Shown here: in pieces, positions 1 to 64,000 of the stretch
Layout: each line of letters opens with the position of its first letter
Position numbering within the stretch: the first letter of the stretch is position 1
Origin: Halieaceae bacterium
GTDB lineage: Bacteria; Pseudomonadota; Gammaproteobacteria; Pseudomonadales; Halieaceae
DNA length: 64,000 nt
Reading direction: 5' to 3'
Assembly (NCBI GenBank): GCA_902631395.1
Contig: CACOYM010000001.1
Location: forward strand, 186,001-250,000
The notes under the pieces: generated by a model
What the model was told of the DNA's origin: nothing
The model's database searches: none
What the model saw: the letters and a program-made list of their open reading frames with translations, nothing else
Made by a program: the position numbers and the translations under genes

Positions 1-79
1 CATAAATGTCCCTATCTTCATTGTGGTCTGCAGTAAGTGCGATATGTTTGAGAGTAAAAGCCTCTACTATCGAGTTACC

Positions 80-229
80 ATGGGATACTTTGATTTGCTG
101 GCGACACTACCCGGCCAGGGATTATGGTTGTTGTTTGGGCTTTCGCCGGCAATATGGGTTTTGCTTTTCATCTGCACAGGAAGGTTCAGAATCGTACCGT
201 GGCGGCACGCCGAAAAGGCCAAGGAGTGA
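80..229 (+). CDS. possible small membrane protein
   Basis: A short reading frame starting at ATG 80 (an in-frame GTG lies at 23) encodes about 49 residues. It has a long hydrophobic stretch, roughly residues 5-34, followed by a basic tail. Its TGA overlaps the ATG of the next gene (TGATG at 227-231), which is the usual sign of translational coupling. No family is recognised. The coupling and hydrophobic profile favour a real gene, but the frame is short and could be chance. Confidence 0.35.
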   Translation: MGYFDLLATLPGQGLWLLFGLSPAIWVLLFICTGRFRIVPWRHAEKAKE

Positions 230-636
230 TGATGAGATCTCTAATTGCAATTGTCACACTGATAGCTTGCGCGGGGGCTTGGGCAGAGCGACTCAACGCC
301 AATTGCTCGTTTGAAAGGGCCATCGAATATCGAATGGCCAATGGAGAGTTATACGCTGATGAACTCAGTCAGTGGGGGCCTATTCCGATCATGACCATCG
401 CTAATAGCATCACCTCATATGATCCAGACGGGGACGATAAGAACTTAGCAACAATAAGCTTGATGTGGACTCGGGTGGGCTTAGACAATGTCTGGAGTAT
501 TTGGGCCGGTGATTTTGGGGACTTACTAACCATTCACAGCACCGATGAACCTATGGGGACATATACAGCCACGTTACAGTCCTCCGATGTGGGTGGCGCG
601 CAAACCTATATCGGAACGTGCACCGGTAAGTTTTAG
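229..636 (+). CDS. small exported hypothetical protein
   Basis: About 135 residues. Two tandem ATGs (229 and 232) follow an AAGGAG ribosome-binding site at 221-226, so this start is preferred over the GTG/ATG codons further upstream that extend the frame to 124. The N-terminus (MMRSLIAIVTLIACAGAWA) is a signal peptide with a plausible cleavage site after AWA. The mature part has two cysteines (NCSF near the start, GTCTGKF at the end) that could form a disulfide, so a periplasmic or secreted location is inferred. I do not recognise the family. Confidence 0.65.
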   Translation: MMRSLIAIVTLIACAGAWAERLNANCSFERAIEYRMANGELYADELSQWGPIPIMTIANSITSYDPDGDDKNLATISLMWTRVGLDNVWSIWAGDFGDLLTIHSTDEPMGTYTATLQSSDVGGAQTYIGTCTGKF

Positions 637-723
637 TCGCGCTCGCTGTTTACCTTACCGTTTAAAGGGAGACGGGACTCAAGGCGCATTTTGCCCCATG
701 CGGTCTGTTAATGTCGATCAGGT

Positions 724-915
724 ATGGGAATGATAAAAAAAATACGGTCGACGATATGGTGCTGTGCGGTCGCAGCGCCGATGGTCTGGGTGTTTGGGTA
801 TATCGATGGCTGGGGATGGATCCTACAGGCCTGGGCCATCGGCTTTGCCTTGTATGTCGCGTGGCATATATGGACCGATGGCACATCTGACCCATGGCCG
901 GGGCGCGAGGAGTAA
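724..915 (+). CDS. possible small membrane protein, Trp-rich
   Basis: A frame of 61-63 residues with ATG at 724 or 730. Residues 10-27 and 29-50 are two hydrophobic, tryptophan-rich stretches (GYIDGWGWILQAW, ALYVAWHIW), giving a two-helix membrane hairpin with a basic N-terminus. The ribosome-binding site is weak. No family recognised. It lies alone between the exported protein upstream and the convergent protease gene. Real-gene status rests on the hydrophobic pattern only. Confidence 0.35.
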   Translation: MGMIKKIRSTIWCCAVAAPMVWVFGYIDGWGWILQAWAIGFALYVAWHIWTDGTSDPWPGREE

Positions 916-1132
916 TTCCCTCTCGTCAGCCGGCGGGTTAGCCCCTGAGAGATACGATAGCCTTGGACTGGGCGATATCGGTTCCACCATGTATTCCCCT
1001 TGCTCAAACAACCGGTAGTCGGCGAGGGTGCCACCTTGATGGTATTTGGCGGCAGGGTGGGCCGAGCAATACTGGCCCTGCCATGGAACACCTTCTAAAG
1101 CGATGAAGTAATCAACAACACGCCATCAGATG

Positions 1133-1894
1133 CTAAAACTGTTTATGGATCTTTCTATCCAGGCCTGGCTCATTTACTAGAAAGTCTCTGGGTGCATCTT
1201 CTGCAACGCCATGGATGGACTGTAATGTGGCGAGATCAAGATCGGTGAAAAATCCAACCGGTCTATCGGACGACTTATATGCCATAACAGTGACAGAATC
1301 GTCAGCGGATTTGCTACCCCATGGCTCGTTTGAATACAAGCAGTCCCCATCACTGTCATCAAATGGATGCTCCAAACCCAAGGCATGACCGAGCTCGTGC
1401 AAGAACAGCAGTACGGGTTGTCCCTCTAATTCTAAGACTCCATTGCATCCGTTAAGGAGCAGATATGCCTGATCGCCGAACTCGTTATCGGCTACCATTC
1501 CGGTCGTGTCGCCATCTTCACAAACACCGATAATTACAATATCAGCCTCGCGTCGGCTCGAGACTTCGTTAAGCTTTAGGTCAATGTAAGTGTTAACACG
1601 AGAAACTAGTTCATTGGCCTTGTCGATTTCTTCTGGATAAAAGGGATCTGAGCGCACAACTGCAAGAAAAGCGCCCTCCTGATATATCCGATAATTACGG
1701 ACGGTTTGCTCAAACACGTATCCAATTTTCTTTCTACCATCAAGAAACGCCAAGTCTTCATCTACCCAAGAAGATCTAAGGACATCCAGACTTTTTTCAT
1801 CTTTCGTACAACTCGAATCTGCAGAGATAGATACGCTTGAGAACATCGAAACAATAATCAACACTCTCAATATGAATAATTTTTTCTTCTTCAC
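1133..1894 (-). CDS. secreted metzincin-type zinc metalloprotease
   Basis: 253 residues. A lysine-rich N-terminus plus hydrophobic segment (residues 6-25) is a Sec signal peptide. The zinc site HELGHALGLEH lies at residues 166-176, the extended HExxHxxGxxH motif of metzincins (matrixin/matrilysin type), and a Met-turn (SVTVMAY, Met about 204) follows at the expected distance. Several cysteines suggest disulfides in an extracellular protein. The ~140-residue N-terminal part is not recognised and could be a prodomain. No operon partner is visible, since both neighbours are separated or on the other strand. The substrate is unknown. Confidence 0.8.
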   Translation of the reverse strand: MKKKKLFILRVLIIVSMFSSVSISADSSCTKDEKSLDVLRSSWVDEDLAFLDGRKKIGYVFEQTVRNYRIYQEGAFLAVVRSDPFYPEEIDKANELVSRVNTYIDLKLNEVSSRREADIVIIGVCEDGDTTGMVADNEFGDQAYLLLNGCNGVLELEGQPVLLFLHELGHALGLEHPFDDSDGDCLYSNEPWGSKSADDSVTVMAYKSSDRPVGFFTDLDLATLQSIHGVAEDAPRDFLVNEPGLDRKIHKQF

Positions 1895-2440
1895 CAGCTT
1901 TCCTTCCTATAGCTCGTCGGAAAAAAGTTTACGCAATTCTACTTAAACATCCTATTGTTTGATTAGATTTCTATAGCAACTGGAACAAATAAGTACTCAA
2001 AATATCTGAGCCGGTGTTTATAGACATGGAGGCTGAAATTTCGCCCCTGATGTATCTGGACGGTAAAGATCACACCGACAATGCAGCGAACCAATTTTTT
2101 CGAATTCAGCTTCTAGCTGTGACAACAGGACCATCGCCATCACCTACGATTACGCTCCGTTAACCTCTCATATTTAATCACCGCCATACTTGGCAAAATA
2201 GTGGGACACCTGTGGAGCGGAGGGCTGTTGCGGTTTATTTTTAGATTGAAAGGGCTTGAAAGTTAGCTCCTTTTTTTGGGCCCCGATATTGAACTCTCAG
2301 CCCCGTGCGCTCTCACTCAGGCCTGTGGAGTTTCATCATTAAAAAACTGCCTGTCTGCCTAATCTTGCAAATCACAACTTCGGGTGACTCCTGATAAAGA
2401 AACAAGAGTTGACTGAAATGAGTAGACCGAAGACTAGAAA
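1895..2440. other. intergenic stretch without a clear gene
   Basis: No convincing coding region. A short frame beginning at ATG 2026 (about 40 codons) contains a segment around 2050-2079 resembling another intergenic sequence near 25449-25478 (see the repeat entries). I see no tRNA or clear terminator. T-rich runs near 2265-2275 lack a convincing hairpin in front. Confidence 0.5.
2029..2079 (+). repeat. short dispersed sequence, copy 1
   Basis: A ~50-base stretch sharing GAGGCTG plus, from ATG 2050, 26 of 30 identical bases with 25449-25478. In the same reading frame the two would read MYLDGKDHTD and MYLAGKHHSD. The other copy is 23 kb away, also intergenic and on the same strand. It may be a remnant of a repeated coding sequence; no family recognised. 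Confidence 0.4.
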
Positions 2441-2905
2441 TTAGGATCCCGGGCGCAACGCCTCCACCGATCTCATAATTGAGAAGAAGAGTCCGACGTG
2501 GTCATTGAAACTGCTGGGACACTTATTATTCCATTCAGCGACACTGTACATCACCGCGATATCGCCATCTTCATCGATCCACAGCTGTGCGTAATTTAGT
2601 TGGGACGAGGCCGTATTAATCCACTCGAATGATTCCTGGCGGGTGAGCCCCGTGTCGACATAAAAAGCTAGAAATTGTGTATCGCCGTCCCTCTCCACTA
2701 AAGCGCGGACTGTATTGCCGTCACTCGTGATGGAAAAGACCCCTTGTCCATTTTCATTTGTTTCGGCTTCGAACTTCCAACCCCCGTCTTCTAATACCTG
2801 CCTTACTGCCATGGGATCGCAGTCTGCTTGACCTAAATGGCTGAATCCCAGTGCCATTAAGGTCATGAGCGCTCCAGAAAATAGCCCTGATAATTTTTTC
2901 TGCAT
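2441..2905 (-). CDS. exported YbjN-domain protein
   Basis: The start is placed at the ATG giving MQKKLSGLFSG (2905), because a signal peptide begins exactly there; the frame stays open upstream to 3034. The product is about 154 residues: signal peptide with cleavage near QADC, then a domain whose pattern (VRALVERDGDTQFLAFY...QESFEWINTAS...LWIDEDGDIAVMY) resembles the YbjN/DUF1790 putative sensory-transduction family, a chaperone-like alpha/beta fold. Two cysteines (DCDP, NKCPSS) may pair in the periplasm. Function unknown. It lies just downstream of, and on the same strand as, the large acyl-ligase gene with a ~107-base gap, so co-transcription is possible. Confidence 0.65.
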   Translation of the reverse strand: MQKKLSGLFSGALMTLMALGFSHLGQADCDPMAVRQVLEDGGWKFEAETNENGQGVFSITSDGNTVRALVERDGDTQFLAFYVDTGLTRQESFEWINTASSQLNYAQLWIDEDGDIAVMYSVAEWNNKCPSSFNDHVGLFFSIMRSVEALRPGS

Positions 2906-3011
2906 GTCAGCTTTTTCTCTATGTGCAAGGACGCCACTGTAAGGCAAGTAAAGGGGTGGATACAAATGAGTATCGCAAGATTCGCTCGGTGTGAGGGTGA
3001 GTTGGCCTTCC

Positions 3012-6000
3012 CTAAGGCATGTAGGCGAGATCATCGAGTATATTTATCACCAAGTTGCTAAGTGTGTCCTCACAGAAGAGAGCACTGTTGGCTTTGATGG
3101 TGATTTGGATGCACTCGTCGTGGACCTCAACGTGGACGATAAGCGGCTCAGGGTAGAAGCTTTCATTGGTGTAATTGTGTCTAACGAGGGTCTTGAGAAC
3201 CCGGAACTGCTCGGTGGCATTAGCGCCTAGACGAACGTCCTCGAGAAAGCTAAAGAATATGTCGAAGGGCTTGTTATTTTTGAGCGGGTGGAGGGTGTTG
3301 TCACCAGAGGCAGAATGGCAGAGCCACCCAAATGCTGCCCCAGCGTCGGGGGCAAGCCTCAGCCTTGTCGAGACGTCTGCCACGAAATTCGGAAGCGACA
3401 TCTGAGCCTGCACTTCAAAAGCTATAGGGAAATGGTGTGTTAGCCAACCGACAAGGGAGGCTGTGTTCTGCTCCCTATCAGTGAAACGCCCATGGTGTCG
3501 AAGTCGCACCACGAGCTCTTCTTTGTTCAGAAGAGGCGCCGCGCCCCGAATTAGCGCGGCCAATATTGCATCATGCCGCAGCCTAGAGGTGTTGAACTTG
3601 GTCAGGATATTTTTTGAGGTTGGCTGATCAGCGGTCCTACTGATGCTAATGCGCGACCCCGTTATTGTTGAGGAGGCAGATTTTTGTGGCGATTTGTTAC
3701 TCTCGTTCGGTTTGCTTATCCCGATTGATAAGGGCTCTAGTTGCCGGCTCCAAAATGGTAGTTGGTCCGACATTGGGGCGGTTTGTGCTTTATCAGCTTG
3801 CGACTGAGCCCATTGTAGATACCTACACGAGCGGAAATTCATATGCTCCTCTGATCCCTGCATCAGCCCCGCATAGGTGGCCTCGAATTGCCTGATTAAT
3901 GTCCTCATCGAAATCGCATCTACGATAAGGTGATGAGCCGTGACGCTGAGCATTCCCCGCTGGGCTCTCCCTCTGTCGAGAAAAACTGCTCTTGCCAACG
4001 GACCGGTTTTAAGATCGAAATCTTTTGCCGATTGGTTCTCAAGTTTAATCCCGAGTTCCTTCCAGTCGCCTCTTTCCGAACTGGAAACTCGAAATGTTTT
4101 AAAGTCGAGTCGGGGGAGCTCTGGACGATAGGTTTGGCGCCATACGCCGTTTTTGATTTCAAACCTTAGTGCGAAAGCGTCGTGCCGGCTAAGAGTTTCC
4201 CTGAGTGCTTTGGCTAACACTTCGCAGTTGGTGCCCGCTAAAGTTCTCAAATGAGTTGTCACTGTAAAGCCGCCAGCGTTGTGAATGTTGGAACCAAGAT
4301 ATTCCCGCTGTATAGGGCTCATTGGCACGGTATCACCGATCGAGAATTCTTTTGCACGCGCTTCTACCTCGGTGGGATATTCTTTTTTTTCGAGCAGGTC
4401 ATTTATTTGATACGCCAGCCCCACAATTGTTGTGGTCGGTTCCAGAGGTTTTTCGCCCAGAGAGATTCGAAAATTTGTCTCTACATCTGCTGCAAGTTGT
4501 ATTTGTGACATTGAATCCAGTCCCAGTGATGCTAGCGATCTCGAGGAAAGGTGCTCGTAATCAGCGGTATTTGGGAAAAACGAGAGGACGCAACTCTCAA
4601 GGTAGGCGATGATCAACACTACGCGGTCGTCCGGTTCAATTCCTTTTGCCTTTCCTGTCTGTATCAGAGAGAGGAGACGACGTGGCTGTGAGCATTCAGG
4701 AGATGAATTTTGCCCGTTTGGATTTCTCTGACTACTGCGGGAGTCAACATATAGTGGAGTCCAGGTCTTTTGGAGAAACGACTCTCTACAGGCTCTTCTG
4801 CGGATTTTTCCGCTGGTAGTCCTCGGAAGGGCTCCAGGTTTGAGCAAGATCACCTGATCGGGGTTAACTTGATGTGAGAGCATCAGGCTCTCCCGTATCT
4901 TGGCGGTCGTTGTAAATTTATCGAGGCTTCGCCGGGCCTCCCTGCGAATCTCACAGGCTAAAACAATGTCCTCTTCAGTTCCTGTAATACGAGGTGAGGA
5001 GAAGGCGGCGCAACCGTTGGCTAGAATTTCTGGACTTGATTGCTCTGCCACAAGCTCAAGGTCCGTCGGATGCAAATTTCTTCCTCTAACAATGAGGAGA
5101 TCTTCAAGTCGTCCTGTGAGATACAGATGGGGCCCCAGCATGGCTCCGAGATCACCGGTTGCCAGAAAATCGGGCCCTGATCTTACAATGGAATCTCGTT
5201 GAGTCGCTCCCTGCTTAGGATTTTCCTGGGATCGATCAGCGCTCATCCAGTACCCTTTAGAGACGCTGGGGCCGGCTATCTGGATCTCGCCGATCATCCC
5301 AGCTTCGCGTTCCTGACCGGTTTTAGGGTCGACAATTCTGAGCGAGTGGTCCGCGATGATACTGCCATTGGAAACCAACATTACTGACGATGGGTCTGTA
5401 TCCGAAGTTGGCTGCAATAATCCGTCTTCAATAGCTTTACGAGAGAACCGGGTTGCAGTCGAGCCTATTTCGGATTCCGTACAAGTTACCATCAAGGTGG
5501 ATTCAGCAAGCCCGTAACACGGCATCCAGTTTTTTTCATTCAATCCGCAAGGGGCGAACATCTTAGAAAACATCCTGATCGTCCTAGCCTGAACAGGCTC
5601 GGCCCCACTAAACACCACTCTCCACTGGCGTAGGTCAAGATGCTCGATTGATTGGTCGACTGCTTTTTTGGAGCAAAGTTCGAACGCAAAGTTGGGCGCT
5701 CCTGAGATACTGGCGCGATGCAACGTAATGCCTTCCAGCCAACTAAGAGGGTTTGCAACAAATAGGGAGGGGTCCATCAGACCAGTGAAACCGCCCATGT
5801 AAATCGTCTCTAAAATAGCGCCGATCAGTCCCATGTCATGATGAGGGGGCAGCCAGAAAAATCCCCGGCTTTGCTCAGTGGTTAAGAACTTATCGGCAAT
5901 GCTTTCCAGATTGGCAAGAATATTCCGCTGGGTCAGCATCACGCCTTTTGGATCCCCAGTGGACCCTGACGTGTATTGGATCAGGCTTACCGAATCTTCA

Positions 6001-6572
6001 GGGGTATTCTGGGCGTCCCGAAAACCTCGGTCTTGCCGGTGTATCGACTCTAATGTCTCGATGAGGGGTGGATCGCAGGGAGCGTCAGTGTAGATGTCTG
6101 CTATCCAGCTAGCCACTAAATCTCGAAGCACGGAGGTGGTCAAGATGACGTCTGGCTGGCAGTCGCGAACCACCGCTGAAAATCGAGAGGCTGAAGCACG
6201 ATTTTTCTTGGCGCTGGGTGGGGTCGTTGGCACAGCAATGAATTTGGCGTAGAAGCAACCCATCAGAGCATCTATGAAGTCGAGCCCCGCGGGGAAAACG
6301 AGCAAGATGCGAGATTGCCCCGCTGGCTGTTGAGCCTGAAGCCAACCGGCTATTTTGCATGCATTGCTGTCGAGTTCATCGTAAGTGCGTCGCTGCAGAT
6401 GCTGCTCAATTAAATCAACCTCAAGGGAAGGTGGAGAAGTGTGGAAGCCAAATACCTCCTTGTTGCCGTTAATGTTCACCCAGTGCCTCAGGACCGTAGC
6501 CATGTCCGATGAGCGCCATTTTTGACGCAATTCAGCTCGCTCAGAGTATGAGAGCGCTGACTTGTCAGGCAT
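3012..6572 (-). CDS. fatty-acyl-AMP ligase / carrier protein / condensation-epimerization-type protein
   Basis: 1186 residues from the ATG at 6572 (MPDKSALSYS); a GTG extends the frame to 6665, but without a better ribosome site. Domain 1 is an acyl-adenylating enzyme of the FAAL type: YTSGSTGDPKG (200-210), WLPPHHDMGL, CYGLAEST, GRLED (487-491) and the C-terminal catalytic lysine in TTSGK (589). Domain 2 is an acyl-carrier domain with the phosphopantetheine serine in GLDS (Ser687). Domain 3 is of the NRPS condensation superfamily with HHLIVDAIS (880-888; Ala replaces the usual Gly after Asp) and epimerization-type marks HGR (1027-1029), VGWLT and FFSFLED (1106-1112). Expected chemistry is activation of a fatty acid as acyl-AMP, loading on the carrier, then transfer to or modification by domain 3. 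There is no thioesterase or reductase. It is divergent from the exporter operon 315 bases away, so its product may be cargo or modify cargo; that is inference. Confidence 0.85.
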   Translation of the reverse strand: MPDKSALSYSERAELRQKWRSSDMATVLRHWVNINGNKEVFGFHTSPPSLEVDLIEQHLQRRTYDELDSNACKIAGWLQAQQPAGQSRILLVFPAGLDFIDALMGCFYAKFIAVPTTPPSAKKNRASASRFSAVVRDCQPDVILTTSVLRDLVASWIADIYTDAPCDPPLIETLESIHRQDRGFRDAQNTPEDSVSLIQYTSGSTGDPKGVMLTQRNILANLESIADKFLTTEQSRGFFWLPPHHDMGLIGAILETIYMGGFTGLMDPSLFVANPLSWLEGITLHRASISGAPNFAFELCSKKAVDQSIEHLDLRQWRVVFSGAEPVQARTIRMFSKMFAPCGLNEKNWMPCYGLAESTLMVTCTESEIGSTATRFSRKAIEDGLLQPTSDTDPSSVMLVSNGSIIADHSLRIVDPKTGQEREAGMIGEIQIAGPSVSKGYWMSADRSQENPKQGATQRDSIVRSGPDFLATGDLGAMLGPHLYLTGRLEDLLIVRGRNLHPTDLELVAEQSSPEILANGCAAFSSPRITGTEEDIVLACEIRREARRSLDKFTTTAKIRESLMLSHQVNPDQVILLKPGALPRTTSGKIRRRACRESFLQKTWTPLYVDSRSSQRNPNGQNSSPECSQPRRLLSLIQTGKAKGIEPDDRVVLIIAYLESCVLSFFPNTADYEHLSSRSLASLGLDSMSQIQLAADVETNFRISLGEKPLEPTTTIVGLAYQINDLLEKKEYPTEVEARAKEFSIGDTVPMSPIQREYLGSNIHNAGGFTVTTHLRTLAGTNCEVLAKALRETLSRHDAFALRFEIKNGVWRQTYRPELPRLDFKTFRVSSSERGDWKELGIKLENQSAKDFDLKTGPLARAVFLDRGRAQRGMLSVTAHHLIVDAISMRTLIRQFEATYAGLMQGSEEHMNFRSCRYLQWAQSQADKAQTAPMSDQLPFWSRQLEPLSIGISKPNESNKSPQKSASSTITGSRISISRTADQPTSKNILTKFNTSRLRHDAILAALIRGAAPLLNKEELVVRLRHHGRFTDREQNTASLVGWLTHHFPIAFEVQAQMSLPNFVADVSTRLRLAPDAGAAFGWLCHSASGDNTLHPLKNNKPFDIFFSFLEDVRLGANATEQFRVLKTLVRHNYTNESFYPEPLIVHVEVHDECIQITIKANSALFCEDTLSNLVINILDDLAYMP

Positions 6573-6886
6573 GTGGAGGTATGTCCTGTGCGTGGGAAAA
6601 AAGGCGCCTCGGAAGTGGCTCAGTTGACAAACAGTGGGTGGCAAATTCGCGATCAAAGCGGGCACTATGGACAGAAGATTTAGGTCTCTTCGATGAGGCG
6701 TAAAGCCTGATGGGAGCTGATCGAAGGTCTGTCACGATCCAATAATGTGCCTTTTAAAAAAGTAACGATTATGTTGGTATCATCTACCGTCTGGGCATGT
6801 GTCTCGCCGTGACAGAAGAGTGATTTCCCATTGTATAGCTCGATGGTCTTTAATCGTAGCTTGTTGATTAGTTTTTGGGGGGTGCG

Positions 6887-7417
6887 ATGAAAAAGGTTCT
6901 CGTGGTTCTCGGGCAGTTCAGTGATCAGGATATTGACTGGCTAATCGGGGCGGGAGAGCGGCGTCCGGTGAAAAGCGAGGAGTTGCTGGTCGATGAAGGG
7001 CAGCCCATAGATAGCCTCTACATCATCCTTGCCGGTAAATTTGTGGTGCATAGCCAGGGTGCGAAGGTCGCGGATTTGGGATCAGGAGAAATTGTTGGCG
7101 AGCTGTCCTATCTGGATTCGCGCCCCCCGAACGCCAGCGTGATCGCCACAGAGGATTCATTTGTCTACGCCGTGCGTCGGGATCGCCTGCAATCTAAGCT
7201 AAGGATTGATACCGGATTTGCGTCGCGATTTTATCGAGCTCTTGGCCTTTTATTGGCGGATAGACTTCGCACGACTACGAGTCAACTGGCGGTGGGGAAT
7301 TTCAGGGATCTAGACTCCGACAATGAGCAAGCCGGGGAGATTTCGCCCGAGATCATGGAAGCACTCGATTTGGCAGGCGCTCGATTTGATCGCATGCTCA
7401 AGGAGCTACAGCGTTAG
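6887..7417 (+). CDS. stand-alone cyclic-nucleotide-binding-fold protein
   Basis: 176 residues from ATG 6887, preceded by a G-rich ribosome site (GGGGGGT at 6877-6883); a TTG lies upstream at 6875. Residues ~10-120 form a Crp/cNMP-binding jelly roll (GQPIDSLYIILAGKFVV; cassette GEIVGELSYLDSRPPNAS at 67-84). There is no helix-turn-helix, so it is not a transcription factor of the Crp type. Aligning the cassette with E. coli Crp puts Asn82 where Crp has the phosphate-binding Arg82, so classical cAMP binding is doubtful. Proteins with this domain are known beside NHLM exporter operons in cyanobacteria. Here it is the first gene of the exporter operon, 83 bases ahead of the HlyD gene. A control role in export is inferred. 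Confidence 0.8.
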   Translation: MKKVLVVLGQFSDQDIDWLIGAGERRPVKSEELLVDEGQPIDSLYIILAGKFVVHSQGAKVADLGSGEIVGELSYLDSRPPNASVIATEDSFVYAVRRDRLQSKLRIDTGFASRFYRALGLLLADRLRTTTSQLAVGNFRDLDSDNEQAGEISPEIMEALDLAGARFDRMLKELQR

Positions 7418-7500
7418 CCTTTATTTTTCGTAAGTTCACCTAGATGTGTAAGTGTCCGATAGCCAGAAGGTATTAACGTAGACGGGAACCGGCTCATAGA

Positions 7501-8958
7501 ATGTTTCGGGAAAAAGCGTTAGAAAAATTAAGAAGCCCGGAGCAGCTTGACGAGCCGGTGCTAACGATTAGAAGGTTTGACCGGCTAGCTCTTCGAACGT
7601 CGGGCTACCTGCTTTTGTTCTTCTGCATATGGGGATTTTTTGGTGGAATCCCAGAGCCTGGAACCGGGCAGGGTATCCTGATTACTCCCAACACTGTCGT
7701 TCCTGTTCAGGCCCCTTCGGAGGGGCAGATCATGACCTGGCGCGTCAAAGTCGGTGACTTGGTGAAGCAGGACGATGTGATCGCGGTTTTGGGGCAGCCA
7801 GATACCGAGCGAACTATTGAGGTGGCAGAGGCGCGCTTGAGGGAGGTCAGGCATAGGAATAGTGAACTCACATCTATGCGTGAGATCAGTGTTCAAGCTC
7901 AGTTGAACTCTCTGGAAAGAAAACGGCGCAACTTAGGCGCTCGGGTTCAGTATCTTCAGTCGTTTATTTTGGAGACCCGGGCCGTGGTTGATGAGATGAA
8001 CGTGAACAATGAAATCTTGCTGGAGATGCGGCGCAATAACCTCGGGGAGGCGCGCGTCGCCGCTGCGGAGTTATCCGAGGCTTGGTTAGAACGCCAGCAG
8101 GCTTATCGACGCCTCAGGGCCGAAAATCTCATATCGGAAGAATCAGTGATTCAGGTCCAGAACAACTATGACGACAGTTTGATCAATCTGAGGAGTCTGG
8201 AGCTGCAGACTAAGCAAACGGATCTTGCAGCGGTAGAGCTACAAGAGGCTTATGCATTGGCCAAGAATCAGATATCCGGTAAGCAGAACCTGCTGGCGGA
8301 GCTTGAGTTGCAGCTGGGAGAGCTCGATAAAGTGGAGGCCAGCATAAACAAGTTAAAGCAAGAGGCGGCCCTGCGGGACCATAATGAAGTTAGTAACTTG
8401 GAACGAGAGCTAGCGGTGGCAGAACGGAAATTAGCAGAGGAGTTAATTGTTCGCGCTGGTCAGGGCGGGCGAATTCTTGAGTTAACGGCAGCGGAAGGTA
8501 GCGTTGTATCGACTGGTCAGAGAGTCGCTCAATTAGATACTCGTCTCGACGACGACGATTTGTTGGTGCTTGCCTACTTTACCCCCGAAGTTGGGAAGGC
8601 TCTTTACCCAGGGATGGCGGTGCGGGTTGCACCTGATACGGTGCCGCAAAGGCAATTTGGGACTATTGTAGGAACATTGGTTGCCGTGACGGATTTTCCA
8701 GTCACGACGGAGGCAGTGGCGAGTTATGTTGGTAACTCTGCGGTAGCTCAGAAATTGACTTCGCGAGGCCATGAGATTCAAGCCACCATTAGTATGAATA
8801 CTAGCCCAGCAACAGCCACCGGTTACGAGTGGACCTCTGAATTGGGGCCTGCGATCATGATTACAGCAGGTACGACCGCGTCCGTAAACGTTACTCTGGA
8901 ACGGCGTGCGCCTTTCTCCTATATCATGCCAGTCTTGAGAGAATGGAGCGGCCTGTAG
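7501..8958 (+). CDS. NHLM-type HlyD family secretion adaptor 1
   Basis: 485 residues. The N-terminus (MFREKALEKLRSPEQLDEP) is the signature opening of HlyD-like adaptors of the NHLM bacteriocin export family. One membrane helix lies at residues 36-52, followed by a periplasmic barrel-sandwich half (GQIMTWRVKVGDLVKQDD), a long coiled coil (about 100-300), the second half-domain (GGRILELTAAEGSVV) and a beta-barrel. It links an inner-membrane ABC transporter to an outer-membrane channel. It overlaps the next gene by 16 bases. Its C-terminal half is clearly paralogous to the second adaptor at 14225-15841: both end in an IMPVLREW / VIPILRGW motif and share the VGN block before it. Confidence 0.9.
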   Translation: MFREKALEKLRSPEQLDEPVLTIRRFDRLALRTSGYLLLFFCIWGFFGGIPEPGTGQGILITPNTVVPVQAPSEGQIMTWRVKVGDLVKQDDVIAVLGQPDTERTIEVAEARLREVRHRNSELTSMREISVQAQLNSLERKRRNLGARVQYLQSFILETRAVVDEMNVNNEILLEMRRNNLGEARVAAAELSEAWLERQQAYRRLRAENLISEESVIQVQNNYDDSLINLRSLELQTKQTDLAAVELQEAYALAKNQISGKQNLLAELELQLGELDKVEASINKLKQEAALRDHNEVSNLERELAVAERKLAEELIVRAGQGGRILELTAAEGSVVSTGQRVAQLDTRLDDDDLLVLAYFTPEVGKALYPGMAVRVAPDTVPQRQFGTIVGTLVAVTDFPVTTEAVASYVGNSAVAQKLTSRGHEIQATISMNTSPATATGYEWTSELGPAIMITAGTTASVNVTLERRAPFSYIMPVLREWSGL

Positions 8959-11315
8959 AGAGGAGGATGCTTACTCTAGCCCGCAATATTTGGCGGGTTT
9001 GGAGTTCTACGACGGATTGGATCTACCTTGAGTGCCTTGGCAAATACCAGGACTTACAAAAGCGCTACGGAAGTAAAAACCGCACCCTAATTGGTCAAGA
9101 AAGCGACCAGCGTCTGAAAGGTGTTGTCCCATCACCGCATGTCAAAACCCCATTACTCCTGCAACTTGAGGCCACCGAATGCGGTGCAGCCGCGCTAGGC
9201 ATTATCCTTGAACATCATGGTCGCGTTGTCCCGCTATCCGAGTTGAGGGTCGAATGCGGTGTCTCAAGAGACGGCAGCAAAGCGTCCAACATTCTGCGCG
9301 CAGCCCGTCATTACCATCTGCAGTGCAAGGGTTTTAAGGAGAGCTTTGAATCTGCGGTCGCACTTCAGACTCCTTACATTGTTTTTTGGAACTTCAATCA
9401 TTTTCTTGTCGTGGAGGGATTCGATCTTGAGAACCGACTCGTTTTCCTTAATGACCCCGCCCACGGCCACAGAAAAATCACCCTGACAGAATTCGATGAG
9501 AGTTTCACAGGGGTCACTCTGTTGTTCGAACCTTCGGGAGAATTCGTTTCCGGAGGGGAGAAGCCAGAACTTTTCGATGCTATCGCGCGTCGACTGGAAA
9601 AGGCTCACGACGCTATTCGTTACTGTTTGTATGCGGGACTGATTCTCACTATACCGGGGTTGGTGATACCGGCGTTTACGCAGGTTTATCTTGATTTTGT
9701 TTTGGGGGAGTTCAGGCAGGACTGGTTGAAACCTCTGAGTTTGGCCATGGCCCTGACGATTGCGATCAAGATTGTTGCGGAAGCCCTCAAGTATCGATAT
9801 TTACGACGACTTAAAATCCATTTATCAGTATCTATGTCAGCTGAGTTTTTTTGGCATCTTTTAAAACTGCCCATGGGGTTCTACTCACAACGATACAGTG
9901 GGGAGATTGCAGCCAGACAGGAACTCAATGACAACCTGGCTGATATCTTGTCGGGGCGGCTTGCAGATACCGCCATTGATTTGATTATGATGAGTTTCTA
10001 CGCCCTTCTCATGATGTATTACAACTTTTTTCTAACGATTATCGGTCTGCTCTTTGCCATGGGAAATTTCATGGCACTCAAATTTTTCAGTCAGCGTCGC
10101 GTGGAGGCAAACACCCGACTGCGTCAGGATTTTGGAAAGGTGGCGGCAGATACTATTGCGGCGTTGCAGTCGATGGAGACCATTAAGGCGGCTGGACAGG
10201 AGTCAACTTTCTTCTCGAAATGGTCGGGACGCTACTCAAAAGCCGCGAACAGCATGCAAGAGCTGCAGCTTGCCACCCAGAGCCTGTCAGTGCTCCCAAC
10301 TTTGTTCTCCACTATGACCACTATTTTTATTTATGTGATCGGTGGAATTTCTGTCATTCGTGGAGATATGACTGTCGGCACACTGGTGGCATTCACAGCG
10401 TTGATGGCCGCTTTTCAGGAACCTATCAAGAATCTTGTATCGCTTGGTGGAGAGATTCAGGAGCTTGATGGAGATCTAAAAAGACTGGATGACGTTTTGT
10501 TGGCGGAGCCTGATAGCGAGGCGATAAATCTGGGCAATGAAACTGGGAATGACCGAGCAGATCAGACCGCAAAGCTCTCGGGTGAGGTCCGGCTTCAAGG
10601 TATAAGTTTCGGTTACAACCCCTTAGATGCACCCCTGCTAGAAGATGTGACTATTGATATTCCAGCTGGATCACGAGTTGCTTTTGTCGGAGGAAGTGGT
10701 TCAGGAAAATCAACACTCGCCTATCTGGTCTGCGGTTTGTTAAAGCCCTGGCAGGGCGGTGTCTTGTTTGATGGGAGGCCGCGGGGAGAAATCGCTAAAG
10801 CGTTGATGACCCGTTCTTGCGCGCTGGTTAGCCAGGAGATAGCGCTGTTCGAGGGAACAGTCCGTCAAAATCTAACGCTTTGGGATGACACAATCCCTGA
10901 TGAAATTTTGCTCAGATCGCTTGAGGATGCGGCAATACTTGATGTTGTGTTGAGTTTGCCCGGTGGGTTAGATGGCCATCTTTTGGAGGGTGGGGTGAAT
11001 TTGAGTGGTGGCCAACGGCAACGACTAGAGATTGCGCGGGCCTTAATTCAGAATCCAGCTGTATTGATATTCGACGAGGCGACCAGTGCTCTAGATACGG
11101 AAACGGAGCGAGTCGTCGACGAGCGGTTAAAAATGAGGGGCTGCACCTGCATTTTAGTGGCACATCGCCTGAGCACAATCCGTGATTGCGACGAGATCAT
11201 AGTGCTTGAAAGAGGCAAGATCGTTGAGCGAGGGAACCATGAGCAATTATGGCAACTTCAAGGCTTCTATGCCGAGCTATTGAGAGCTGGAGATGACCTT
11301 GGCGATGAGGGTTAA
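8943..11315 (+). CDS. NHLM-type peptidase-containing ABC transporter (C39-TMD-NBD)
   Basis: 790 residues. The C39 bacteriocin-processing peptidase domain spans about 65-195 with catalytic Cys80 (ATECGAA), His153 (FNHFLVV) and Asp171 (LNDPAHG), all present. A membrane domain follows (about 215-480), then an ATPase with Walker A GGSGSGKST (~582-590), signature LSGGQRQR (~686), Walker B LIFDEATSALD and switch VAHRLST. Such proteins cut the leader of a peptide after a double-Gly-type site and export the core. The complete catalytic set argues for an active protease. The start overlaps the adaptor by 16 bases; an alternative ATG at 8967 directly abuts AGGAGG. The N-terminal ~60 residues before the peptidase are unusually long. 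Confidence 0.92.
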   Translation: MERPVERRMLTLARNIWRVWSSTTDWIYLECLGKYQDLQKRYGSKNRTLIGQESDQRLKGVVPSPHVKTPLLLQLEATECGAAALGIILEHHGRVVPLSELRVECGVSRDGSKASNILRAARHYHLQCKGFKESFESAVALQTPYIVFWNFNHFLVVEGFDLENRLVFLNDPAHGHRKITLTEFDESFTGVTLLFEPSGEFVSGGEKPELFDAIARRLEKAHDAIRYCLYAGLILTIPGLVIPAFTQVYLDFVLGEFRQDWLKPLSLAMALTIAIKIVAEALKYRYLRRLKIHLSVSMSAEFFWHLLKLPMGFYSQRYSGEIAARQELNDNLADILSGRLADTAIDLIMMSFYALLMMYYNFFLTIIGLLFAMGNFMALKFFSQRRVEANTRLRQDFGKVAADTIAALQSMETIKAAGQESTFFSKWSGRYSKAANSMQELQLATQSLSVLPTLFSTMTTIFIYVIGGISVIRGDMTVGTLVAFTALMAAFQEPIKNLVSLGGEIQELDGDLKRLDDVLLAEPDSEAINLGNETGNDRADQTAKLSGEVRLQGISFGYNPLDAPLLEDVTIDIPAGSRVAFVGGSGSGKSTLAYLVCGLLKPWQGGVLFDGRPRGEIAKALMTRSCALVSQEIALFEGTVRQNLTLWDDTIPDEILLRSLEDAAILDVVLSLPGGLDGHLLEGGVNLSGGQRQRLEIARALIQNPAVLIFDEATSALDTETERVVDERLKMRGCTCILVAHRLSTIRDCDEIIVLERGKIVERGNHEQLWQLQGFYAELLRAGDDLGDEG

Positions 11316-11318
11316 CTG

Positions 11319-14228
11319 GTGACCGATACAGGTGCACTGGCGAAATTGGGAGGTGAAATCCACTCGTACTCCGGTAACAGCGCTATTAGTTTTTTGAACG
11401 GCACACACTTGTGGGTGGTTCGTTCAGGTGCGATAGAACTCGTCAGTGCAAACCTCGATGGAGCCACAGTTTTGGGACACACCACGCCTCTTTTTAGAGT
11501 GCCGGTGGGTGGGCCTATATTAGAAATGGCGCCCTCACGGACGTCGCAGGGCCTATTGGGCGTGGCGTCCGGCGGTGAGGTGGTAATCGAAAAGATCCCT
11601 CTAACAGCATTTGAAGATGCCACAGTATTGCAGTCTAGATGGGCTTCGCTATTTGACGAGTGGTCCAGAGATGTCGCCAAGGTCTTGATAGCGGGCAAAG
11701 ACATGCCCAGCTCAGTAAGTCGACTGGATCAATCAGGATCCATCACAATATTTGAAAATGACGTTATCGCGCCGGATCCAAACGAGACGATGATGTTATT
11801 CGTTCGATCGGGTCAACTCAGCCTAGTGAGTAACCGTGATTTAATACTGCGTGAAGGTGAGGCGCTTTTGTTGCCCCTGGACGCTTGGCTGGAGGTTTGC
11901 TCGGATAGAGCGGAAGTTGATTTCACGCCGCTGTCCGATGCCACTGATCAAAAAGAGCTGATGGATGCTTTGATAACTCTCCAGCGACTTTTTGGAGGGT
12001 ATTTATTCTTATTGGAAGAGAGGAGAACCGCCGAAGAAAGCGAGATGTATCAGCGGAGCTCAGAACAAATTCGCATCAAATCTGAGAGGGCTCTGTCAAA
12101 TCTGGCCAACATACTTAACCCTCGAGAACGCTTTTCTGCAAGAGAAACCGACTTGCTTACCGCAGTGTCGATTGTCGGAGAGGCGTTAGGGATTGACATA
12201 AAGGCTCCATCCGCCTCTGAGGACTTTCTGCGCGTTGCGGATCCGCTGGATGCAATCGCCAGAGCCTCTCGTATTCGATCGAGGATGGTGTTGCTCGGGC
12301 ACGATTGGGAAAGTCGCGATACTGGCCCTTTGATTGCTTATCTGGAAGAAGATGGCGAGCGGGTACCAGTAGCGCTTTTGCCAACTGCTCAGTCGTATGA
12401 GTTTGTGCATCCGCGGCGGCTGCAGAGAGAACCTTTGACGGACGAGATCAGGACCGTAATGTGCCCGGATGCCTATTCATTGTATCGCATCCTTCCAGAT
12501 CAGATTGATGGTGTGCTGGATCTTTTAAAGTTCACCGCGCACGGCAGACTTTCCGATGTGTTGTTTATTATCTCGGTGGGTGGGGCCGCAACGATACTGG
12601 GAATGGTAGTGCCCAAAGCGACCGGTACATTAGTGGACTCAGCGATTCCCTATTCTGACTTCGCTCTCCTTTGGCAGCTGGCTCTTGTGCTATTTGCAGC
12701 AGGCTTGGCGCAGATAATTTTCATCTGGCTTCAAATGATGACAATAGTTCGGGCAGGCATGCTGTCGGAGATAGACGCACAATCCGCTATGTGGGATCGC
12801 ATACTTAAATTCAAACCCACGTTCTTTAGAAGATTCTCAAGTGGCGATCTACAAGCCCGAGCCAATGCAGTCAGCGAAATCAGTCGTGAGCTTAGCGGTG
12901 CTGCTCTGAAACCATTGGTTTCAGGGGTATTGGCCGTTCTAAATCTTGGACTCCTCGCCTATTACAGTGCGGAGCTGGCGCAACTTGCCGTGATTATCGG
13001 GGTGGTCGTTTTTTCGATAACTTTTGTTACGGGTTATTACATGAGGGGCCTGTCTTGGAGCCTTCACGATCTCGACGGCGCCTTTAAAGGGCTGGTCATC
13101 CAAATGGTTGGCGCCGTATCAAAGCTTCGCGTTGCTGGCGCTGAGCAAAGAGCGTTTAATCATTGGGTCGAGAATTACACTGAGCAGCTCCGCCTAAAGT
13201 TGGCTGTCCAGCGGCTTCAAGATTTCATCACTGTTTTTAATAGCGTTTTAATACCAATAGCCTCGATGTTGCTTTTTTGGCAGTCGGTAGAGCTGGTGAT
13301 AGGTAACCCAACGGGCGCTCAAAAGGCATTGTCAACTGGAGATTTCATCGCCTTCAATGCAGCGTTCATGCTGTATTTGAAGGGGTGGTCAGATGTTAGC
13401 AACACCATTGTCAGTGTGTTGGACGCAGTGGTAAAAGGACGGCGAATTCAGCCGCTGCTGGATGGGCGGCCGGAAGTGCCCTTGGATGCTGCTGATCCTG
13501 GGAGATTGAGAGGCCTGATTGCCTTGGAAAATGTCTCATTCAGATATGCAGATGATGGTCCTCTAACGCTTGAAAACATTTCTTGTGAGATACGTCCCGG
13601 AGAGTTCGTGGCGTTCGTGGGACCTTCTGGCTCGGGTAAATCAACCATACTGAGGCTGCTCCTCGGTTTTGAGGAGTGTGAGCAAGGTCGGATAGCGTAC
13701 GACGGTCAGGATTTGGCTGGGTTGGATGTTCTCGCGGTCCGTCGGCAAATCGGCACTGTGCTGCAGCACGGACGATTAAATACGGGCAGTGTTTTCGAGA
13801 ATATCTCGAACAATTCAAAAATTTCCCATGCAGAAGCGTGGGAAGCTATTGCTGACGCTGGCATGACCTCAGATTTGGAAAATATGCCGATGGGGTTGCA
13901 CACAATGGTGGCTGAGGGTGGTGCCAACTTGTCTGGTGGTCAGCGTCAGCGACTCCTGATTGCGAGAGCGTTAGCTACTCGGCCCAAGATTGTTTTTTTT
14001 GATGAAGCGACCAGCGCGCTAGACAATAAAACTCAGTCGGTCGTCTCTTCAGCACTCTCACGCAGAAAGGTCACTCGTGTGGTAATAGCCCACAGACTGA
14101 GCACGATAGAGGGCGCGGATAAAATCTATGTGCTCAATAGCGGAAGACTTGTCCAGTCGGGAAGCTTCAGAGAGCTCTCTGAAAGTGATGGTTTCTTCAA
14201 AAATTTAGTGATGAGGCAGCTTGTGTGA
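11319..14228 (+). CDS. NHLM-type ABC transporter without peptidase domain
   Basis: 969 residues, starting at GTG 11319 only three bases after the previous stop. The first ~400 residues are a non-peptidase N-terminal extension typical of the second ABC protein of NHLM systems. It has two short beta-rich, cNMP/cupin-like segments (LWVVRSGAIELV, LFVRSGQLSLVS) and a helical region. The membrane domain follows (~405-690), then the ATPase: Walker A GPSGSGKST (~768), signature LSGGQRQR (~870), Walker B VFFDEATSALD (~891), switch IAHRLST. Probably an export ATPase working with the peptidase ABC protein, as homodimers or a heterodimer. It overlaps the next gene by four bases. Confidence 0.9.
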   Translation: MTDTGALAKLGGEIHSYSGNSAISFLNGTHLWVVRSGAIELVSANLDGATVLGHTTPLFRVPVGGPILEMAPSRTSQGLLGVASGGEVVIEKIPLTAFEDATVLQSRWASLFDEWSRDVAKVLIAGKDMPSSVSRLDQSGSITIFENDVIAPDPNETMMLFVRSGQLSLVSNRDLILREGEALLLPLDAWLEVCSDRAEVDFTPLSDATDQKELMDALITLQRLFGGYLFLLEERRTAEESEMYQRSSEQIRIKSERALSNLANILNPRERFSARETDLLTAVSIVGEALGIDIKAPSASEDFLRVADPLDAIARASRIRSRMVLLGHDWESRDTGPLIAYLEEDGERVPVALLPTAQSYEFVHPRRLQREPLTDEIRTVMCPDAYSLYRILPDQIDGVLDLLKFTAHGRLSDVLFIISVGGAATILGMVVPKATGTLVDSAIPYSDFALLWQLALVLFAAGLAQIIFIWLQMMTIVRAGMLSEIDAQSAMWDRILKFKPTFFRRFSSGDLQARANAVSEISRELSGAALKPLVSGVLAVLNLGLLAYYSAELAQLAVIIGVVVFSITFVTGYYMRGLSWSLHDLDGAFKGLVIQMVGAVSKLRVAGAEQRAFNHWVENYTEQLRLKLAVQRLQDFITVFNSVLIPIASMLLFWQSVELVIGNPTGAQKALSTGDFIAFNAAFMLYLKGWSDVSNTIVSVLDAVVKGRRIQPLLDGRPEVPLDAADPGRLRGLIALENVSFRYADDGPLTLENISCEIRPGEFVAFVGPSGSGKSTILRLLLGFEECEQGRIAYDGQDLAGLDVLAVRRQIGTVLQHGRLNTGSVFENISNNSKISHAEAWEAIADAGMTSDLENMPMGLHTMVAEGGANLSGGQRQRLLIARALATRPKIVFFDEATSALDNKTQSVVSSALSRRKVTRVVIAHRLSTIEGADKIYVLNSGRLVQSGSFRELSESDGFFKNLVMRQLV

Positions 14229-15841
14229 AAGAGCGCGGTCCGGATTTGCTTAAGAGATTGCGGGCAAATGTGGTGACGTTGCGAGCACATCTTGGGGCGG
14301 CAGCTAGGCCGCACTTAAATCAAGTGGAGTTGGGAGTCGCGGTTCTGCAAAGGCGTTACGCGGAATTGCGTGAGTTTTTAAAAGAAGACATTGAGCGCCC
14401 CGTCGAGGCGCAACGTCCAGAGGATATTCACGAAACGCTCAGGGTGGTCTATGCCCGAAATTGGCTCCCGCTCGTCGCCTTGGCAGTGGTCACATGTCTA
14501 ATACTGCTCTATCTCGTTTTTGGGAAAATACCGATTACGAGTAAGGGTAACGCAATGTTTCTCACTAGAGGGACTGTTGTACCCCTCCAATCAATCGCTA
14601 TGGGTCAACTAGATACCTGGCATGTCAGCGTCGGTGACTTCGTTGAAAAGGGGCAGCTACTAGCGACTCTTGGTCAGCCATTGAGAAGCAAAATTCTTGA
14701 ACAACAGCAGGATCGGCTTGAAGAGCTGTCAGGGCGCGCGGTGGCGCTACAGAACCTGGAAATCAATTTTCATGGGTTGGAGGCCGAGGCAATTAATCAA
14801 AAAAAGCGCGTTCTTGAGGGGCGGATAAGTCTCCTCGAACGGCAGATTGAAGAGGCCAGATTGTTGGCAGAGCAAAACAATGCTCAAAAGCTATCGGTGT
14901 TGCAAAAAAATGAGGTGGACGTTTCTTTAATGGTTGAACTCGCCAAAGAGAGAGTTAGCGACGCCAATGAACGATTGGAGCAGACCCAATCGCTGCAGAG
15001 AGATCAGCTAAAAACAGTTGATGAGGTCATCTGGGCGGCTACCGCGTTGGCAGAGCAGCGGTCCCAGCTCCTCGCTCTGGAACACAGGTTGACGCAATTT
15101 AAATTGAGGAGATTTGAGGCGTTGAGCGAATATTCGTCAGCCTTGGATCAGATTAACGAAAACGAGGTAAACCTCGAGTCTCTGAAAATTCAGTACGAGG
15201 ATCTCAATAACGGGTTAATAGCAATTCGGCAGAGACAGGCCGAGAGCGATTATGGGCGAGATCTGGAGGTCGCTGATACCCAGAGGATGGTCACCAATCT
15301 CGAGAGGCAGGTCACGGAGCAACGAGAAATCAGAAGCGAACATGACGGCCGTATTGTCGAGCTGTCGGTGAGCGAAGGGCAGGTAATCTCGAAAGGGTTT
15401 CGGTTAGGGACGATAGACACAACAACTGATGGCGCAGAATTGGAGGCAGTCGTCTATTTCAAGCTGGATGACGGTAAAAAGATTCAACCCGGTATGAGGA
15501 TCCGATTAAACCCAGCAACTGTTCAACGAGAGCGGTTCGGTAGCGTGATTGCCGAGGTGACCGAAGTATCACCATATCCCGTAACCGCCTCTGGTGCCGC
15601 CAAAGTGGTCGGTAATGTGAGTGTCGCGGCTAATCTTACTCAGGGCAATCACCAGATCGAGGTCTTTGCTCGATTGTTAAAGGATGAGGATGCACACTCT
15701 GGTTATCAATGGGATCGGTCTAATGGCCCTGATCTTGAGATCACGTCAGGAACAGTGGGATCTGCCTTGGTCGATATCAGAACCCGTCCGCCGATCACAT
15801 TTGTTATCCCGATATTGAGAGGCTGGGATGGCGTTTGGTAG
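14225..15841 (+). CDS. NHLM-type HlyD family secretion adaptor 2
   Basis: 538 residues from GTG 14225, overlapping the ABC gene's stop (GTGA). It has a cytoplasmic N-terminus of ~75 residues, one membrane helix (LVALAVVTCLILLYLVFG), a barrel-sandwich half (GQLDTWHVSVGDFVEKGQ), a long coiled coil (~155-375), the second half (GRIVELSVSEGQVI) and a beta-barrel. It is homologous to adaptor 1 over the C-terminal ~180 residues, so the operon carries two diverged adaptors, whereas NHLM systems usually have one. It overlaps the outer-membrane factor gene by 14 bases. Each adaptor could serve its own ABC protein, or both could build one mixed hexamer. Confidence 0.88.
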   Translation: MKERGPDLLKRLRANVVTLRAHLGAAARPHLNQVELGVAVLQRRYAELREFLKEDIERPVEAQRPEDIHETLRVVYARNWLPLVALAVVTCLILLYLVFGKIPITSKGNAMFLTRGTVVPLQSIAMGQLDTWHVSVGDFVEKGQLLATLGQPLRSKILEQQQDRLEELSGRAVALQNLEINFHGLEAEAINQKKRVLEGRISLLERQIEEARLLAEQNNAQKLSVLQKNEVDVSLMVELAKERVSDANERLEQTQSLQRDQLKTVDEVIWAATALAEQRSQLLALEHRLTQFKLRRFEALSEYSSALDQINENEVNLESLKIQYEDLNNGLIAIRQRQAESDYGRDLEVADTQRMVTNLERQVTEQREIRSEHDGRIVELSVSEGQVISKGFRLGTIDTTTDGAELEAVVYFKLDDGKKIQPGMRIRLNPATVQRERFGSVIAEVTEVSPYPVTASGAAKVVGNVSVAANLTQGNHQIEVFARLLKDEDAHSGYQWDRSNGPDLEITSGTVGSALVDIRTRPPITFVIPILRGWDGVW

Positions 15842-17459
15842 GCATCTATTTATTGTGCTGCTGTTATTGCAGGCGTGTGCTAGTAATAAATACCTCACCG
15901 AGGAATACGAGACTGCGCTCACCAGAGCGGAGTCGTTTGACGCGAGCGCAGTACTGGAGAGTGAGGTTGTAGAGCTTCAGTCGGTCCCGTTGGCCCTTCC
16001 AGAGGTCATCCTCGCCAGAGCTGAGGAGGTGGTTAATCAGGAAGCGGTATTAGATTCGAGGCCCCTGCAGTTATCTGAGGTCAGACGCTACGCGTTAGAA
16101 AATAATCTCGGAATAGAAATTGACCTCTTTGATCCACAAATTGCGGAGCAGGGCTATTTAGTCGAGAAAGCAAAATTTGAAGCCATATTGACCGCGCAGG
16201 TGAGACAGACGAAAAACTGGGACATGAATGATGAAGTAATCGAATCAACATTCGCGGAGCCCTCAATTGTGATTCCAGTCCCGACAGGCGCGGTGCTGAG
16301 CGTGGGTGTCCCCTTCAGTGAGACGAGAATGCCTGCCCCTGACAACATGGCGGAAATGGTTGGCATTAATAAAACGGCACAGCTAGGGGTATCGCTGGTG
16401 CAGCCAGTGTTGAGAAATGCTGGGACGAAAATTAATTTGGCATCAATAGAAACTGCTGGTCTTCTGATGCGACAAACGGATTCTCTAACAAAGCTAAGAG
16501 TGATAAGTACTCTTGCTGGAGCCGAGAGAGCTTACTGGCGATATTACGCCGCTTATCAGCTCCTACAGGTGCTGTACCGTCAATACGAGTTGGCGTTGGA
16601 GCAACGGGCTGTGGCCGAGCGTCTGGTGGAGGAGGGCGTCAGGACAAGAGTTGAATTGACCAGAGCCGAGTCTGGTGTTGCTTTACAGTTCACAAGGGTA
16701 ATCGTTGCCGAGACAAGTCGCAGGCGAGCCGAAAGAGCACTGAAACGGTTTATTAATCTCCCCGACCTGGACGTGGATACGGAAGCTACGATTCTCCCTA
16801 TGACCCCTACAGCCCCTCAAGGGTTGGACTTTGACCGAGGCCGACTAGTTTCAATGGCTTACTCCAATCGACAGGAGTTGCTCCAAAATGAGATGCAGTT
16901 GGAGATCGATCGAATCACGATCGACGTTGATAGAAACCAGACTCTCCCGAAACTCGATTTGACATTCCAATATGCTTATTCGGGTGCGGCGCCTGAGTCA
17001 AAAGCAGTCTGGGAAATGATTTTTGATCGAGAATTGAATGGTTTGGCGGCGGGCGTCTCATTTGAAATGCCGCTCCTAGGAAATCGATCAGCCAAAGCAA
17101 AACTCCGGCAATCATTGCTTCAGCGGTCACAAACTATGGCAACTAGAAGACTACTGGAGCAGGCTGTGCGAGAGGAAGTGCACAACGCAGCTGATGCGGT
17201 GGAGCAATCCTGGCAGCAGATTCTGTCGAATCGACTTGCTATTTCATTGGCGGAGAAAACTTACGAGGAAGAAAAGCAACAATTTGCTCTGGGCGTGAGA
17301 ACCAGCACAGATGTGCTTATCTCATTGAACAGTCTGAGTGATGCGCGTGTGACGCAGATCGGAGCATTTCTTGCCTATCAGAATGCCATGATTGATCTGG
17401 CGTTTGCCACGGGCACAGTAATGGGCAACGGAGATATTAGTTGGGCCGGTGACGAGTGA
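15828..17459 (+). CDS. TolC-like outer-membrane efflux lipoprotein
   Basis: 543 residues. A lipoprotein signal (LLLLQAC, lipidated Cys17) is followed by two repeats of the outer-membrane-factor type (long amphipathic helices broken by beta strands), e.g. LRVISTLAGAERAYWRYYAAYQ and the second-repeat block AVREEVHNAADAV. It should form a trimeric channel-tunnel completing a path from cytoplasm to exterior for the ABC/HlyD parts. It is the last gene of the tight cluster, starting inside the second adaptor gene. Having its own outer-membrane factor suggests the system does not depend on a housekeeping TolC. Confidence 0.88.
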   Translation: MAFGRHLFIVLLLLQACASNKYLTEEYETALTRAESFDASAVLESEVVELQSVPLALPEVILARAEEVVNQEAVLDSRPLQLSEVRRYALENNLGIEIDLFDPQIAEQGYLVEKAKFEAILTAQVRQTKNWDMNDEVIESTFAEPSIVIPVPTGAVLSVGVPFSETRMPAPDNMAEMVGINKTAQLGVSLVQPVLRNAGTKINLASIETAGLLMRQTDSLTKLRVISTLAGAERAYWRYYAAYQLLQVLYRQYELALEQRAVAERLVEEGVRTRVELTRAESGVALQFTRVIVAETSRRRAERALKRFINLPDLDVDTEATILPMTPTAPQGLDFDRGRLVSMAYSNRQELLQNEMQLEIDRITIDVDRNQTLPKLDLTFQYAYSGAAPESKAVWEMIFDRELNGLAAGVSFEMPLLGNRSAKAKLRQSLLQRSQTMATRRLLEQAVREEVHNAADAVEQSWQQILSNRLAISLAEKTYEEEKQQFALGVRTSTDVLISLNSLSDARVTQIGAFLAYQNAMIDLAFATGTVMGNGDISWAGDE

Positions 17460-17615
17460 ACCTATGACGGGCTAGACTGCTTGGGCTTACTAAAGAGATG
17501 GTAGTACGTGGCCAAAGTTTGACATGTTCCCCGCACGCTTAAGTATAGGCTGAGCGAAATTGCCGGTCTCACCAGTCCCTAGCTTGGCCCCCGCAATAAC
17601 GTGAATGGTGGATAT

Positions 17616-18215
17616 ATGAGTAAGCAAAATAACAAGTTATTTGAGCGACTTCTGAATGCAGTTGGCTTGGATAAGGGAGAGCTTGAACATCAGGTGTGGC
17701 GAGAGTTTGGGTGTATCCGCGCTGTTTTGGTAATGGATTCCACAGGATTTACACGTATTACTAATTCTCACGGCATTGTGCACTATCTGAGCGTGTTGGC
17801 GAGGGTACGGGAAGAGCTAATCCCTTTGTTCGAGTCTCATGGTAGCCTTCGCACTCGCGTGGAGGCTGACAATATTTATGCCGAATTCGAGACTGTCCAA
17901 TCAGCCCAGGTAGCAGCCGTCGAGGCTAACAAACTGATCGATCGCCAACCATTTGATTTGGCAGATTCGGAAAAATTTGGACTTTGCATTGGTATAGGCT
18001 TCGGAGAATTGCTTGACAGTGGTCACGAGGGGTTATTTGGACCAGAAATGAACCTTGCGTCAAAGCTGGGCGAGGACACTGCCGATTCAGGTGAAATCCT
18101 GGTTACTGAGGCTGCCTGGACTGAGCTTCCAAAGGATACTCAAAAGTTGTTTCGTCGTTGCTTTATAGAAATATCAGGAGCCAATATTTCCTATTACGCG
18201 ATGCAGGCGCTCTGA
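17616..18215 (+). CDS. stand-alone class III nucleotidyl cyclase domain protein
   Basis: 199 residues from ATG 17616 (GGTGG ribosome site five bases upstream; a GTG at 17601 is less likely). The protein is essentially one cyclase homology domain: metal ligands Asp41 (VLVMDSTGFT) and Asp85 (VEADNIYAEF), then GPEMNLASKL, where Asn146 is the transition-state residue but Lys150 stands where class III cyclases normally have Arg. No membrane or sensor domain. It lies 156 bases after the outer-membrane-factor gene on the same strand, convergent with a CHASE2 gene lacking a cyclase domain. It could make cAMP (or another cyclic nucleotide) for the cNMP-binding-fold protein at the operon head. Activity is uncertain because of Lys150. 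Confidence 0.8.
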   Translation: MSKQNNKLFERLLNAVGLDKGELEHQVWREFGCIRAVLVMDSTGFTRITNSHGIVHYLSVLARVREELIPLFESHGSLRTRVEADNIYAEFETVQSAQVAAVEANKLIDRQPFDLADSEKFGLCIGIGFGELLDSGHEGLFGPEMNLASKLGEDTADSGEILVTEAAWTELPKDTQKLFRRCFIEISGANISYYAMQAL

Positions 18216-18348
18216 CAAGTTGGGTTAGGTATATGTCTGGCTGTGAGGGGTCAGTGGAGTTATGTGCGGTCTCTCCACGCACATGGGCATTATACAATTC
18301 AACAGCGAAAACTCCTTGATTGCAGAGAACCGCTTGCCTCGAATTATT

Positions 18349-20010
18349 TCAACCACTATCTCTGCGAGTAAATGATGTGGCGTAATGATCGAGACATATG
18401 CTAGCCAATCGCGCCATTAAAAGACGCCATTCAGTCTGCTCGTCGTCTGTTTCAGAGGCCCTGTGCGTCTCGCCAATTAATTCATATCCCTCCTTTGAAT
18501 CTTCGGAACTATCTTGAAAGGTTGTCCATGCATCCAGATCGGAAAAAATGAATAAATAGCGGGACTCTACGAGAACGTCACTGAGAATATTGCTGTCTTG
18601 AACTAATTGATCGACTTCGACTACATTTTTAAGCCCGAAGTAGGACTCTAGTCGACCAAGTACGACTTCGTGATCGTCGCTCAGCTGAACAACTCGCACA
18701 ATGCTCGAAGGATCGGGGTTCGGGCCAAAGAGACCGATGCCTTTTCTAGAGTTCCGCTCAGCGTATTGGTGGATCTTCACTATAGAAAACAGGATTACTC
18801 CGGCCGCTGCTGGGGCAGATAAGTCTACGACCACAGAAAAGTAACTGACGGATATGATCGTTACGGCAATCGCTGCGAATTCTAGAACGATAAAAAAAAT
18901 ATCTGCGACGTCTTCATCTAGCCCCCGTCCAAATAGCAGTGAAAGGAAGAAAACGAAGGCACATGAAATCGCAGCATTAAGCCAAATATCTATCGGAGTT
19001 AGGCCGGTGCCGCTAATTAGGTCATCAATCATCGTAGCGATGATTTCATTGTCGTCCGTTGTCGGGCCCAACGAAGTTCCTTTGAGAACGGCAATGCCCG
19101 GAGCAGAAGCTCCGATCACAAAATGTTTCCCCTGTATTGAAGTTTGCGGCTGGCTCGCTTCCTCACCCCGGACGAGGTTTCGGTAGAGGTCAGAAAAGGG
19201 AACTCTGTGATACCCCTTGTCTGATCTGTTGCGCCAATTGATTAAGAATGCGTTTTGATCAGCGGTGTTCTTGGCTGTCTGTGGTGACGATTCTTTTGCT
19301 CGACCAGCAATAGTCGGTAGCAGGTATCCGCTCTCGCTCCAGTATTCTCTGGCGCGCCTTACCAGGCCATCATCATCTATCACTAAATTATTAAGCGCCA
19401 GTTTGGACAGCGCGCAGGGGAAGAAAGGCAAAAGGAGCGCTATTTTTTTGTCGTCGGCATCCGCAGTCTCTAGCGCCCCCGGAATCTCAGATAGGCGACC
19501 TCCGCTCAACTCGTCGTTTTGCTGGGCAAGCCTCGTCATTGAGAAGGTCGTTCTTTTAAGTTCACAAGCGACAGCGTTGAGTAGTTCGTCAGCTTCGGGA
19601 TTGTTGATGTCCTTATCGCTGAGCATAAGGTTTAGTGCAACACTCGCGGCCCCCTGGTCCTCCAGCGCAAGGAGAAGCTCAGCGACAACGTCTCTTGGCC
19701 ATGGCCAACGCCCATATTCAGCCGCTAAGTCGGCAAGTGACCTCTCGTCAATGTCAATGATCACTATGTCTTTTGAAGCGGGTGGTGCAGCAAGCCGATA
19801 CTTAATTGCTAAGTCTAGACTGCCCCCGTCGTAGATCAGACCGTCTTCCGACTTTAAAGCGAGTTTGTACGAATAGGCGACAATCGCAAGTGATAGCGCG
19901 AAGCTGACGTAGAGGTAAAAGCGATTTCTTACTCTCCGCGCCATCAAGCCGTAAGCTGCTAGTAAACCTACCAGCAGCAATAACGGCTTTAGAAAAAGTC
20001 GGTTATTCAA
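18349..20010 (-). CDS. CHASE2-domain membrane sensor without recognisable output domain
   Basis: 553 residues. Two N-terminal hydrophobic segments (7-24, 30-50) precede an extracytoplasmic CHASE2 domain (~60-320) with the hallmark VIIDIDERSLADLA...GRWPWPRDV. Three or four membrane helices follow (~335-415), then a ~135-residue cytoplasmic tail. In most CHASE2 proteins this layout leads to a cyclase, kinase or GGDEF domain. The tail here (IVRVVQLSDDHEVVLGRLESYFG onward) matches nothing I recognise. The convergent gene 133 bases away encodes a free cyclase domain, suggesting a sensor and cyclase split into two proteins. Last gene of a minus-strand operon after the M48 protease (16-base gap). 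Confidence 0.82.
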   Translation of the reverse strand: MNNRLFLKPLLLLVGLLAAYGLMARRVRNRFYLYVSFALSLAIVAYSYKLALKSEDGLIYDGGSLDLAIKYRLAAPPASKDIVIIDIDERSLADLAAEYGRWPWPRDVVAELLLALEDQGAASVALNLMLSDKDINNPEADELLNAVACELKRTTFSMTRLAQQNDELSGGRLSEIPGALETADADDKKIALLLPFFPCALSKLALNNLVIDDDGLVRRAREYWSESGYLLPTIAGRAKESSPQTAKNTADQNAFLINWRNRSDKGYHRVPFSDLYRNLVRGEEASQPQTSIQGKHFVIGASAPGIAVLKGTSLGPTTDDNEIIATMIDDLISGTGLTPIDIWLNAAISCAFVFFLSLLFGRGLDEDVADIFFIVLEFAAIAVTIISVSYFSVVVDLSAPAAAGVILFSIVKIHQYAERNSRKGIGLFGPNPDPSSIVRVVQLSDDHEVVLGRLESYFGLKNVVEVDQLVQDSNILSDVLVESRYLFIFSDLDAWTTFQDSSEDSKEGYELIGETHRASETDDEQTEWRLLMARLASICLDHYATSFTRRDSG

Positions 20011-20026
20011 TACGCAACCGCATTAA

Positions 20027-20950
20027 TCACTGACTTTGATAAGCTCCGATTCGGGCACTGTTCTGTGAGGGGACAGCTGCGCTTTCCAGCTCAGCTGTGA
20101 AGCTTTCCACGACACTGTTTACCCTGTCCTCGACGGTTGGGTGCGTTTGAAAGAGGAAGTTCACGTCGTCGCCACCCTCGGATGCGCCGGCAATCTTTTC
20201 TAATACACCGATCAGCGCTGTGCTGTCATATCCTGCATTAGCGGACAGCAAAACAGCGTCGCCATCTGCTTCGTACTCCCCGCCTTTGTCGATGCCAGAG
20301 TTGACCATCTTCTTAAAAATTCCAGACATTGCATCGTATGCCGCGTTTGCGAGCGCACTGTCTGATTCGGTATTAGCTACCACCAGATCAGTGGCGCCGG
20401 CGATTAGCTTCTGTTGCTTTATGAGCTCCCAATGATGCTCCTTAGCAACGTGAGCGATTTCATGGGCAAGGACTGCCGCCAATTCATCCTCGGTCTCTAA
20501 CAAATCAAACAAGCCTGCAGTAATCAGGATTTTTCCGCCTGGAATCGCAAACGCATTGATAGAGGGTGTATCTAAGATACCAAATGCCCAAGGTATGTCC
20601 GGCCGAGAGGTTCGTGTGGTGAGACGATTTCCCACTGCATTGACGTAGCTTTGGGCTAGCGCGTTGTCAAGCAATGGCGAGGCCCCTAGATACATAGCCG
20701 CGATAGCATCCCCTGCTGCAATTTCATCCTCAACAGATTGTGAGGAGGTGGCCGTGGATACGAGGCCGACAGCCCCGCCAATATTTGTTGCAGTTTTATC
20801 AGCTTCTTTTTCGTCTTCTTTCTGTTTCGTTGGCATCGTAAGGGGGTTCTGTTTGGTCAACTCGCCCAGTTGAGCCAACGATGAGGGCGCTACTACCGAA
20901 AACGCAAGCGCGATCACTACGCTACCGAAAGCCTTAATCAATGAATCCAT
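20027..20950 (-). CDS. periplasmic M48 family metalloprotease
   Basis: 307 residues. Signal peptide (residues 1-27, cleavage near SLAQ), a short charged linker, then an M48 catalytic domain with HEIAH (163-167) and the third zinc ligand Glu225 in EYEAD. The block NAFAIPGGKILITAGLFDLL just before the zinc site is characteristic of BepA/LoiP/Oma1-like M48 enzymes. Such proteases act in outer-membrane or envelope quality control. It sits between an SH3b lipoprotein gene and the CHASE2 gene on the same strand, which suggests a shared envelope function. It has no TPR extension, so it is shorter than BepA. Confidence 0.88.
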   Translation of the reverse strand: MDSLIKAFGSVVIALAFSVVAPSSLAQLGELTKQNPLTMPTKQKEDEKEADKTATNIGGAVGLVSTATSSQSVEDEIAAGDAIAAMYLGASPLLDNALAQSYVNAVGNRLTTRTSRPDIPWAFGILDTPSINAFAIPGGKILITAGLFDLLETEDELAAVLAHEIAHVAKEHHWELIKQQKLIAGATDLVVANTESDSALANAAYDAMSGIFKKMVNSGIDKGGEYEADGDAVLLSANAGYDSTALIGVLEKIAGASEGGDDVNFLFQTHPTVEDRVNSVVESFTAELESAAVPSQNSARIGAYQSQ

Positions 20951-20989
20951 GTTTATCTCCCATGATTATTACGCGGTGCGATGCAGCGC

Positions 20990-21685
20990 TTAACCATTGC
21001 TATCAGTAATATTCCGTTCTTCTTGATCATCAAAGAAGTCGTCTCCCAGCGAATCTCCCGAGTTCTGGAGGGCGTTTAGCTCCTTGACCGCCTCAAAATC
21101 CGGGGTGCTGGTGACTACGTCTTCGCTTGTGAGTCCGCGTGCTCCCGTGCTCGCAACGGAGTTCCCACTGCCCATCCGACCTGAGAAAAATCCTGCTAAA
21201 ACACTTGAGCCATCGCCGTTATTCGGGATAGTGACGTCTGACATTTTTATCCAGCCTTCAGTCGGGCTTTGCGCGGCATACCAAATTCCATTCCGGCTAC
21301 CCACAGTGACAGTGGCACCCTTTTCGAGAGTCGCGACGGTATCGCCATTCGAGCTCGCCTCTGCGCGGATAGAGACTTTCTTGTTTACGGTTGCCGAGAT
21401 AAACGATGCGGGAGCCGGAGTCTCTTTGTTGTCGGATGACGCCTGTGGACTTTCCGATGATGTAACTGTCTCTGCATCCGGAGCAGAGGACGCTCCACTC
21501 TCAGGTTCTGTGGCTTGCGTAGCCGATGCAGATGCTGTGGAGGACGCGGCGGAAGAGTCTGCCTCGGTTGCCTGCGCTTCGCTAGCAGCAGTCGCTTTTT
21601 CAGTCTCGGCCGAGACTGGATCCTCATTTTGACTGCACCCTGCCAGTAACGTCGCAGACACGATCACGAACAGAATATTTCTCAT
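20990..21685 (-). CDS. SH3b-domain lipoprotein with low-complexity linker
   Basis: 231 residues from ATG 21685, which follows AAGGGGA; the frame is open to 21709. Lipobox LLAGC (Cys17), then an Ala/Ser/Glu/Thr-rich disordered linker (~20-105), then a bacterial SH3 domain (VNKKVSIRAEASSNGDTVATLEKG...WYAAQSPTEGWIKMSDVTI), which usually binds peptidoglycan or peptides. The acidic C-terminal tail is not recognised. First gene of the minus-strand set SH3b-M48-CHASE2. A role tethering or targeting the M48 protease at the cell wall is possible but is inference. Confidence 0.75.
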   Translation of the reverse strand: MRNILFVIVSATLLAGCSQNEDPVSAETEKATAASEAQATEADSSAASSTASASATQATEPESGASSAPDAETVTSSESPQASSDNKETPAPASFISATVNKKVSIRAEASSNGDTVATLEKGATVTVGSRNGIWYAAQSPTEGWIKMSDVTIPNNGDGSSVLAGFFSGRMGSGNSVASTGARGLTSEDVVTSTPDFEAVKELNALQNSGDSLGDDFFDDQEERNITDSNG

Positions 21686-21709
21686 ATTGATCCCCTTGTT
21701 AAGCGTCAC

Positions 21710-22745
21710 AACGACCTTAGCGTTTACTGCGTTGTGGCCGCGCTTCTGTCACCCGGTATCATTAGGTTAAGAGTACACCACCTGATGGCAGCACACCCCT
21801 TTTGACTCACATTACAGGAAAAAGACAGATCAGGCGAACTAGAGCCAGAAAGTGGCCGGTAGCTTGGTCTATCGATGCCCAGGCCAGCAGTATGGCCTGA
21901 ACGTTATTGCCATAAAAGCGCGCATCGAACGGTTGGTGCTCAGAATTTACGGCGGCGGCGCTGGTGACATTGGGTCTGCTCACTGATGAGGGCACACCTA
22001 CTGTAGCTGCCATGCAAACACGACAAGTATTGCAAGACTCAACATTGGAGTCGCCTTTGCCTGCGACCTCCTCGCTCATGCCCAAGCTAACACCTAACTA
22101 ACTAGACGTTAAACATCAAAATTATAAAGGCAGCCCCATCCCTCTGGGGCTGGTATGTCGTCAGGTGGCGGGGTAGGGTGGAATGCCACAAATCTATTAA
22201 TAAATGACTTTGCATCGAAGCGAGCGCTGGGGAGTGCCGGGGAACTGTTGACCAAGCTACCCCTAAAGCAGGCGTTGAGGGGGTTCGCAGAGGGCTCTTT
22301 CCGCAATCCTGCAACGCGTGAACTCGAGTCAGCACCTAAGTCCGCTGGAGCTAGTCTAAGCATTACCGAGCCGGTTACATTGTCATCATCGTAGTTCTGT
22401 TGGTTTACCGAGCACACAGTCAATATCAAAGCGACAGGCACAACATGCAAGACGATTCACCAACAGAACTTACGTAAGGTGGGGTAGCTTCATTCTTTTC
22501 TGTGTCTGTTATTTTCTGAGTCTTCACAACATGCCCGAGTCCCTCCTTTTCAACTTAGTCCTGCGGCATATCTAAGTCTCACATTTGCTCTGACATGACC
22601 CGTAACATTTATATAGCCCTTTGGTAAGATCAAGGCATGGCGCTGGTTGAGATGATAGGTACGGCGCTAGAGTTGGTGGTGAGGGTTTGTTAACACAAAC
22701 GCGTGGCTGCTCTGCCGACATTCACGCTGTCGATCGGAAAAACGT
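21710..22745. other. long stretch with no convincing gene
   Basis: About 1 kb. It contains only weak frames: a minus-strand frame 21807-22085 (92 codons), a minus-strand frame 22109-22450 (113 codons, starting MHVVPVALILTVC, a poor lipoprotein-like start) and a plus-strand frame 22155-22394. None has a recognisable domain or a good ribosome site, and two overlap one another on opposite strands. Promoters for the SH3b operon (leftward) and the FAD oxidoreductase (rightward) should lie here. I cannot place them. Confidence 0.5.
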
Positions 22746-24095
22746 ATGACGTTGGTGAGTCAAAATGTAAGCTCAACGTGGAGTGGAGTTTTCCAATCTT
22801 CAGCAAAAACTCCTGCAGCAGCTGATGTTGTAATCATAGGTGGCGGGATCATTGGGGTGTCTGCGGCTTACTTTTTAGCAAAAGATGGCATCAAGGTATG
22901 TTTATGTGAAAAAGGCTACATCTCAGGCGAACAGTCTGGAAGAAATTGGGGCTTTGTTCGTATCCAAGGTAGGGACGAAAGGGAAATCCCTATGGTTCTG
23001 GAGAGCCAGAGAATATGGAGATATTTCGCATCTCAGACAGATATAGATACTGGTTACCGGGAGGGCGGTTGCTTATTTACAGGTAACGATGAAAAAGAAC
23101 TAAAAAGCTTCCAAGCATGGCTGGAGTTGGCAAAAAAGTACGATATTCCAACAGAGCTTCTTGATCAAAAAGAGCTCAGAAATGAAGTTGGTTTAGCAGC
23201 CAATAAGTGGGTTGGAGGAATCCTTACTAGAACTGATGGAAGAGCAGAACCCCAAAAGGCGACCCTTGCAATTGCGAGAGCTGCTGAAAACTTAGGCGCC
23301 ACTCTTCTTACAGGTTGTTCCGTTCGAGGTATAGAGACCTCTGGTGGCAGCCTGTCCAGAGTCGTAACAGAAAAAGGTCCTATAGATACGTCTACTGTTC
23401 TTTGTGCTGCGGGAGCGTGGTCGTCATATTTTTGTAGATCTCTTGGTATCAACGTCCCTCAACTGAAAGTCAGAGGGACAGTAGCAAGAACAAACCCAGT
23501 AAAAACAAAATTAAATGGCACCATCTTTGATAGGCAGATAAGTATAAGAAAGCGAAATGACGGCGGATACACTGTTGCTCACGGCTCTACACTCGATCAT
23601 GCAATAACGCCTTCAACTTTAAAGTACTCGACAAAATATCTTCGCGCCTTGATTAACGAGTACAGTGTGCTGAAGTTATCCATCGGCTCTGATTTTATCG
23701 ATGAGCTTACCGCACCAAAGCAGTGGGATCTCGACAAGAGGTCTCCTTTTGAAATGAACAGAGTCTTAAATCCGACGCCAAACAAAAAGACCATTTCCCA
23801 GATACAAAAGAAGCTAGGCGAGGTTTATCCAGAACTAAAAGATGCGAACATTGTCGAGTCGTGGGCTGGAATGGTTGAAACAACGCCCGACGTCGTTCCA
23901 GTGATCTCACACATAGATAAAATTCCAGGTTTTTATCTATCTACTGGATTCAGTGGTCATGGCTTTGGTATCGGGCCAGGGGCTGGAAGCGTGATTAGTA
24001 AGCTGATTCAAAATAAGCCTACGATTGACGTGGGAGAGTTTCGCCTCGGCCGCTTTTTCGATGGTTCACCAATTAGAATAGGGGCTGGAATATAG
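22746..24095 (+). CDS. FAD-dependent oxidoreductase (D-amino acid / sarcosine oxidase-like family)
   Basis: 449 residues, ATG 22746. Rossmann FAD-binding motif VVIIGGGIIGVSAAYFLA at ~26-43, followed by EQSGRNWGFVRIQGRDERE, a block typical of DAO-fold deaminating oxidases. The C-terminal FAD contact SWAGMVETTPDVVP...GFSGHGFGIGPGAG is also present. It would oxidise an amine or amino acid with FAD; the substrate is not predictable. It stands alone. Its base composition looks more A/T-rich than the neighbouring genes (many AAA/ATA codons), hinting at acquisition by transfer. Confidence 0.88.
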   Translation: MTLVSQNVSSTWSGVFQSSAKTPAAADVVIIGGGIIGVSAAYFLAKDGIKVCLCEKGYISGEQSGRNWGFVRIQGRDEREIPMVLESQRIWRYFASQTDIDTGYREGGCLFTGNDEKELKSFQAWLELAKKYDIPTELLDQKELRNEVGLAANKWVGGILTRTDGRAEPQKATLAIARAAENLGATLLTGCSVRGIETSGGSLSRVVTEKGPIDTSTVLCAAGAWSSYFCRSLGINVPQLKVRGTVARTNPVKTKLNGTIFDRQISIRKRNDGGYTVAHGSTLDHAITPSTLKYSTKYLRALINEYSVLKLSIGSDFIDELTAPKQWDLDKRSPFEMNRVLNPTPNKKTISQIQKKLGEVYPELKDANIVESWAGMVETTPDVVPVISHIDKIPGFYLSTGFSGHGFGIGPGAGSVISKLIQNKPTIDVGEFRLGRFFDGSPIRIGAGI

Positions 24096-24252
24096 AACTT
24101 GTAGGACGGTCTGAGAGTCAAAAGGGTACTGGTGAGGTAGCACGGTGGCCCTTAGAGGATTCGGGCTCGATGTTTAAAAACCTAACCTCTCCTCTCTGGG
24201 CAGCAATTACCATTACTACTACTGCAGTGGTTGATCGCTAGAAATTTGGCCT

Positions 24253-24606
24253 TTAAATTAGAACCGAGTCTGGCTCTTCCTCAACAAAATTCAAAACACA
24301 CCTAATCGTTTTGCTGATTTCCTCGTCTTTTGTTACGTACGGTTGGAAGGCGTATTCTCCATATATTCTGCCTAAACTATCGTAGTCGGCATCTTCAATG
24401 TCGATTTCGAATCTGGGTTCTGCGTCAAAGCAGCCGGCACCGCACTGCTCTCTTGGAGTCCCAAATATCGACTCTAGATCCCCGTGACGAAGTGCAGAGG
24501 CGACGTAGCGACATACAATTTCTTCATTCGAGGCTATTGAATGCTTTTCTTTCAGATTCTCTATGATACTGATGTGTGTGTCTTTCAAGCTCAGATTAAC
24601 TTTCAT
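24253..24606 (-). CDS. hypothetical protein, ribbon-helix-helix-like N-terminus
   Basis: 117 residues from the ATG at 24606, chosen because AGAGGGGAAGT lies directly upstream; the frame is open to 24648. The N-terminus MKVNLSLKDTHISIIENL followed by EEIVCRYVASAL has the strand-helix-helix rhythm of RHH DNA-binding proteins. The acidic C-terminal half (EIDIEDADYDSLGRIYGEY) is unrecognised and contains a cysteine cluster before it (EQCGAGCF). No toxin partner sits next to it. Function unknown. Confidence 0.55.
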   Translation of the reverse strand: MKVNLSLKDTHISIIENLKEKHSIASNEEIVCRYVASALRHGDLESIFGTPREQCGAGCFDAEPRFEIDIEDADYDSLGRIYGEYAFQPYVTKDEEISKTIRCVLNFVEEEPDSVLI

Positions 24607-24739
24607 AACTTCCCCTCTGTTACCTCTACGTGTCACTGAATAGATCAAAATTGAGCAAACACATGGCGTCTCGCGACGACTGGCACCCTGGTGGATAAGG
24701 GGTGTGCCTGTTATAACCCCATGACATTGCAGTTTTTTT

Positions 24740-25048
24740 TCAGTACGGTGATTCCCATCTGTAAGTTGAGTCGGCGCTGCACTCAGTATGAATATTAAGT
24801 GCTGCCCCAGCAGTCATAGTTTTGGCGTACTGTCCCTTTGCGTTTTCGTAATAATCTTTGGCCAGCCGGTTATTCTCTAGTTCACATTGCTCAGTTGATC
24901 GCTCAGCGCTCGGGACGGTTGTGTCATCATTAACGCAACCGGCACCGGCGAATGCCAGCAGCATAGTAAAGCAAGCTAGACCCAATCGGGGAACCTGCCA
25001 GAGATAACTTTGAGTTGTCTTAATTTTGTACGAGTGCCCTAACGCCAC
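24740..25048 (-). CDS. small lipoprotein, unknown function
   Basis: 102 residues from ATG 25048. A hydrophobic segment ending in the lipobox-like AGAGC (Cys about 38) is preceded by a longer than usual N-terminal stretch, so the true start may lie further in. The mature part is ~65 residues with two cysteines (EQCEL, HTECSAD), rich in polar residues. No family recognised. It lies 8 bases downstream of the DUF2470 gene on the same strand and is probably co-transcribed with it. Confidence 0.5.
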   Translation of the reverse strand: MALGHSYKIKTTQSYLWQVPRLGLACFTMLLAFAGAGCVNDDTTVPSAERSTEQCELENNRLAKDYYENAKGQYAKTMTAGAALNIHTECSADSTYRWESPY

Positions 25049-25056
25049 AAATGTTT

Positions 25057-25320
25057 CTAGCCACTTTTCGCTAATTTGACCATCTCTACGAGAATGGACC
25101 GGATATCTCCCGCGCTTTCCGCAACTCTGGGGAAATCTACGGTCAAATCCTGACCTTCAACTCTAAGTATAATTTGGGACATTGAGACATCAATCATCTC
25201 TGCATTCATGGCCTGCTGCTTGTCGGCGAAGTGCCTCGCGTAGAGCAAGCAAGCGTCCGCGTGATCTTCGTTCATGTGTGAGATGATTGCTAACTTCCGA
25301 GTTGGATCTAACTTTTCCAT
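25057..25320 (-). CDS. DUF2470-domain protein (HugZ C-terminal-like)
   Basis: 87 residues from the ATG at 25320 (MEKLDPTRKL). The frame extends to 25392, and a TTG four codons upstream has AAGGAG just before it, so the start is uncertain. The sequence AIISHMNEDHADACLLYARHF matches the DUF2470 domain found at the C-terminus of HugZ-type haem-utilisation and pyridoxamine-oxidase-like proteins. The N-terminal FMN-binding split barrel is missing, so this is a stand-alone domain. It may bind haem-related compounds or act as a partner protein; the function of isolated DUF2470 proteins is not known to me. Confidence 0.75.
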   Translation of the reverse strand: MEKLDPTRKLAIISHMNEDHADACLLYARHFADKQQAMNAEMIDVSMSQIILRVEGQDLTVDFPRVAESAGDIRSILVEMVKLAKSG

Positions 25321-25424
25321 CTTGTCCCACAATTTCTCCTTCAGACATTTGCTGGGGAGTATCACATCAGTCTCTGGCTCTTTCCAACCCAAAGATCATC
25401 AGCCTTCCCGCACCAACCGTTCGT

Positions 25425-25478
25425 GAGGCTGCACAATATACTTCCTTTATGTATCTGGCCGGCAAACATCACAGCGAC
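25425..25478 (+). repeat. short dispersed sequence, copy 2
   Basis: Partner of the stretch at 2029-2079: GAGGCTG is shared, and 26 of 30 bases are identical from ATG 25449. The plus-strand frame through it (to 25502) would end REAAQYTSFMYLAGKHHSD. It lies between two minus-strand genes and has no ribosome site of its own that I can see. Confidence 0.4.
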
Positions 25479-25572
25479 GGCGGCCGTATGTGTCCCCGGT
25501 AACGCAATGCGCCGGAATGCTCACAAACATCGAGGCTTTCTTTTGATAAACCAAAAGCAGGTCGGATAGTTC

Positions 25573-26358
25573 CTAAGATTGCAGAAACCCCCCATCAATC
25601 ACGGAAGTTTCCCCTGTGACCATTCCAGCCTCATCTGATCCAAGGAACGCCGCGAGGGCCGCTACTTCTGACGCTTCTACGTAACGTTTCAGCGGAGTCC
25701 TATCACTATATGCTTGTTGATACTGATCAGCACTAGACACAAGGCCCAGCGAGACGGATTTGTCCTCGATGGTCTGAATCATTTGTGTAGAAACTATCCC
25801 AGGACAAATACAGTTCACTCGAATGCCCATTGAAGCCATTTCCACCGCCGCTGTTTTGGTCATGCCAACAACAGCATGCTTGCTGGCTCCGTACCCCATT
25901 AATGTAGGTGTCGCTGTTAAACCTGCCGCCGAGGCGGTATTTATGATCGCGCCTCCACCACGCTCCGCCATGAGCGGCTTGGCAAATCGCATGCCAAGCC
26001 AAACGCTCTTTACGTTTATTCTAAAAAGGTCATCAAAGGTTTTTTCGTCAAGATCCTCGAGTGGCCCTATACCGCCAACGATACCAGCGTTGTTGAATAG
26101 AACGTCGACCCCTCCAAAAACTGAAACGGACTCCTGGAGGTACTGCTGCACCTGTTCCACGTCACTGACGTCACTTTGCACACCATGTATGTCTCCGCCA
26201 GCGTCTTTGACTATTTGCAATGTTTTAGAAAGCGCTTCTCGATGAAAATCAACTGCAACCACCGATCCGCCCTCACTCGCAAATCGAATGGCGGAGGCAC
26301 GCCCAATACCTCCGCCAGCGCCTGTGACGACTACTACCTTATCTCTGTACCTATGCAT
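25573..26358 (-). CDS. short-chain dehydrogenase/reductase
   Basis: 261 residues. Classical SDR: cofactor motif TGAGGGIG (12-19), NNAG (89-92), catalytic Ser143, Tyr156 and Lys160 (YGASK), and the C-terminal SVIDGGF block. Asp37 after the second strand (AVDFHR) favours NAD(H) over NADP(H). Likely oxidises or reduces an alcohol/ketone; FabG-like in appearance, but no fatty-acid genes are nearby. Single gene on the minus strand. Confidence 0.88.
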   Translation of the reverse strand: MHRYRDKVVVVTGAGGGIGRASAIRFASEGGSVVAVDFHREALSKTLQIVKDAGGDIHGVQSDVSDVEQVQQYLQESVSVFGGVDVLFNNAGIVGGIGPLEDLDEKTFDDLFRINVKSVWLGMRFAKPLMAERGGGAIINTASAAGLTATPTLMGYGASKHAVVGMTKTAAVEMASMGIRVNCICPGIVSTQMIQTIEDKSVSLGLVSSADQYQQAYSDRTPLKRYVEASEVAALAAFLGSDEAGMVTGETSVIDGGFLQS

Positions 26359-26811
26359 CCTGCTATGTCCTCAATTGACGATTACGATTAATTCAGCGGG
26401 TCAATCCTAAAAATAGGCTGCTAATGGTTATGGTACCGCTATTGGCAATATGGCGCTGTGTTGTGCTAACAATCGGAGTCGCGTCAGAGCTGTCATCCGC
26501 TCAGCCAACCAGCTTCATCGATATCCCCGAGTCGTGCATCGCCTGGTGAGGACTCTACAGAGATACACTTGTCGTGTTCTTCATGAGCACTGGCGCATGT
26601 AGATGTAGTTGAGAGCATCATCAGTACTTTCAATCTCATTTCTTCCCGAGTCAGCGCCAATATTCGAGCCACTCTCACTAGCCTCTCATACTTCCTCTGA
26701 CATAATCTCTCACATTGAGAAAGCTCTTGTGCCATTGCCGCTGAGGAGGCGCTAGTGTTACAAGATGTGAGGGATCTGCGACTAGATAAGCACCTTAATC
26801 TTTGAGGTAAC
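26359..26811. other. intergenic stretch, one weak small frame
   Basis: No recognised gene. A minus-strand frame from ATG 26639 to 26493 (48 codons) begins MRLKVLMMLSTTSTCASA, which resembles a signal peptide, with GGGAAGAA just upstream. It could be a small secreted peptide but is unsupported by any family. The rest should hold the promoters for the SDR (leftward) and the patatin gene (rightward). Confidence 0.4.
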
Positions 26812-27741
26812 GTGGCAACGAGAAGAATCCTTTCTATAGATGGTGGCGGCATCCGCGGGATTATTCCTGCGATGGTAGTGGCGCACCTAGAGAGACAAAC
26901 TTGCACTCCAGCACGGGATCTATTTGATTTGATAGTTGGGACGTCTAGCGGTGGGATCACTGCACTTGGTTTATCGCTCCCCGGACCGGGCAGGCCATTC
27001 CGCTACGCCGCACGTCGATTAGTGCGGCTTTTTGATAACCAAGGGAAACACATTTTTGAACGATCGCTTTGGAGAAAGGTGAGGTCTGTAGGGGGAGTGT
27101 TGGAAGGTAGCTATTCCCATGAGGTTCTGGAGGGTGTGCTGAGAAAGCATTTCGGAACGTCTACCTTAGGAGAGTGCTCAGTTCCGACGATGGTGACAGC
27201 TTACGATATTAGAAACCGTAAGACTGTGTTTTTGAAGAGTTGGTCGTCAAAATATTCAAAGATTACGTGTGCGTCGGCTGCCCGTGCTACTTCAGCCGCC
27301 CCCACTTTTTTTGAGCCAGCGGAGCTTGCTTGGGGTGGTTCAACTAGATTGTTGATTGATGGCGCGATTTTTATCAACTCACCGGCAGTTTCTGCTTATG
27401 CAGAAGCATGTGCATTGTATCCTGGCGACGCAATTAAACTTTTATCTCTTGGCACAGGCGAAGTCACCGAGTCCGTTGATGCCAATGCAACCGCCTCCGA
27501 GAGTAATGCACGTATAGTCATGACTCTTTTAGACTCGATTTTCGACGGTGTCGCAAAAGCTGCCGACAAACAGATGATATCTTTTTTAAAGGATCGCTAT
27601 CTTCGAATTCAAACTCGATTGGATCTTGCGAGTGATGACATTGATGACGCATCGAAAAATAATATTGAAGCCCTCAAGCTTTCTGCAAAAGCAATGATTG
27701 AAGAACACAATTCAAGTCTTGAGGCGTTCTTCATAAATTAG
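26812..27741 (+). CDS. patatin-like phospholipase (CapV-like)
   Basis: 309 residues from GTG 26812, preceded by GAGGTAAC. Complete patatin catalytic set: oxyanion loop GGGIRG (11-16), nucleophile Ser45 in GTSSGG, and Asp183 in the DGA motif, with ATSAAPTFFEP between them. The opening ILSIDGGGIRGIIPA and the whole layout resemble CapV-type phospholipases, the membrane-degrading effectors of some CBASS antiphage systems, and also bacterial patatins of general lipid metabolism. No CD-NTase, Cap2/Cap3 or other defence gene is adjacent, so a defence role is only a possibility. No signal peptide: a cytoplasmic enzyme acting on the inner membrane is expected. Confidence 0.88.
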   Translation: MATRRILSIDGGGIRGIIPAMVVAHLERQTCTPARDLFDLIVGTSSGGITALGLSLPGPGRPFRYAARRLVRLFDNQGKHIFERSLWRKVRSVGGVLEGSYSHEVLEGVLRKHFGTSTLGECSVPTMVTAYDIRNRKTVFLKSWSSKYSKITCASAARATSAAPTFFEPAELAWGGSTRLLIDGAIFINSPAVSAYAEACALYPGDAIKLLSLGTGEVTESVDANATASESNARIVMTLLDSIFDGVAKAADKQMISFLKDRYLRIQTRLDLASDDIDDASKNNIEALKLSAKAMIEEHNSSLEAFFIN

Positions 27742-27803
27742 CCTATCAAATTTGCTTCGACATCAACTCTCACATTTCGATAGTACTGCGGTAAGCTAAC
27801 TTC

Positions 27804-28118
27804 ATGAAAAGGCTATTTGTTGTCATCATTTCTCTAATCGTTTCGGGTATTCCTTCGTATCCGCAAGCTATGGATAAAGGTGAATATTATGCTTCCGTAA
27901 GTTCGGTGCAGCACGGACTTGCCCCAGAGTTCCGACGCTTTTTATCAAGCTGTGGAGCCGAAGCCTCCACGATTATAAATTTGCAGGCCGCTGCTGAAGC
28001 TAACGGTTCATTGGAGGACAGTTTGGTCCGTTCTTTTCTGGGGCAAAGCCACTTCGGAAAAAACGTTCTTTATTGCCTTGATGCAAGAATCGAGCGTTTG
28101 GATTTAACTGATGATTGA
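27804..28118 (+). CDS. small exported hypothetical protein
   Basis: 104 residues. Clear signal peptide (MKRLFVVIISLIVSGIPSYPQA, cleavage around residue 22). The ~80-residue mature protein has two cysteines (SSCGAE, LYCLD) that may form a disulfide. No family recognised. It lies 62 bases after the patatin gene on the same strand and could be co-transcribed. Confidence 0.6.
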   Translation: MKRLFVVIISLIVSGIPSYPQAMDKGEYYASVSSVQHGLAPEFRRFLSSCGAEASTIINLQAAAEANGSLEDSLVRSFLGQSHFGKNVLYCLDARIERLDLTDD

Positions 28119-28225
28119 GCGTGGTCGAAACTCGATTACGACTCAACGACTTCTCGCTCTCACAGCTGGTCGGATAGGGTGTGCGGCAGCGATGGATCTG
28201 AGCAAAATAAAGTAACCTTCGCAGC

Positions 28226-29629
28226 ATGCTTGGGCCTGTAGACACCGGGATCATCTTCGTTTACCTGGTACTCCTGATATCTTTAGGAATATTCGCGAGT
28301 CGTCGACAGGATAGTGTCGACGAGTATTTTGTTGCGGGCGGCAAGCTGGGGTCGTTTTCAATTGCCTGTCTGTGGCTGGCTGGCTGGGTCGGTGGCGCGA
28401 CAGTCGTCGGCGGTACGACCAAGGCCTTCGAGTATGGTATTTCCGGCGGCTGGTATACCGCCTGCATGTTCACAGGTTGCCTGTTATTCGGCTTTTTTTT
28501 TGCAGCTCGGGTGAAACGCGAGGGTGATGAACATAATCTACTGACCTACCCAGACTTCATCGAGACGCGCTACGATAGTCGGACGCGAATCGTCGCGACC
28601 ATCACGACCATCCTTGCTTATATCGGTTACGCTGCTGGTCAGCTCGCCGCAGCTGGTGCGGTTCTCAGCACTTTGCTGGGTTGGGATTATTTTTCATCTT
28701 TGCTGCTCGCCAGTGTCATAATTGTCCTCTACACCGCGACAGGCGGTCTCCTTGCCGTAACCTATACGGACTGGGTGCAGATCACCTTACTTCTTGTCGG
28801 CGTGGTAATCGTCGGGATACCCATTTCCATTGCCAACGGGGGCACGGTGGAGGCATTTGCAACGAGCCTTCCGACCGAACACTTCAATCCGATTGGCTGG
28901 GGATTGCCGACCATGTTTGCGTTGGGCGTTTCGATTCCGTTGACGTTTTTTGTCGCGATGGAGGATTACACGAGGATGTTTGCGGCGAGAGACGAAGTCG
29001 TTGCAAAACGCGGTACGTATCTTGCGGCTGCACTGCTGGTACCGCTGGTCATTGGATCGACTTGGCTGGGGCTGACCGCCGCAGTATTGTACCCGGGTGT
29101 CGAGAGTGAAGGAGACATACTGTCCAAGCTGATCATTGACATCTTCCCGGTCGGCTTGAAGGGGCTTTTGTTGGTCGGTCTCTTAGCAGCACTTATGTCC
29201 ACCGCCGATATCTGTATTTTGACGGCCGCGGCAAATGGTAGTCGTGATATCTACCAGCGATACATGAACCCGGATGTCGAGCCAAAGAAACTGTTTCGGA
29301 TTAGCACGGTACTTGCTGCAACTGTTGGCGTAGCCTCCGCACTAATGGCATGGCAGATGCAGGATATAATAGGCATATTGCTGTTGGCATTTACGGTCAA
29401 TGCCGCGGCTTTGTTTGTGCCAACGATAGCGATGGTGACGTTGAAAAGCGTCAACACGGACGCCGCCTTCTGGAGTATCAGTTTCGCGTTGTTCACTGTT
29501 GTCGCCTGGTACGGCGCATCGGCAATGAAACTCGCACCCTTGTTTCAGTGCGACCCGCTCTGGCCCGGCCTTGTCGTTTCAATCGTTATCTTCTCTGCCA
29601 TCAGCCTGAGAGGACGTAAGCAAACATGA
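28226..29629 (+). CDS. sodium:solute symporter (SSS family)
   Basis: 467 residues, about 13 membrane helices. N-terminal DEYFVAGGKLGSFSIACLWLAGWVGG and the middle segment YTATGGLLAVTYTDWVQ are hallmark SSS-family sequences lining the Na+ and substrate path. The substrate cannot be read from sequence. The gene precedes a beta-galactosidase gene by 146 bases on the same strand, so a sugar is a fair guess. The DNA looks more G/C-rich here than in the patatin region before it. Confidence 0.88.
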   Translation: MLGPVDTGIIFVYLVLLISLGIFASRRQDSVDEYFVAGGKLGSFSIACLWLAGWVGGATVVGGTTKAFEYGISGGWYTACMFTGCLLFGFFFAARVKREGDEHNLLTYPDFIETRYDSRTRIVATITTILAYIGYAAGQLAAAGAVLSTLLGWDYFSSLLLASVIIVLYTATGGLLAVTYTDWVQITLLLVGVVIVGIPISIANGGTVEAFATSLPTEHFNPIGWGLPTMFALGVSIPLTFFVAMEDYTRMFAARDEVVAKRGTYLAAALLVPLVIGSTWLGLTAAVLYPGVESEGDILSKLIIDIFPVGLKGLLLVGLLAALMSTADICILTAAANGSRDIYQRYMNPDVEPKKLFRISTVLAATVGVASALMAWQMQDIIGILLLAFTVNAAALFVPTIAMVTLKSVNTDAAFWSISFALFTVVAWYGASAMKLAPLFQCDPLWPGLVVSIVIFSAISLRGRKQT

Positions 29630-29694
29630 TATGTAATGAAACCGCAGATGTTTCCGAGAAAACGGGCGGCGACGCTGCATGTGCGCAGAAGTAG

Positions 29695-34277
<4,583 letters not shown>

Positions 34278-34351
34278 ATCGCTCGAGCGCGGTGCCAGGA
34301 GAAGCAGTTGGTGCGTCTCACAATCACAAGATTGTGAAACTCAATGAAAAT

Positions 34352-35401
34352 TTAATGTGGCTGATTTTGACTCTCATCCAGTGCTCTCTGCAGCGCTGCT
34401 AAATTTTGTTCTACTCGGGCCTTACTCTCGGGGTTTTTGATTCCTTGATTGAGCGACTCAGTTAACGCTGATATGGCACCAGAAAAATCCCCCTGCTTTA
34501 CCAACAAATTAGACAGATTGTTGAGTGTCGCTGTGCTCCGATGACCAATATCGAAAAGCCTCCGATAAACTTGAACTGCTTGGTCGGTGGCGCCCGAGCG
34601 ATAAAAAGCTTCAGCCACTGCTTCCAAGCTGGGTAGCGCGTCCGCGCCAAACTCAAAAGCTGTTATCAGGTAGCGCTTCGCCTTCTCCAGGTCACGGGTG
34701 ACTCTCATATGCGCCATGCCAGCTGATAAATAATCACGAGACGTTGCTTCGTTGGTGGAGATAAGACGCTCTTGAATAGCCAAGTTGCGAAGCACGTGTT
34801 GCCGTGAATTGTTAACTTCGTTCTCATGGTAATGATGGATGGGTACTCCGGAGTCTCCAATCCGGTCAGAGGAAATCGAGTAATCAACTATTTCGTGAAC
34901 TTTGCAAGAGTAGCGAATAGCCGGGTCGTTCCTAAATAATCTTACGATGCGATTCTCCACATATCCTAAATAGTCGCCTGAGAATGTGTCTCGGGACTTC
35001 ACCAGGCGCCAATTTTCAGACCTTACTTCCTCGTCATGGTAAAGACGCTGCGTCATATAGAAACCGTCGTAGGCATCTGTTTTGATGAGCTCTGCGGATT
35101 TCATAAATCCGCTAGGCGACATCAGCTCGTCAGCGTCCAGTACAAGGATCCACGGCTGCGTTGCAAATTTCAGGGCGTAGTTGCGTGCCGCTGAAAAATC
35201 GTCAATCCAAGAGAAAAATTCGGTTTTGTCCGCATATTTTTTGGCGATCTCGACTGTGCGGTCTACTGAGCCGGTGTCTACAACGATTATCTCTTTCACG
35301 TGCGCTCGCGCTGACTGAAGCACTCTCTCAATGCAATGCTCCTCGTCTCTTGCGATCATGCAAAGGGACAAGCTAGGTTTTGTTTCGTCTGAATTATTCA
35401 T
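34352..35401 (-). CDS. family 2 glycosyltransferase with TPR-like C-terminus
   Basis: 349 residues. The GT-A domain begins LSLCMIARDEEHCIERVL and has the VVDTGSVDRT and metal-binding VLDADELMSP motifs, a subgroup of GT2 in which a helical-repeat region follows. Residues ~225-345 are TPR-like (AFYRSGATDQAVQVYRRL, LLVKQGDFSGAISALTES). No membrane segment. It transfers a sugar to an unknown acceptor, perhaps protein or peptide. The start overlaps the end of the upstream hydrolase gene by 8 bases, so the two are co-transcribed. Confidence 0.85.
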   Translation of the reverse strand: MNNSDETKPSLSLCMIARDEEHCIERVLQSARAHVKEIIVVDTGSVDRTVEIAKKYADKTEFFSWIDDFSAARNYALKFATQPWILVLDADELMSPSGFMKSAELIKTDAYDGFYMTQRLYHDEEVRSENWRLVKSRDTFSGDYLGYVENRIVRLFRNDPAIRYSCKVHEIVDYSISSDRIGDSGVPIHHYHENEVNNSRQHVLRNLAIQERLISTNEATSRDYLSAGMAHMRVTRDLEKAKRYLITAFEFGADALPSLEAVAEAFYRSGATDQAVQVYRRLFDIGHRSTATLNNLSNLLVKQGDFSGAISALTESLNQGIKNPESKARVEQNLAALQRALDESQNQPH

Positions 35402-36635
35402 CAGCTATCAGTGCGCCGTAGATCATATTTTTGATTTGGCCGCGGAAGTTGAAAGTGGAGGAGGGAATCAGTTGAGTTAGGAAAATAACGCAGAGATTTT
35501 CTACCGGGTCGACCCAGAATAAGGTAGAGGCCAAACCACCCCAGTAGAAATCACCCTCGCCAACTGTCCCGGATGCCGCGGCGTCGATGGTCGTGGCGAA
35601 TCCTAGACCAAAGCCTACGCCCTCGTTGCTTGTCTCTGAGAACCCTCCTACTGCCATCTGAGCTAAGGATGACTTACCAAGGTGATTGCGCATCATCATA
35701 TCTAGAATAGGGCGTCCGATAACCTGTTGCCCGCGGAACTTGCCCTGATTTAAGAGCATTTCACAGAAGTTAGCGTAGTCAGTAATTGAGCTCAACAGTC
35801 CACCCGCGCCAGAGGGCGCTACTGGCGGAGTGCGGTAGCGGCTGATTTGTGGATCGTCTTGGAGGCTCAGCGATTTGTCCGGTGCACGCTCATAGCAGGC
35901 AGCAAATCGGTCTAGTTTTTCGTGGGGCACGCTGAATGCGGTATCGACCATATCCAAAGGCATGAAAAGTCTCTCTTTTAAAAAGAGCTCAAGGGGTTTG
36001 CCAGACATCACCTCAATGAGGTGGCCACAAACATCGGTGGCAAGTGAATAGCTCCATCGGGACCCAGGTTCGTAAAGTAGGGGCACTAGAGAGAGTCGCT
36101 CGACGAGTTCTTCAAGCGTATCGGTACCGTCTCGAGTGATACCTGCTGCTGCATAAGCTGGATCGACCGGCAGTTCTAGCCCCGGTAAGAATCCCCCGTA
36201 GGTCAATCCAGATGTATGGCAGAGCAAATGTTGAATGGTTATTGGACCTTTGGGTGGCCGAGTGATCATTGAATCACCCGCTCCTTCAACCCAGACGCGG
36301 TGTTGCCGCCAGGATGGGATGAATTTATAGACGGGATCGGTGAGCTGAAAATGGCCTTCCTCAAAAAGCATCATCAATGCAATTGAGGTGATGGGCTTGG
36401 TCATAGAGTAGATGCGAAAGATGGTGTCTTCTCGCATAGGTTTGTCGCGCTCAATATCCATGCGCCCCAGCGCCAAGTTATGAGCTGTGATACCTCTCCG
36501 TATGATACGCAGGTTGCACCCGGCGATCTTTTGCGGTGACACATAACGGTTTGCTAGATGGTTGCTGAGTTTCTCGAGCTTTTCCGGGGCGAACCCTGCT
36601 GCCTCTGGGTCAATCTGCATTGGCGGTTGTGTCAT
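35394..36635 (-). CDS. serine hydrolase, beta-lactamase/esterase fold
   Basis: 413 residues. Class C beta-lactamase-like fold with S77-M-T-K80, Y196-S-L in place of the usual YxN, and the HTSGLTYG block (140-147). Family members include EstB-type esterases, D-aminopeptidases and lactone hydrolases; true beta-lactamase activity is unlikely. No signal peptide is visible, so it is probably cytoplasmic. First gene of a two-gene minus-strand operon with the glycosyltransferase. Confidence 0.88.
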   Translation of the reverse strand: MTQPPMQIDPEAAGFAPEKLEKLSNHLANRYVSPQKIAGCNLRIIRRGITAHNLALGRMDIERDKPMREDTIFRIYSMTKPITSIALMMLFEEGHFQLTDPVYKFIPSWRQHRVWVEGAGDSMITRPPKGPITIQHLLCHTSGLTYGGFLPGLELPVDPAYAAAGITRDGTDTLEELVERLSLVPLLYEPGSRWSYSLATDVCGHLIEVMSGKPLELFLKERLFMPLDMVDTAFSVPHEKLDRFAACYERAPDKSLSLQDDPQISRYRTPPVAPSGAGGLLSSITDYANFCEMLLNQGKFRGQQVIGRPILDMMMRNHLGKSSLAQMAVGGFSETSNEGVGFGLGFATTIDAAASGTVGEGDFYWGGLASTLFWVDPVENLCVIFLTQLIPSSTFNFRGQIKNMIYGALIADE

Positions 36636-36783
36636 GTGGTTGAGATCTCATTGCAGTATGAAGGGGCGCTATCTCGCTGTCTTCGTCAAATCCGAACTTT
36701 TTAGTCCTGAAGGAGCGGTCGAGGTAGGTGTGAAAAGACACCGCCGGACCGCATATAAACGCTGGGTTCAGGAGCCTCCCGTC

Positions 36784-37441
36784 GTGACGGATTACGATTA
36801 TGTACCCATTCCATTGAATGCGCCCGAGAGAATGGCTCACTATGCCGTGATCCGGTGAGCCATTACACATCGTGATTTTATATCTCAACGGAGATCCGCC
36901 ACGAATTTTTCTGGTGCCCCGATTGATCAGGCGGTTATCGAAGCCTGCGCACACACTGAGAGTTCAGCGCCGAGTGATGTGAATCATCAGCCATGGCACT
37001 TTGTGTGTGTGACCGATGCCGTGACCAAACGCATACTTGCGGAGGCAACTGAAGAGGCGGGGAGCGCATGTTAACGCGCTAAAGCGGCCGCTGTGCAGTT
37101 ACACAGCCTCATGAGAATCAGCATCGCTCTTTTAGCCAAGCCTTCAGAAAGCGCAGTGGCTGATTGCTGTCTTTCCTGAGCGCTGCGTGTTTGAAGTTGA
37201 GAGCAGCCGAGAGAACAATAGTGCCGTCGAATCTGTTGGTCTAGCGACAGCGTTATCGACTCAGGCTTGTCGTCAGTCGGGCTTGTCCACACTGACCCAC
37301 ACACCCAACCCGATGAAATTTCTCAATGAGATACTTGAGCGCCCGCAGCACGAGCAGCTCTCTTGTGCTCTTGGTGGTTGGGTACCGGTCATCAGATGTA
37401 CTGATGCCGCGTGCGGCAATTCGGAGGAAGCGTTCATGTGA
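36784..37441 (+). pseudogene. decayed nitroreductase-family gene (iodotyrosine-deiodinase-like)
   Basis: Starts at GTG 36784 (AGGAG upstream), reading TDYDYVPIPL, then an in-frame TGA at 36856-36858. It continues in the same frame with RRSATNFSGAPID and SSAPSDVNHQPWHF, the N-terminal FMN-binding signature of this family, until TAA 37072. The C-terminal part is in the next frame from ~37136: QKAQWLIAVF, ESVGLATAL and GLSTLTHTPNPMKFLNEIL, ending at 37441. Stops near 37112 and 37133 also interrupt it. The total of 658 bases equals a full-length gene (~220 codons), so it has decayed by point stops and small indels rather than large deletion. Not annotatable as a functional protein. Confidence 0.8.
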
Positions 37442-37616
37442 GATCGCTAGTTTTGTGTGATGTGAACTCTCCTTTTCTGCTTTTGCTTCGAATTTTGCTC
37501 CAGAGCCCCGCTGAGGTTTTGCAGTGGAGGATGCGTATTTGCGTTACTTGCTTGCACAATCGCGCCAACGTTTTCAATGGTAACCTGCAATCACACCAAT
37601 CAACGAGGAGCTTCTC

Positions 37617-38009
37617 ATGGGCGAGCCATCGGGCAAACCACCGGAGCAACTGAACGTTTTGGGTTTGCCGATTGAGCTGTGTTGTCAGGATCCAATGACG
37701 GGCTTTTTTCGTGACGGCCACTGCCACACGGGACCACTTGATGCTGGTATGCATACCGTCTGTGCCGAGGTGACCGAGGGGTTTCTGAACTTTTCTGTCG
37801 CAGCGGGCAATGATCTTGTTACACCGATGCCTCAGTCAGGATTTCCAGGGCTGAATGCGGGTGACCGATGGTGCCTGTGTGCGTTGAGATGGTTACAGGC
37901 GTGGGAAGCAGGACATGCTCCGCGACTTTATTTACGGGCGACGCATATTAAGACGCTGGAAGTTGTCTCGCTGGATGTCTTGAAAGAATTTGCCTTGGAC
38001 ATTTCCTAG
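37617..38009 (+). CDS. DUF2237 family protein
   Basis: 130 residues; GAGGAG lies six bases before ATG 37617. The whole length matches the conserved DUF2237 pattern: NVLGLPIELCCQDPMTGFFRDG, HTVCAEVTEGFL, GNDLVTPMP, FPGLNAGDRWCLCALRW, then LRATHIKTLEVV. Several conserved cysteines (CC, HC, VC, WCLC) could bind metal or form disulfides. Function unknown. It stands alone downstream of the pseudogene. Confidence 0.88.
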   Translation: MGEPSGKPPEQLNVLGLPIELCCQDPMTGFFRDGHCHTGPLDAGMHTVCAEVTEGFLNFSVAAGNDLVTPMPQSGFPGLNAGDRWCLCALRWLQAWEAGHAPRLYLRATHIKTLEVVSLDVLKEFALDIS

Positions 38010-38744
38010 TGTCTTGTGCTGTGTCAGCGCTGTTTTCAAGGGTACTAGCGTTTGTCTAGTCACTTTGAAATGCGTTCCTCAACGGACATGAAGACGGTTA
38101 TCGCGACGCAGAAAAAAAACGGTGGATCATATTCAGACAGCAGGCTCTCGTAACGCTCCTCCGTCTGGCGCTCGCATCGTTTCAGCAGCAATGATGCCAA
38201 CAGCAATGTAGGTTAAAGAAGCGGTCAATTACCTGGGTAGGGTCGATCGAGACCAAAAACTTCGTGGCTGCTGGTGCAGCCGCTACTCACTCGCTGCTAA
38301 TTCCTACTTGTAATCCACTCCAGGTGATGGCCCATTGCGGAAAATCAGATGGCGCAGTGAGCGGCATTTCGGCAACAAGTTGGTGCAGTGCGCCACCAAA
38401 AAAAACTCACTACCAGTGGCGGTCTGGCCCTGTCAAAGCTCCCCAAATCAAGCCACTAATAACCGCAAGGTGACCTCGAGCTATTAATAGCTAAATGGCA
38501 CAACTGCCGAGAAGCATAATTCCATTCAAAAGTAGCGACAGTATTTGATCTGGGATTCCCCGAGGTGATTATGAGTCGTGCTGTTCGAGTACGATCCAAA
38601 CTTCGACTCAGGGCGGAGGCGTTTCGTTATTTCCATAATAACAGGCGAGAGCCGGAGAAAATTTCAAAGCTAATCTATACTGACTTTCGGCCAGACCTCT
38701 GCAAGAGGTGTCAGTGCAGGGTAGGCGCAGATGACTACGTATGC
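38010..38744. other. stretch without an intact gene
   Basis: No intact frame of note on either strand. On the minus strand, short pieces in different frames (ISGLIWGALTGPDRHW, FFGGALHQLVAEMPL and SLTYIAVGIIAAETM, between ~38480 and ~38170) look like remnants of a frameshifted membrane-protein gene. I cannot name the family, and the call is weak. Confidence 0.35.
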
Positions 38745-39488
38745 TTACCAGCCGGAGTTGATGAGTGCCGCTTCTTGCTGCGGTCCCAGTGCTACGTCGG
38801 TCGCGGTTTCGTCAATAAAGCGCGCGACTTGTTCACTGTCGTCAGCGCCGGCGGGGCGATAATGCGTTTCTTGCTTGAGAAACACCTCGCTGCCAACCAC
38901 CTGATTTTCCCAGCTGCCGTCATCACGACAGGCAACACCCCGCCAGTGCGATTCGTCTTGAGCCAGCAGGAACTCACGACACCATCGCCCGTCAGCTGCT
39001 GGGAACGTCAACACGCTCCGGAACTCGCGGCCATTTCCGAGCTGTTCCCATCCACTCGCTCTAGACGAATAGTGCTCCAAAGCAGAGGCCAATGAAGGAT
39101 CCATGGTCATCGGGTTAAAGACGTCTGCTTGCTTCACACTGATCACAAATGCCAAGACCAAGGAAAAGCCTGCCGCTACGGCGACACCGGCTCGGCGTAT
39201 CCAATTCCTCGACAATGGCATCATTGCCACATTGTCCGCTCCCACTAACGCAGCTAGCTGCTCAGGGGCCGGTGCCTCAGCGTTGAATAATGTTTTGAGG
39301 GCTGCATCGTTTGCTTCCATCGCGCTGAGCCGGGCCCGAAGTAAAGCATCATTGCGTAACCGGGTTATCAGCCCGATGGTACGCTCGGCATCCAGTTCAT
39401 TGTCGATATACATTGACAACAGGTGATCATCGTCCACCCGTGTTCCCGCCATATCCACTACGTTTTGACGATCATCAGCCACTCTCAT
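38745..39488 (-). CDS. membrane anti-sigma factor
   Basis: About 247 residues from the ATG at 39488 (MRVADDRQNV); a frame open to 39560 would overlap the sigma gene. The N-terminal cytoplasmic part (VDDDHLLSMYIDNELDAE...RLRNDALLRARLSAME) resembles anti-sigma domains that hold an ECF sigma factor. One membrane helix (AGVAVAAGFSLVLAFVISV) and a ~120-residue periplasmic domain follow, with cysteines in RWCREF and VACRDD. It lies immediately downstream of an ECF sigma gene, which it should inhibit until a periplasmic signal releases it. Confidence 0.82.
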   Translation of the reverse strand: MRVADDRQNVVDMAGTRVDDDHLLSMYIDNELDAERTIGLITRLRNDALLRARLSAMEANDAALKTLFNAEAPAPEQLAALVGADNVAMMPLSRNWIRRAGVAVAAGFSLVLAFVISVKQADVFNPMTMDPSLASALEHYSSRASGWEQLGNGREFRSVLTFPAADGRWCREFLLAQDESHWRGVACRDDGSWENQVVGSEVFLKQETHYRPAGADDSEQVARFIDETATDVALGPQQEAALINSGW

Positions 39489-39540
39489 TATCCTATTCCA
39501 CTGGCCCTTCCCAAGCGGACCAATTATAAATGCGAGAGGC

Positions 39541-40047
39541 CTAGGCCTCTCTCTCTGCACCCCACTCCAAATCTTCTACCAGCGCTTTTCGAGCACGTGC
39601 GACGCGACTCATGATCGTGCCGATTGGTACCTCTAAAAAAGCGGCTGCCTCTGCATAAGAACATCCCTCTACCGCCACCTGCACCAGCGCAGCTCGCTGC
39701 TCTGGGGCTAGCCGCTCGATCGCCGCTGAGACGCGATCTAGTTGAACGGAGTCGTCTGTGATGGCGGAAGTGGTTCCAGCTCCTTCTTCCGCGCCTTCTG
39801 ATTGCGCGTAGCGACTCCGCACATCTCTGGACCGAATCTCATCAATCCACAAATTGCGACATACCCGGTGTGACCACTTGGCCACGTGTGCGTCCTCGGG
39901 CATACCTTTTTCAAGCAAGCGCTCCACTGTGATTTGCAGTAAATCGTCAGCATCTGCAGGATCCGCGGTCAGCGACAAACAAAAGCGCTTCAGTCGAGGC
40001 AGTTCCTCAATAAGTCCTTGCCTTTGTTGGGCGGTTAACATCGCCAT
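39541..40047 (-). CDS. ECF-type RNA polymerase sigma factor
   Basis: 168 residues from the ATG at 40047 (AAGGCAGGT upstream; the frame is open to 40146). Region 2 (LPRLKRFCLSLTADPADADDLLQITVERLLEKG...WSHRVCRNLWIDEIR) and region 4 (LAPEQRAALVQVAVEGCSYAEAAAFLEVPIGTIMSRVARARKAL) are both complete. It directs RNA polymerase to a small regulon. Paired with the anti-sigma gene, and divergent from a subtilase gene starting at 40200, a likely regulon member. Confidence 0.92.
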   Translation of the reverse strand: MAMLTAQQRQGLIEELPRLKRFCLSLTADPADADDLLQITVERLLEKGMPEDAHVAKWSHRVCRNLWIDEIRSRDVRSRYAQSEGAEEGAGTTSAITDDSVQLDRVSAAIERLAPEQRAALVQVAVEGCSYAEAAAFLEVPIGTIMSRVARARKALVEDLEWGAEREA

Positions 40048-40199
40048 AGCACCTGCCTTCCGTAATAATGACGTTTCAACGCTTAATTTATTCCCCGTTT
40101 CGCTTAGAGCATCAGTAGTCTGCGCCACATGGCACAACTTCTGCAATTTGTTCTGCTAGGCGCGTTCCGAGGCACTTCCCTTACGGGTAGACTAGCATC

Positions 40200-41480
40200 A
40201 TGTCGATTGCGCGTAGATCACTTCAAGCCAAATATTCCCCCATAGGAATGGTGCGAAGAGTGGTGCGCGTGTCGTTACTTGCTTCGATGGCCGGAACGCT
40301 TTCCCATGCACAGGAAGTGGAAGACCAAGTAGCTGATATTGTGTCAGAGGCCACGGAGGAGCGTATTGAGCAGGCAATGGAGGACCTGCTTGATGATATT
40401 GAGTCGAGAATCAGTGAAGACTCCCTCCGAATTCAAACGGATCATTGGCTAGTGATGGCAGAGGAAGACGTCTTCATCCAATTGGAGGAGGAGGGCTACC
40501 TTTTTGACAGGGTAAGCGAGTTGGACGGGCTCGGCTTCTTCCTTGCCGAAGTGGCAGCGCCTGCCAGCTTTGACTTGTCTGCAACCCGTGCGGGTATCTA
40601 CGAGGTGATCGGTGGCGATCGCGCCGAGGTGGATTTGAATCATTTATACACAGCCGGCGTACCGGCCGATGCGAACGATGAATCACAGTTGGCGGGTATG
40701 CCGCCTAGAGAATTGTTGACTTTGCCCAATGATCTTTCAGATTTAACGCTGCGCATTGGCATCATCGACAGTAGCGTCGATCAGACCCACGCGGCCTTTT
40801 CGCAATCTTCCATCACTACGCGTCGGTTCGTCGATAATGAGACGCCACCTAATTTCCACGGCACAGCCATCGCATCCATCATCGCAAGTAACGATCCCTC
40901 GGCACTGGGGTTGGCGCCCAGAGCCGAGTTATTTGCTGCCGAGGTGTTTGACCAAACCGCCGAGCAAGGTGAATTTGCAAGCACGGTTAGCCTGATAAAA
41001 GCGCTGAACTGGTTGGTCACGCAAGAGGTTTCAGTCGTGAACATTAGCCTCGCTGGGCCGCCGAACCAACTTCTCGAAACGGCGCTAGCGCGAGTGCGTG
41101 AGCGAGGTGTATTGGCCATTGCGGCTGCGGGTAATGGTGGGCCGATGGCACAGCCAATGTATCCGGCTGCCTATCCTCAGGTCGTCGCCGTGACGGCTAC
41201 GGATCGGCGAGGGCGTGCGTTCAGATTGGCAAACCGTGGGGAGTATGTGGATATCGCTGCGCCGGGCGTGAACGTCCGTCATGCGCTGGCAGGTGGAGGT
41301 TATGCCTCGTCGTCCGGCACTTCATACGCCGTTCCGTTTGTAACGGTCGCCGCTGCAAGGCTTTTGCACTCAAACAGTGAGCCTACTGAGATGCTTGATG
41401 CGCTATATGCCGGTACGCTTGATATCGGTGCGCCTGGTCGGGACCAGATATATGGCTATGGGCAACTCCAGTTCCAGTAG
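40200..41480 (+). CDS. exported subtilisin-like (S8) serine protease
   Basis: 426 residues; ATG 40200, or the internal ATG giving MVRRVVRVSLLAS. The signal peptide ends near SHAQ. A ~130-residue acidic, helical prodomain-like region follows, then an S8 catalytic domain with Asp190 (IGIIDSSVD), His220 (NFHGTAIASI) and Ser375 (SSGTSYAVP), all in place. Periplasmic or secreted. The divergent sigma/anti-sigma pair suggests it is under ECF control or takes part in the signalling itself. The sequence is short for a subtilase with no C-terminal extra domains. Confidence 0.88.
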   Translation: MSIARRSLQAKYSPIGMVRRVVRVSLLASMAGTLSHAQEVEDQVADIVSEATEERIEQAMEDLLDDIESRISEDSLRIQTDHWLVMAEEDVFIQLEEEGYLFDRVSELDGLGFFLAEVAAPASFDLSATRAGIYEVIGGDRAEVDLNHLYTAGVPADANDESQLAGMPPRELLTLPNDLSDLTLRIGIIDSSVDQTHAAFSQSSITTRRFVDNETPPNFHGTAIASIIASNDPSALGLAPRAELFAAEVFDQTAEQGEFASTVSLIKALNWLVTQEVSVVNISLAGPPNQLLETALARVRERGVLAIAAAGNGGPMAQPMYPAAYPQVVAVTATDRRGRAFRLANRGEYVDIAAPGVNVRHALAGGGYASSSGTSYAVPFVTVAAARLLHSNSEPTEMLDALYAGTLDIGAPGRDQIYGYGQLQFQ

Positions 41481-41523
41481 GCTTGTTTTTTGAACCGCTC
41501 TGAGCTCTCGGCGTCGATTATTG

Positions 41524-42504
41524 TTAAAACGAAAGCCTAATTTCTGTCCCAACGACAAGGTCGCTGTAGCTAGCGGTAGGTAGGTTGGAGTCGTAGTCAG
41601 AGTTTTTCAGATGCAATCCAAGTGAGGCATAGTCGTTCAATATCAATCTCAGCTCTAGTGAGAATCGCCAGCGAGTATCTTCGCGCTCAGCTCGAATCAT
41701 CGGATCTTCCGCTTTGTATTGCCGGTCCTCAAATTTGCCTTCCGCCTCGAATTCGAGCGGAAGTCGGCCTACTGTCTCGCGGTGGACATATCTAAGCTTC
41801 ACGGCGTGTGAGTTGTAGTCATATCGATTCGCGCGGGCGTCGTCCGTTCGGAAGGTGTAGCCCAATACCGCGTAGCGCTTCAGGCCTTGAATGAAATAAT
41901 AGCTGTCCAGCGAGGCGTTATGACTCTCTGCCTCTCTACCGGGTCGACGTGCAATGGTTTTCTTGCCATGAACATATTCACCTCTAAGAAACCATTTCTT
42001 GCTGACGAAGCCTGACACGTAGGGCGAGAGTCGCTCATAGGTAAGAAACGGGTCACTGTCTAAATCTGCAGATACATCGAACCAGTTTATGCCAATCGTC
42101 GCATTGCCCAGTTTCGCCTCGAGGTTTACTCCGATTGATTCGGTACGCCGGTCTACTTGAGAGAACTTCTGATAGCTGTCGTCGGTGAGTCCTGCTGAAA
42201 GCCTAAACGACACGAGATCCTGAAAGGAAAATAGTGCAGAGCCTTGCGCCTCTAACGAGGTTACTTGGTCAGACTCTCCCGTGGCTCGCTCCAATTCATC
42301 TAGGCCAACGTTGTCGTCCCAGGCGTAGCCCGCTGCCAGCTCCAACTCGAAGTCACTGCCTGCGGAGGCCTGCATCGCCCAAATCACAGTGAGGAGAGGG
42401 ATAACTGACTGTAAATTTTTAAGGACTGTTTTCAGAGTAGTGGCTGCATGGTGAGTCGTGGGCGTCAGTATAGGTTCGCGCTTCTCAGTTGTTGAACCGA
42501 TCAA
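41524..42504 (-). CDS. outer-membrane beta-barrel protein
   Basis: The frame runs to 42603, but that would overlap the divergent DUF3144 gene; a TTG at 42504 is one workable start, with no strong ribosome site anywhere. A signal peptide (LQSVIPLLTVIWAMQASAG) is followed by about 250 residues of alternating amphipathic strands. Examples are FRLSAGLTDDSYQKF and YAVLGYTFRTDDAR, and the protein ends in a typical outer-membrane terminal strand with C-terminal Phe (VVGTEIRLSF). Probably a 10-14-stranded barrel of the surface-protein/exopolysaccharide-associated kind; no specific role can be given. Confidence 0.72.
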   Translation of the reverse strand: MIGSTTEKREPILTPTTHHAATTLKTVLKNLQSVIPLLTVIWAMQASAGSDFELELAAGYAWDDNVGLDELERATGESDQVTSLEAQGSALFSFQDLVSFRLSAGLTDDSYQKFSQVDRRTESIGVNLEAKLGNATIGINWFDVSADLDSDPFLTYERLSPYVSGFVSKKWFLRGEYVHGKKTIARRPGREAESHNASLDSYYFIQGLKRYAVLGYTFRTDDARANRYDYNSHAVKLRYVHRETVGRLPLEFEAEGKFEDRQYKAEDPMIRAEREDTRWRFSLELRLILNDYASLGLHLKNSDYDSNLPTASYSDLVVGTEIRLSF

Positions 42505-42535
42505 TCGGTAATTTATACTTGCGCATCGCAAAAAA

Positions 42536-42820
42536 ATGGACCCAACTATGACCGGCCCCCAAACACAACAAGAGGCTATAAGCGCTTTTATCAACCTCGC
42601 CAACGATATGAAGAATGACGGAGCGTCAATTCAATTTGTGTCGACAGCGCTAATGAGGGCGTGCGCAGTTTATGCCACATATGTCGTAGCCGGGAATGAA
42701 GGAGCATTAAAGGAGAGTGGTATTGACAAGTTAAGCGAAGTTTTCGCTCAGGAACTGAATGTTATTCAAGAGGCCAAGCTGGCGGGAGCGGGACGTGACA
42801 TTGAGGGGCAGCCAGATTGA
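42536..42820 (+). CDS. DUF3144 family protein
   Basis: 94 residues from ATG 42536 (a second ATG at 42548 is equally possible). A small helical protein with FINLANDMKNDGASIQFVSTALMRACAVYATYV, which fits the DUF3144 family of marine and soil proteobacteria. No signal peptide, no catalytic motif; function unknown. Divergent from the outer-membrane barrel gene. Confidence 0.72.
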   Translation: MDPTMTGPQTQQEAISAFINLANDMKNDGASIQFVSTALMRACAVYATYVVAGNEGALKESGIDKLSEVFAQELNVIQEAKLAGAGRDIEGQPD

Positions 42821-43146
42821 GAATTATCGTCAGTTGCCCCGTTGGTTTGGCGTTATTCTGACAATGATTAGTCGATGAGATTGGTTTGGGTATCCCGTTG
42901 GCATCAAATTGAAAAGCGTGCTAGCGGCGCAACTAACTCGGGTCAAACGGCGCCGGCATCGCGCGCAAAATGACTGACAGCGCCAAGGTGAGTGAGATGG
43001 CCGCCAAGCATGGCTTTACGTTTGCGTCTGCATCTGAATAAGGTCAACAAGCTTGGGATGCCGCACTATTGTTAGCACCAAACAATCCCCCGACGGCTTG
43101 GGTAGCTCTAGGAAATGCATAGTTTTCAGAGGTCTTTGAGGAGCAG
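42821..43146. other. intergenic stretch before tRNA-Leu
   Basis: No gene of recognisable kind. A 23-codon frame at 42970-43041 (ATG...TAA) reads MTDSAKVSEMAAKHGFTFAS, faintly reminiscent of a Nif11-type leader but too short and without a Gly-Gly end. Confidence 0.4.
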
Positions 43147-43233
43147 TGGTACCGGAGGCCGGACTTGAACCGGCACGCTTTTAAGGGCAACGGATTTTGA
43201 ATCCGTCGTGTCTACCAATTCCACCACTCCGGC
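43147..43233 (-). tRNA. tRNA-Leu (CAA)
   Basis: 87-base cloverleaf read on the minus strand: acceptor GCCGGAG paired with CTCCGGT (one G-U pair), discriminator A and an encoded CCA. The anticodon stem ACGGA/TCCGT encloses the loop TTCAAAA, so the anticodon is CAA (reads UUG). A long variable arm, as expected for leucine, and the T-arm GGTTCAAGTCC are present. Confidence 0.95.
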
Positions 43234-43382
43234 CCGTATGAGAGCGCGATGAGTATACCAAGTACCCTGCGGTCGGCAATGGTAGGCTGTGCATTGAGGC
43301 CCGCTGCTGTATACTTTCGCCCGATTCGGTCGAGCCCAACAGGTTGCGCCGGTGATTCTGAGTATCTTCAGGGAGAAAAGTC

Positions 43383-43757
<375 letters not shown>

Positions 43758-43780
43758 CTTTCCTTTGCATCTCGCAGAAG

Positions 43781-43803
43781 AGCCGGCATGAGCCGGCTTT
43801 TTT
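43781..43803 (+). terminator. intrinsic terminator
   Basis: Seven-base stem AGCCGGC / GCCGGCT with a four-base loop, running into a six-T tract. It lies 24 bases after the Glu-Pro-tail gene and ahead of queA. Confidence 0.85.
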
Positions 43804-43872
43804 GTGTGCTGTGTGGCGCTGCTTCGTTTAAGTTTGATCTCCATCTCGCATCTGTCGCCCCATTAAATACCG

Positions 43873-46234
<2,362 letters not shown>

Positions 46235-46253
46235 GCAGCACTAAGCGCATTTT

Positions 46254-47603
46254 TCATTCAGAATCCTCAACTGAGGTCGCTGTGCTATCCAAGGCCCATA
46301 TCCGGATGCGATTGATCTGTGTCTTGGAGATTTCCTCTATCTCCAATTGATATCCCTCGATTCTCACTGAGGCCCTGGCACTTGGAAACGCCTCTAGCGC
46401 TTCCAATGCCAGACCGCTGAGTGTCTTGGGGCCATCGATCGGTAAGTCCCATTTCCGCTGCCGGTTCAAATCCCGAATGCTGACGGTGCCGGAACAGGTT
46501 GTGCTACCGTCCTCATGCTCGGAAATTTCCTCGTTTTCCTCGGCCAGGTTCGACGTAAACTCACCGACAATCTCCTCTAAAATATCGTCTAATGCGACCA
46601 GGCCTAGAATATCGCCGTACTCGTCAACGACCATTCCCAACCTTCTCTTTTGTCGCTGAAAATATAGTAGTTGGGTATTGAGGGGTGTGTTTTCGGGGAT
46701 GAAATAGGGGGGTTCCGTAGCCTCTGATAGTGCCTCTCGATTGAGATTGCCTTTATCTAAAGCGCGACTCAAATCCCTCATGTGAAAAACGCCCTCGATT
46801 TGATTGATATCATCGCGATAGATGGGGAGCCGCGTATGGGCACTGTTTTTTAGCTGTCGCATGATGGCCTCGTCGGGTGCTTCGACATCGATACCATAGA
46901 TTTCGTTCCGGGGGGTCATGATGTCGTTTACTGTCATTTGCTCGAGGTCGAGAATGTTGACGAGCATCCTCCTGTGGCGGCTGGGAATCATTGAAGCAGA
47001 TTCACTTACGATAGTTCTCAACTCATCCTGCGATACGGCGTCATCGCCTGCGCTATCGGGGGAAAAACCGATTAGTGTCAGAATACCGTTGGTCAGCCAA
47101 TTGATAGACAGTACCAACGGCATCAGCACCTTTTGAAGTGGTAATAAAATCCAGCTGGCGGGGAAGGCGACACGCTCGGGGTGAAGCGCGGCTATCGTTT
47201 TGGGGGTGATTTCTGCAAAGAGTAAAATTACGAATGTGAGGCCCAGCGTTGCGATGGCGATGCCAGCGTCCCCGAACAGCCTGATAGCGATGACCGTTGC
47301 GATCGCCGAGGCCAGGATATTGACCAGATTATTGCCAATCAGGATCAGACCGATCAATCGATCAGGCCTCTGCAGGAGTTTTATAGCGCGTCGTGCTCCT
47401 TTGTGGCCCGTGCGCCTGAGGTGTTTCAGACGATAACGGTTGAGCGACATCATGCCAGTCTCTGAGCTCGAGAAGAAAGCAGAGATCAGAATGAGAATTG
47501 CCAGTGCTGTAAACAGCAAGCCCAGCGATGCGTTGTTCAAGAGTGAATCACGCCTCTGTCGTGCAGGGAATGAAATGATCGACAAAAACGGGCAAGTACA
47601 CAA
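46254..47603 (-). CDS. CNNM/CorC-type transporter (DUF21-CBS-CorC_HlyC)
   Basis: 449 residues from a TTG at 47603 with AAGGAG five bases upstream. The N-terminal DUF21 membrane domain has about four helices (LLFTALAILILISAFFSSSETGMMSLNRYRLKHL is the hallmark start). Two CBS domains follow (VNDIMTPRNEIYGID..., REALSEATEPPYFIPENTPL...), then a C-terminal CorC_HlyC domain (GTVSIRDLNRQ). The family is implicated in Mg2+/Co2+ export and was once called haemolysin-like. Convergent with the tgt operon, 19 bases apart. Confidence 0.92.
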   Translation of the reverse strand: MCTCPFLSIISFPARQRRDSLLNNASLGLLFTALAILILISAFFSSSETGMMSLNRYRLKHLRRTGHKGARRAIKLLQRPDRLIGLILIGNNLVNILASAIATVIAIRLFGDAGIAIATLGLTFVILLFAEITPKTIAALHPERVAFPASWILLPLQKVLMPLVLSINWLTNGILTLIGFSPDSAGDDAVSQDELRTIVSESASMIPSRHRRMLVNILDLEQMTVNDIMTPRNEIYGIDVEAPDEAIMRQLKNSAHTRLPIYRDDINQIEGVFHMRDLSRALDKGNLNREALSEATEPPYFIPENTPLNTQLLYFQRQKRRLGMVVDEYGDILGLVALDDILEEIVGEFTSNLAEENEEISEHEDGSTTCSGTVSIRDLNRQRKWDLPIDGPKTLSGLALEALEAFPSARASVRIEGYQLEIEEISKTQINRIRIWALDSTATSVEDSE

Positions 47604-47637
47604 GCGTGCTCCTTGCCAGCGTTTCGCCGATGAGACG

Positions 47638-48459
47638 TCACACCGTGCGGGGTAAAACCAGCTCTAACACTAGTTTCGACCCAAAAAAGCCCAGAACTAC
47701 TAAGCTGAAGGCGATGAGATTCAGGGTTATAGCGGACTGCACGCGCCAACCCCGTCGGAAGTACTGCACCAACAGGACGGTATATAGGCACCAAGCGAGT
47801 ATGGTAAGCACTGTTTTGTGCACCAGATGTTGGCTGAATAGGTCGTCGATGAAGATCATGCCGCTGCCAATGGCCACGGTGAGAATAAGAAACCCAGCAC
47901 CCGTAAGCTCATAAAACAGCGCCGATGCGGCCTCCAGTGGCGGTAGTTTGCGAATCACGCCCCGATTGCGATGTTGCCTGAGCTGGCGGGACTGCACTGT
48001 TACCAGCAGCCCCTGCAATACTCCCAACGCGAGAACCGCAAAACTGATGATAGAAGCCGAGACGTGAGAGAGAATGCCGGCGGGGAGATCGCTCATGGGC
48101 CGACTAGTATCTGGCGCAAAGGTGGCGACGAGAATGGATAGCGCCGCTAGCGGAAACAACACAATCAGCAGCGTATGCAGTGGCCGCGCGACGAGCGCCA
48201 CCAGACTGATTACGCCCATGCTGAGAAACATCAATGATGCGACACGATAGAAACCAAGGCTGGATTCTCCTGCTTGTGCCGGCAGGTAGGCGGCCAGCGC
48301 GTGTGCGGCGATGGCGGCTGTGCCGACCATTGCAATTTGTTGCCGCTGCCGCTCTGCACCTGTCTCGAGATTGAGCACCTGTTGCCATACTGCCAGCAGA
48401 TACAGGAGTGCTGCCCCTATAGCGAGGCCAGCAGTAAATAAGCTGGGGGTGCTGTCCAT
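47638..48459 (-). CDS. cytochrome c assembly (CcsA/YpjD-like) membrane protein
   Basis: 273 residues from the ATG at 48459, chosen for the GGAG five bases upstream; two earlier ATGs at 48492 and 48522 are weaker. Eight hydrophobic helices. The central HVSASIISFAVLALGVLQGLLV and the C-terminal LVHKTVLTILAWCLYTVLL carry the conserved histidines of the CcmC/CcsA haem-handling family. In gammaproteobacteria this gene sits divergent from ffh, as here. A role in haem or cytochrome biogenesis is assumed from the family; direct function is not established. Confidence 0.85.
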   Translation of the reverse strand: MDSTPSLFTAGLAIGAALLYLLAVWQQVLNLETGAERQRQQIAMVGTAAIAAHALAAYLPAQAGESSLGFYRVASLMFLSMGVISLVALVARPLHTLLIVLFPLAALSILVATFAPDTSRPMSDLPAGILSHVSASIISFAVLALGVLQGLLVTVQSRQLRQHRNRGVIRKLPPLEAASALFYELTGAGFLILTVAIGSGMIFIDDLFSQHLVHKTVLTILAWCLYTVLLVQYFRRGWRVQSAITLNLIAFSLVVLGFFGSKLVLELVLPRTV

Positions 48460-48578
48460 GGCGTCTCCGCTTGCCCCGACCGCGACAACCATAGCCGCCG
48501 ATTTGGGGATCTTGTGATGCATCCTTATACTACGCGCTTCCGAACATTATTGGGTATCCCTCTGGGTGAGATAACACT

Positions 48579-49961
48579 ATGTTTGAATCATTAAGCGCCC
48601 GCCTGGGCAGTAGCTTGAGCGCGATAGTCGGAAAATCGAAACTGACCGAGGACAATATCCGAGATACGTTGCGCGATGTTCGGATGGCGTTGCTTGAGGC
48701 CGACGTCGCATTGCCTGTCGTGAGGACCTTCACTGATCGAGTAAAGGACCGTGCCGTAGGCGTTGAGGTCAGCAAAAGCCTGACACCAGGGCAATCCTTT
48801 CTCAAGATTGTAGAGGCAGAGCTTCAGTCGGTTATGGGCGGGGAGTCCGAGGGACTAAATCTTTCAACCCAACCGCCTGCTGTAGTAATGGTGGCAGGTT
48901 TGCAAGGTGCGGGTAAGACCACCTCCGTGGCGAAGCTTGCCAAATACCTTATCGAGCGCGAGAACAAAAAAGTGTCCGTCGTGAGTGCTGACGTATACAG
49001 GCCGGCGGCCATTGCGCAGCTACAGACGCTAGCTGCCGAAGTGGGTGCTCGCTTTGAACCAAGTGAGGCGTCAGAGTCTCCCTTGGATATCGTAAAGCGG
49101 GCAATGAACAACACGAAGATCGCTTTCTCAGACGTTTTGTTGATCGATACTGCGGGCCGGCTTGCTGTTGACGAAGACATGATGACTGAAATCAAGGCCC
49201 TGCATGAGGCGGTCAAACCTATCGAGACTCTATTCGTTGTAGATTCGATGACGGGTCAAGATGCCGCCAATACCGCCAAAGCTTTCGGTAAAGCCCTGCC
49301 ACTCACCGGGGTCATTCTGACCAAGGTCGATGCGGACACGCGCGGTGGTGCAGCACTTTCGGTGCAGATGATCACTGAGCGCCCAATCAAATTCCTCGGG
49401 GTAGGCGAAAAGACCGACGCACTAGACCTTTTCCATCCGGACCGGCTTGCATCCCGCATCTTGGGCATGGGTGACATGCTGTCGCTTATCGAAGAGGTTG
49501 AACGCAAAGTTGATCACGGAAAAGCGAAGAAGCTGGCGAAAAAAGTTCAGAAAGGCGGTCGGTTTGACCTCGAGGATTTCCGTGAGCAATTACAGCAAAT
49601 GAAAAACCTTGGCGGAATGCATGCAATGCTTGACAAGCTGCCCGGCATGGGCGGCATGGCTCAAGCCGCCCAGGATGTCGACATCAAGCAGTTTGATCGC
49701 ATGGAGGCGATGATCAACTCGATGACGCCCAAGGAGAGACGCAATCCGGATCTCATATCTGGCTCACACAAGCGGCGAATCACTCTCGGTTCTGGTACTG
49801 CAGTGCAAGACCTCAACCGTTTGCTGAAACAGCACAAGCAGATGCAGAAAATGATGAAAAAGATGAAAGGCGGAGGCATGCAGCGGATGATGCGTGGTCT
49901 CGGAGGGTTCGGCGGTGGCCCTGGTAGCGGCGGGATGTCGCCCGGTTTTCCTCGCCGCTAG
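48579..49961 (+). CDS. ffh: signal recognition particle protein Ffh
   Basis: 460 residues. GTPase of the signal recognition particle, which binds 4.5S RNA and signal sequences and delivers ribosomes to FtsY. N-domain, then G-domain with GLQGAGKTT, DVYRPAA, DTAGR and TKVDADTRGG, then a methionine-rich M domain (MKNLGGMHAMLDKLPGMGGM, QKMMKKMKGGGMQRMMRGL) with the RNA-binding SGSHKRRI segment preceding. Starts a run of translation genes. Confidence 0.97.
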   Translation: MFESLSARLGSSLSAIVGKSKLTEDNIRDTLRDVRMALLEADVALPVVRTFTDRVKDRAVGVEVSKSLTPGQSFLKIVEAELQSVMGGESEGLNLSTQPPAVVMVAGLQGAGKTTSVAKLAKYLIERENKKVSVVSADVYRPAAIAQLQTLAAEVGARFEPSEASESPLDIVKRAMNNTKIAFSDVLLIDTAGRLAVDEDMMTEIKALHEAVKPIETLFVVDSMTGQDAANTAKAFGKALPLTGVILTKVDADTRGGAALSVQMITERPIKFLGVGEKTDALDLFHPDRLASRILGMGDMLSLIEEVERKVDHGKAKKLAKKVQKGGRFDLEDFREQLQQMKNLGGMHAMLDKLPGMGGMAQAAQDVDIKQFDRMEAMINSMTPKERRNPDLISGSHKRRITLGSGTAVQDLNRLLKQHKQMQKMMKKMKGGGMQRMMRGLGGFGGGPGSGGMSPGFPRR

Positions 49962-50102
49962 CTGGTAAGTTACATGGATACATGGAGAGGTGGTCAGAGT
50001 GCACCTTTGCGGAGGGATGCGGTTTACTGTATCCTCCGCGCACTTTTGATAGGGAGGCCCGACGCAGGGACCTCTGATGCTCATGTTTGAGGATATGACA
50101 CG

Positions 50103-50366
50103 ATGGTAATCATTCGGTTATCACGGGGTGGTGCTAAAAAGCGACCCTTCTACCATGTAACAGTTGCTGACCGCCGCGAGCCTCGCGATGGCCGCTTCAT
50201 TGATCGTTTGGGTTTTTTTAATCCGATTGCACAGGGTCAGGAAGAGCGCCTCCGTATTGATGTGGACGCCGTAGAGGGCTGGATCGCAAAGGGGGCAAAA
50301 GTCAGCCCGCGCGTACAAAAGCTTTTAAAAGAATACCGGGCAGGTGCTGAGGCCACTGCCGCTTAA
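50103..50366 (+). CDS. rpsP: 30S ribosomal protein S16
   Basis: 87 residues, typical length. [37 protein letters not shown] is the conserved S16 opening (shown in part here: [16 protein letters not shown]). First gene of the classic rpsP-rimM-trmD-rplS group. Confidence 0.97.
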
Positions 50367-50396
50367 AAAGGTCTCCCCAATGGCTGGAGGGGCCTG

Positions 50397-50960
50397 ATGA
50401 CAAGGTCCGCGCCCCCCCGCACAGCTCTCCTTACGCTTGCCGATATCGTCGGTGTTTACGGGATAAAGGGATGGGTCAAGCTCCGTGTGCAGCTTGATGA
50501 TCCACAAATTCTTCTTTCACTTTCGCAATTGCAGTTGAGTGGTCCCGAAGCGGCCAAACCTAGCGTGCCGCGCGCAGTCACGATTCAGGCTCTGCGACCG
50601 CACGGCAAGGGCTTTATTGCGCGCCTCGCCGGAATAGACGACCGTACTCAGGCAGAATTGCTGAGGGGTCTAAGTATTCAGGTGCCGGAGACTGACTTTC
50701 CCGCTGCTGCTGGCGACGAAGTCTATTGGCGTGACCTAGTGGGTCTCAAGGTGTGGTGCCGTGACGAAGGCAACCGGGTGCTATTAGGAACAGTCAAAAA
50801 CCTTTTCGAAACTGCTGCGAACGACGTGCTGGTCGTCAGTCCTTGTGCGGATAGTGTAGACGAGAGAGAGCATTTGGTCCCGTGGCTACCGGAAGATGTC
50901 GTCATGGATATCGATCTGACCGAGGGTCGATTGGAAGTGGACTGGTATGTCGATGAGTGA
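50397..50960 (+). CDS. rimM: 16S rRNA processing protein RimM
   Basis: 187 residues. It assists maturation of the 30S head domain and binds S19. The N-terminal RimM domain has ADIVGVYGIKGWVKLRV; the C-terminal PRC-barrel has VYWRDLVGLKVW and ends in HLVPWLPEDVVMDIDL. It lies 30 bases after rpsP and its 3' end overlaps trmD. Confidence 0.95.
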   Translation: MTRSAPPRTALLTLADIVGVYGIKGWVKLRVQLDDPQILLSLSQLQLSGPEAAKPSVPRAVTIQALRPHGKGFIARLAGIDDRTQAELLRGLSIQVPETDFPAAAGDEVYWRDLVGLKVWCRDEGNRVLLGTVKNLFETAANDVLVVSPCADSVDEREHLVPWLPEDVVMDIDLTEGRLEVDWYVDE

Positions 50961-51702
50961 GCAGTCCCCTCGCCTGCATATTGCTGTGATGACCTTATTC
51001 CCGGAAATGTTCACCGCGTTGACTGATTGGGGCGTGACAGGGCGCGCATTTCAAATGGGAGTGTGCTCGCTGCATCTGCAGGATCCGCGTGATGAAGCCA
51101 CTGATCGACACGGCTCGGTTGATGATCGGCCTTATGGCGGAGGTCCAGGCATGGTCATGCAGGCGCCCGTCATGTCGGCATCTTTGTCCAGAGCCAAAGC
51201 TGTTGTGGGGAATGGTGCGCAGGTAATTGCGTTGTCTCCACAGGGGCAAAAGTTAGACGCACACTTAGCCAAGCAGTTTGCAGAGGCTTCCAGTCTCATT
51301 CTGGTGGCGGGGCGCTACGAGGGTTTGGACGAGCGCTTTATTCAGCGCGAGGTCGATTTGGAGGTGTCTATCGGCGATTTTGTGGTCAGTGGTGGTGAGC
51401 TGCCAGCCATGCTTCTGATCGATGCCATTGTGCGATGGATTCCCGGCGTTGTAGGCCATGAAGCGTCGGTGGCCGAGGATTCCTTCTCTGAGGGCTTGCT
51501 CGATTGCCCTCATTTCACCCGCCCAGAGGTTTTCGAAGGTGAGCGGGTACCGGACGTTCTGCTCAGCGGGGATCACGCGGAGATTGCCAGTTGGCGGCGA
51601 GCACAGGCTGTTCGTCGTACATTAGATCGCAGACCAGATTTGTTGTCGTGGGAGGGGGTTACCGATAGTGACCGCCAGCTTCTCGCGAAATGGGATCTTT
51701 AA
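50947..51702 (+). CDS. trmD: tRNA (guanine-N1)-methyltransferase TrmD
   Basis: 251 residues from ATG 50947 (or 249 from ATG 50953); both lie inside the end of rimM. It methylates G37 of tRNAs with SAM, using a trefoil-knot SPOUT fold. Motifs: MTLFPEMFTALTDWGVTGRAF, RPYGGGPGMVM, LVAGRYEGLDERF and the knot segment SIGDFVVSGGELPAM. Confidence 0.96.
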   Translation: MSMSEQSPRLHIAVMTLFPEMFTALTDWGVTGRAFQMGVCSLHLQDPRDEATDRHGSVDDRPYGGGPGMVMQAPVMSASLSRAKAVVGNGAQVIALSPQGQKLDAHLAKQFAEASSLILVAGRYEGLDERFIQREVDLEVSIGDFVVSGGELPAMLLIDAIVRWIPGVVGHEASVAEDSFSEGLLDCPHFTRPEVFEGERVPDVLLSGDHAEIASWRRAQAVRRTLDRRPDLLSWEGVTDSDRQLLAKWDL

Positions 51703-51897
51703 CGTGCTACAGGGGCAGACATTCTCGATTCGAGCAGGTATCATCGCCGCCGCCCGGAAAGGTCTGTCGCCTGAAAGCCGCCCAGGCTGTTGCAAGTCTC
51801 TGGCGATCGTCCTGAACTGAACGGTACAGGGGCACGTACACGAAACAAGGTTGAGATCAGTCGACCGTCGTAACAAATGCGGCGGTGGGAGAAGGTA

Positions 51898-52254
51898 ATG
51901 AGTACCAACAAAATTATTGCCGAGCTCGATGCGGAGCAAATGAGTCGGGAAATTCCGGAATTCGCACCTGGTGACACGGTAGTAGTACAGGTGCGAGTGA
52001 AAGAAGGTAGCCGCGAGCGCCTGCAGGCATTTGAAGGCGTGTGCATTAGCAGGCGCAATCGTGGCCTCAACTCTGCATTCACTGTTAGGAAGATCTCGCA
52101 TGGCGTAGGTGTGGAGCGGACGTTCCAGACGTACAGCCCGCTCATTGACAGCATTACGGTCAAAAGACGTGGCGATGTGAGGCAGGCTAAGCTCTACTTC
52201 CTCCGAGAGTTGTCCGGAAAGGCAGCGCGCATCAAGGAAAAGCTCTCCTCCTAA
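51898..52254 (+). CDS. rplS: 50S ribosomal protein L19
   Basis: 118 residues from ATG 51898, preceded by GGGAGAAGG. The frame is open seven codons upstream but the ribosome site fixes the start. Contains [35 protein letters not shown] and [16 protein letters not shown], all conserved in L19. A 195-base gap separates it from trmD, so it may have its own promoter. Confidence 0.97.
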
Positions 52255-52417
52255 TCGCATTGCCAGGATGCGTTTATGCGCCCTGTTGCGAAGTTTTGGG
52301 TTCCTGCCGACAGGAATGTCTATGTCCGCACGACCAAAATTTGCGTTAATCAACCTGTATTCTTTAGGCCACCCCGAAGTCGGTGGTAAATCTCAGTAGA
52401 GGGGAGGTAACGGCAAA

Positions 52418-53185
52418 GTGAACCCGTTCCATCAAAAAGTTGGGAATCTTGGACTGGATACGCTGTACCTCTGTGCTCTGGTAGGGGTCGTTTTTGCAGG
52501 CCCTGCGTCGGCGCAGGTGGTTAAGGAGCGTATAACGGCTGCATTGAGCGGATTTGCGGGGCAGCCGATTGCTGTTGAAAGCGTCCGCCCCAGTCCCGCC
52601 CCCAATATCATTGAGGTTCAGATTGAGAATGGTCCGCTGTTGTACGCCACAGATGACGGCAGCTATTTTTTCCTAAACGGTGATTTGCATCGAACCAACC
52701 AATCCGGTGCTGTGAATGTCACCGAGGAGCGCCGGTCTGTAGGGCGCCGAGAGCAGCTGGCGGCGGTCTCTACAGATGAAATGGTGGTTTTTTCCCCTGA
52801 AGGAGAGGTGCTTGACTACGTCTCGGTGTTCACTGACGTCACCTGTTTTTACTGCCAGAAGCTGCATCGAGAAGTGGATGAACTCAATGCGAAGGGTATT
52901 GAGGTTCGCTATTTGGCATTCCCGCGAGGTGGTATGAACTCAGACGGTGCTAAGAAATTGGCAACCGCTTGGTGTGCCGATGACCAGCAGACCACTCTGA
53001 CCGAACTCAAAGCTGGCGTGGATTTACCCGTCAACGACTGTGCTGACAACCCCATTGCCATCCAATACCAGCTTGGACAGGATATGGGCGTCACTGGTAC
53101 TCCTGCGATTATTACCAGCTCAGGCATGATGATTCCCGGTTACCGACCGGCGGCCGATTTGGCCGCGGTCCTCGGGTTGGATTGA
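52418..53185 (+). CDS. dsbC: DsbC-type periplasmic thiol:disulfide isomerase
   Basis: 255 residues from GTG 52418. Signal peptide ending around PASAQ, an N-terminal dimerisation domain, then a thioredoxin-fold domain with the active site C143-F-Y-C146 (E. coli DsbC has CGYC) and the cis-proline loop GVTGTPAII. A second cysteine pair (AWCADD, VNDCADN) matches the structural disulfide of DsbC. It shuffles wrong disulfides in exported proteins. Upstream of the aminotransferase-hom-thrC run, as in many gammaproteobacteria. Confidence 0.93.
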   Translation: MNPFHQKVGNLGLDTLYLCALVGVVFAGPASAQVVKERITAALSGFAGQPIAVESVRPSPAPNIIEVQIENGPLLYATDDGSYFFLNGDLHRTNQSGAVNVTEERRSVGRREQLAAVSTDEMVVFSPEGEVLDYVSVFTDVTCFYCQKLHREVDELNAKGIEVRYLAFPRGGMNSDGAKKLATAWCADDQQTTLTELKAGVDLPVNDCADNPIAIQYQLGQDMGVTGTPAIITSSGMMIPGYRPAADLAAVLGLD

Positions 53186-53211
53186 GTCAGTCCGGCTAGG
53201 CGAGAGTAATT

Positions 53212-54420
53212 TTGGATACACACTTTCAACGGATTGAGCGACTGCCGCCATACGTCTTCAACATTATCGGCGAGCTGAAGCAGGTCGGGCGCTCACGTGG
53301 TGAGGACATTATCGATTTCGGCATGGGTAATCCTGATCAGCCAACACCCTCTCATATCGTCGATAAATTGCGGGAAACAGTGGGTCGCGGGGACACTCAT
53401 CGCTACTCGCAATCCAAGGGAATACCCCGTCTGAGAAAAGCGATCTGCGACTGGTACCAGAAGCGGTACGACGTTGTATTGAATCCCGAGACAGAATCGA
53501 TTGTGACACTGGGTTCCAAGGAAGGCCTCGCGCACCTCGCGCTTGCGACGACAGGAGTAGGCGACGCCATTTTGGTGCCCAATCCGAGTTATCCAATCCA
53601 CCCTTATGGTTTTGTGATTTCAGGTGCCGATCTTAGGCACGTTCCGATGCAAACCGAGGCGGGTTTCTTGGAAGAGCTTGAAGTAGCGATTCGCAATACG
53701 TACCCCAAACCAAAGATGTTGGTGTTGAACTTCCCTTCTAACCCAACGGGGCATTGTGTCGAGTTGCCGTTCTTTGAGCGCGTCATCGATATTGCGAAGC
53801 AGCACAATATTTGGATCGTTCATGACCTCGCCTACGCGGATCTGGTGTTCGACGGGTATAAAGCACCCAGCATCCTTCAGGTGCCAGATGCGCGCGATAT
53901 TGCGGTAGAGTTCTTTACGCTGTCGAAAAGTTACAACATGCCGGGATGGCGTGTTGGCTTCTGCTGCGGGAATGCACAGCTGATTGCTGCGCTCACGCGA
54001 ATCAAGTCTTACCTTGACTACGGTATTTTCACTCCTGTACAGGTAGCTGCGATTGCCGCGCTCGAGGGGGATCAGCAGTGCGTAACAGACATTCGGGATA
54101 TGTATCAGCGGCGTCGTGACGTTCTGTGTAGTGGTTTGAACGATGCGGATTGGCCTGTCGAACCTCCCAAGGCCACCATGTTTGTATGGGCGCTGATACC
54201 TGAGGCATTCCGTCATATGGGCTCTGTCGAGTTCAGCAAGTTGCTGTTACAGCGAGGTGGCGTTGCTGTCTCACCCGGAGTTGGCTTTGGCGAATACGGT
54301 GAAGGGTTCGTCAGATTCGGACTGATTGAAAATGAACATCGCACCCGGCAGGCGATTCGCGGCATTAAAAAGGTGCTCCGTCAGGGCCCTCCTGTTGCCG
54401 CTGGGGAGTTGTCAGCATGA
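53212..54420 (+). CDS. alaC: pyridoxal-phosphate aminotransferase (AlaC-like)
   Basis: 402 residues from TTG 53212 (GCGAGAG upstream). Class I fold: GMGNPDQPTP near the N-terminus, LNFPSNPTGHCVE, the aspartate of HDLAYADLVFDG, and the PLP lysine in TLSKSYNMPGWRVGF. The most similar known enzyme is glutamate-pyruvate aminotransferase AlaC/YfdZ. Being transcribed directly ahead of hom and overlapping it by four bases points to aspartate-family or alanine metabolism; the exact substrate is not proven. Confidence 0.88.
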   Translation: MDTHFQRIERLPPYVFNIIGELKQVGRSRGEDIIDFGMGNPDQPTPSHIVDKLRETVGRGDTHRYSQSKGIPRLRKAICDWYQKRYDVVLNPETESIVTLGSKEGLAHLALATTGVGDAILVPNPSYPIHPYGFVISGADLRHVPMQTEAGFLEELEVAIRNTYPKPKMLVLNFPSNPTGHCVELPFFERVIDIAKQHNIWIVHDLAYADLVFDGYKAPSILQVPDARDIAVEFFTLSKSYNMPGWRVGFCCGNAQLIAALTRIKSYLDYGIFTPVQVAAIAALEGDQQCVTDIRDMYQRRRDVLCSGLNDADWPVEPPKATMFVWALIPEAFRHMGSVEFSKLLLQRGGVAVSPGVGFGEYGEGFVRFGLIENEHRTRQAIRGIKKVLRQGPPVAAGELSA

Positions 54421-55715
54421 GTGGTGAAGCGCTGCGTATTGGCGTCTGTGGCGTCGGCACAGTCGGCCTCGCCACGATCGATATTCTTCTTCTGCAGAGC
54501 GCAATGGTATCGGCTCGTGCAGGAAAGGACCTCAAAGTCACTCACGTTGGTGCACGCAGGGATCACGCGGATCATGATTATGGCGACGCGCGCGTGAGCC
54601 GCGATGTGATGGACGTAGCGCGCGACCCTGAAGTAGACGTTCTCGTCGAGCTCATTGGCGGAACCGGTGTGGCTCACGACCTGATTAAATTGGCGATTGA
54701 ACAGGGCAAACACATCGTAACGGCGAACAAGGCCCTTATCGCCGAGCATGGCAATGAGCTGTTCGCTCTCGCGGAAGCGGCGGGGGTTCAGCTCGGATTC
54801 GAGGCGTCGGTGGCGGGTGGTATCCCGATCATCAAGGCGCTGCGTGAGTCAATGGCCGCGAATGAAGTCAAGCAGGTCGCCGGTATTATCAACGGCACGG
54901 GTAATTTTATCCTCACAGAGATGAGTTCCAAGGGCCGCGCATTTGGCGATGTGCTCTGTGAGGCACAAGCACTCGGCTATGCCGAAGCGGATCCTACTTT
55001 CGATATTGATGGCACCGATGCTGCTCACAAGCTGAGCATTCTTGCTTCCCTGGCGTTCGGCATCCCTCTCAATATTGACGGTCCGGTGAAACAAGGTATC
55101 GATACCGTGACCCCTACCGATCTCGATTACGCGGCCGAGTTGGGCTACCGCGTCAAGCATCTTGGTATCGCTCGCCAGAGCAAAAATGGTGTGGAGCTTC
55201 GCGTCCACCCCACGCTGATTCCTGAGCATAAGCAACTCGCCACCGTCGATGGTGTGATGAATGCGGTGATGATTTCAGGGAGTGCTGTCGGTGAAGTGGT
55301 GCTGGCCGGGCCGGGCGCGGGCGGTCCTGCGACGGCTTCATCGGTGTGTGCAGACATCATTGAGGTGGCGCGACATTCAAACGGAACCGGACCGGCAATG
55401 GGCCTGCCTGCTGCGGAGCTCAATGCTAAACCGCTTATTCCGTCAGGCGAGATTGCCAGTGAGTGGTATGTCAGGCTCTCCATAGTCGATCGACCTGGTG
55501 TCATGTCGCATATTACTAAGTTATTGGCAGATCGCGGTATCAGCATTGAATCGCTGGTGCAGAAGGCGCCCGAATCGGGCCGGAGCGAGGTGCCGATCGT
55601 GCTGTTGACCCATATGGCGGCTGAATCCGTAATTATTGATGCTGTAGAAGCTATCAAAGCGTTCGGAGAGGTTGGGACTGAGTTTGCGTTACTACGGGTC
55701 GAGACCTTCGAGTAA
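54417..55715 (+). CDS. hom: homoserine dehydrogenase
   Basis: 432 residues. It reduces aspartate semialdehyde to homoserine with NAD(P)H, the branch point to threonine and methionine. GVCGVGTVG is the nucleotide-binding loop; VTANKALIAEHG and the substrate-site GIINGTGNFILTEM...ALGYAEADPTFDIDG are diagnostic. A C-terminal ACT domain (RLSIVDRPGVMSHITKLL) suggests feedback control by threonine. Monofunctional (no aspartokinase part). ATGA overlap with the aminotransferase. Confidence 0.96.
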   Translation: MSGEALRIGVCGVGTVGLATIDILLLQSAMVSARAGKDLKVTHVGARRDHADHDYGDARVSRDVMDVARDPEVDVLVELIGGTGVAHDLIKLAIEQGKHIVTANKALIAEHGNELFALAEAAGVQLGFEASVAGGIPIIKALRESMAANEVKQVAGIINGTGNFILTEMSSKGRAFGDVLCEAQALGYAEADPTFDIDGTDAAHKLSILASLAFGIPLNIDGPVKQGIDTVTPTDLDYAAELGYRVKHLGIARQSKNGVELRVHPTLIPEHKQLATVDGVMNAVMISGSAVGEVVLAGPGAGGPATASSVCADIIEVARHSNGTGPAMGLPAAELNAKPLIPSGEIASEWYVRLSIVDRPGVMSHITKLLADRGISIESLVQKAPESGRSEVPIVLLTHMAAESVIIDAVEAIKAFGEVGTEFALLRVETFE

Positions 55716-55759
55716 GTTATTAGCATCTTCGTCTTGCGGAAGATAAGAGGGAGCCATTA

Positions 55760-57160
55760 GTGAGTCTCCAATACCGAAGTACTCGTGGTCAGGCCCCCGC
55801 TCTGGATTTCGAGGGTGTCCTGCTCGCCGGTCTCGCCAGAGATGGCGGTCTTTATTTGCCTGAGACCCTGCCTCACTTTAGTTACGCGGAGCTTCAATCC
55901 ATGCGCGGTATGAATTATCCCGAGCTTGCGACAACAGTGATCGCTCCGTTTATTGAGGGCAGCATTGATCGTGAGACACTTCCACAATTAGTAGAAGCGT
56001 CTTATGGAGACTTCCGGCATCAAGCCGTTGCGCCGGTGAAGCAGTTGGATCATGAGCAGTGGTTGCTGGAACTGTTTCACGGACCCACTCTGGCGTTTAA
56101 AGATTTTGCGCTGCAATTGCTAGGTAGGCTGTTCGATCACGTACTGACCCGTCGGGCAGAACGAGTCGTGATCATGGGCGCAACATCGGGTGATACCGGC
56201 AGCGCAGCGATCGAGGGTTGCCGCAATTGCGAGCAAGTGGATATTTTTATTCTGCATCCGGACGGCCGGGTATCCGACGTGCAACGCCGTCAAATGACAA
56301 CCGTACAGAGCGCTAACGTCCACAACATTGCGATACGGGGAAACTTTGACGACTGCCAGGCACTGGTCAAAGCGAGTTTCATGGCCGACGCATTCTTGCC
56401 CGACGGGCGCTCGCTCGTTGCCGTCAATTCCATCAACTGGGCGCGAATTATGGCCCAGATTGTTTACTACTTCTATGCCGCCTTTGCCGTGGGCGGTCCC
56501 GACCGAGCCGTTAATTTTTCTGTACCGACCGGCAATTTTGGTGACATCTACGCAGGCTATCTGGCGCACCGCATGGGTTTGCCCATCAATAACCTGGTGA
56601 TTGCTACGAACCGCAATGATGTTTTGCACCGGATGCTGACAACCGGTAGCTATGCTAGGCAGCCTATTGAGGCATCTCTATCACCAAGTATGGACATCTC
56701 CATCTCGTCCAACTTTGAGCGGCTGCTGTTTGATTTATACGATTGTGATGCGGCGCACATCAACAGCTTGATGACCGCTTTCTCCCAGGGTGAGATCAAC
56801 TTGAGTGAATCTGTGCTTTCCCGGGCAAAAACTCTCTTTACCAGCGCCTGCGTGTCCGACGAGGAAACTTGTCATGAGATTCGCACTATGTGGGAGAAAA
56901 CGGGCGAGCTTTTGGATCCCCACACAGCCATCGGCACGAGGGCTGCGCGGCAGTGTATGCGTGACGGGGAAGGCCCCATGGTGACGCTTGCAACAGCCCA
57001 CCCAGCTAAATTCCCGCTTGCGGTAGCCAAGGCGAATCTAGGCAAGGAGCCCGAATTACCTTCCCATCTGTCTGACCTTTTTGACCGCGAAGAGCGCTTC
57101 GACACCTTGGATAACGACCTACTAACGGTCCACGCCTATATGGCGGAACATTGCCTCTAA
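55760..57160 (+). CDS. thrC: threonine synthase
   Basis: 466 residues from GTG 55760, with GGGAG upstream. It converts O-phosphohomoserine to threonine with PLP. YRSTRGQAP opens the protein; the PLP lysine is in LAFKDFALQLLG, and ATSGDTGSAA and SVPTGNFGD are the phosphate-holding loops. Family with the ~460-residue, yeast/proteobacterial type of ThrC. Its 3' end overlaps recJ by 10 bases, so hom-thrC-recJ form a unit. Confidence 0.95.
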   Translation: MSLQYRSTRGQAPALDFEGVLLAGLARDGGLYLPETLPHFSYAELQSMRGMNYPELATTVIAPFIEGSIDRETLPQLVEASYGDFRHQAVAPVKQLDHEQWLLELFHGPTLAFKDFALQLLGRLFDHVLTRRAERVVIMGATSGDTGSAAIEGCRNCEQVDIFILHPDGRVSDVQRRQMTTVQSANVHNIAIRGNFDDCQALVKASFMADAFLPDGRSLVAVNSINWARIMAQIVYYFYAAFAVGGPDRAVNFSVPTGNFGDIYAGYLAHRMGLPINNLVIATNRNDVLHRMLTTGSYARQPIEASLSPSMDISISSNFERLLFDLYDCDAAHINSLMTAFSQGEINLSESVLSRAKTLFTSACVSDEETCHEIRTMWEKTGELLDPHTAIGTRAARQCMRDGEGPMVTLATAHPAKFPLAVAKANLGKEPELPSHLSDLFDREERFDTLDNDLLTVHAYMAEHCL

Positions 57161-58905
57161 ATGGACCATTGATCCGCCGTCGTGAAGCAAGCATCTCCGC
57201 GGAGTTGCAGGCCGCGGCCCTCCCCACACCACTGAAGCGCGTGTATGCAAACCGCGGAATCACCGACCCCGCGGATCTATCCCTCACCCTTGATCAGTTG
57301 CATCCGCCCAAACAACTGAAGGGCATTGCAGAGGCAGCTGAGTTGCTGGCTGACGCTATTGAGGGTGACGGCAGGGTGCTCATAATAGGGGATTTTGATG
57401 CGGATGGCGCCACCAGCAGCGCTATGGCCGTAAATGTATTGCGACAAATGGGTCTGCGTGACGTCGCCTACCTTGTGCCCAACCGGTTCGAGTTTGGTTA
57501 CGGTCTCACACCCGAAATAGTTGAGCTGGCCGCTGCCCAAATGCCGGATTTAATTGTCACCGTAGACAACGGTATTTCCAGTATTGAAGGCGTCGCTGCA
57601 GCGCGGGCGATGGGAATTAGCGTGCTGGTGACAGATCATCACCTGCCTGGCGAGCAGTTACCCAGTGCAGAGGTCATCGTGAATCCTAATCAGCCGGGCT
57701 GTGCCTTCCCGAGCAAGGCGCTCGCGGGCGTGGGCGTGATGTTCTACGTGCTAAGCGCCTTGCGTGCCGAACTTCGCCGAAGAGTGTGGTTCGACGGCGA
57801 AGGACCACCGGAACCAAATCTGGGCGACGCCTTGGATTTGGTTGCTTTAGGCACCGTCGCTGATGTTGTACCCCTTGATCGCAATAATCGGATTCTGGTC
57901 GCCGCAGGCCTCGCTCGGATTCGGAGTGGTCGGGCACGCCCCGGTATTGAGGCGTTGTTTGAAGTAGCAGGAAAAGACCACAGGGAAGCCACTGCATCAG
58001 ATCTGGGGTTCATTGTGGGGCCGCGACTTAACGCAGCGGGTCGGCTCGATGATATCTCAATCGGCATCGAGTGCTTGCTCGCCGAGTCATCGATGGAGGC
58101 ACGGGAATGTGCCGATAAGCTGCATCGATTGAATCGTGAGCGCCGCGATATTGGGCAGTCGATGGAGCAAGATGCGCTAGAACAGCTGGCGTCTTTGGAA
58201 CTTGACTCGCGTGCATTGCCGTTTGCAATGGTTTTATTTGACCCGAGCTGGCATCAAGGTGTGATTGGTATTTTGGCTTCGCGTGTGCGTGAGCGTGTGC
58301 ATCGCCCGGCGGTGATCTTCGCAGATGTCGGCGAGGGTATGTTGAAAGGTTCGGGGCGCTCGATTGTGGGTCTGCATATGCGCGATGCACTGGATTTGGT
58401 GGCGACACGGCACCCCGGTTTGCTGGATAAATTCGGTGGACACGCCATGGCGGCTGGGCTGACGCTGGCGAAGGACGATTTGCAACGTTTCACGCAGGCG
58501 CTAGAGGTCGCGGTTGCCGAGATGCTGAACCATGTTCCCCCTCAAGCTACAGAGGATAGTGATGGCGCCTTGGGTGCCGGTGACCTAGGGCTAGAGCTCG
58601 CCGAGTCATTGTCAGCGGGTGGTCCGTGGGGCCAGCATTTTCCAGAGCCCGCCTTTGATGGCCTGTTTGATGTGCGGCAACACCGTATCGTTGGCGAAAA
58701 CCACCTCAAATTAACGTTGGCCTTGCAGGGCGTGGAAATCGATGCGATCGCATTTAATGTTGATGTTGTCGACTGGCAGGCGAGGCCCGCCACACGGATT
58801 CGTGTGCTCTATCGACTAGACATTAACGAATACCGTGGCGAGCGGAATCCGCAGCTGATCATCCAATCTTTCTGGCCTTTGGAATCCGACTCATCGGCTG
58901 ACTGA
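57151..58905 (+). CDS. recJ: single-strand-specific 5'-3' exonuclease RecJ
   Basis: 584 residues from TTG 57151 (another TTG at 57169). DHH-superfamily nuclease: IIGDFDADGATSS (motif I), TVDNGISS (II), VTDHHLPG (III) and VALGTVADVVPL (IV), then DHHA1 with KGSGRSIVG and GGHAMAAGLTL, and a C-terminal OB-like domain. It degrades single-stranded DNA in recombination and mismatch repair. Overlaps thrC. Confidence 0.96.
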   Translation: MPLNGPLIRRREASISAELQAAALPTPLKRVYANRGITDPADLSLTLDQLHPPKQLKGIAEAAELLADAIEGDGRVLIIGDFDADGATSSAMAVNVLRQMGLRDVAYLVPNRFEFGYGLTPEIVELAAAQMPDLIVTVDNGISSIEGVAAARAMGISVLVTDHHLPGEQLPSAEVIVNPNQPGCAFPSKALAGVGVMFYVLSALRAELRRRVWFDGEGPPEPNLGDALDLVALGTVADVVPLDRNNRILVAAGLARIRSGRARPGIEALFEVAGKDHREATASDLGFIVGPRLNAAGRLDDISIGIECLLAESSMEARECADKLHRLNRERRDIGQSMEQDALEQLASLELDSRALPFAMVLFDPSWHQGVIGILASRVRERVHRPAVIFADVGEGMLKGSGRSIVGLHMRDALDLVATRHPGLLDKFGGHAMAAGLTLAKDDLQRFTQALEVAVAEMLNHVPPQATEDSDGALGAGDLGLELAESLSAGGPWGQHFPEPAFDGLFDVRQHRIVGENHLKLTLALQGVEIDAIAFNVDVVDWQARPATRIRVLYRLDINEYRGERNPQLIIQSFWPLESDSSAD

Positions 58906-58990
58906 GTTGGCAGAGAGGCGAGCAACCCGATAGACTCTCGGCCCTCACAACAGTCATGCCGCTCCGCATCAAACAGATAATGGACGCACT

Positions 58991-60086
58991 GTGGAAATAG
59001 CACCGCTCATTGCACAAATCAAAGATATTCGCGCACGTACTGACGTGTTGAGGGGGTATCTTTGACTACGCTGTCAAACAAGACAGGCTCAAGGAGGTAG
59101 AGCTAGAGCTCGCCGAGCCAAGCGTCTGGGACGATCCTGAACAAGCACAGAAACTGGGTCGTGAACGTGCGTCCTTGGAGCTGGTCGTGAATACGATAGC
59201 GACGCTCGACGCTGGTTGTGACGATGCCAGCGATTTACTCGACCTCGCCGTCGAGGAAGACGATGAAGAGACGGCACACTCCGTTGAACAAGACCTCAAC
59301 GAGCTCGAGGTGCTACTCGAGAGGCTCGAATTTCGTCGCATGTTTTCGGGCGAAACCGATGAAAATAACGCTTATTTAGACATTCAGGCAGGGTCGGGTG
59401 GCACAGAGGCACAGGACTGGGCGGAAATGCTACTTCGCATGTATTTGCGTTGGGGTGAGGATAAAGGTTTAAAGACTACCTTGGTGGAGGCGTCTGCCGG
59501 CGAAGTGGCTGGGCTGAAGAGCGCCACGATCCAGTTTGAGGGTGAGTATGCGTTTGGTTGGCTTCGAACCGAGACAGGGGTGCATCGCCTGGTTCGAAAG
59601 TCTCCTTTTGACAGTGGTGGGCGGCGACATACGTCATTCGCCTCGGTTTTTGTCTCGCCTGAGATCGACGACAATATCAAAATCGATATCAACCCGGCGG
59701 ATTTAAGAGTCGACACTTACCGGTCATCCGGTGCCGGGGGACAGCATGTCAACACCACAGATTCGGCGGTCCGCATCACCCACGAACCCTCTGGAATTGT
59801 CACCAGTTGCCAAACGGAGCGATCTCAGCATCAGAATCGAGACAATGCGATGAAGCAGCTCCGCGCGAAATTGTTTGAGATGGAGATGCTGAAGCGAAGC
59901 GCTGAAAAACAGGCTATGGAAGATAGCAAAGCTGACATTGGTTGGGGTAGTCAGATCCGCTCCTACGTCTTGGACGACTCGCGGATCAAGGATTTACGCA
60001 CGGGCATTGAAACGCGGAATACCCAATCTGTATTGGATGGCGCTCTCGACCCGTTTATTCAGGCCTCGCTTAAGCAAGGTCTCTGA
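58991..60086 (+). CDS. prfB: peptide chain release factor 2, with programmed +1 frameshift
   Basis: To be read as 58991-59062 joined to 59064-60086, 364 residues. It starts at GTG 58991 ([17 protein letters not shown]); codon 25 is an in-frame TGA at 59063. The stretch AGGGGGTATCTTTGAC is the conserved prfB frameshift site, so ribosomes shift +1 when release factor 2 is scarce, an autoregulatory loop. Downstream: the stop-codon-reading tripeptide SPF in [10 protein letters not shown], and the GGQ loop in [13 protein letters not shown]. Releases peptides at UGA and UAA. Confidence 0.96.
59051..59065 (+). promoter_or_regulatory. prfB: prfB programmed frameshift site
   Basis: Internal Shine-Dalgarno-like AGGGGG (59051-59056), three-base spacer TAT, slippery CTT and the TGA stop. 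The +1 shift skips the T at 59063 and continues with GAC. Confidence 0.96.
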
Positions 60087-60097
60087 TCGGCTCTTTG

Positions 60098-61594
60098 ATG
60101 GAGAACAGTGTGGACAAGCCACAACAAGTAGAAGACGAGAACAAGCTGATTGCGGAGCGTCGCGCCAAGCTCACAACTCTTCGCGAGCAAGGCCATGCGT
60201 TCCCCTGCGACTTTCGTCGAACCGCACTCGCCGGTGATTTACAGCGTGATTATGAGGGCCAAGACAAGGCCACACTGGAAAGCGCCAATGAACGGTTCTC
60301 AGTAGCGGGCCGCCTCATCCGCAATCGCGGTGCGTTTTTACTGATCCAAGACGGCTCCGGGACGATTCAGCTCTACCTCAACCGAGAACGGTTGTCTGAT
60401 GAGGCCGTGTCAGCCATTAAGACTTGGGATCTGGGCGATATCGTCGCGGCATCTGGTGCGCTCAATCGGTCCGGAAAGGGTGATCTCTACATCAATATGG
60501 AAGAGGGGCGTCTGCTCACCAAGGCGTTGCGACCGCTACCAGATAAATATCATGGGCTTGTAGATCAGGAGATGCGTTACCGACAGCGCTATGTCGATCT
60601 GATTGTCAATCCTGAAGTGCGCGAGATTTTTCGCATTCGAGCAGCGACGATCCAGTTCATTCGCCAGTTTCTCGCGGAGCGCCAATTCGTAGAGGTAGAA
60701 ACGCCGATGTTGCATCCGATTGCTGGCGGTGCAACGGCGCGACCGTTCATTACCCACCACAACGCACTGGATATGGAGATGTATCTGCGGGTGGCACCCG
60801 AGCTCTACCTAAAGCGACTTACGGTCGGCGGGCTCGAGAAAGTGTTTGAGATTAATCGGAATTTCAGGAATGAGGGGCTGTCCACACGGCACAACCCGGA
60901 ATTCACAATGCTGGAATTCTATTGGGCCTATGCGGATTTCCAAGACGCGATGGATCTAACCGAAACATTGATGCGTGAGTTGACCCTGTCCGTCCTGGGC
61001 AGTACTGACGTGACTTACGGCGACCATGTTTTCCACTTTGACCAGCCGTTCACCCGACTAACGGTCGTTGAGGCGATCCTGAAATATAACACTGACCTGA
61101 GCGCAGAAAATATTGCTTGTAGAGAGTCGGCTGCGGCGGTTGCCGAGCAGCTCGGCATTCAGGTGCAGACAGGGTGGGACCTTGGGAAGATTCAGATCGA
61201 AATTTTCGAGGAGACTGCAGAGTCAAGACTGTTGGAGCCTACCTTTATCACTGCCTACCCCACTGAGGTTTCGCCTCTGGCTCGCCGCAATGATGAAGAC
61301 CCCTTCGTTACAGACCGATTTGAGTTTTTTGTGGGTGGTCGTGAGTTGGCTAACGGCTTTAGTGAGCTTAACGATGCAGAGGAGCAAGCAGAGCGCTTCG
61401 CCGCGCAGGTGGCTGCGAGGGAGGCGGGCGATGATGAAGCGATGCATTTTGATCACGACTACATTCGGGCATTGGAGTACGGGTTACCGCCTACGGCAGG
61501 TGAGGGTATTGGTATCGATCGTCTAGTCATGCTGTTGAGCAACTCGCCTTCGATTCGGGACGTAATCCTCTTTCCGCACCTCCGGCACGAATAA
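60098..61594 (+). CDS. lysS: lysyl-tRNA synthetase, class II
   Basis: 498 residues from ATG 60098 (a TTG lies one codon upstream). OB-fold anticodon-binding domain (~55-150, [12 protein letters not shown]), then the class II catalytic core: motif 1 around [16 protein letters not shown], motif 2 [24 protein letters not shown] (key arginine in NFRNEG), motif 3 [11 protein letters not shown]. Follows prfB by 11 bases, the same pair as in E. coli prfB-lysS. Confidence 0.97.
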
Positions 61595-61663
61595 TCCCCG
61601 GGCACACTGGTGTGTTTCGGTCAGCGAGTGCTATGCTCCCTCAAACCGCATGGGGTAAGTAGC

Positions 61664-62194
61664 GTGCCTAACTCGCCGGCGTTTGGCGCCGTATTTTTAT
61701 CACTCTTTCTCACGATCCTGAGCGGATGCGCGATGCAAACCGGTGTGCCGAAATCTTTTCCGCAGTCAGGTGACGCAGTACCAGCCCAATCCGTTGCAGA
61801 GCTCACGGATTTGTGTGATTGCCTTGACCTCTCCCGTGAAAATCAATTTAACGTGGCACTTCAAGCCATGGTGAGAGGTGAGTATGAGGCCGCGCGATTG
61901 GCACTTGCAGAGCATGCCGCAGATGGAGACGCGATAGCGCTAAGCGAGGCTAATGCTGGACAGGATCTCATTGGTATTCTGGCTCGGTATATGGATGACG
62001 TCTTACCTGTTGATTCGACGGAAGGCACTCACCGTGCCATATTAATCAATCTTGTCTTATCGCTAATCGACAGGCTTGAGACGAATGTTGCGACTCTGGG
62101 AGCTGAAAATGCCGAGCTGGCGGCTGACCTCGAAAAACGAGAGGAGGCCCTCAAGCGTCTGCGGGAATTGACACTGGGTCAGCCGGAAGCGTAA
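61664..62194 (+). CDS. lipoprotein with C-terminal coiled coil, unknown function
   Basis: 176 residues from GTG 61664, which begins a proper lipoprotein signal (PNSPAFGAVFLSLFLTILSGC, lipidated Cys about 23); the frame is open to 61610. The mature part has a CDCLD motif, a helical middle and a C-terminal heptad-like segment (NVATLGAENAELAADLEKREEA). It resembles small TPR-less lipoproteins sometimes found beside two-component genes; no family named. The 3' end overlaps the convergent kinase gene by 44 bases. Confidence 0.72.
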   Translation: MPNSPAFGAVFLSLFLTILSGCAMQTGVPKSFPQSGDAVPAQSVAELTDLCDCLDLSRENQFNVALQAMVRGEYEAARLALAEHAADGDAIALSEANAGQDLIGILARYMDDVLPVDSTEGTHRAILINLVLSLIDRLETNVATLGAENAELAADLEKREEALKRLRELTLGQPEA

Positions 62195-63713
62195 CGCGAA
62201 ATACCGAGCCTTGGTCTGGCTGACTCTCCGCGGTGATGTCACCGCCTAGCATCGTGCAAAATTCCCTGACAATCGCCAACCCCAGACCTGTGCCGCCATA
62301 TTTCAAGCCCGTGTTGGACTCTGCTTGGGTGAAAGCGTCGAAGACCCGTTCCTGTTGCGCTTTTGTCATACCGATACCAGTGTCCGCCACGGCGACGACC
62401 AAGGTGTTTGATGCCATGGATGCCGATACGGTGATGTCGCCATCTTTTGTAAATTTACAGGCGTTAGAGAATAGATTGGTGACGATCTGCTGAAGCTTCC
62501 CACGGTCGCTGTTGATATCCCGCATGCTGTCTTTGTCGATATCGAGCACTAGGCGATTATTGTTTTGCGTGAGAAGGGGCGACAGAGCGTCACAGACTTG
62601 CACCAAAATGCTCGCTGGATTGAACACTTCGCGGGTGACCTGCATCTTTCCGGTCTCAATCTTGGAGAGGTCCAGAATGTCGTTGATGAGGGTGAGGAGT
62701 TGTTTACCTGAAAAAATAATCGTCGCTAGGTCGTGGTGAAACTGCTTTCGATCAATATCGATGCCGTCGCCCAACTCATCTTGAAGCATCTCTGAGTATC
62801 CAATGATGGCGTTGAGCGGCGTTCTTAACTCGTGGCTCACATTAGCGAGGAACATACTTTTCGCTGCGTTGGCCGAATCGGCGTCTGCACGCGCTGCGTT
62901 CGTCTCTTCAATTGCACTTTGTAGCTTGGTTGACATGTCATTGAAGGTGCTAGCGAGATCTCCAATCTCACCCGCATCGCGCCGCGCATCGATACGATAA
63001 GTCAGGTCACCTGAACCGAAACGCTCCACCCCCTGCTTCATGCGCGTTAGCGATGCGTTAGTACTTCGGATCATCGCGAAAACCAGTGCCAAAGTGATGG
63101 CGATGGAGCTGATAAATCCAATCACCGTGATCTGATCCGTCAGTGTAATCGTGCGATCGATCGTGTCACCGCGCTGCACAGCGACAGAACTCTGTCTCTG
63201 GTCCAGTTCCTGAAGGTGCCGCTTGGTTTTATTGTAGGAGCTTGCGGATTCAACATTCGGCGTGGCAGCTGTATCATTGTAGTTTTCGTAAAACTGATTC
63301 CATTCATCCAACAGCGCGGTCGCACTATCATGCAGCCTGCGGTAATAAGGCTCTAGCTCTTCACCTCCAAACCCGCCTAATTGTCTCAGGCGCTCGGAAA
63401 TGATTTCGAAGTCCGTTCTTGCCTGCTCGAGAGCGGGGGCATCAAGCGGCTCCTCCGTGGTTTCCCGTAATGTGGCCAGGACCAGAATTTGCTGCCGCTT
63501 GTTTTGCAGGTTTTGTTCGAGTTCAGCTGTCAATTGCGCAGCTGAAACGGCCTCTTGATATGCCAGCGAGCTTTCGTTTCGTGCAAAGCTTCCCCACAGG
63601 GAGGTACCGACATTGATTGCGAACAGGATCAGAATAGCTCCTGAAAACAAATACAGCCGGCCACGCAGGCTCAGCCGCGGCCGCAGTTGACTGACAGCTT
63701 CAGTGGGTCGCAT
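62151..63713 (-). CDS. membrane sensor histidine kinase (HAMP-HisKA-HATPase)
   Basis: 520 residues from the ATG at 63713, which overlaps the upstream receiver gene by 14 bases. One membrane helix near residue 20-40, a ~150-residue periplasmic four-helix-type sensor, a second helix (TVIGFISSIAITLALVFAMI), HAMP, HisKA with the phospho-acceptor in NVSHELRTPLNAI, and HATPase_c with N box FSNACKFTKDG, DTGIGM and GTGLGLAI. It should exchange phosphate with the adjacent receiver protein. No attached receiver domain of its own. Confidence 0.92.
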   Translation of the reverse strand: MRPTEAVSQLRPRLSLRGRLYLFSGAILILFAINVGTSLWGSFARNESSLAYQEAVSAAQLTAELEQNLQNKRQQILVLATLRETTEEPLDAPALEQARTDFEIISERLRQLGGFGGEELEPYYRRLHDSATALLDEWNQFYENYNDTAATPNVESASSYNKTKRHLQELDQRQSSVAVQRGDTIDRTITLTDQITVIGFISSIAITLALVFAMIRSTNASLTRMKQGVERFGSGDLTYRIDARRDAGEIGDLASTFNDMSTKLQSAIEETNAARADADSANAAKSMFLANVSHELRTPLNAIIGYSEMLQDELGDGIDIDRKQFHHDLATIIFSGKQLLTLINDILDLSKIETGKMQVTREVFNPASILVQVCDALSPLLTQNNNRLVLDIDKDSMRDINSDRGKLQQIVTNLFSNACKFTKDGDITVSASMASNTLVVAVADTGIGMTKAQQERVFDAFTQAESNTGLKYGGTGLGLAIVREFCTMLGGDITAESQPDQGSVFRVTLPADPVSIPADA

Positions 63714-64000
63714 CGAGCTGCGCCGCAATTTTTTTGAGTAGCTCGGGAAAATCCACGGGCTTGGTGGCGTAGTCACAGCATCCGGCGTTGAGCGCGCGTT
63801 GTCGATGCTCCTCCATTGCGTGGGCGGTTAGAGCAATGATCGGTATGGCGCAGATCTCGGCGTCCTTTCCCGCTTCCTGACAAGCGGTCCAACCGTCCTT
63901 TACTGGAAGGTTCATGTCCATGAGCACGACACTCGGTCGCTCCGTTTTCATCGCCTCGAGCGCCGCCTCACCATCACCCGCGGTGGCGACACGATGTCCG
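63700..64000 (-). CDS. response-regulator receiver domain (partial, cut by window end)
   Basis: The frame continues beyond 64000; the visible part is about 99 residues. VVLMDMNLPVKDGW contains the phospho-acceptor Asp, IIALTAHAM the conserved Thr, and CDYATKPVDFPELLKKI the conserved Lys. The residues before the first internal Met (GHRVATAGDGEAALEAM) are ordinary receiver sequence, so that Met is not the start. It may be the C-terminal receiver of a larger hybrid protein. Its stop overlaps the kinase start. Confidence 0.9.
   Translation of the reverse strand, partial: GHRVATAGDGEAALEAMKTERPSVVLMDMNLPVKDGWTACQEAGKDAEICAIPIIALTAHAMEEHRQRALNAGCCDYATKPVDFPELLKKIAAQLDATH

Follow-up and report, generated by a model that had tools for sequence, protein, structure and literature searches.

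In this work, we analysed a 64,000-nt window of the Halieaceae bacterium contig CACOYM010000001.1 together with the genome that it belongs to, and propose, with roughly two chances in three, that an operon of this window encodes one dedicated double-adaptor exporter for dispersed heptapeptides sharing a Nif11-type leader, their export being predicted from sequence. The putative machine consists of an ABC protein with an intact C39 peptidase (ABC1), a second ABC protein (ABC2), two HlyD adaptors and a TolC-like outer membrane factor (OMF); the operon is framed by genes for a cNMP-binding-like (CNB) protein and a cyclase-like protein, and all seven genes are carried by the + strand (Table 1). 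An exporter without visible cargo is now paired with a candidate that can be synthesised, i.e. five heptapeptides and one leader; cleavage, export and function become directly testable, and the whole could serve as a compact model for studying the purpose of hypervariable Nif11 peptides encoded at dispersed sites.

Table 1. Features of the window, with the matches on which their assignment relies
Feature	Position	Strand	Length (aa)	Evidence
Fatty-acyl AMP ligase + carrier + condensation protein, divergent from the operon; candidate member	3012..6665	-	1217	PF00501 E 1.6e-53; PF00668 E 6.5e-40; carrier below cut-off, LGLDSM motif
CNB-fold (cNMP-binding-like) protein, single domain	6887..7417	+	176	PF00027 E 2.4e-15; TIGR03896 E 6.4e-37, below cut-off; Pro at canonical Arg position
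HlyD1 adaptor	7501..8958	+	485	TIGR03794 259 bits (cut-off 156); clade with L133, L137 and cyanobacterial plasmids
ABC1, C39 peptidase + permease + ATPase	8943..11315	+	790	TIGR03796 1007 bits (cut-off 853); C39 and ATPase motifs intact
ABC2, permease + ATPase, GTG start	11319..14228	+	969	TIGR03797 834 bits (cut-off 709); ATPase motifs intact
HlyD2 adaptor	14225..15841	+	538	TIGR03794 294 bits (cut-off 156)
TolC-like OMF	15828..17459	+	543	PF02321 E 6e-35; 39% identical to OMF of L133
Divergent class III cyclase-like protein, judged outside the machine	17616..18215	+		PF00211 below cut-off; relatives elsewhere without exporter
Decayed Nif11-leader precursor remnant (fragment, in-frame stop), beside tRNA-Leu	42970..43065	+		75% identity over 32 residues to C31 leader, E 6e-9; DNA 73-85% identical to five cassettes

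The exporter belongs to the NHLM/NHLP type as defined by TIGR03794, TIGR03796 and TIGR03797 (NCBIfam), all three of which scored above their curated cut-offs, TIGR03794 twice; such scores far exceed chance. The NHLM-type exporter with predicted leader-peptide processing, the doubled adaptor and the operon's own TolC-like gene, all proposed by the first-pass annotation, are upheld. Its description of a tight run of overlapping genes held for HlyD1/ABC1, ABC2/HlyD2 and HlyD2/OMF (overlaps of 16, 4 and 14 bases, respectively) but not for ABC1 and ABC2, which are separated by a gap of 3. The CNB gene precedes HlyD1 by 83 bases, and the cyclase-like gene follows the OMF gene after 156 (ATG at 17616) or 141 bases (GTG at 17601). 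The Gln, Cys, His and Asp regions of a C39 peptidase were present in ABC1, whose C39 domain spans about residues 60-200, according to a motif that we take to cover the active residues. ABC1 is the single C39 match of its genome, which is 88.8% complete, so that another exporter could be missing from the assembly; its predicted function is to cut and export peptides with Gly-Gly leaders.

Candidate substrates were found mostly outside the window, which contains the decayed copy. Seven proteins encoded on five contigs of the genome matched TIGR03798 (Nif11-type leader), all above the 32.3-bit cut-off: five complete precursors, one (C22) cut by a contig end before the Gly-Gly site, and one (C6b) in which the leader, devoid of Gly-Gly, is fused to a 287-residue protein. 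A Gly-Gly motif followed by a variable core was therefore seen in five of the seven. Each complete precursor has 80 residues: a leader of 73, near-identical among the five and with Gly-Gly at its end, is followed by a hypervariable core of seven residues (RSLGPPC, CHRDTGS, NARTGGS, RSSLKSC and GRSGGSS); over the ten pairs, mean identity was 84% in the leader and 17% in the core, and the DNA of the cores was 30% identical, a chance-like value. Leader dN/dS ranged from 0.01 to 0.15 in the five pairs with computable dS, dS being saturated in the other ten. Upstream of the precursor genes, Rfam gave no known RNA element, and Pfam named no maturase among 20 proteins scanned from the precursor contigs. 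By eye, no Nif11-like Gly-Gly leader was seen among the short ORFs in the gaps between 1 and 26 kb of the window. NHLP cargo was also considered and discarded (no TIGR03793 match at E<=1 in the genome), as was carriage of precursors by phages, 16 pattern matches in viral contigs having included none.

In a sample of 390 genomes from the order, four encode Nif11 leaders with Gly-Gly, and all four possess the exporter (Fisher p 3.5e-7, with classes set after the matches had been seen). Two of these genomes (G091 and G202) are near-identical, and the co-occurrence thus amounts to about three independent lineages; it is this link that ties precursors to exporter, the operon itself being without a Gly-Gly precursor, which weighs against our reading. 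Seven of the 11 exporter genomes of the order had no Nif11 match above the cut-off. Within the genus, exporter and precursors are confined to one species and count as one event: ABC2 was above its cut-off in none of 36 other genomes, and no Nif11 match at E<=0.001 was obtained in 45. Of the three genomes covered by an order search around G977, one has the exporter. Two plasmids had a Nif11 match (37%), both of them also matching HlyD2.

The cores of the G333, G091 and G202 precursors are longer than seven residues, and the suffix of the Nif11 family averages 23 according to Table 3 of PMC2887384; cores of seven are short for this family, which also counts against the proposed cargo. That report (Haft 2010) describes an NHLM/NHLP cassette with an HlyD adaptor, a C39-ABC and a second ABC, as here, and associates it with precursors of the NHLP and Nif11 types that carry Gly-Gly leaders. 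Unlike the cassette outlined there, the present operon unites two HlyD genes and an OMF gene, and its precursors do not adjoin it. Prochlorosins and synechococsins, as presented in PMC10783134, offer a parallel for the cargo: they have Nif11 leaders and hypervariable cores, and their precursor genes lie at scattered genomic sites and are served by shared machinery. Their cores are modified by a LanM enzyme (ProcM), whereas no maturase was found near our precursors, whose cores are uniformly seven residues long. The function of prochlorosins is still termed unknown in that account.

The exporter is of a kind already known: L133 and L137, two genomes of the same class, and one cyanobacterial plasmid (L087) also carry the set CNB-HlyD-ABC1-ABC2 together with a gene for a TolC-like protein, and the HlyD1 clade takes in L133, L137 and cyanobacterial plasmids. 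The second full HlyD is unusual, none of the 38 other exporter loci having one. HlyD1 and HlyD2 are 29% identical over 474 positions and their pairing was supported at 87/90 only; a recent duplication was thus rejected.

In the preferred reading, i.e. that of one exporter for dispersed heptapeptides, ABC1, probably with ABC2, would recognise the common leader and cleave after Gly-Gly, and the core would leave the cell through HlyD1/HlyD2 and then the TolC-like channel; the shared leader would let scattered precursor genes use a single exporter. In favour of this reading, RiPP enzymes (TfuA, LanC-like and radical SAM proteins) are encoded next to other such exporters. More tentatively, the two adaptors may assemble into one mixed ring or each work with its own ABC protein, and if both share one channel this is a structural question in its own right.

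Two other views of the cargo were weighed. The Nif11 proteins could act inside the cell while the exporter serves an unseen cargo, as might be suggested by the shortness of the cores relative to the published average, by the member fused to a large protein, and by seven exporter-less genomes of the order encoding Nif11 proteins above the cut-off but without Gly-Gly. The Gly-Gly kind, however, accompanies the exporter wherever it was found, and a constrained leader joined to a core of chance-like DNA identity is the pattern of a precursor, unlike that of a single-function protein; we thus hold an intracellular role to be quite unlikely. An acylated cargo, for which the ligase-carrier-condensation protein would add a fatty acid to a Nif11 or other peptide before export, appears unlikely as well. 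Its gene and the operon point away from each other across a spacer of 221 bases; it encodes ligase and condensation domains along with carrier and HHxxxD motifs, and no match at the DNA level was obtained in 45 further genomes of the genus, but proximity alone links it to the exporter, its carrier domain is under the Pfam cut-off, and no such gene appeared by name at other exporter loci (ten neighbour proteins, six loci).

The first-pass annotation had further proposed that the exporter is gated by a cyclic nucleotide made by its own cyclase. The cyclase-like protein is predicted to be related, at some distance, to class III cyclases because it scored 16.2 bits with PF00211 (cut-off 21.9), had no NCBIfam match and resembled PDB 3mr7 (E 1.4e-6). 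Of the residues at the class III site it retains two Asp and the Asn, but has Arg for the base-contact Lys and Lys for the transition-state Arg, roles that we presume for these positions. Its gene may be co-transcribed with the operon, the gap before it being free of any terminator-like site, and together with the CNB gene it flanks the exporter on the same strand. A cyclase-like gene was near the exporter in one of the 38 other loci (L075); it lies beyond the CNB gene, from which other genes and about 2.1 kb separate it, and its product is 25.5% identical. The three closest relatives (41-44% identity) have as neighbours sulfotransferase and TonB-receptor genes, esterase and CNNM genes, or a transposase, and no exporter was present in the surrounding stretches of 20, 15.6 and 3.2 kb. 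The cyclase thus fails to accompany the exporter from locus to locus and is judged a neighbour, not a part; the conserved cyclase on which the gating proposal had been made to depend was not borne out. In addition, the canonical phosphate-binding Arg is absent from all 13 aligned CNB proteins, although in five of them, the window's included, an Arg two places upstream might substitute. Gating by the product of the neighbouring cyclase was therefore rejected as the best reading and is very improbable. We found no description of the CNB-exporter-cyclase combination in the open-licence literature. A Pycsar system for phage defence, in which a PycC cyclase is paired with a TIR or membrane CNB effector, was discarded, the PycTIR model matching the CNB part only (E 1.1e-13) and PycC giving E 0.011.

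The claim that CNB genes recur beside NHLM exporters stood: one adjoins the exporter in 12 of the 38 other loci, and the arrangement is in print for cyanobacterial bacteriocin group V (PMC3140520). As described there, group V combines a short C39-ABC, a second ABC, an HlyD and a separate CAP_ED (CNB) protein with NHLP/N11P precursors lying within the cluster regions. The three exporter parts fit this definition, but our precursors are dispersed and our CAP_ED protein has one domain instead of two, which places it outside the group; it likewise falls outside TIGR03896, for which two CNB domains are also expected (127.6 bits, curated cut-off 161, with only positions 139-317 of 317 matched). HetC of Nostoc PCC 7120 is also a C39 exporter with a CNB domain, which is fused to the ABC protein there and separate here, hetC being described without an adjoining adaptor gene (PMC10986499). 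In that account the CNB domain is needed for function and bound ppGpp, protection by cAMP not being significant, and HetC is thought to export a signalling peptide, its substrate given as unknown. The CNB protein of the window might couple export to a ligand other than a classical cyclic nucleotide, a ppGpp-like molecule being a candidate. A wider reading, which we find rather doubtful as a whole, is that the exporter, whose two adaptors differ from each other, secretes heptapeptides that are private to this lineage and either unmodified or only lightly modified. Each would come from a single-gene unit of its own, dispersed in the genome and sharing the common leader; by exchanging seven residues the lineage would alter the message that it sends outside, and an alarmone-type ligand would tune export through a CNB protein no longer binding cyclic nucleotides.

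The seven genes reported by the first-pass annotation (CNB, HlyD1, ABC1 with its C39 domain, ABC2, HlyD2, the TolC-like OMF and a cyclase-like gene) were all present in the window as described. They form a tight run, as it had stated, but its claim of overlap fails at ABC1 and ABC2, which stand 3 bases apart. Curated cut-offs were passed by both HlyD proteins (TIGR03794), ABC1 (TIGR03796) and ABC2 (TIGR03797). Gln, Cys, His and Asp are all present in the C39 domain of ABC1, and Walker A, signature, Walker B and His motifs in both ATPases. A single C39 match was found in the genome (E<=0.001; genome 88.8% complete).

Candidate cargo was sought with leader profiles. TIGR03793 (NHLP) had no match in the genome, and TIGR03798 (Nif11) had seven, all over cut-off, on contigs C31 (one), C17 (two), C22 (one), C6 (two) and C10 (one). 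At E<=0.001, Nif11 matches occurred in this genome alone among 46 of the genus. Five precursors are complete, each of 80 residues, i.e. a 73-residue leader ending in AGG, SGG or GGG and a seven-residue core (RSLGPPC, CHRDTGS, NARTGGS, RSSLKSC or GRSGGSS). Precursor C22 breaks off after 70 residues, where its contig ends. C6b is a protein of 287 residues with a Nif11 leader that lacks Gly-Gly; its remainder looks cupin-like by eye, Pfam naming Nif11 only. Over the ten pairs of complete precursors, mean identity was 84% for leaders (DNA 80%) and 17% for cores (DNA 30%). With C22 added there are 15 leader pairs, of which ten had saturated dS and five gave dN/dS values of 0.01-0.15; the copies therefore appear old and the leaders under strong constraint. 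Binning error is an unlikely source of the family, since the contig with a decayed copy also holds the exporter and genus-syntenic genes; contamination of the bin is estimated at 0.3%. Precursors C31, C22, C6a and C10 have a common 5' flank in which a terminator-like hairpin with a T run precedes the start codon; this could be an attenuator or a small RNA.

Features located in the window and in fetched records (L numbers); precursors are named by contig
Feature	Location	Remark
Reprolysin-like metallopeptidase gene	window 1133-1894	near exporter
Segment resembling C31 5' flank	window 2188-2277	72% identical to part of it (L150 about 9851-9938)
Ligase-carrier-condensation gene	window 3012-6665 (-)	divergent from operon
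Cyclase-like gene	window 17616-18215	behind OMF
SH3-like, M48 peptidase and CHASE2 genes	window 18349-21709	
Short dispersed repeat	window 22575-22673	several copies in other same-genus genomes; at edge of G034 synteny
Start of DNA match to G034	window 22623	
Decayed precursor copy	window 42970-43065	82 bases from tRNA-Leu
Precursor C6b	L154:3805-4668	directly behind C6a
Reprolysin-like metallopeptidase genes	L151:5086-7572, L151:8653-10035	flank precursor C17a on both sides
IMES-1 RNA motif (G000:C17)	L151:16337-16525	133.5 bits; precursor C17b lies about 2 kb away
DUF7005 genes	L133:4148-5293, L087:12654-13877, L089:12023-13228	adjoin CNB-type exporters
Disrupted ABC2	L079 about 10283-13689	stops and frame changes

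According to passages of PMC6363468 and PMC10986499, peptidase ABC exporters couple leader recognition by C39 and Gly-Gly cleavage to transport, and one C39 domain, LahT150, cut many Nif11 and NHLP leaders. On the basis of this published work, we propose that the C39 domain of ABC1 would recognise the leader and cleave at Gly-Gly, coupled to transport; precursor genes could be scattered because the leader is common and the exporter single. The heptapeptides may be signals or small antimicrobials. Among the 20 proteins scanned from the precursor contigs, Pfam named no maturase. The only biosynthetic gene adjoining the operon encodes the ligase-carrier-condensation protein, which could acylate a peptide; proximity is its only tie to the operon.

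Taking the exporter and Nif11 searches as covering the same 390 genomes of the order, both were found in four (G000, the genome studied here, G091, G202 and G333; Fisher p 1e-4). The exporter without a Nif11 match over cut-off occurred in seven others (G112, G141, G173, G193, G296, G350, G368), which presumably use other cargo, and Nif11 without the exporter in G162, G209, G230, G245, G270, G290 and G323. Gly-Gly after the Nif11 domain was absent from these seven exporter-less genomes and from G052 and G152 (sub-cut-off matches). Gly-Gly leaders were thus confined to four genomes, 4/4 with the exporter (p 3.5e-7, the class having been set after the hits were seen). As G091 and G202 are near-identical here, these represent about three lineages. 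Cores in G091, G202 and G333 are far longer than seven residues. Among plasmids, Nif11 matched two, and HlyD2 matched these two as well.

At E<=1e-150, ABC2 was found in 11/390 genomes of the order, 12/398 of the phylum sample and 10/369 of the class sample, own genome included in each. Each of the 33 other genome matches was retrieved together with its neighbourhood. HlyD2 matched 23 plasmid records, of which six were opened and five kept; L088 was left out because it has no annotated NHLM ABC gene. Profiles built from the window proteins were used to score the resulting 38 loci; ten lie on contigs shorter than 14 kb, on which neighbouring genes can escape detection. A CNB gene stood in or near the exporter at 12/38 loci (8/33 genome, 4/5 plasmid), counting plasmid locus L086 (9.5 kb off) and leaving out L073 (several kb distant). 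A TolC-like gene occurred at 7/38 (opposite strand in L071 and L087). L133 (CNB-HlyD-ABC1-ABC2-DUF7005-OMF) and L137 (CNB-HlyD-ABC1-ABC2-OMF) have the window order without the second HlyD; no DUF7005 was seen among the scanned window operon genes. A second full HlyD was found at 0/38 loci, L058 having a 27-bit match about 8 kb from its exporter. In the HlyD tree, both window proteins join L133, L137 and the five plasmid loci in one group (support 100/99), and pair with each other at 87/90, under the program's starred level.

The proposal of an exporter gated by a cyclic nucleotide from its own cyclase was not supported. A cyclase-like gene stood near only 1/38 other exporters (L075), with a profile widened to admit that locus (first match 25.5%, 44 bits); the L075 protein passes PF00211. 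Matches to the window's cyclase-like protein at E<=1e-6 occurred in six of 244 order genomes, own included. Three of them are close: the one in G170 (44%) lies beside sulfotransferases and a TonB receptor, that in G075 (42%) beside an esterase and a CNNM protein, and that in G124 (41%) beside a transposase on a contig of just 3.2 kb. G170 had no ABC2 at E<=1e-150 in the order search. Of the residues of canonical cyclases, two Asp and the Asn are retained in the window protein, whereas Arg replaces the base-contact Lys and Lys the transition-state Arg. The gene lies 141 or 156 bases behind OMF, and a consensus scan found no terminator-like site in this gap, sites over the whole stretch not exceeding shuffles; the gene may thus be transcribed together with the operon.

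The cassette-position Arg, which CNB domains 2 and 3 of a PKG possess, was found in 0/13 aligned CNB members (Pro in the window protein) and, by eye, in none of the first domains of four two-domain plasmid proteins. Arg two places earlier occurs in 5/13, the window's included, and it could be argued that it stands in. PMC10986499 reports that HetC binds ppGpp (KD about 59 uM), that GTP and GDP also gave protection, that cAMP gave no significant protection and that cCMP was among the weaker ligands tested. By analogy, these results may give a lead to the ligand of the window protein.

The CNB companion has been published as group V (passages of PMC3140520), and this exporter kind and scattered Nif11 precursors (prochlorosins, dispersed as here) are already in print. 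Within open-licence literature, we found no description of the doubled adaptor, of uniform seven-residue cores or, for this order, of scattered precursor genes linked to a single exporter.

ABC2 passed cut-off in own genome only of 58 (36 others of the genus, 21 of the order). Any match to the 20-kb query was found in 12/45 other same-genus genomes, and DNA matches to window 3.0-22.6 kb were short only (up to about 100 bases), so the exporter has the look of an accessory region in this species. The SH3-like/M48/CHASE2 trio recurs in a row in G786 (L109; 39-47% identical), with no cyclase beside it, adjoining CsgG-like and kinase-like genes. The window's contig spans 271 kb (window at 186001-250000). 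One contig of G034, of the same genus (L107/L108), carries counterparts of six window genes (22.7-34.3 kb, 82-91% identical) and of a seventh (59%), in an order partly rearranged relative to the window.
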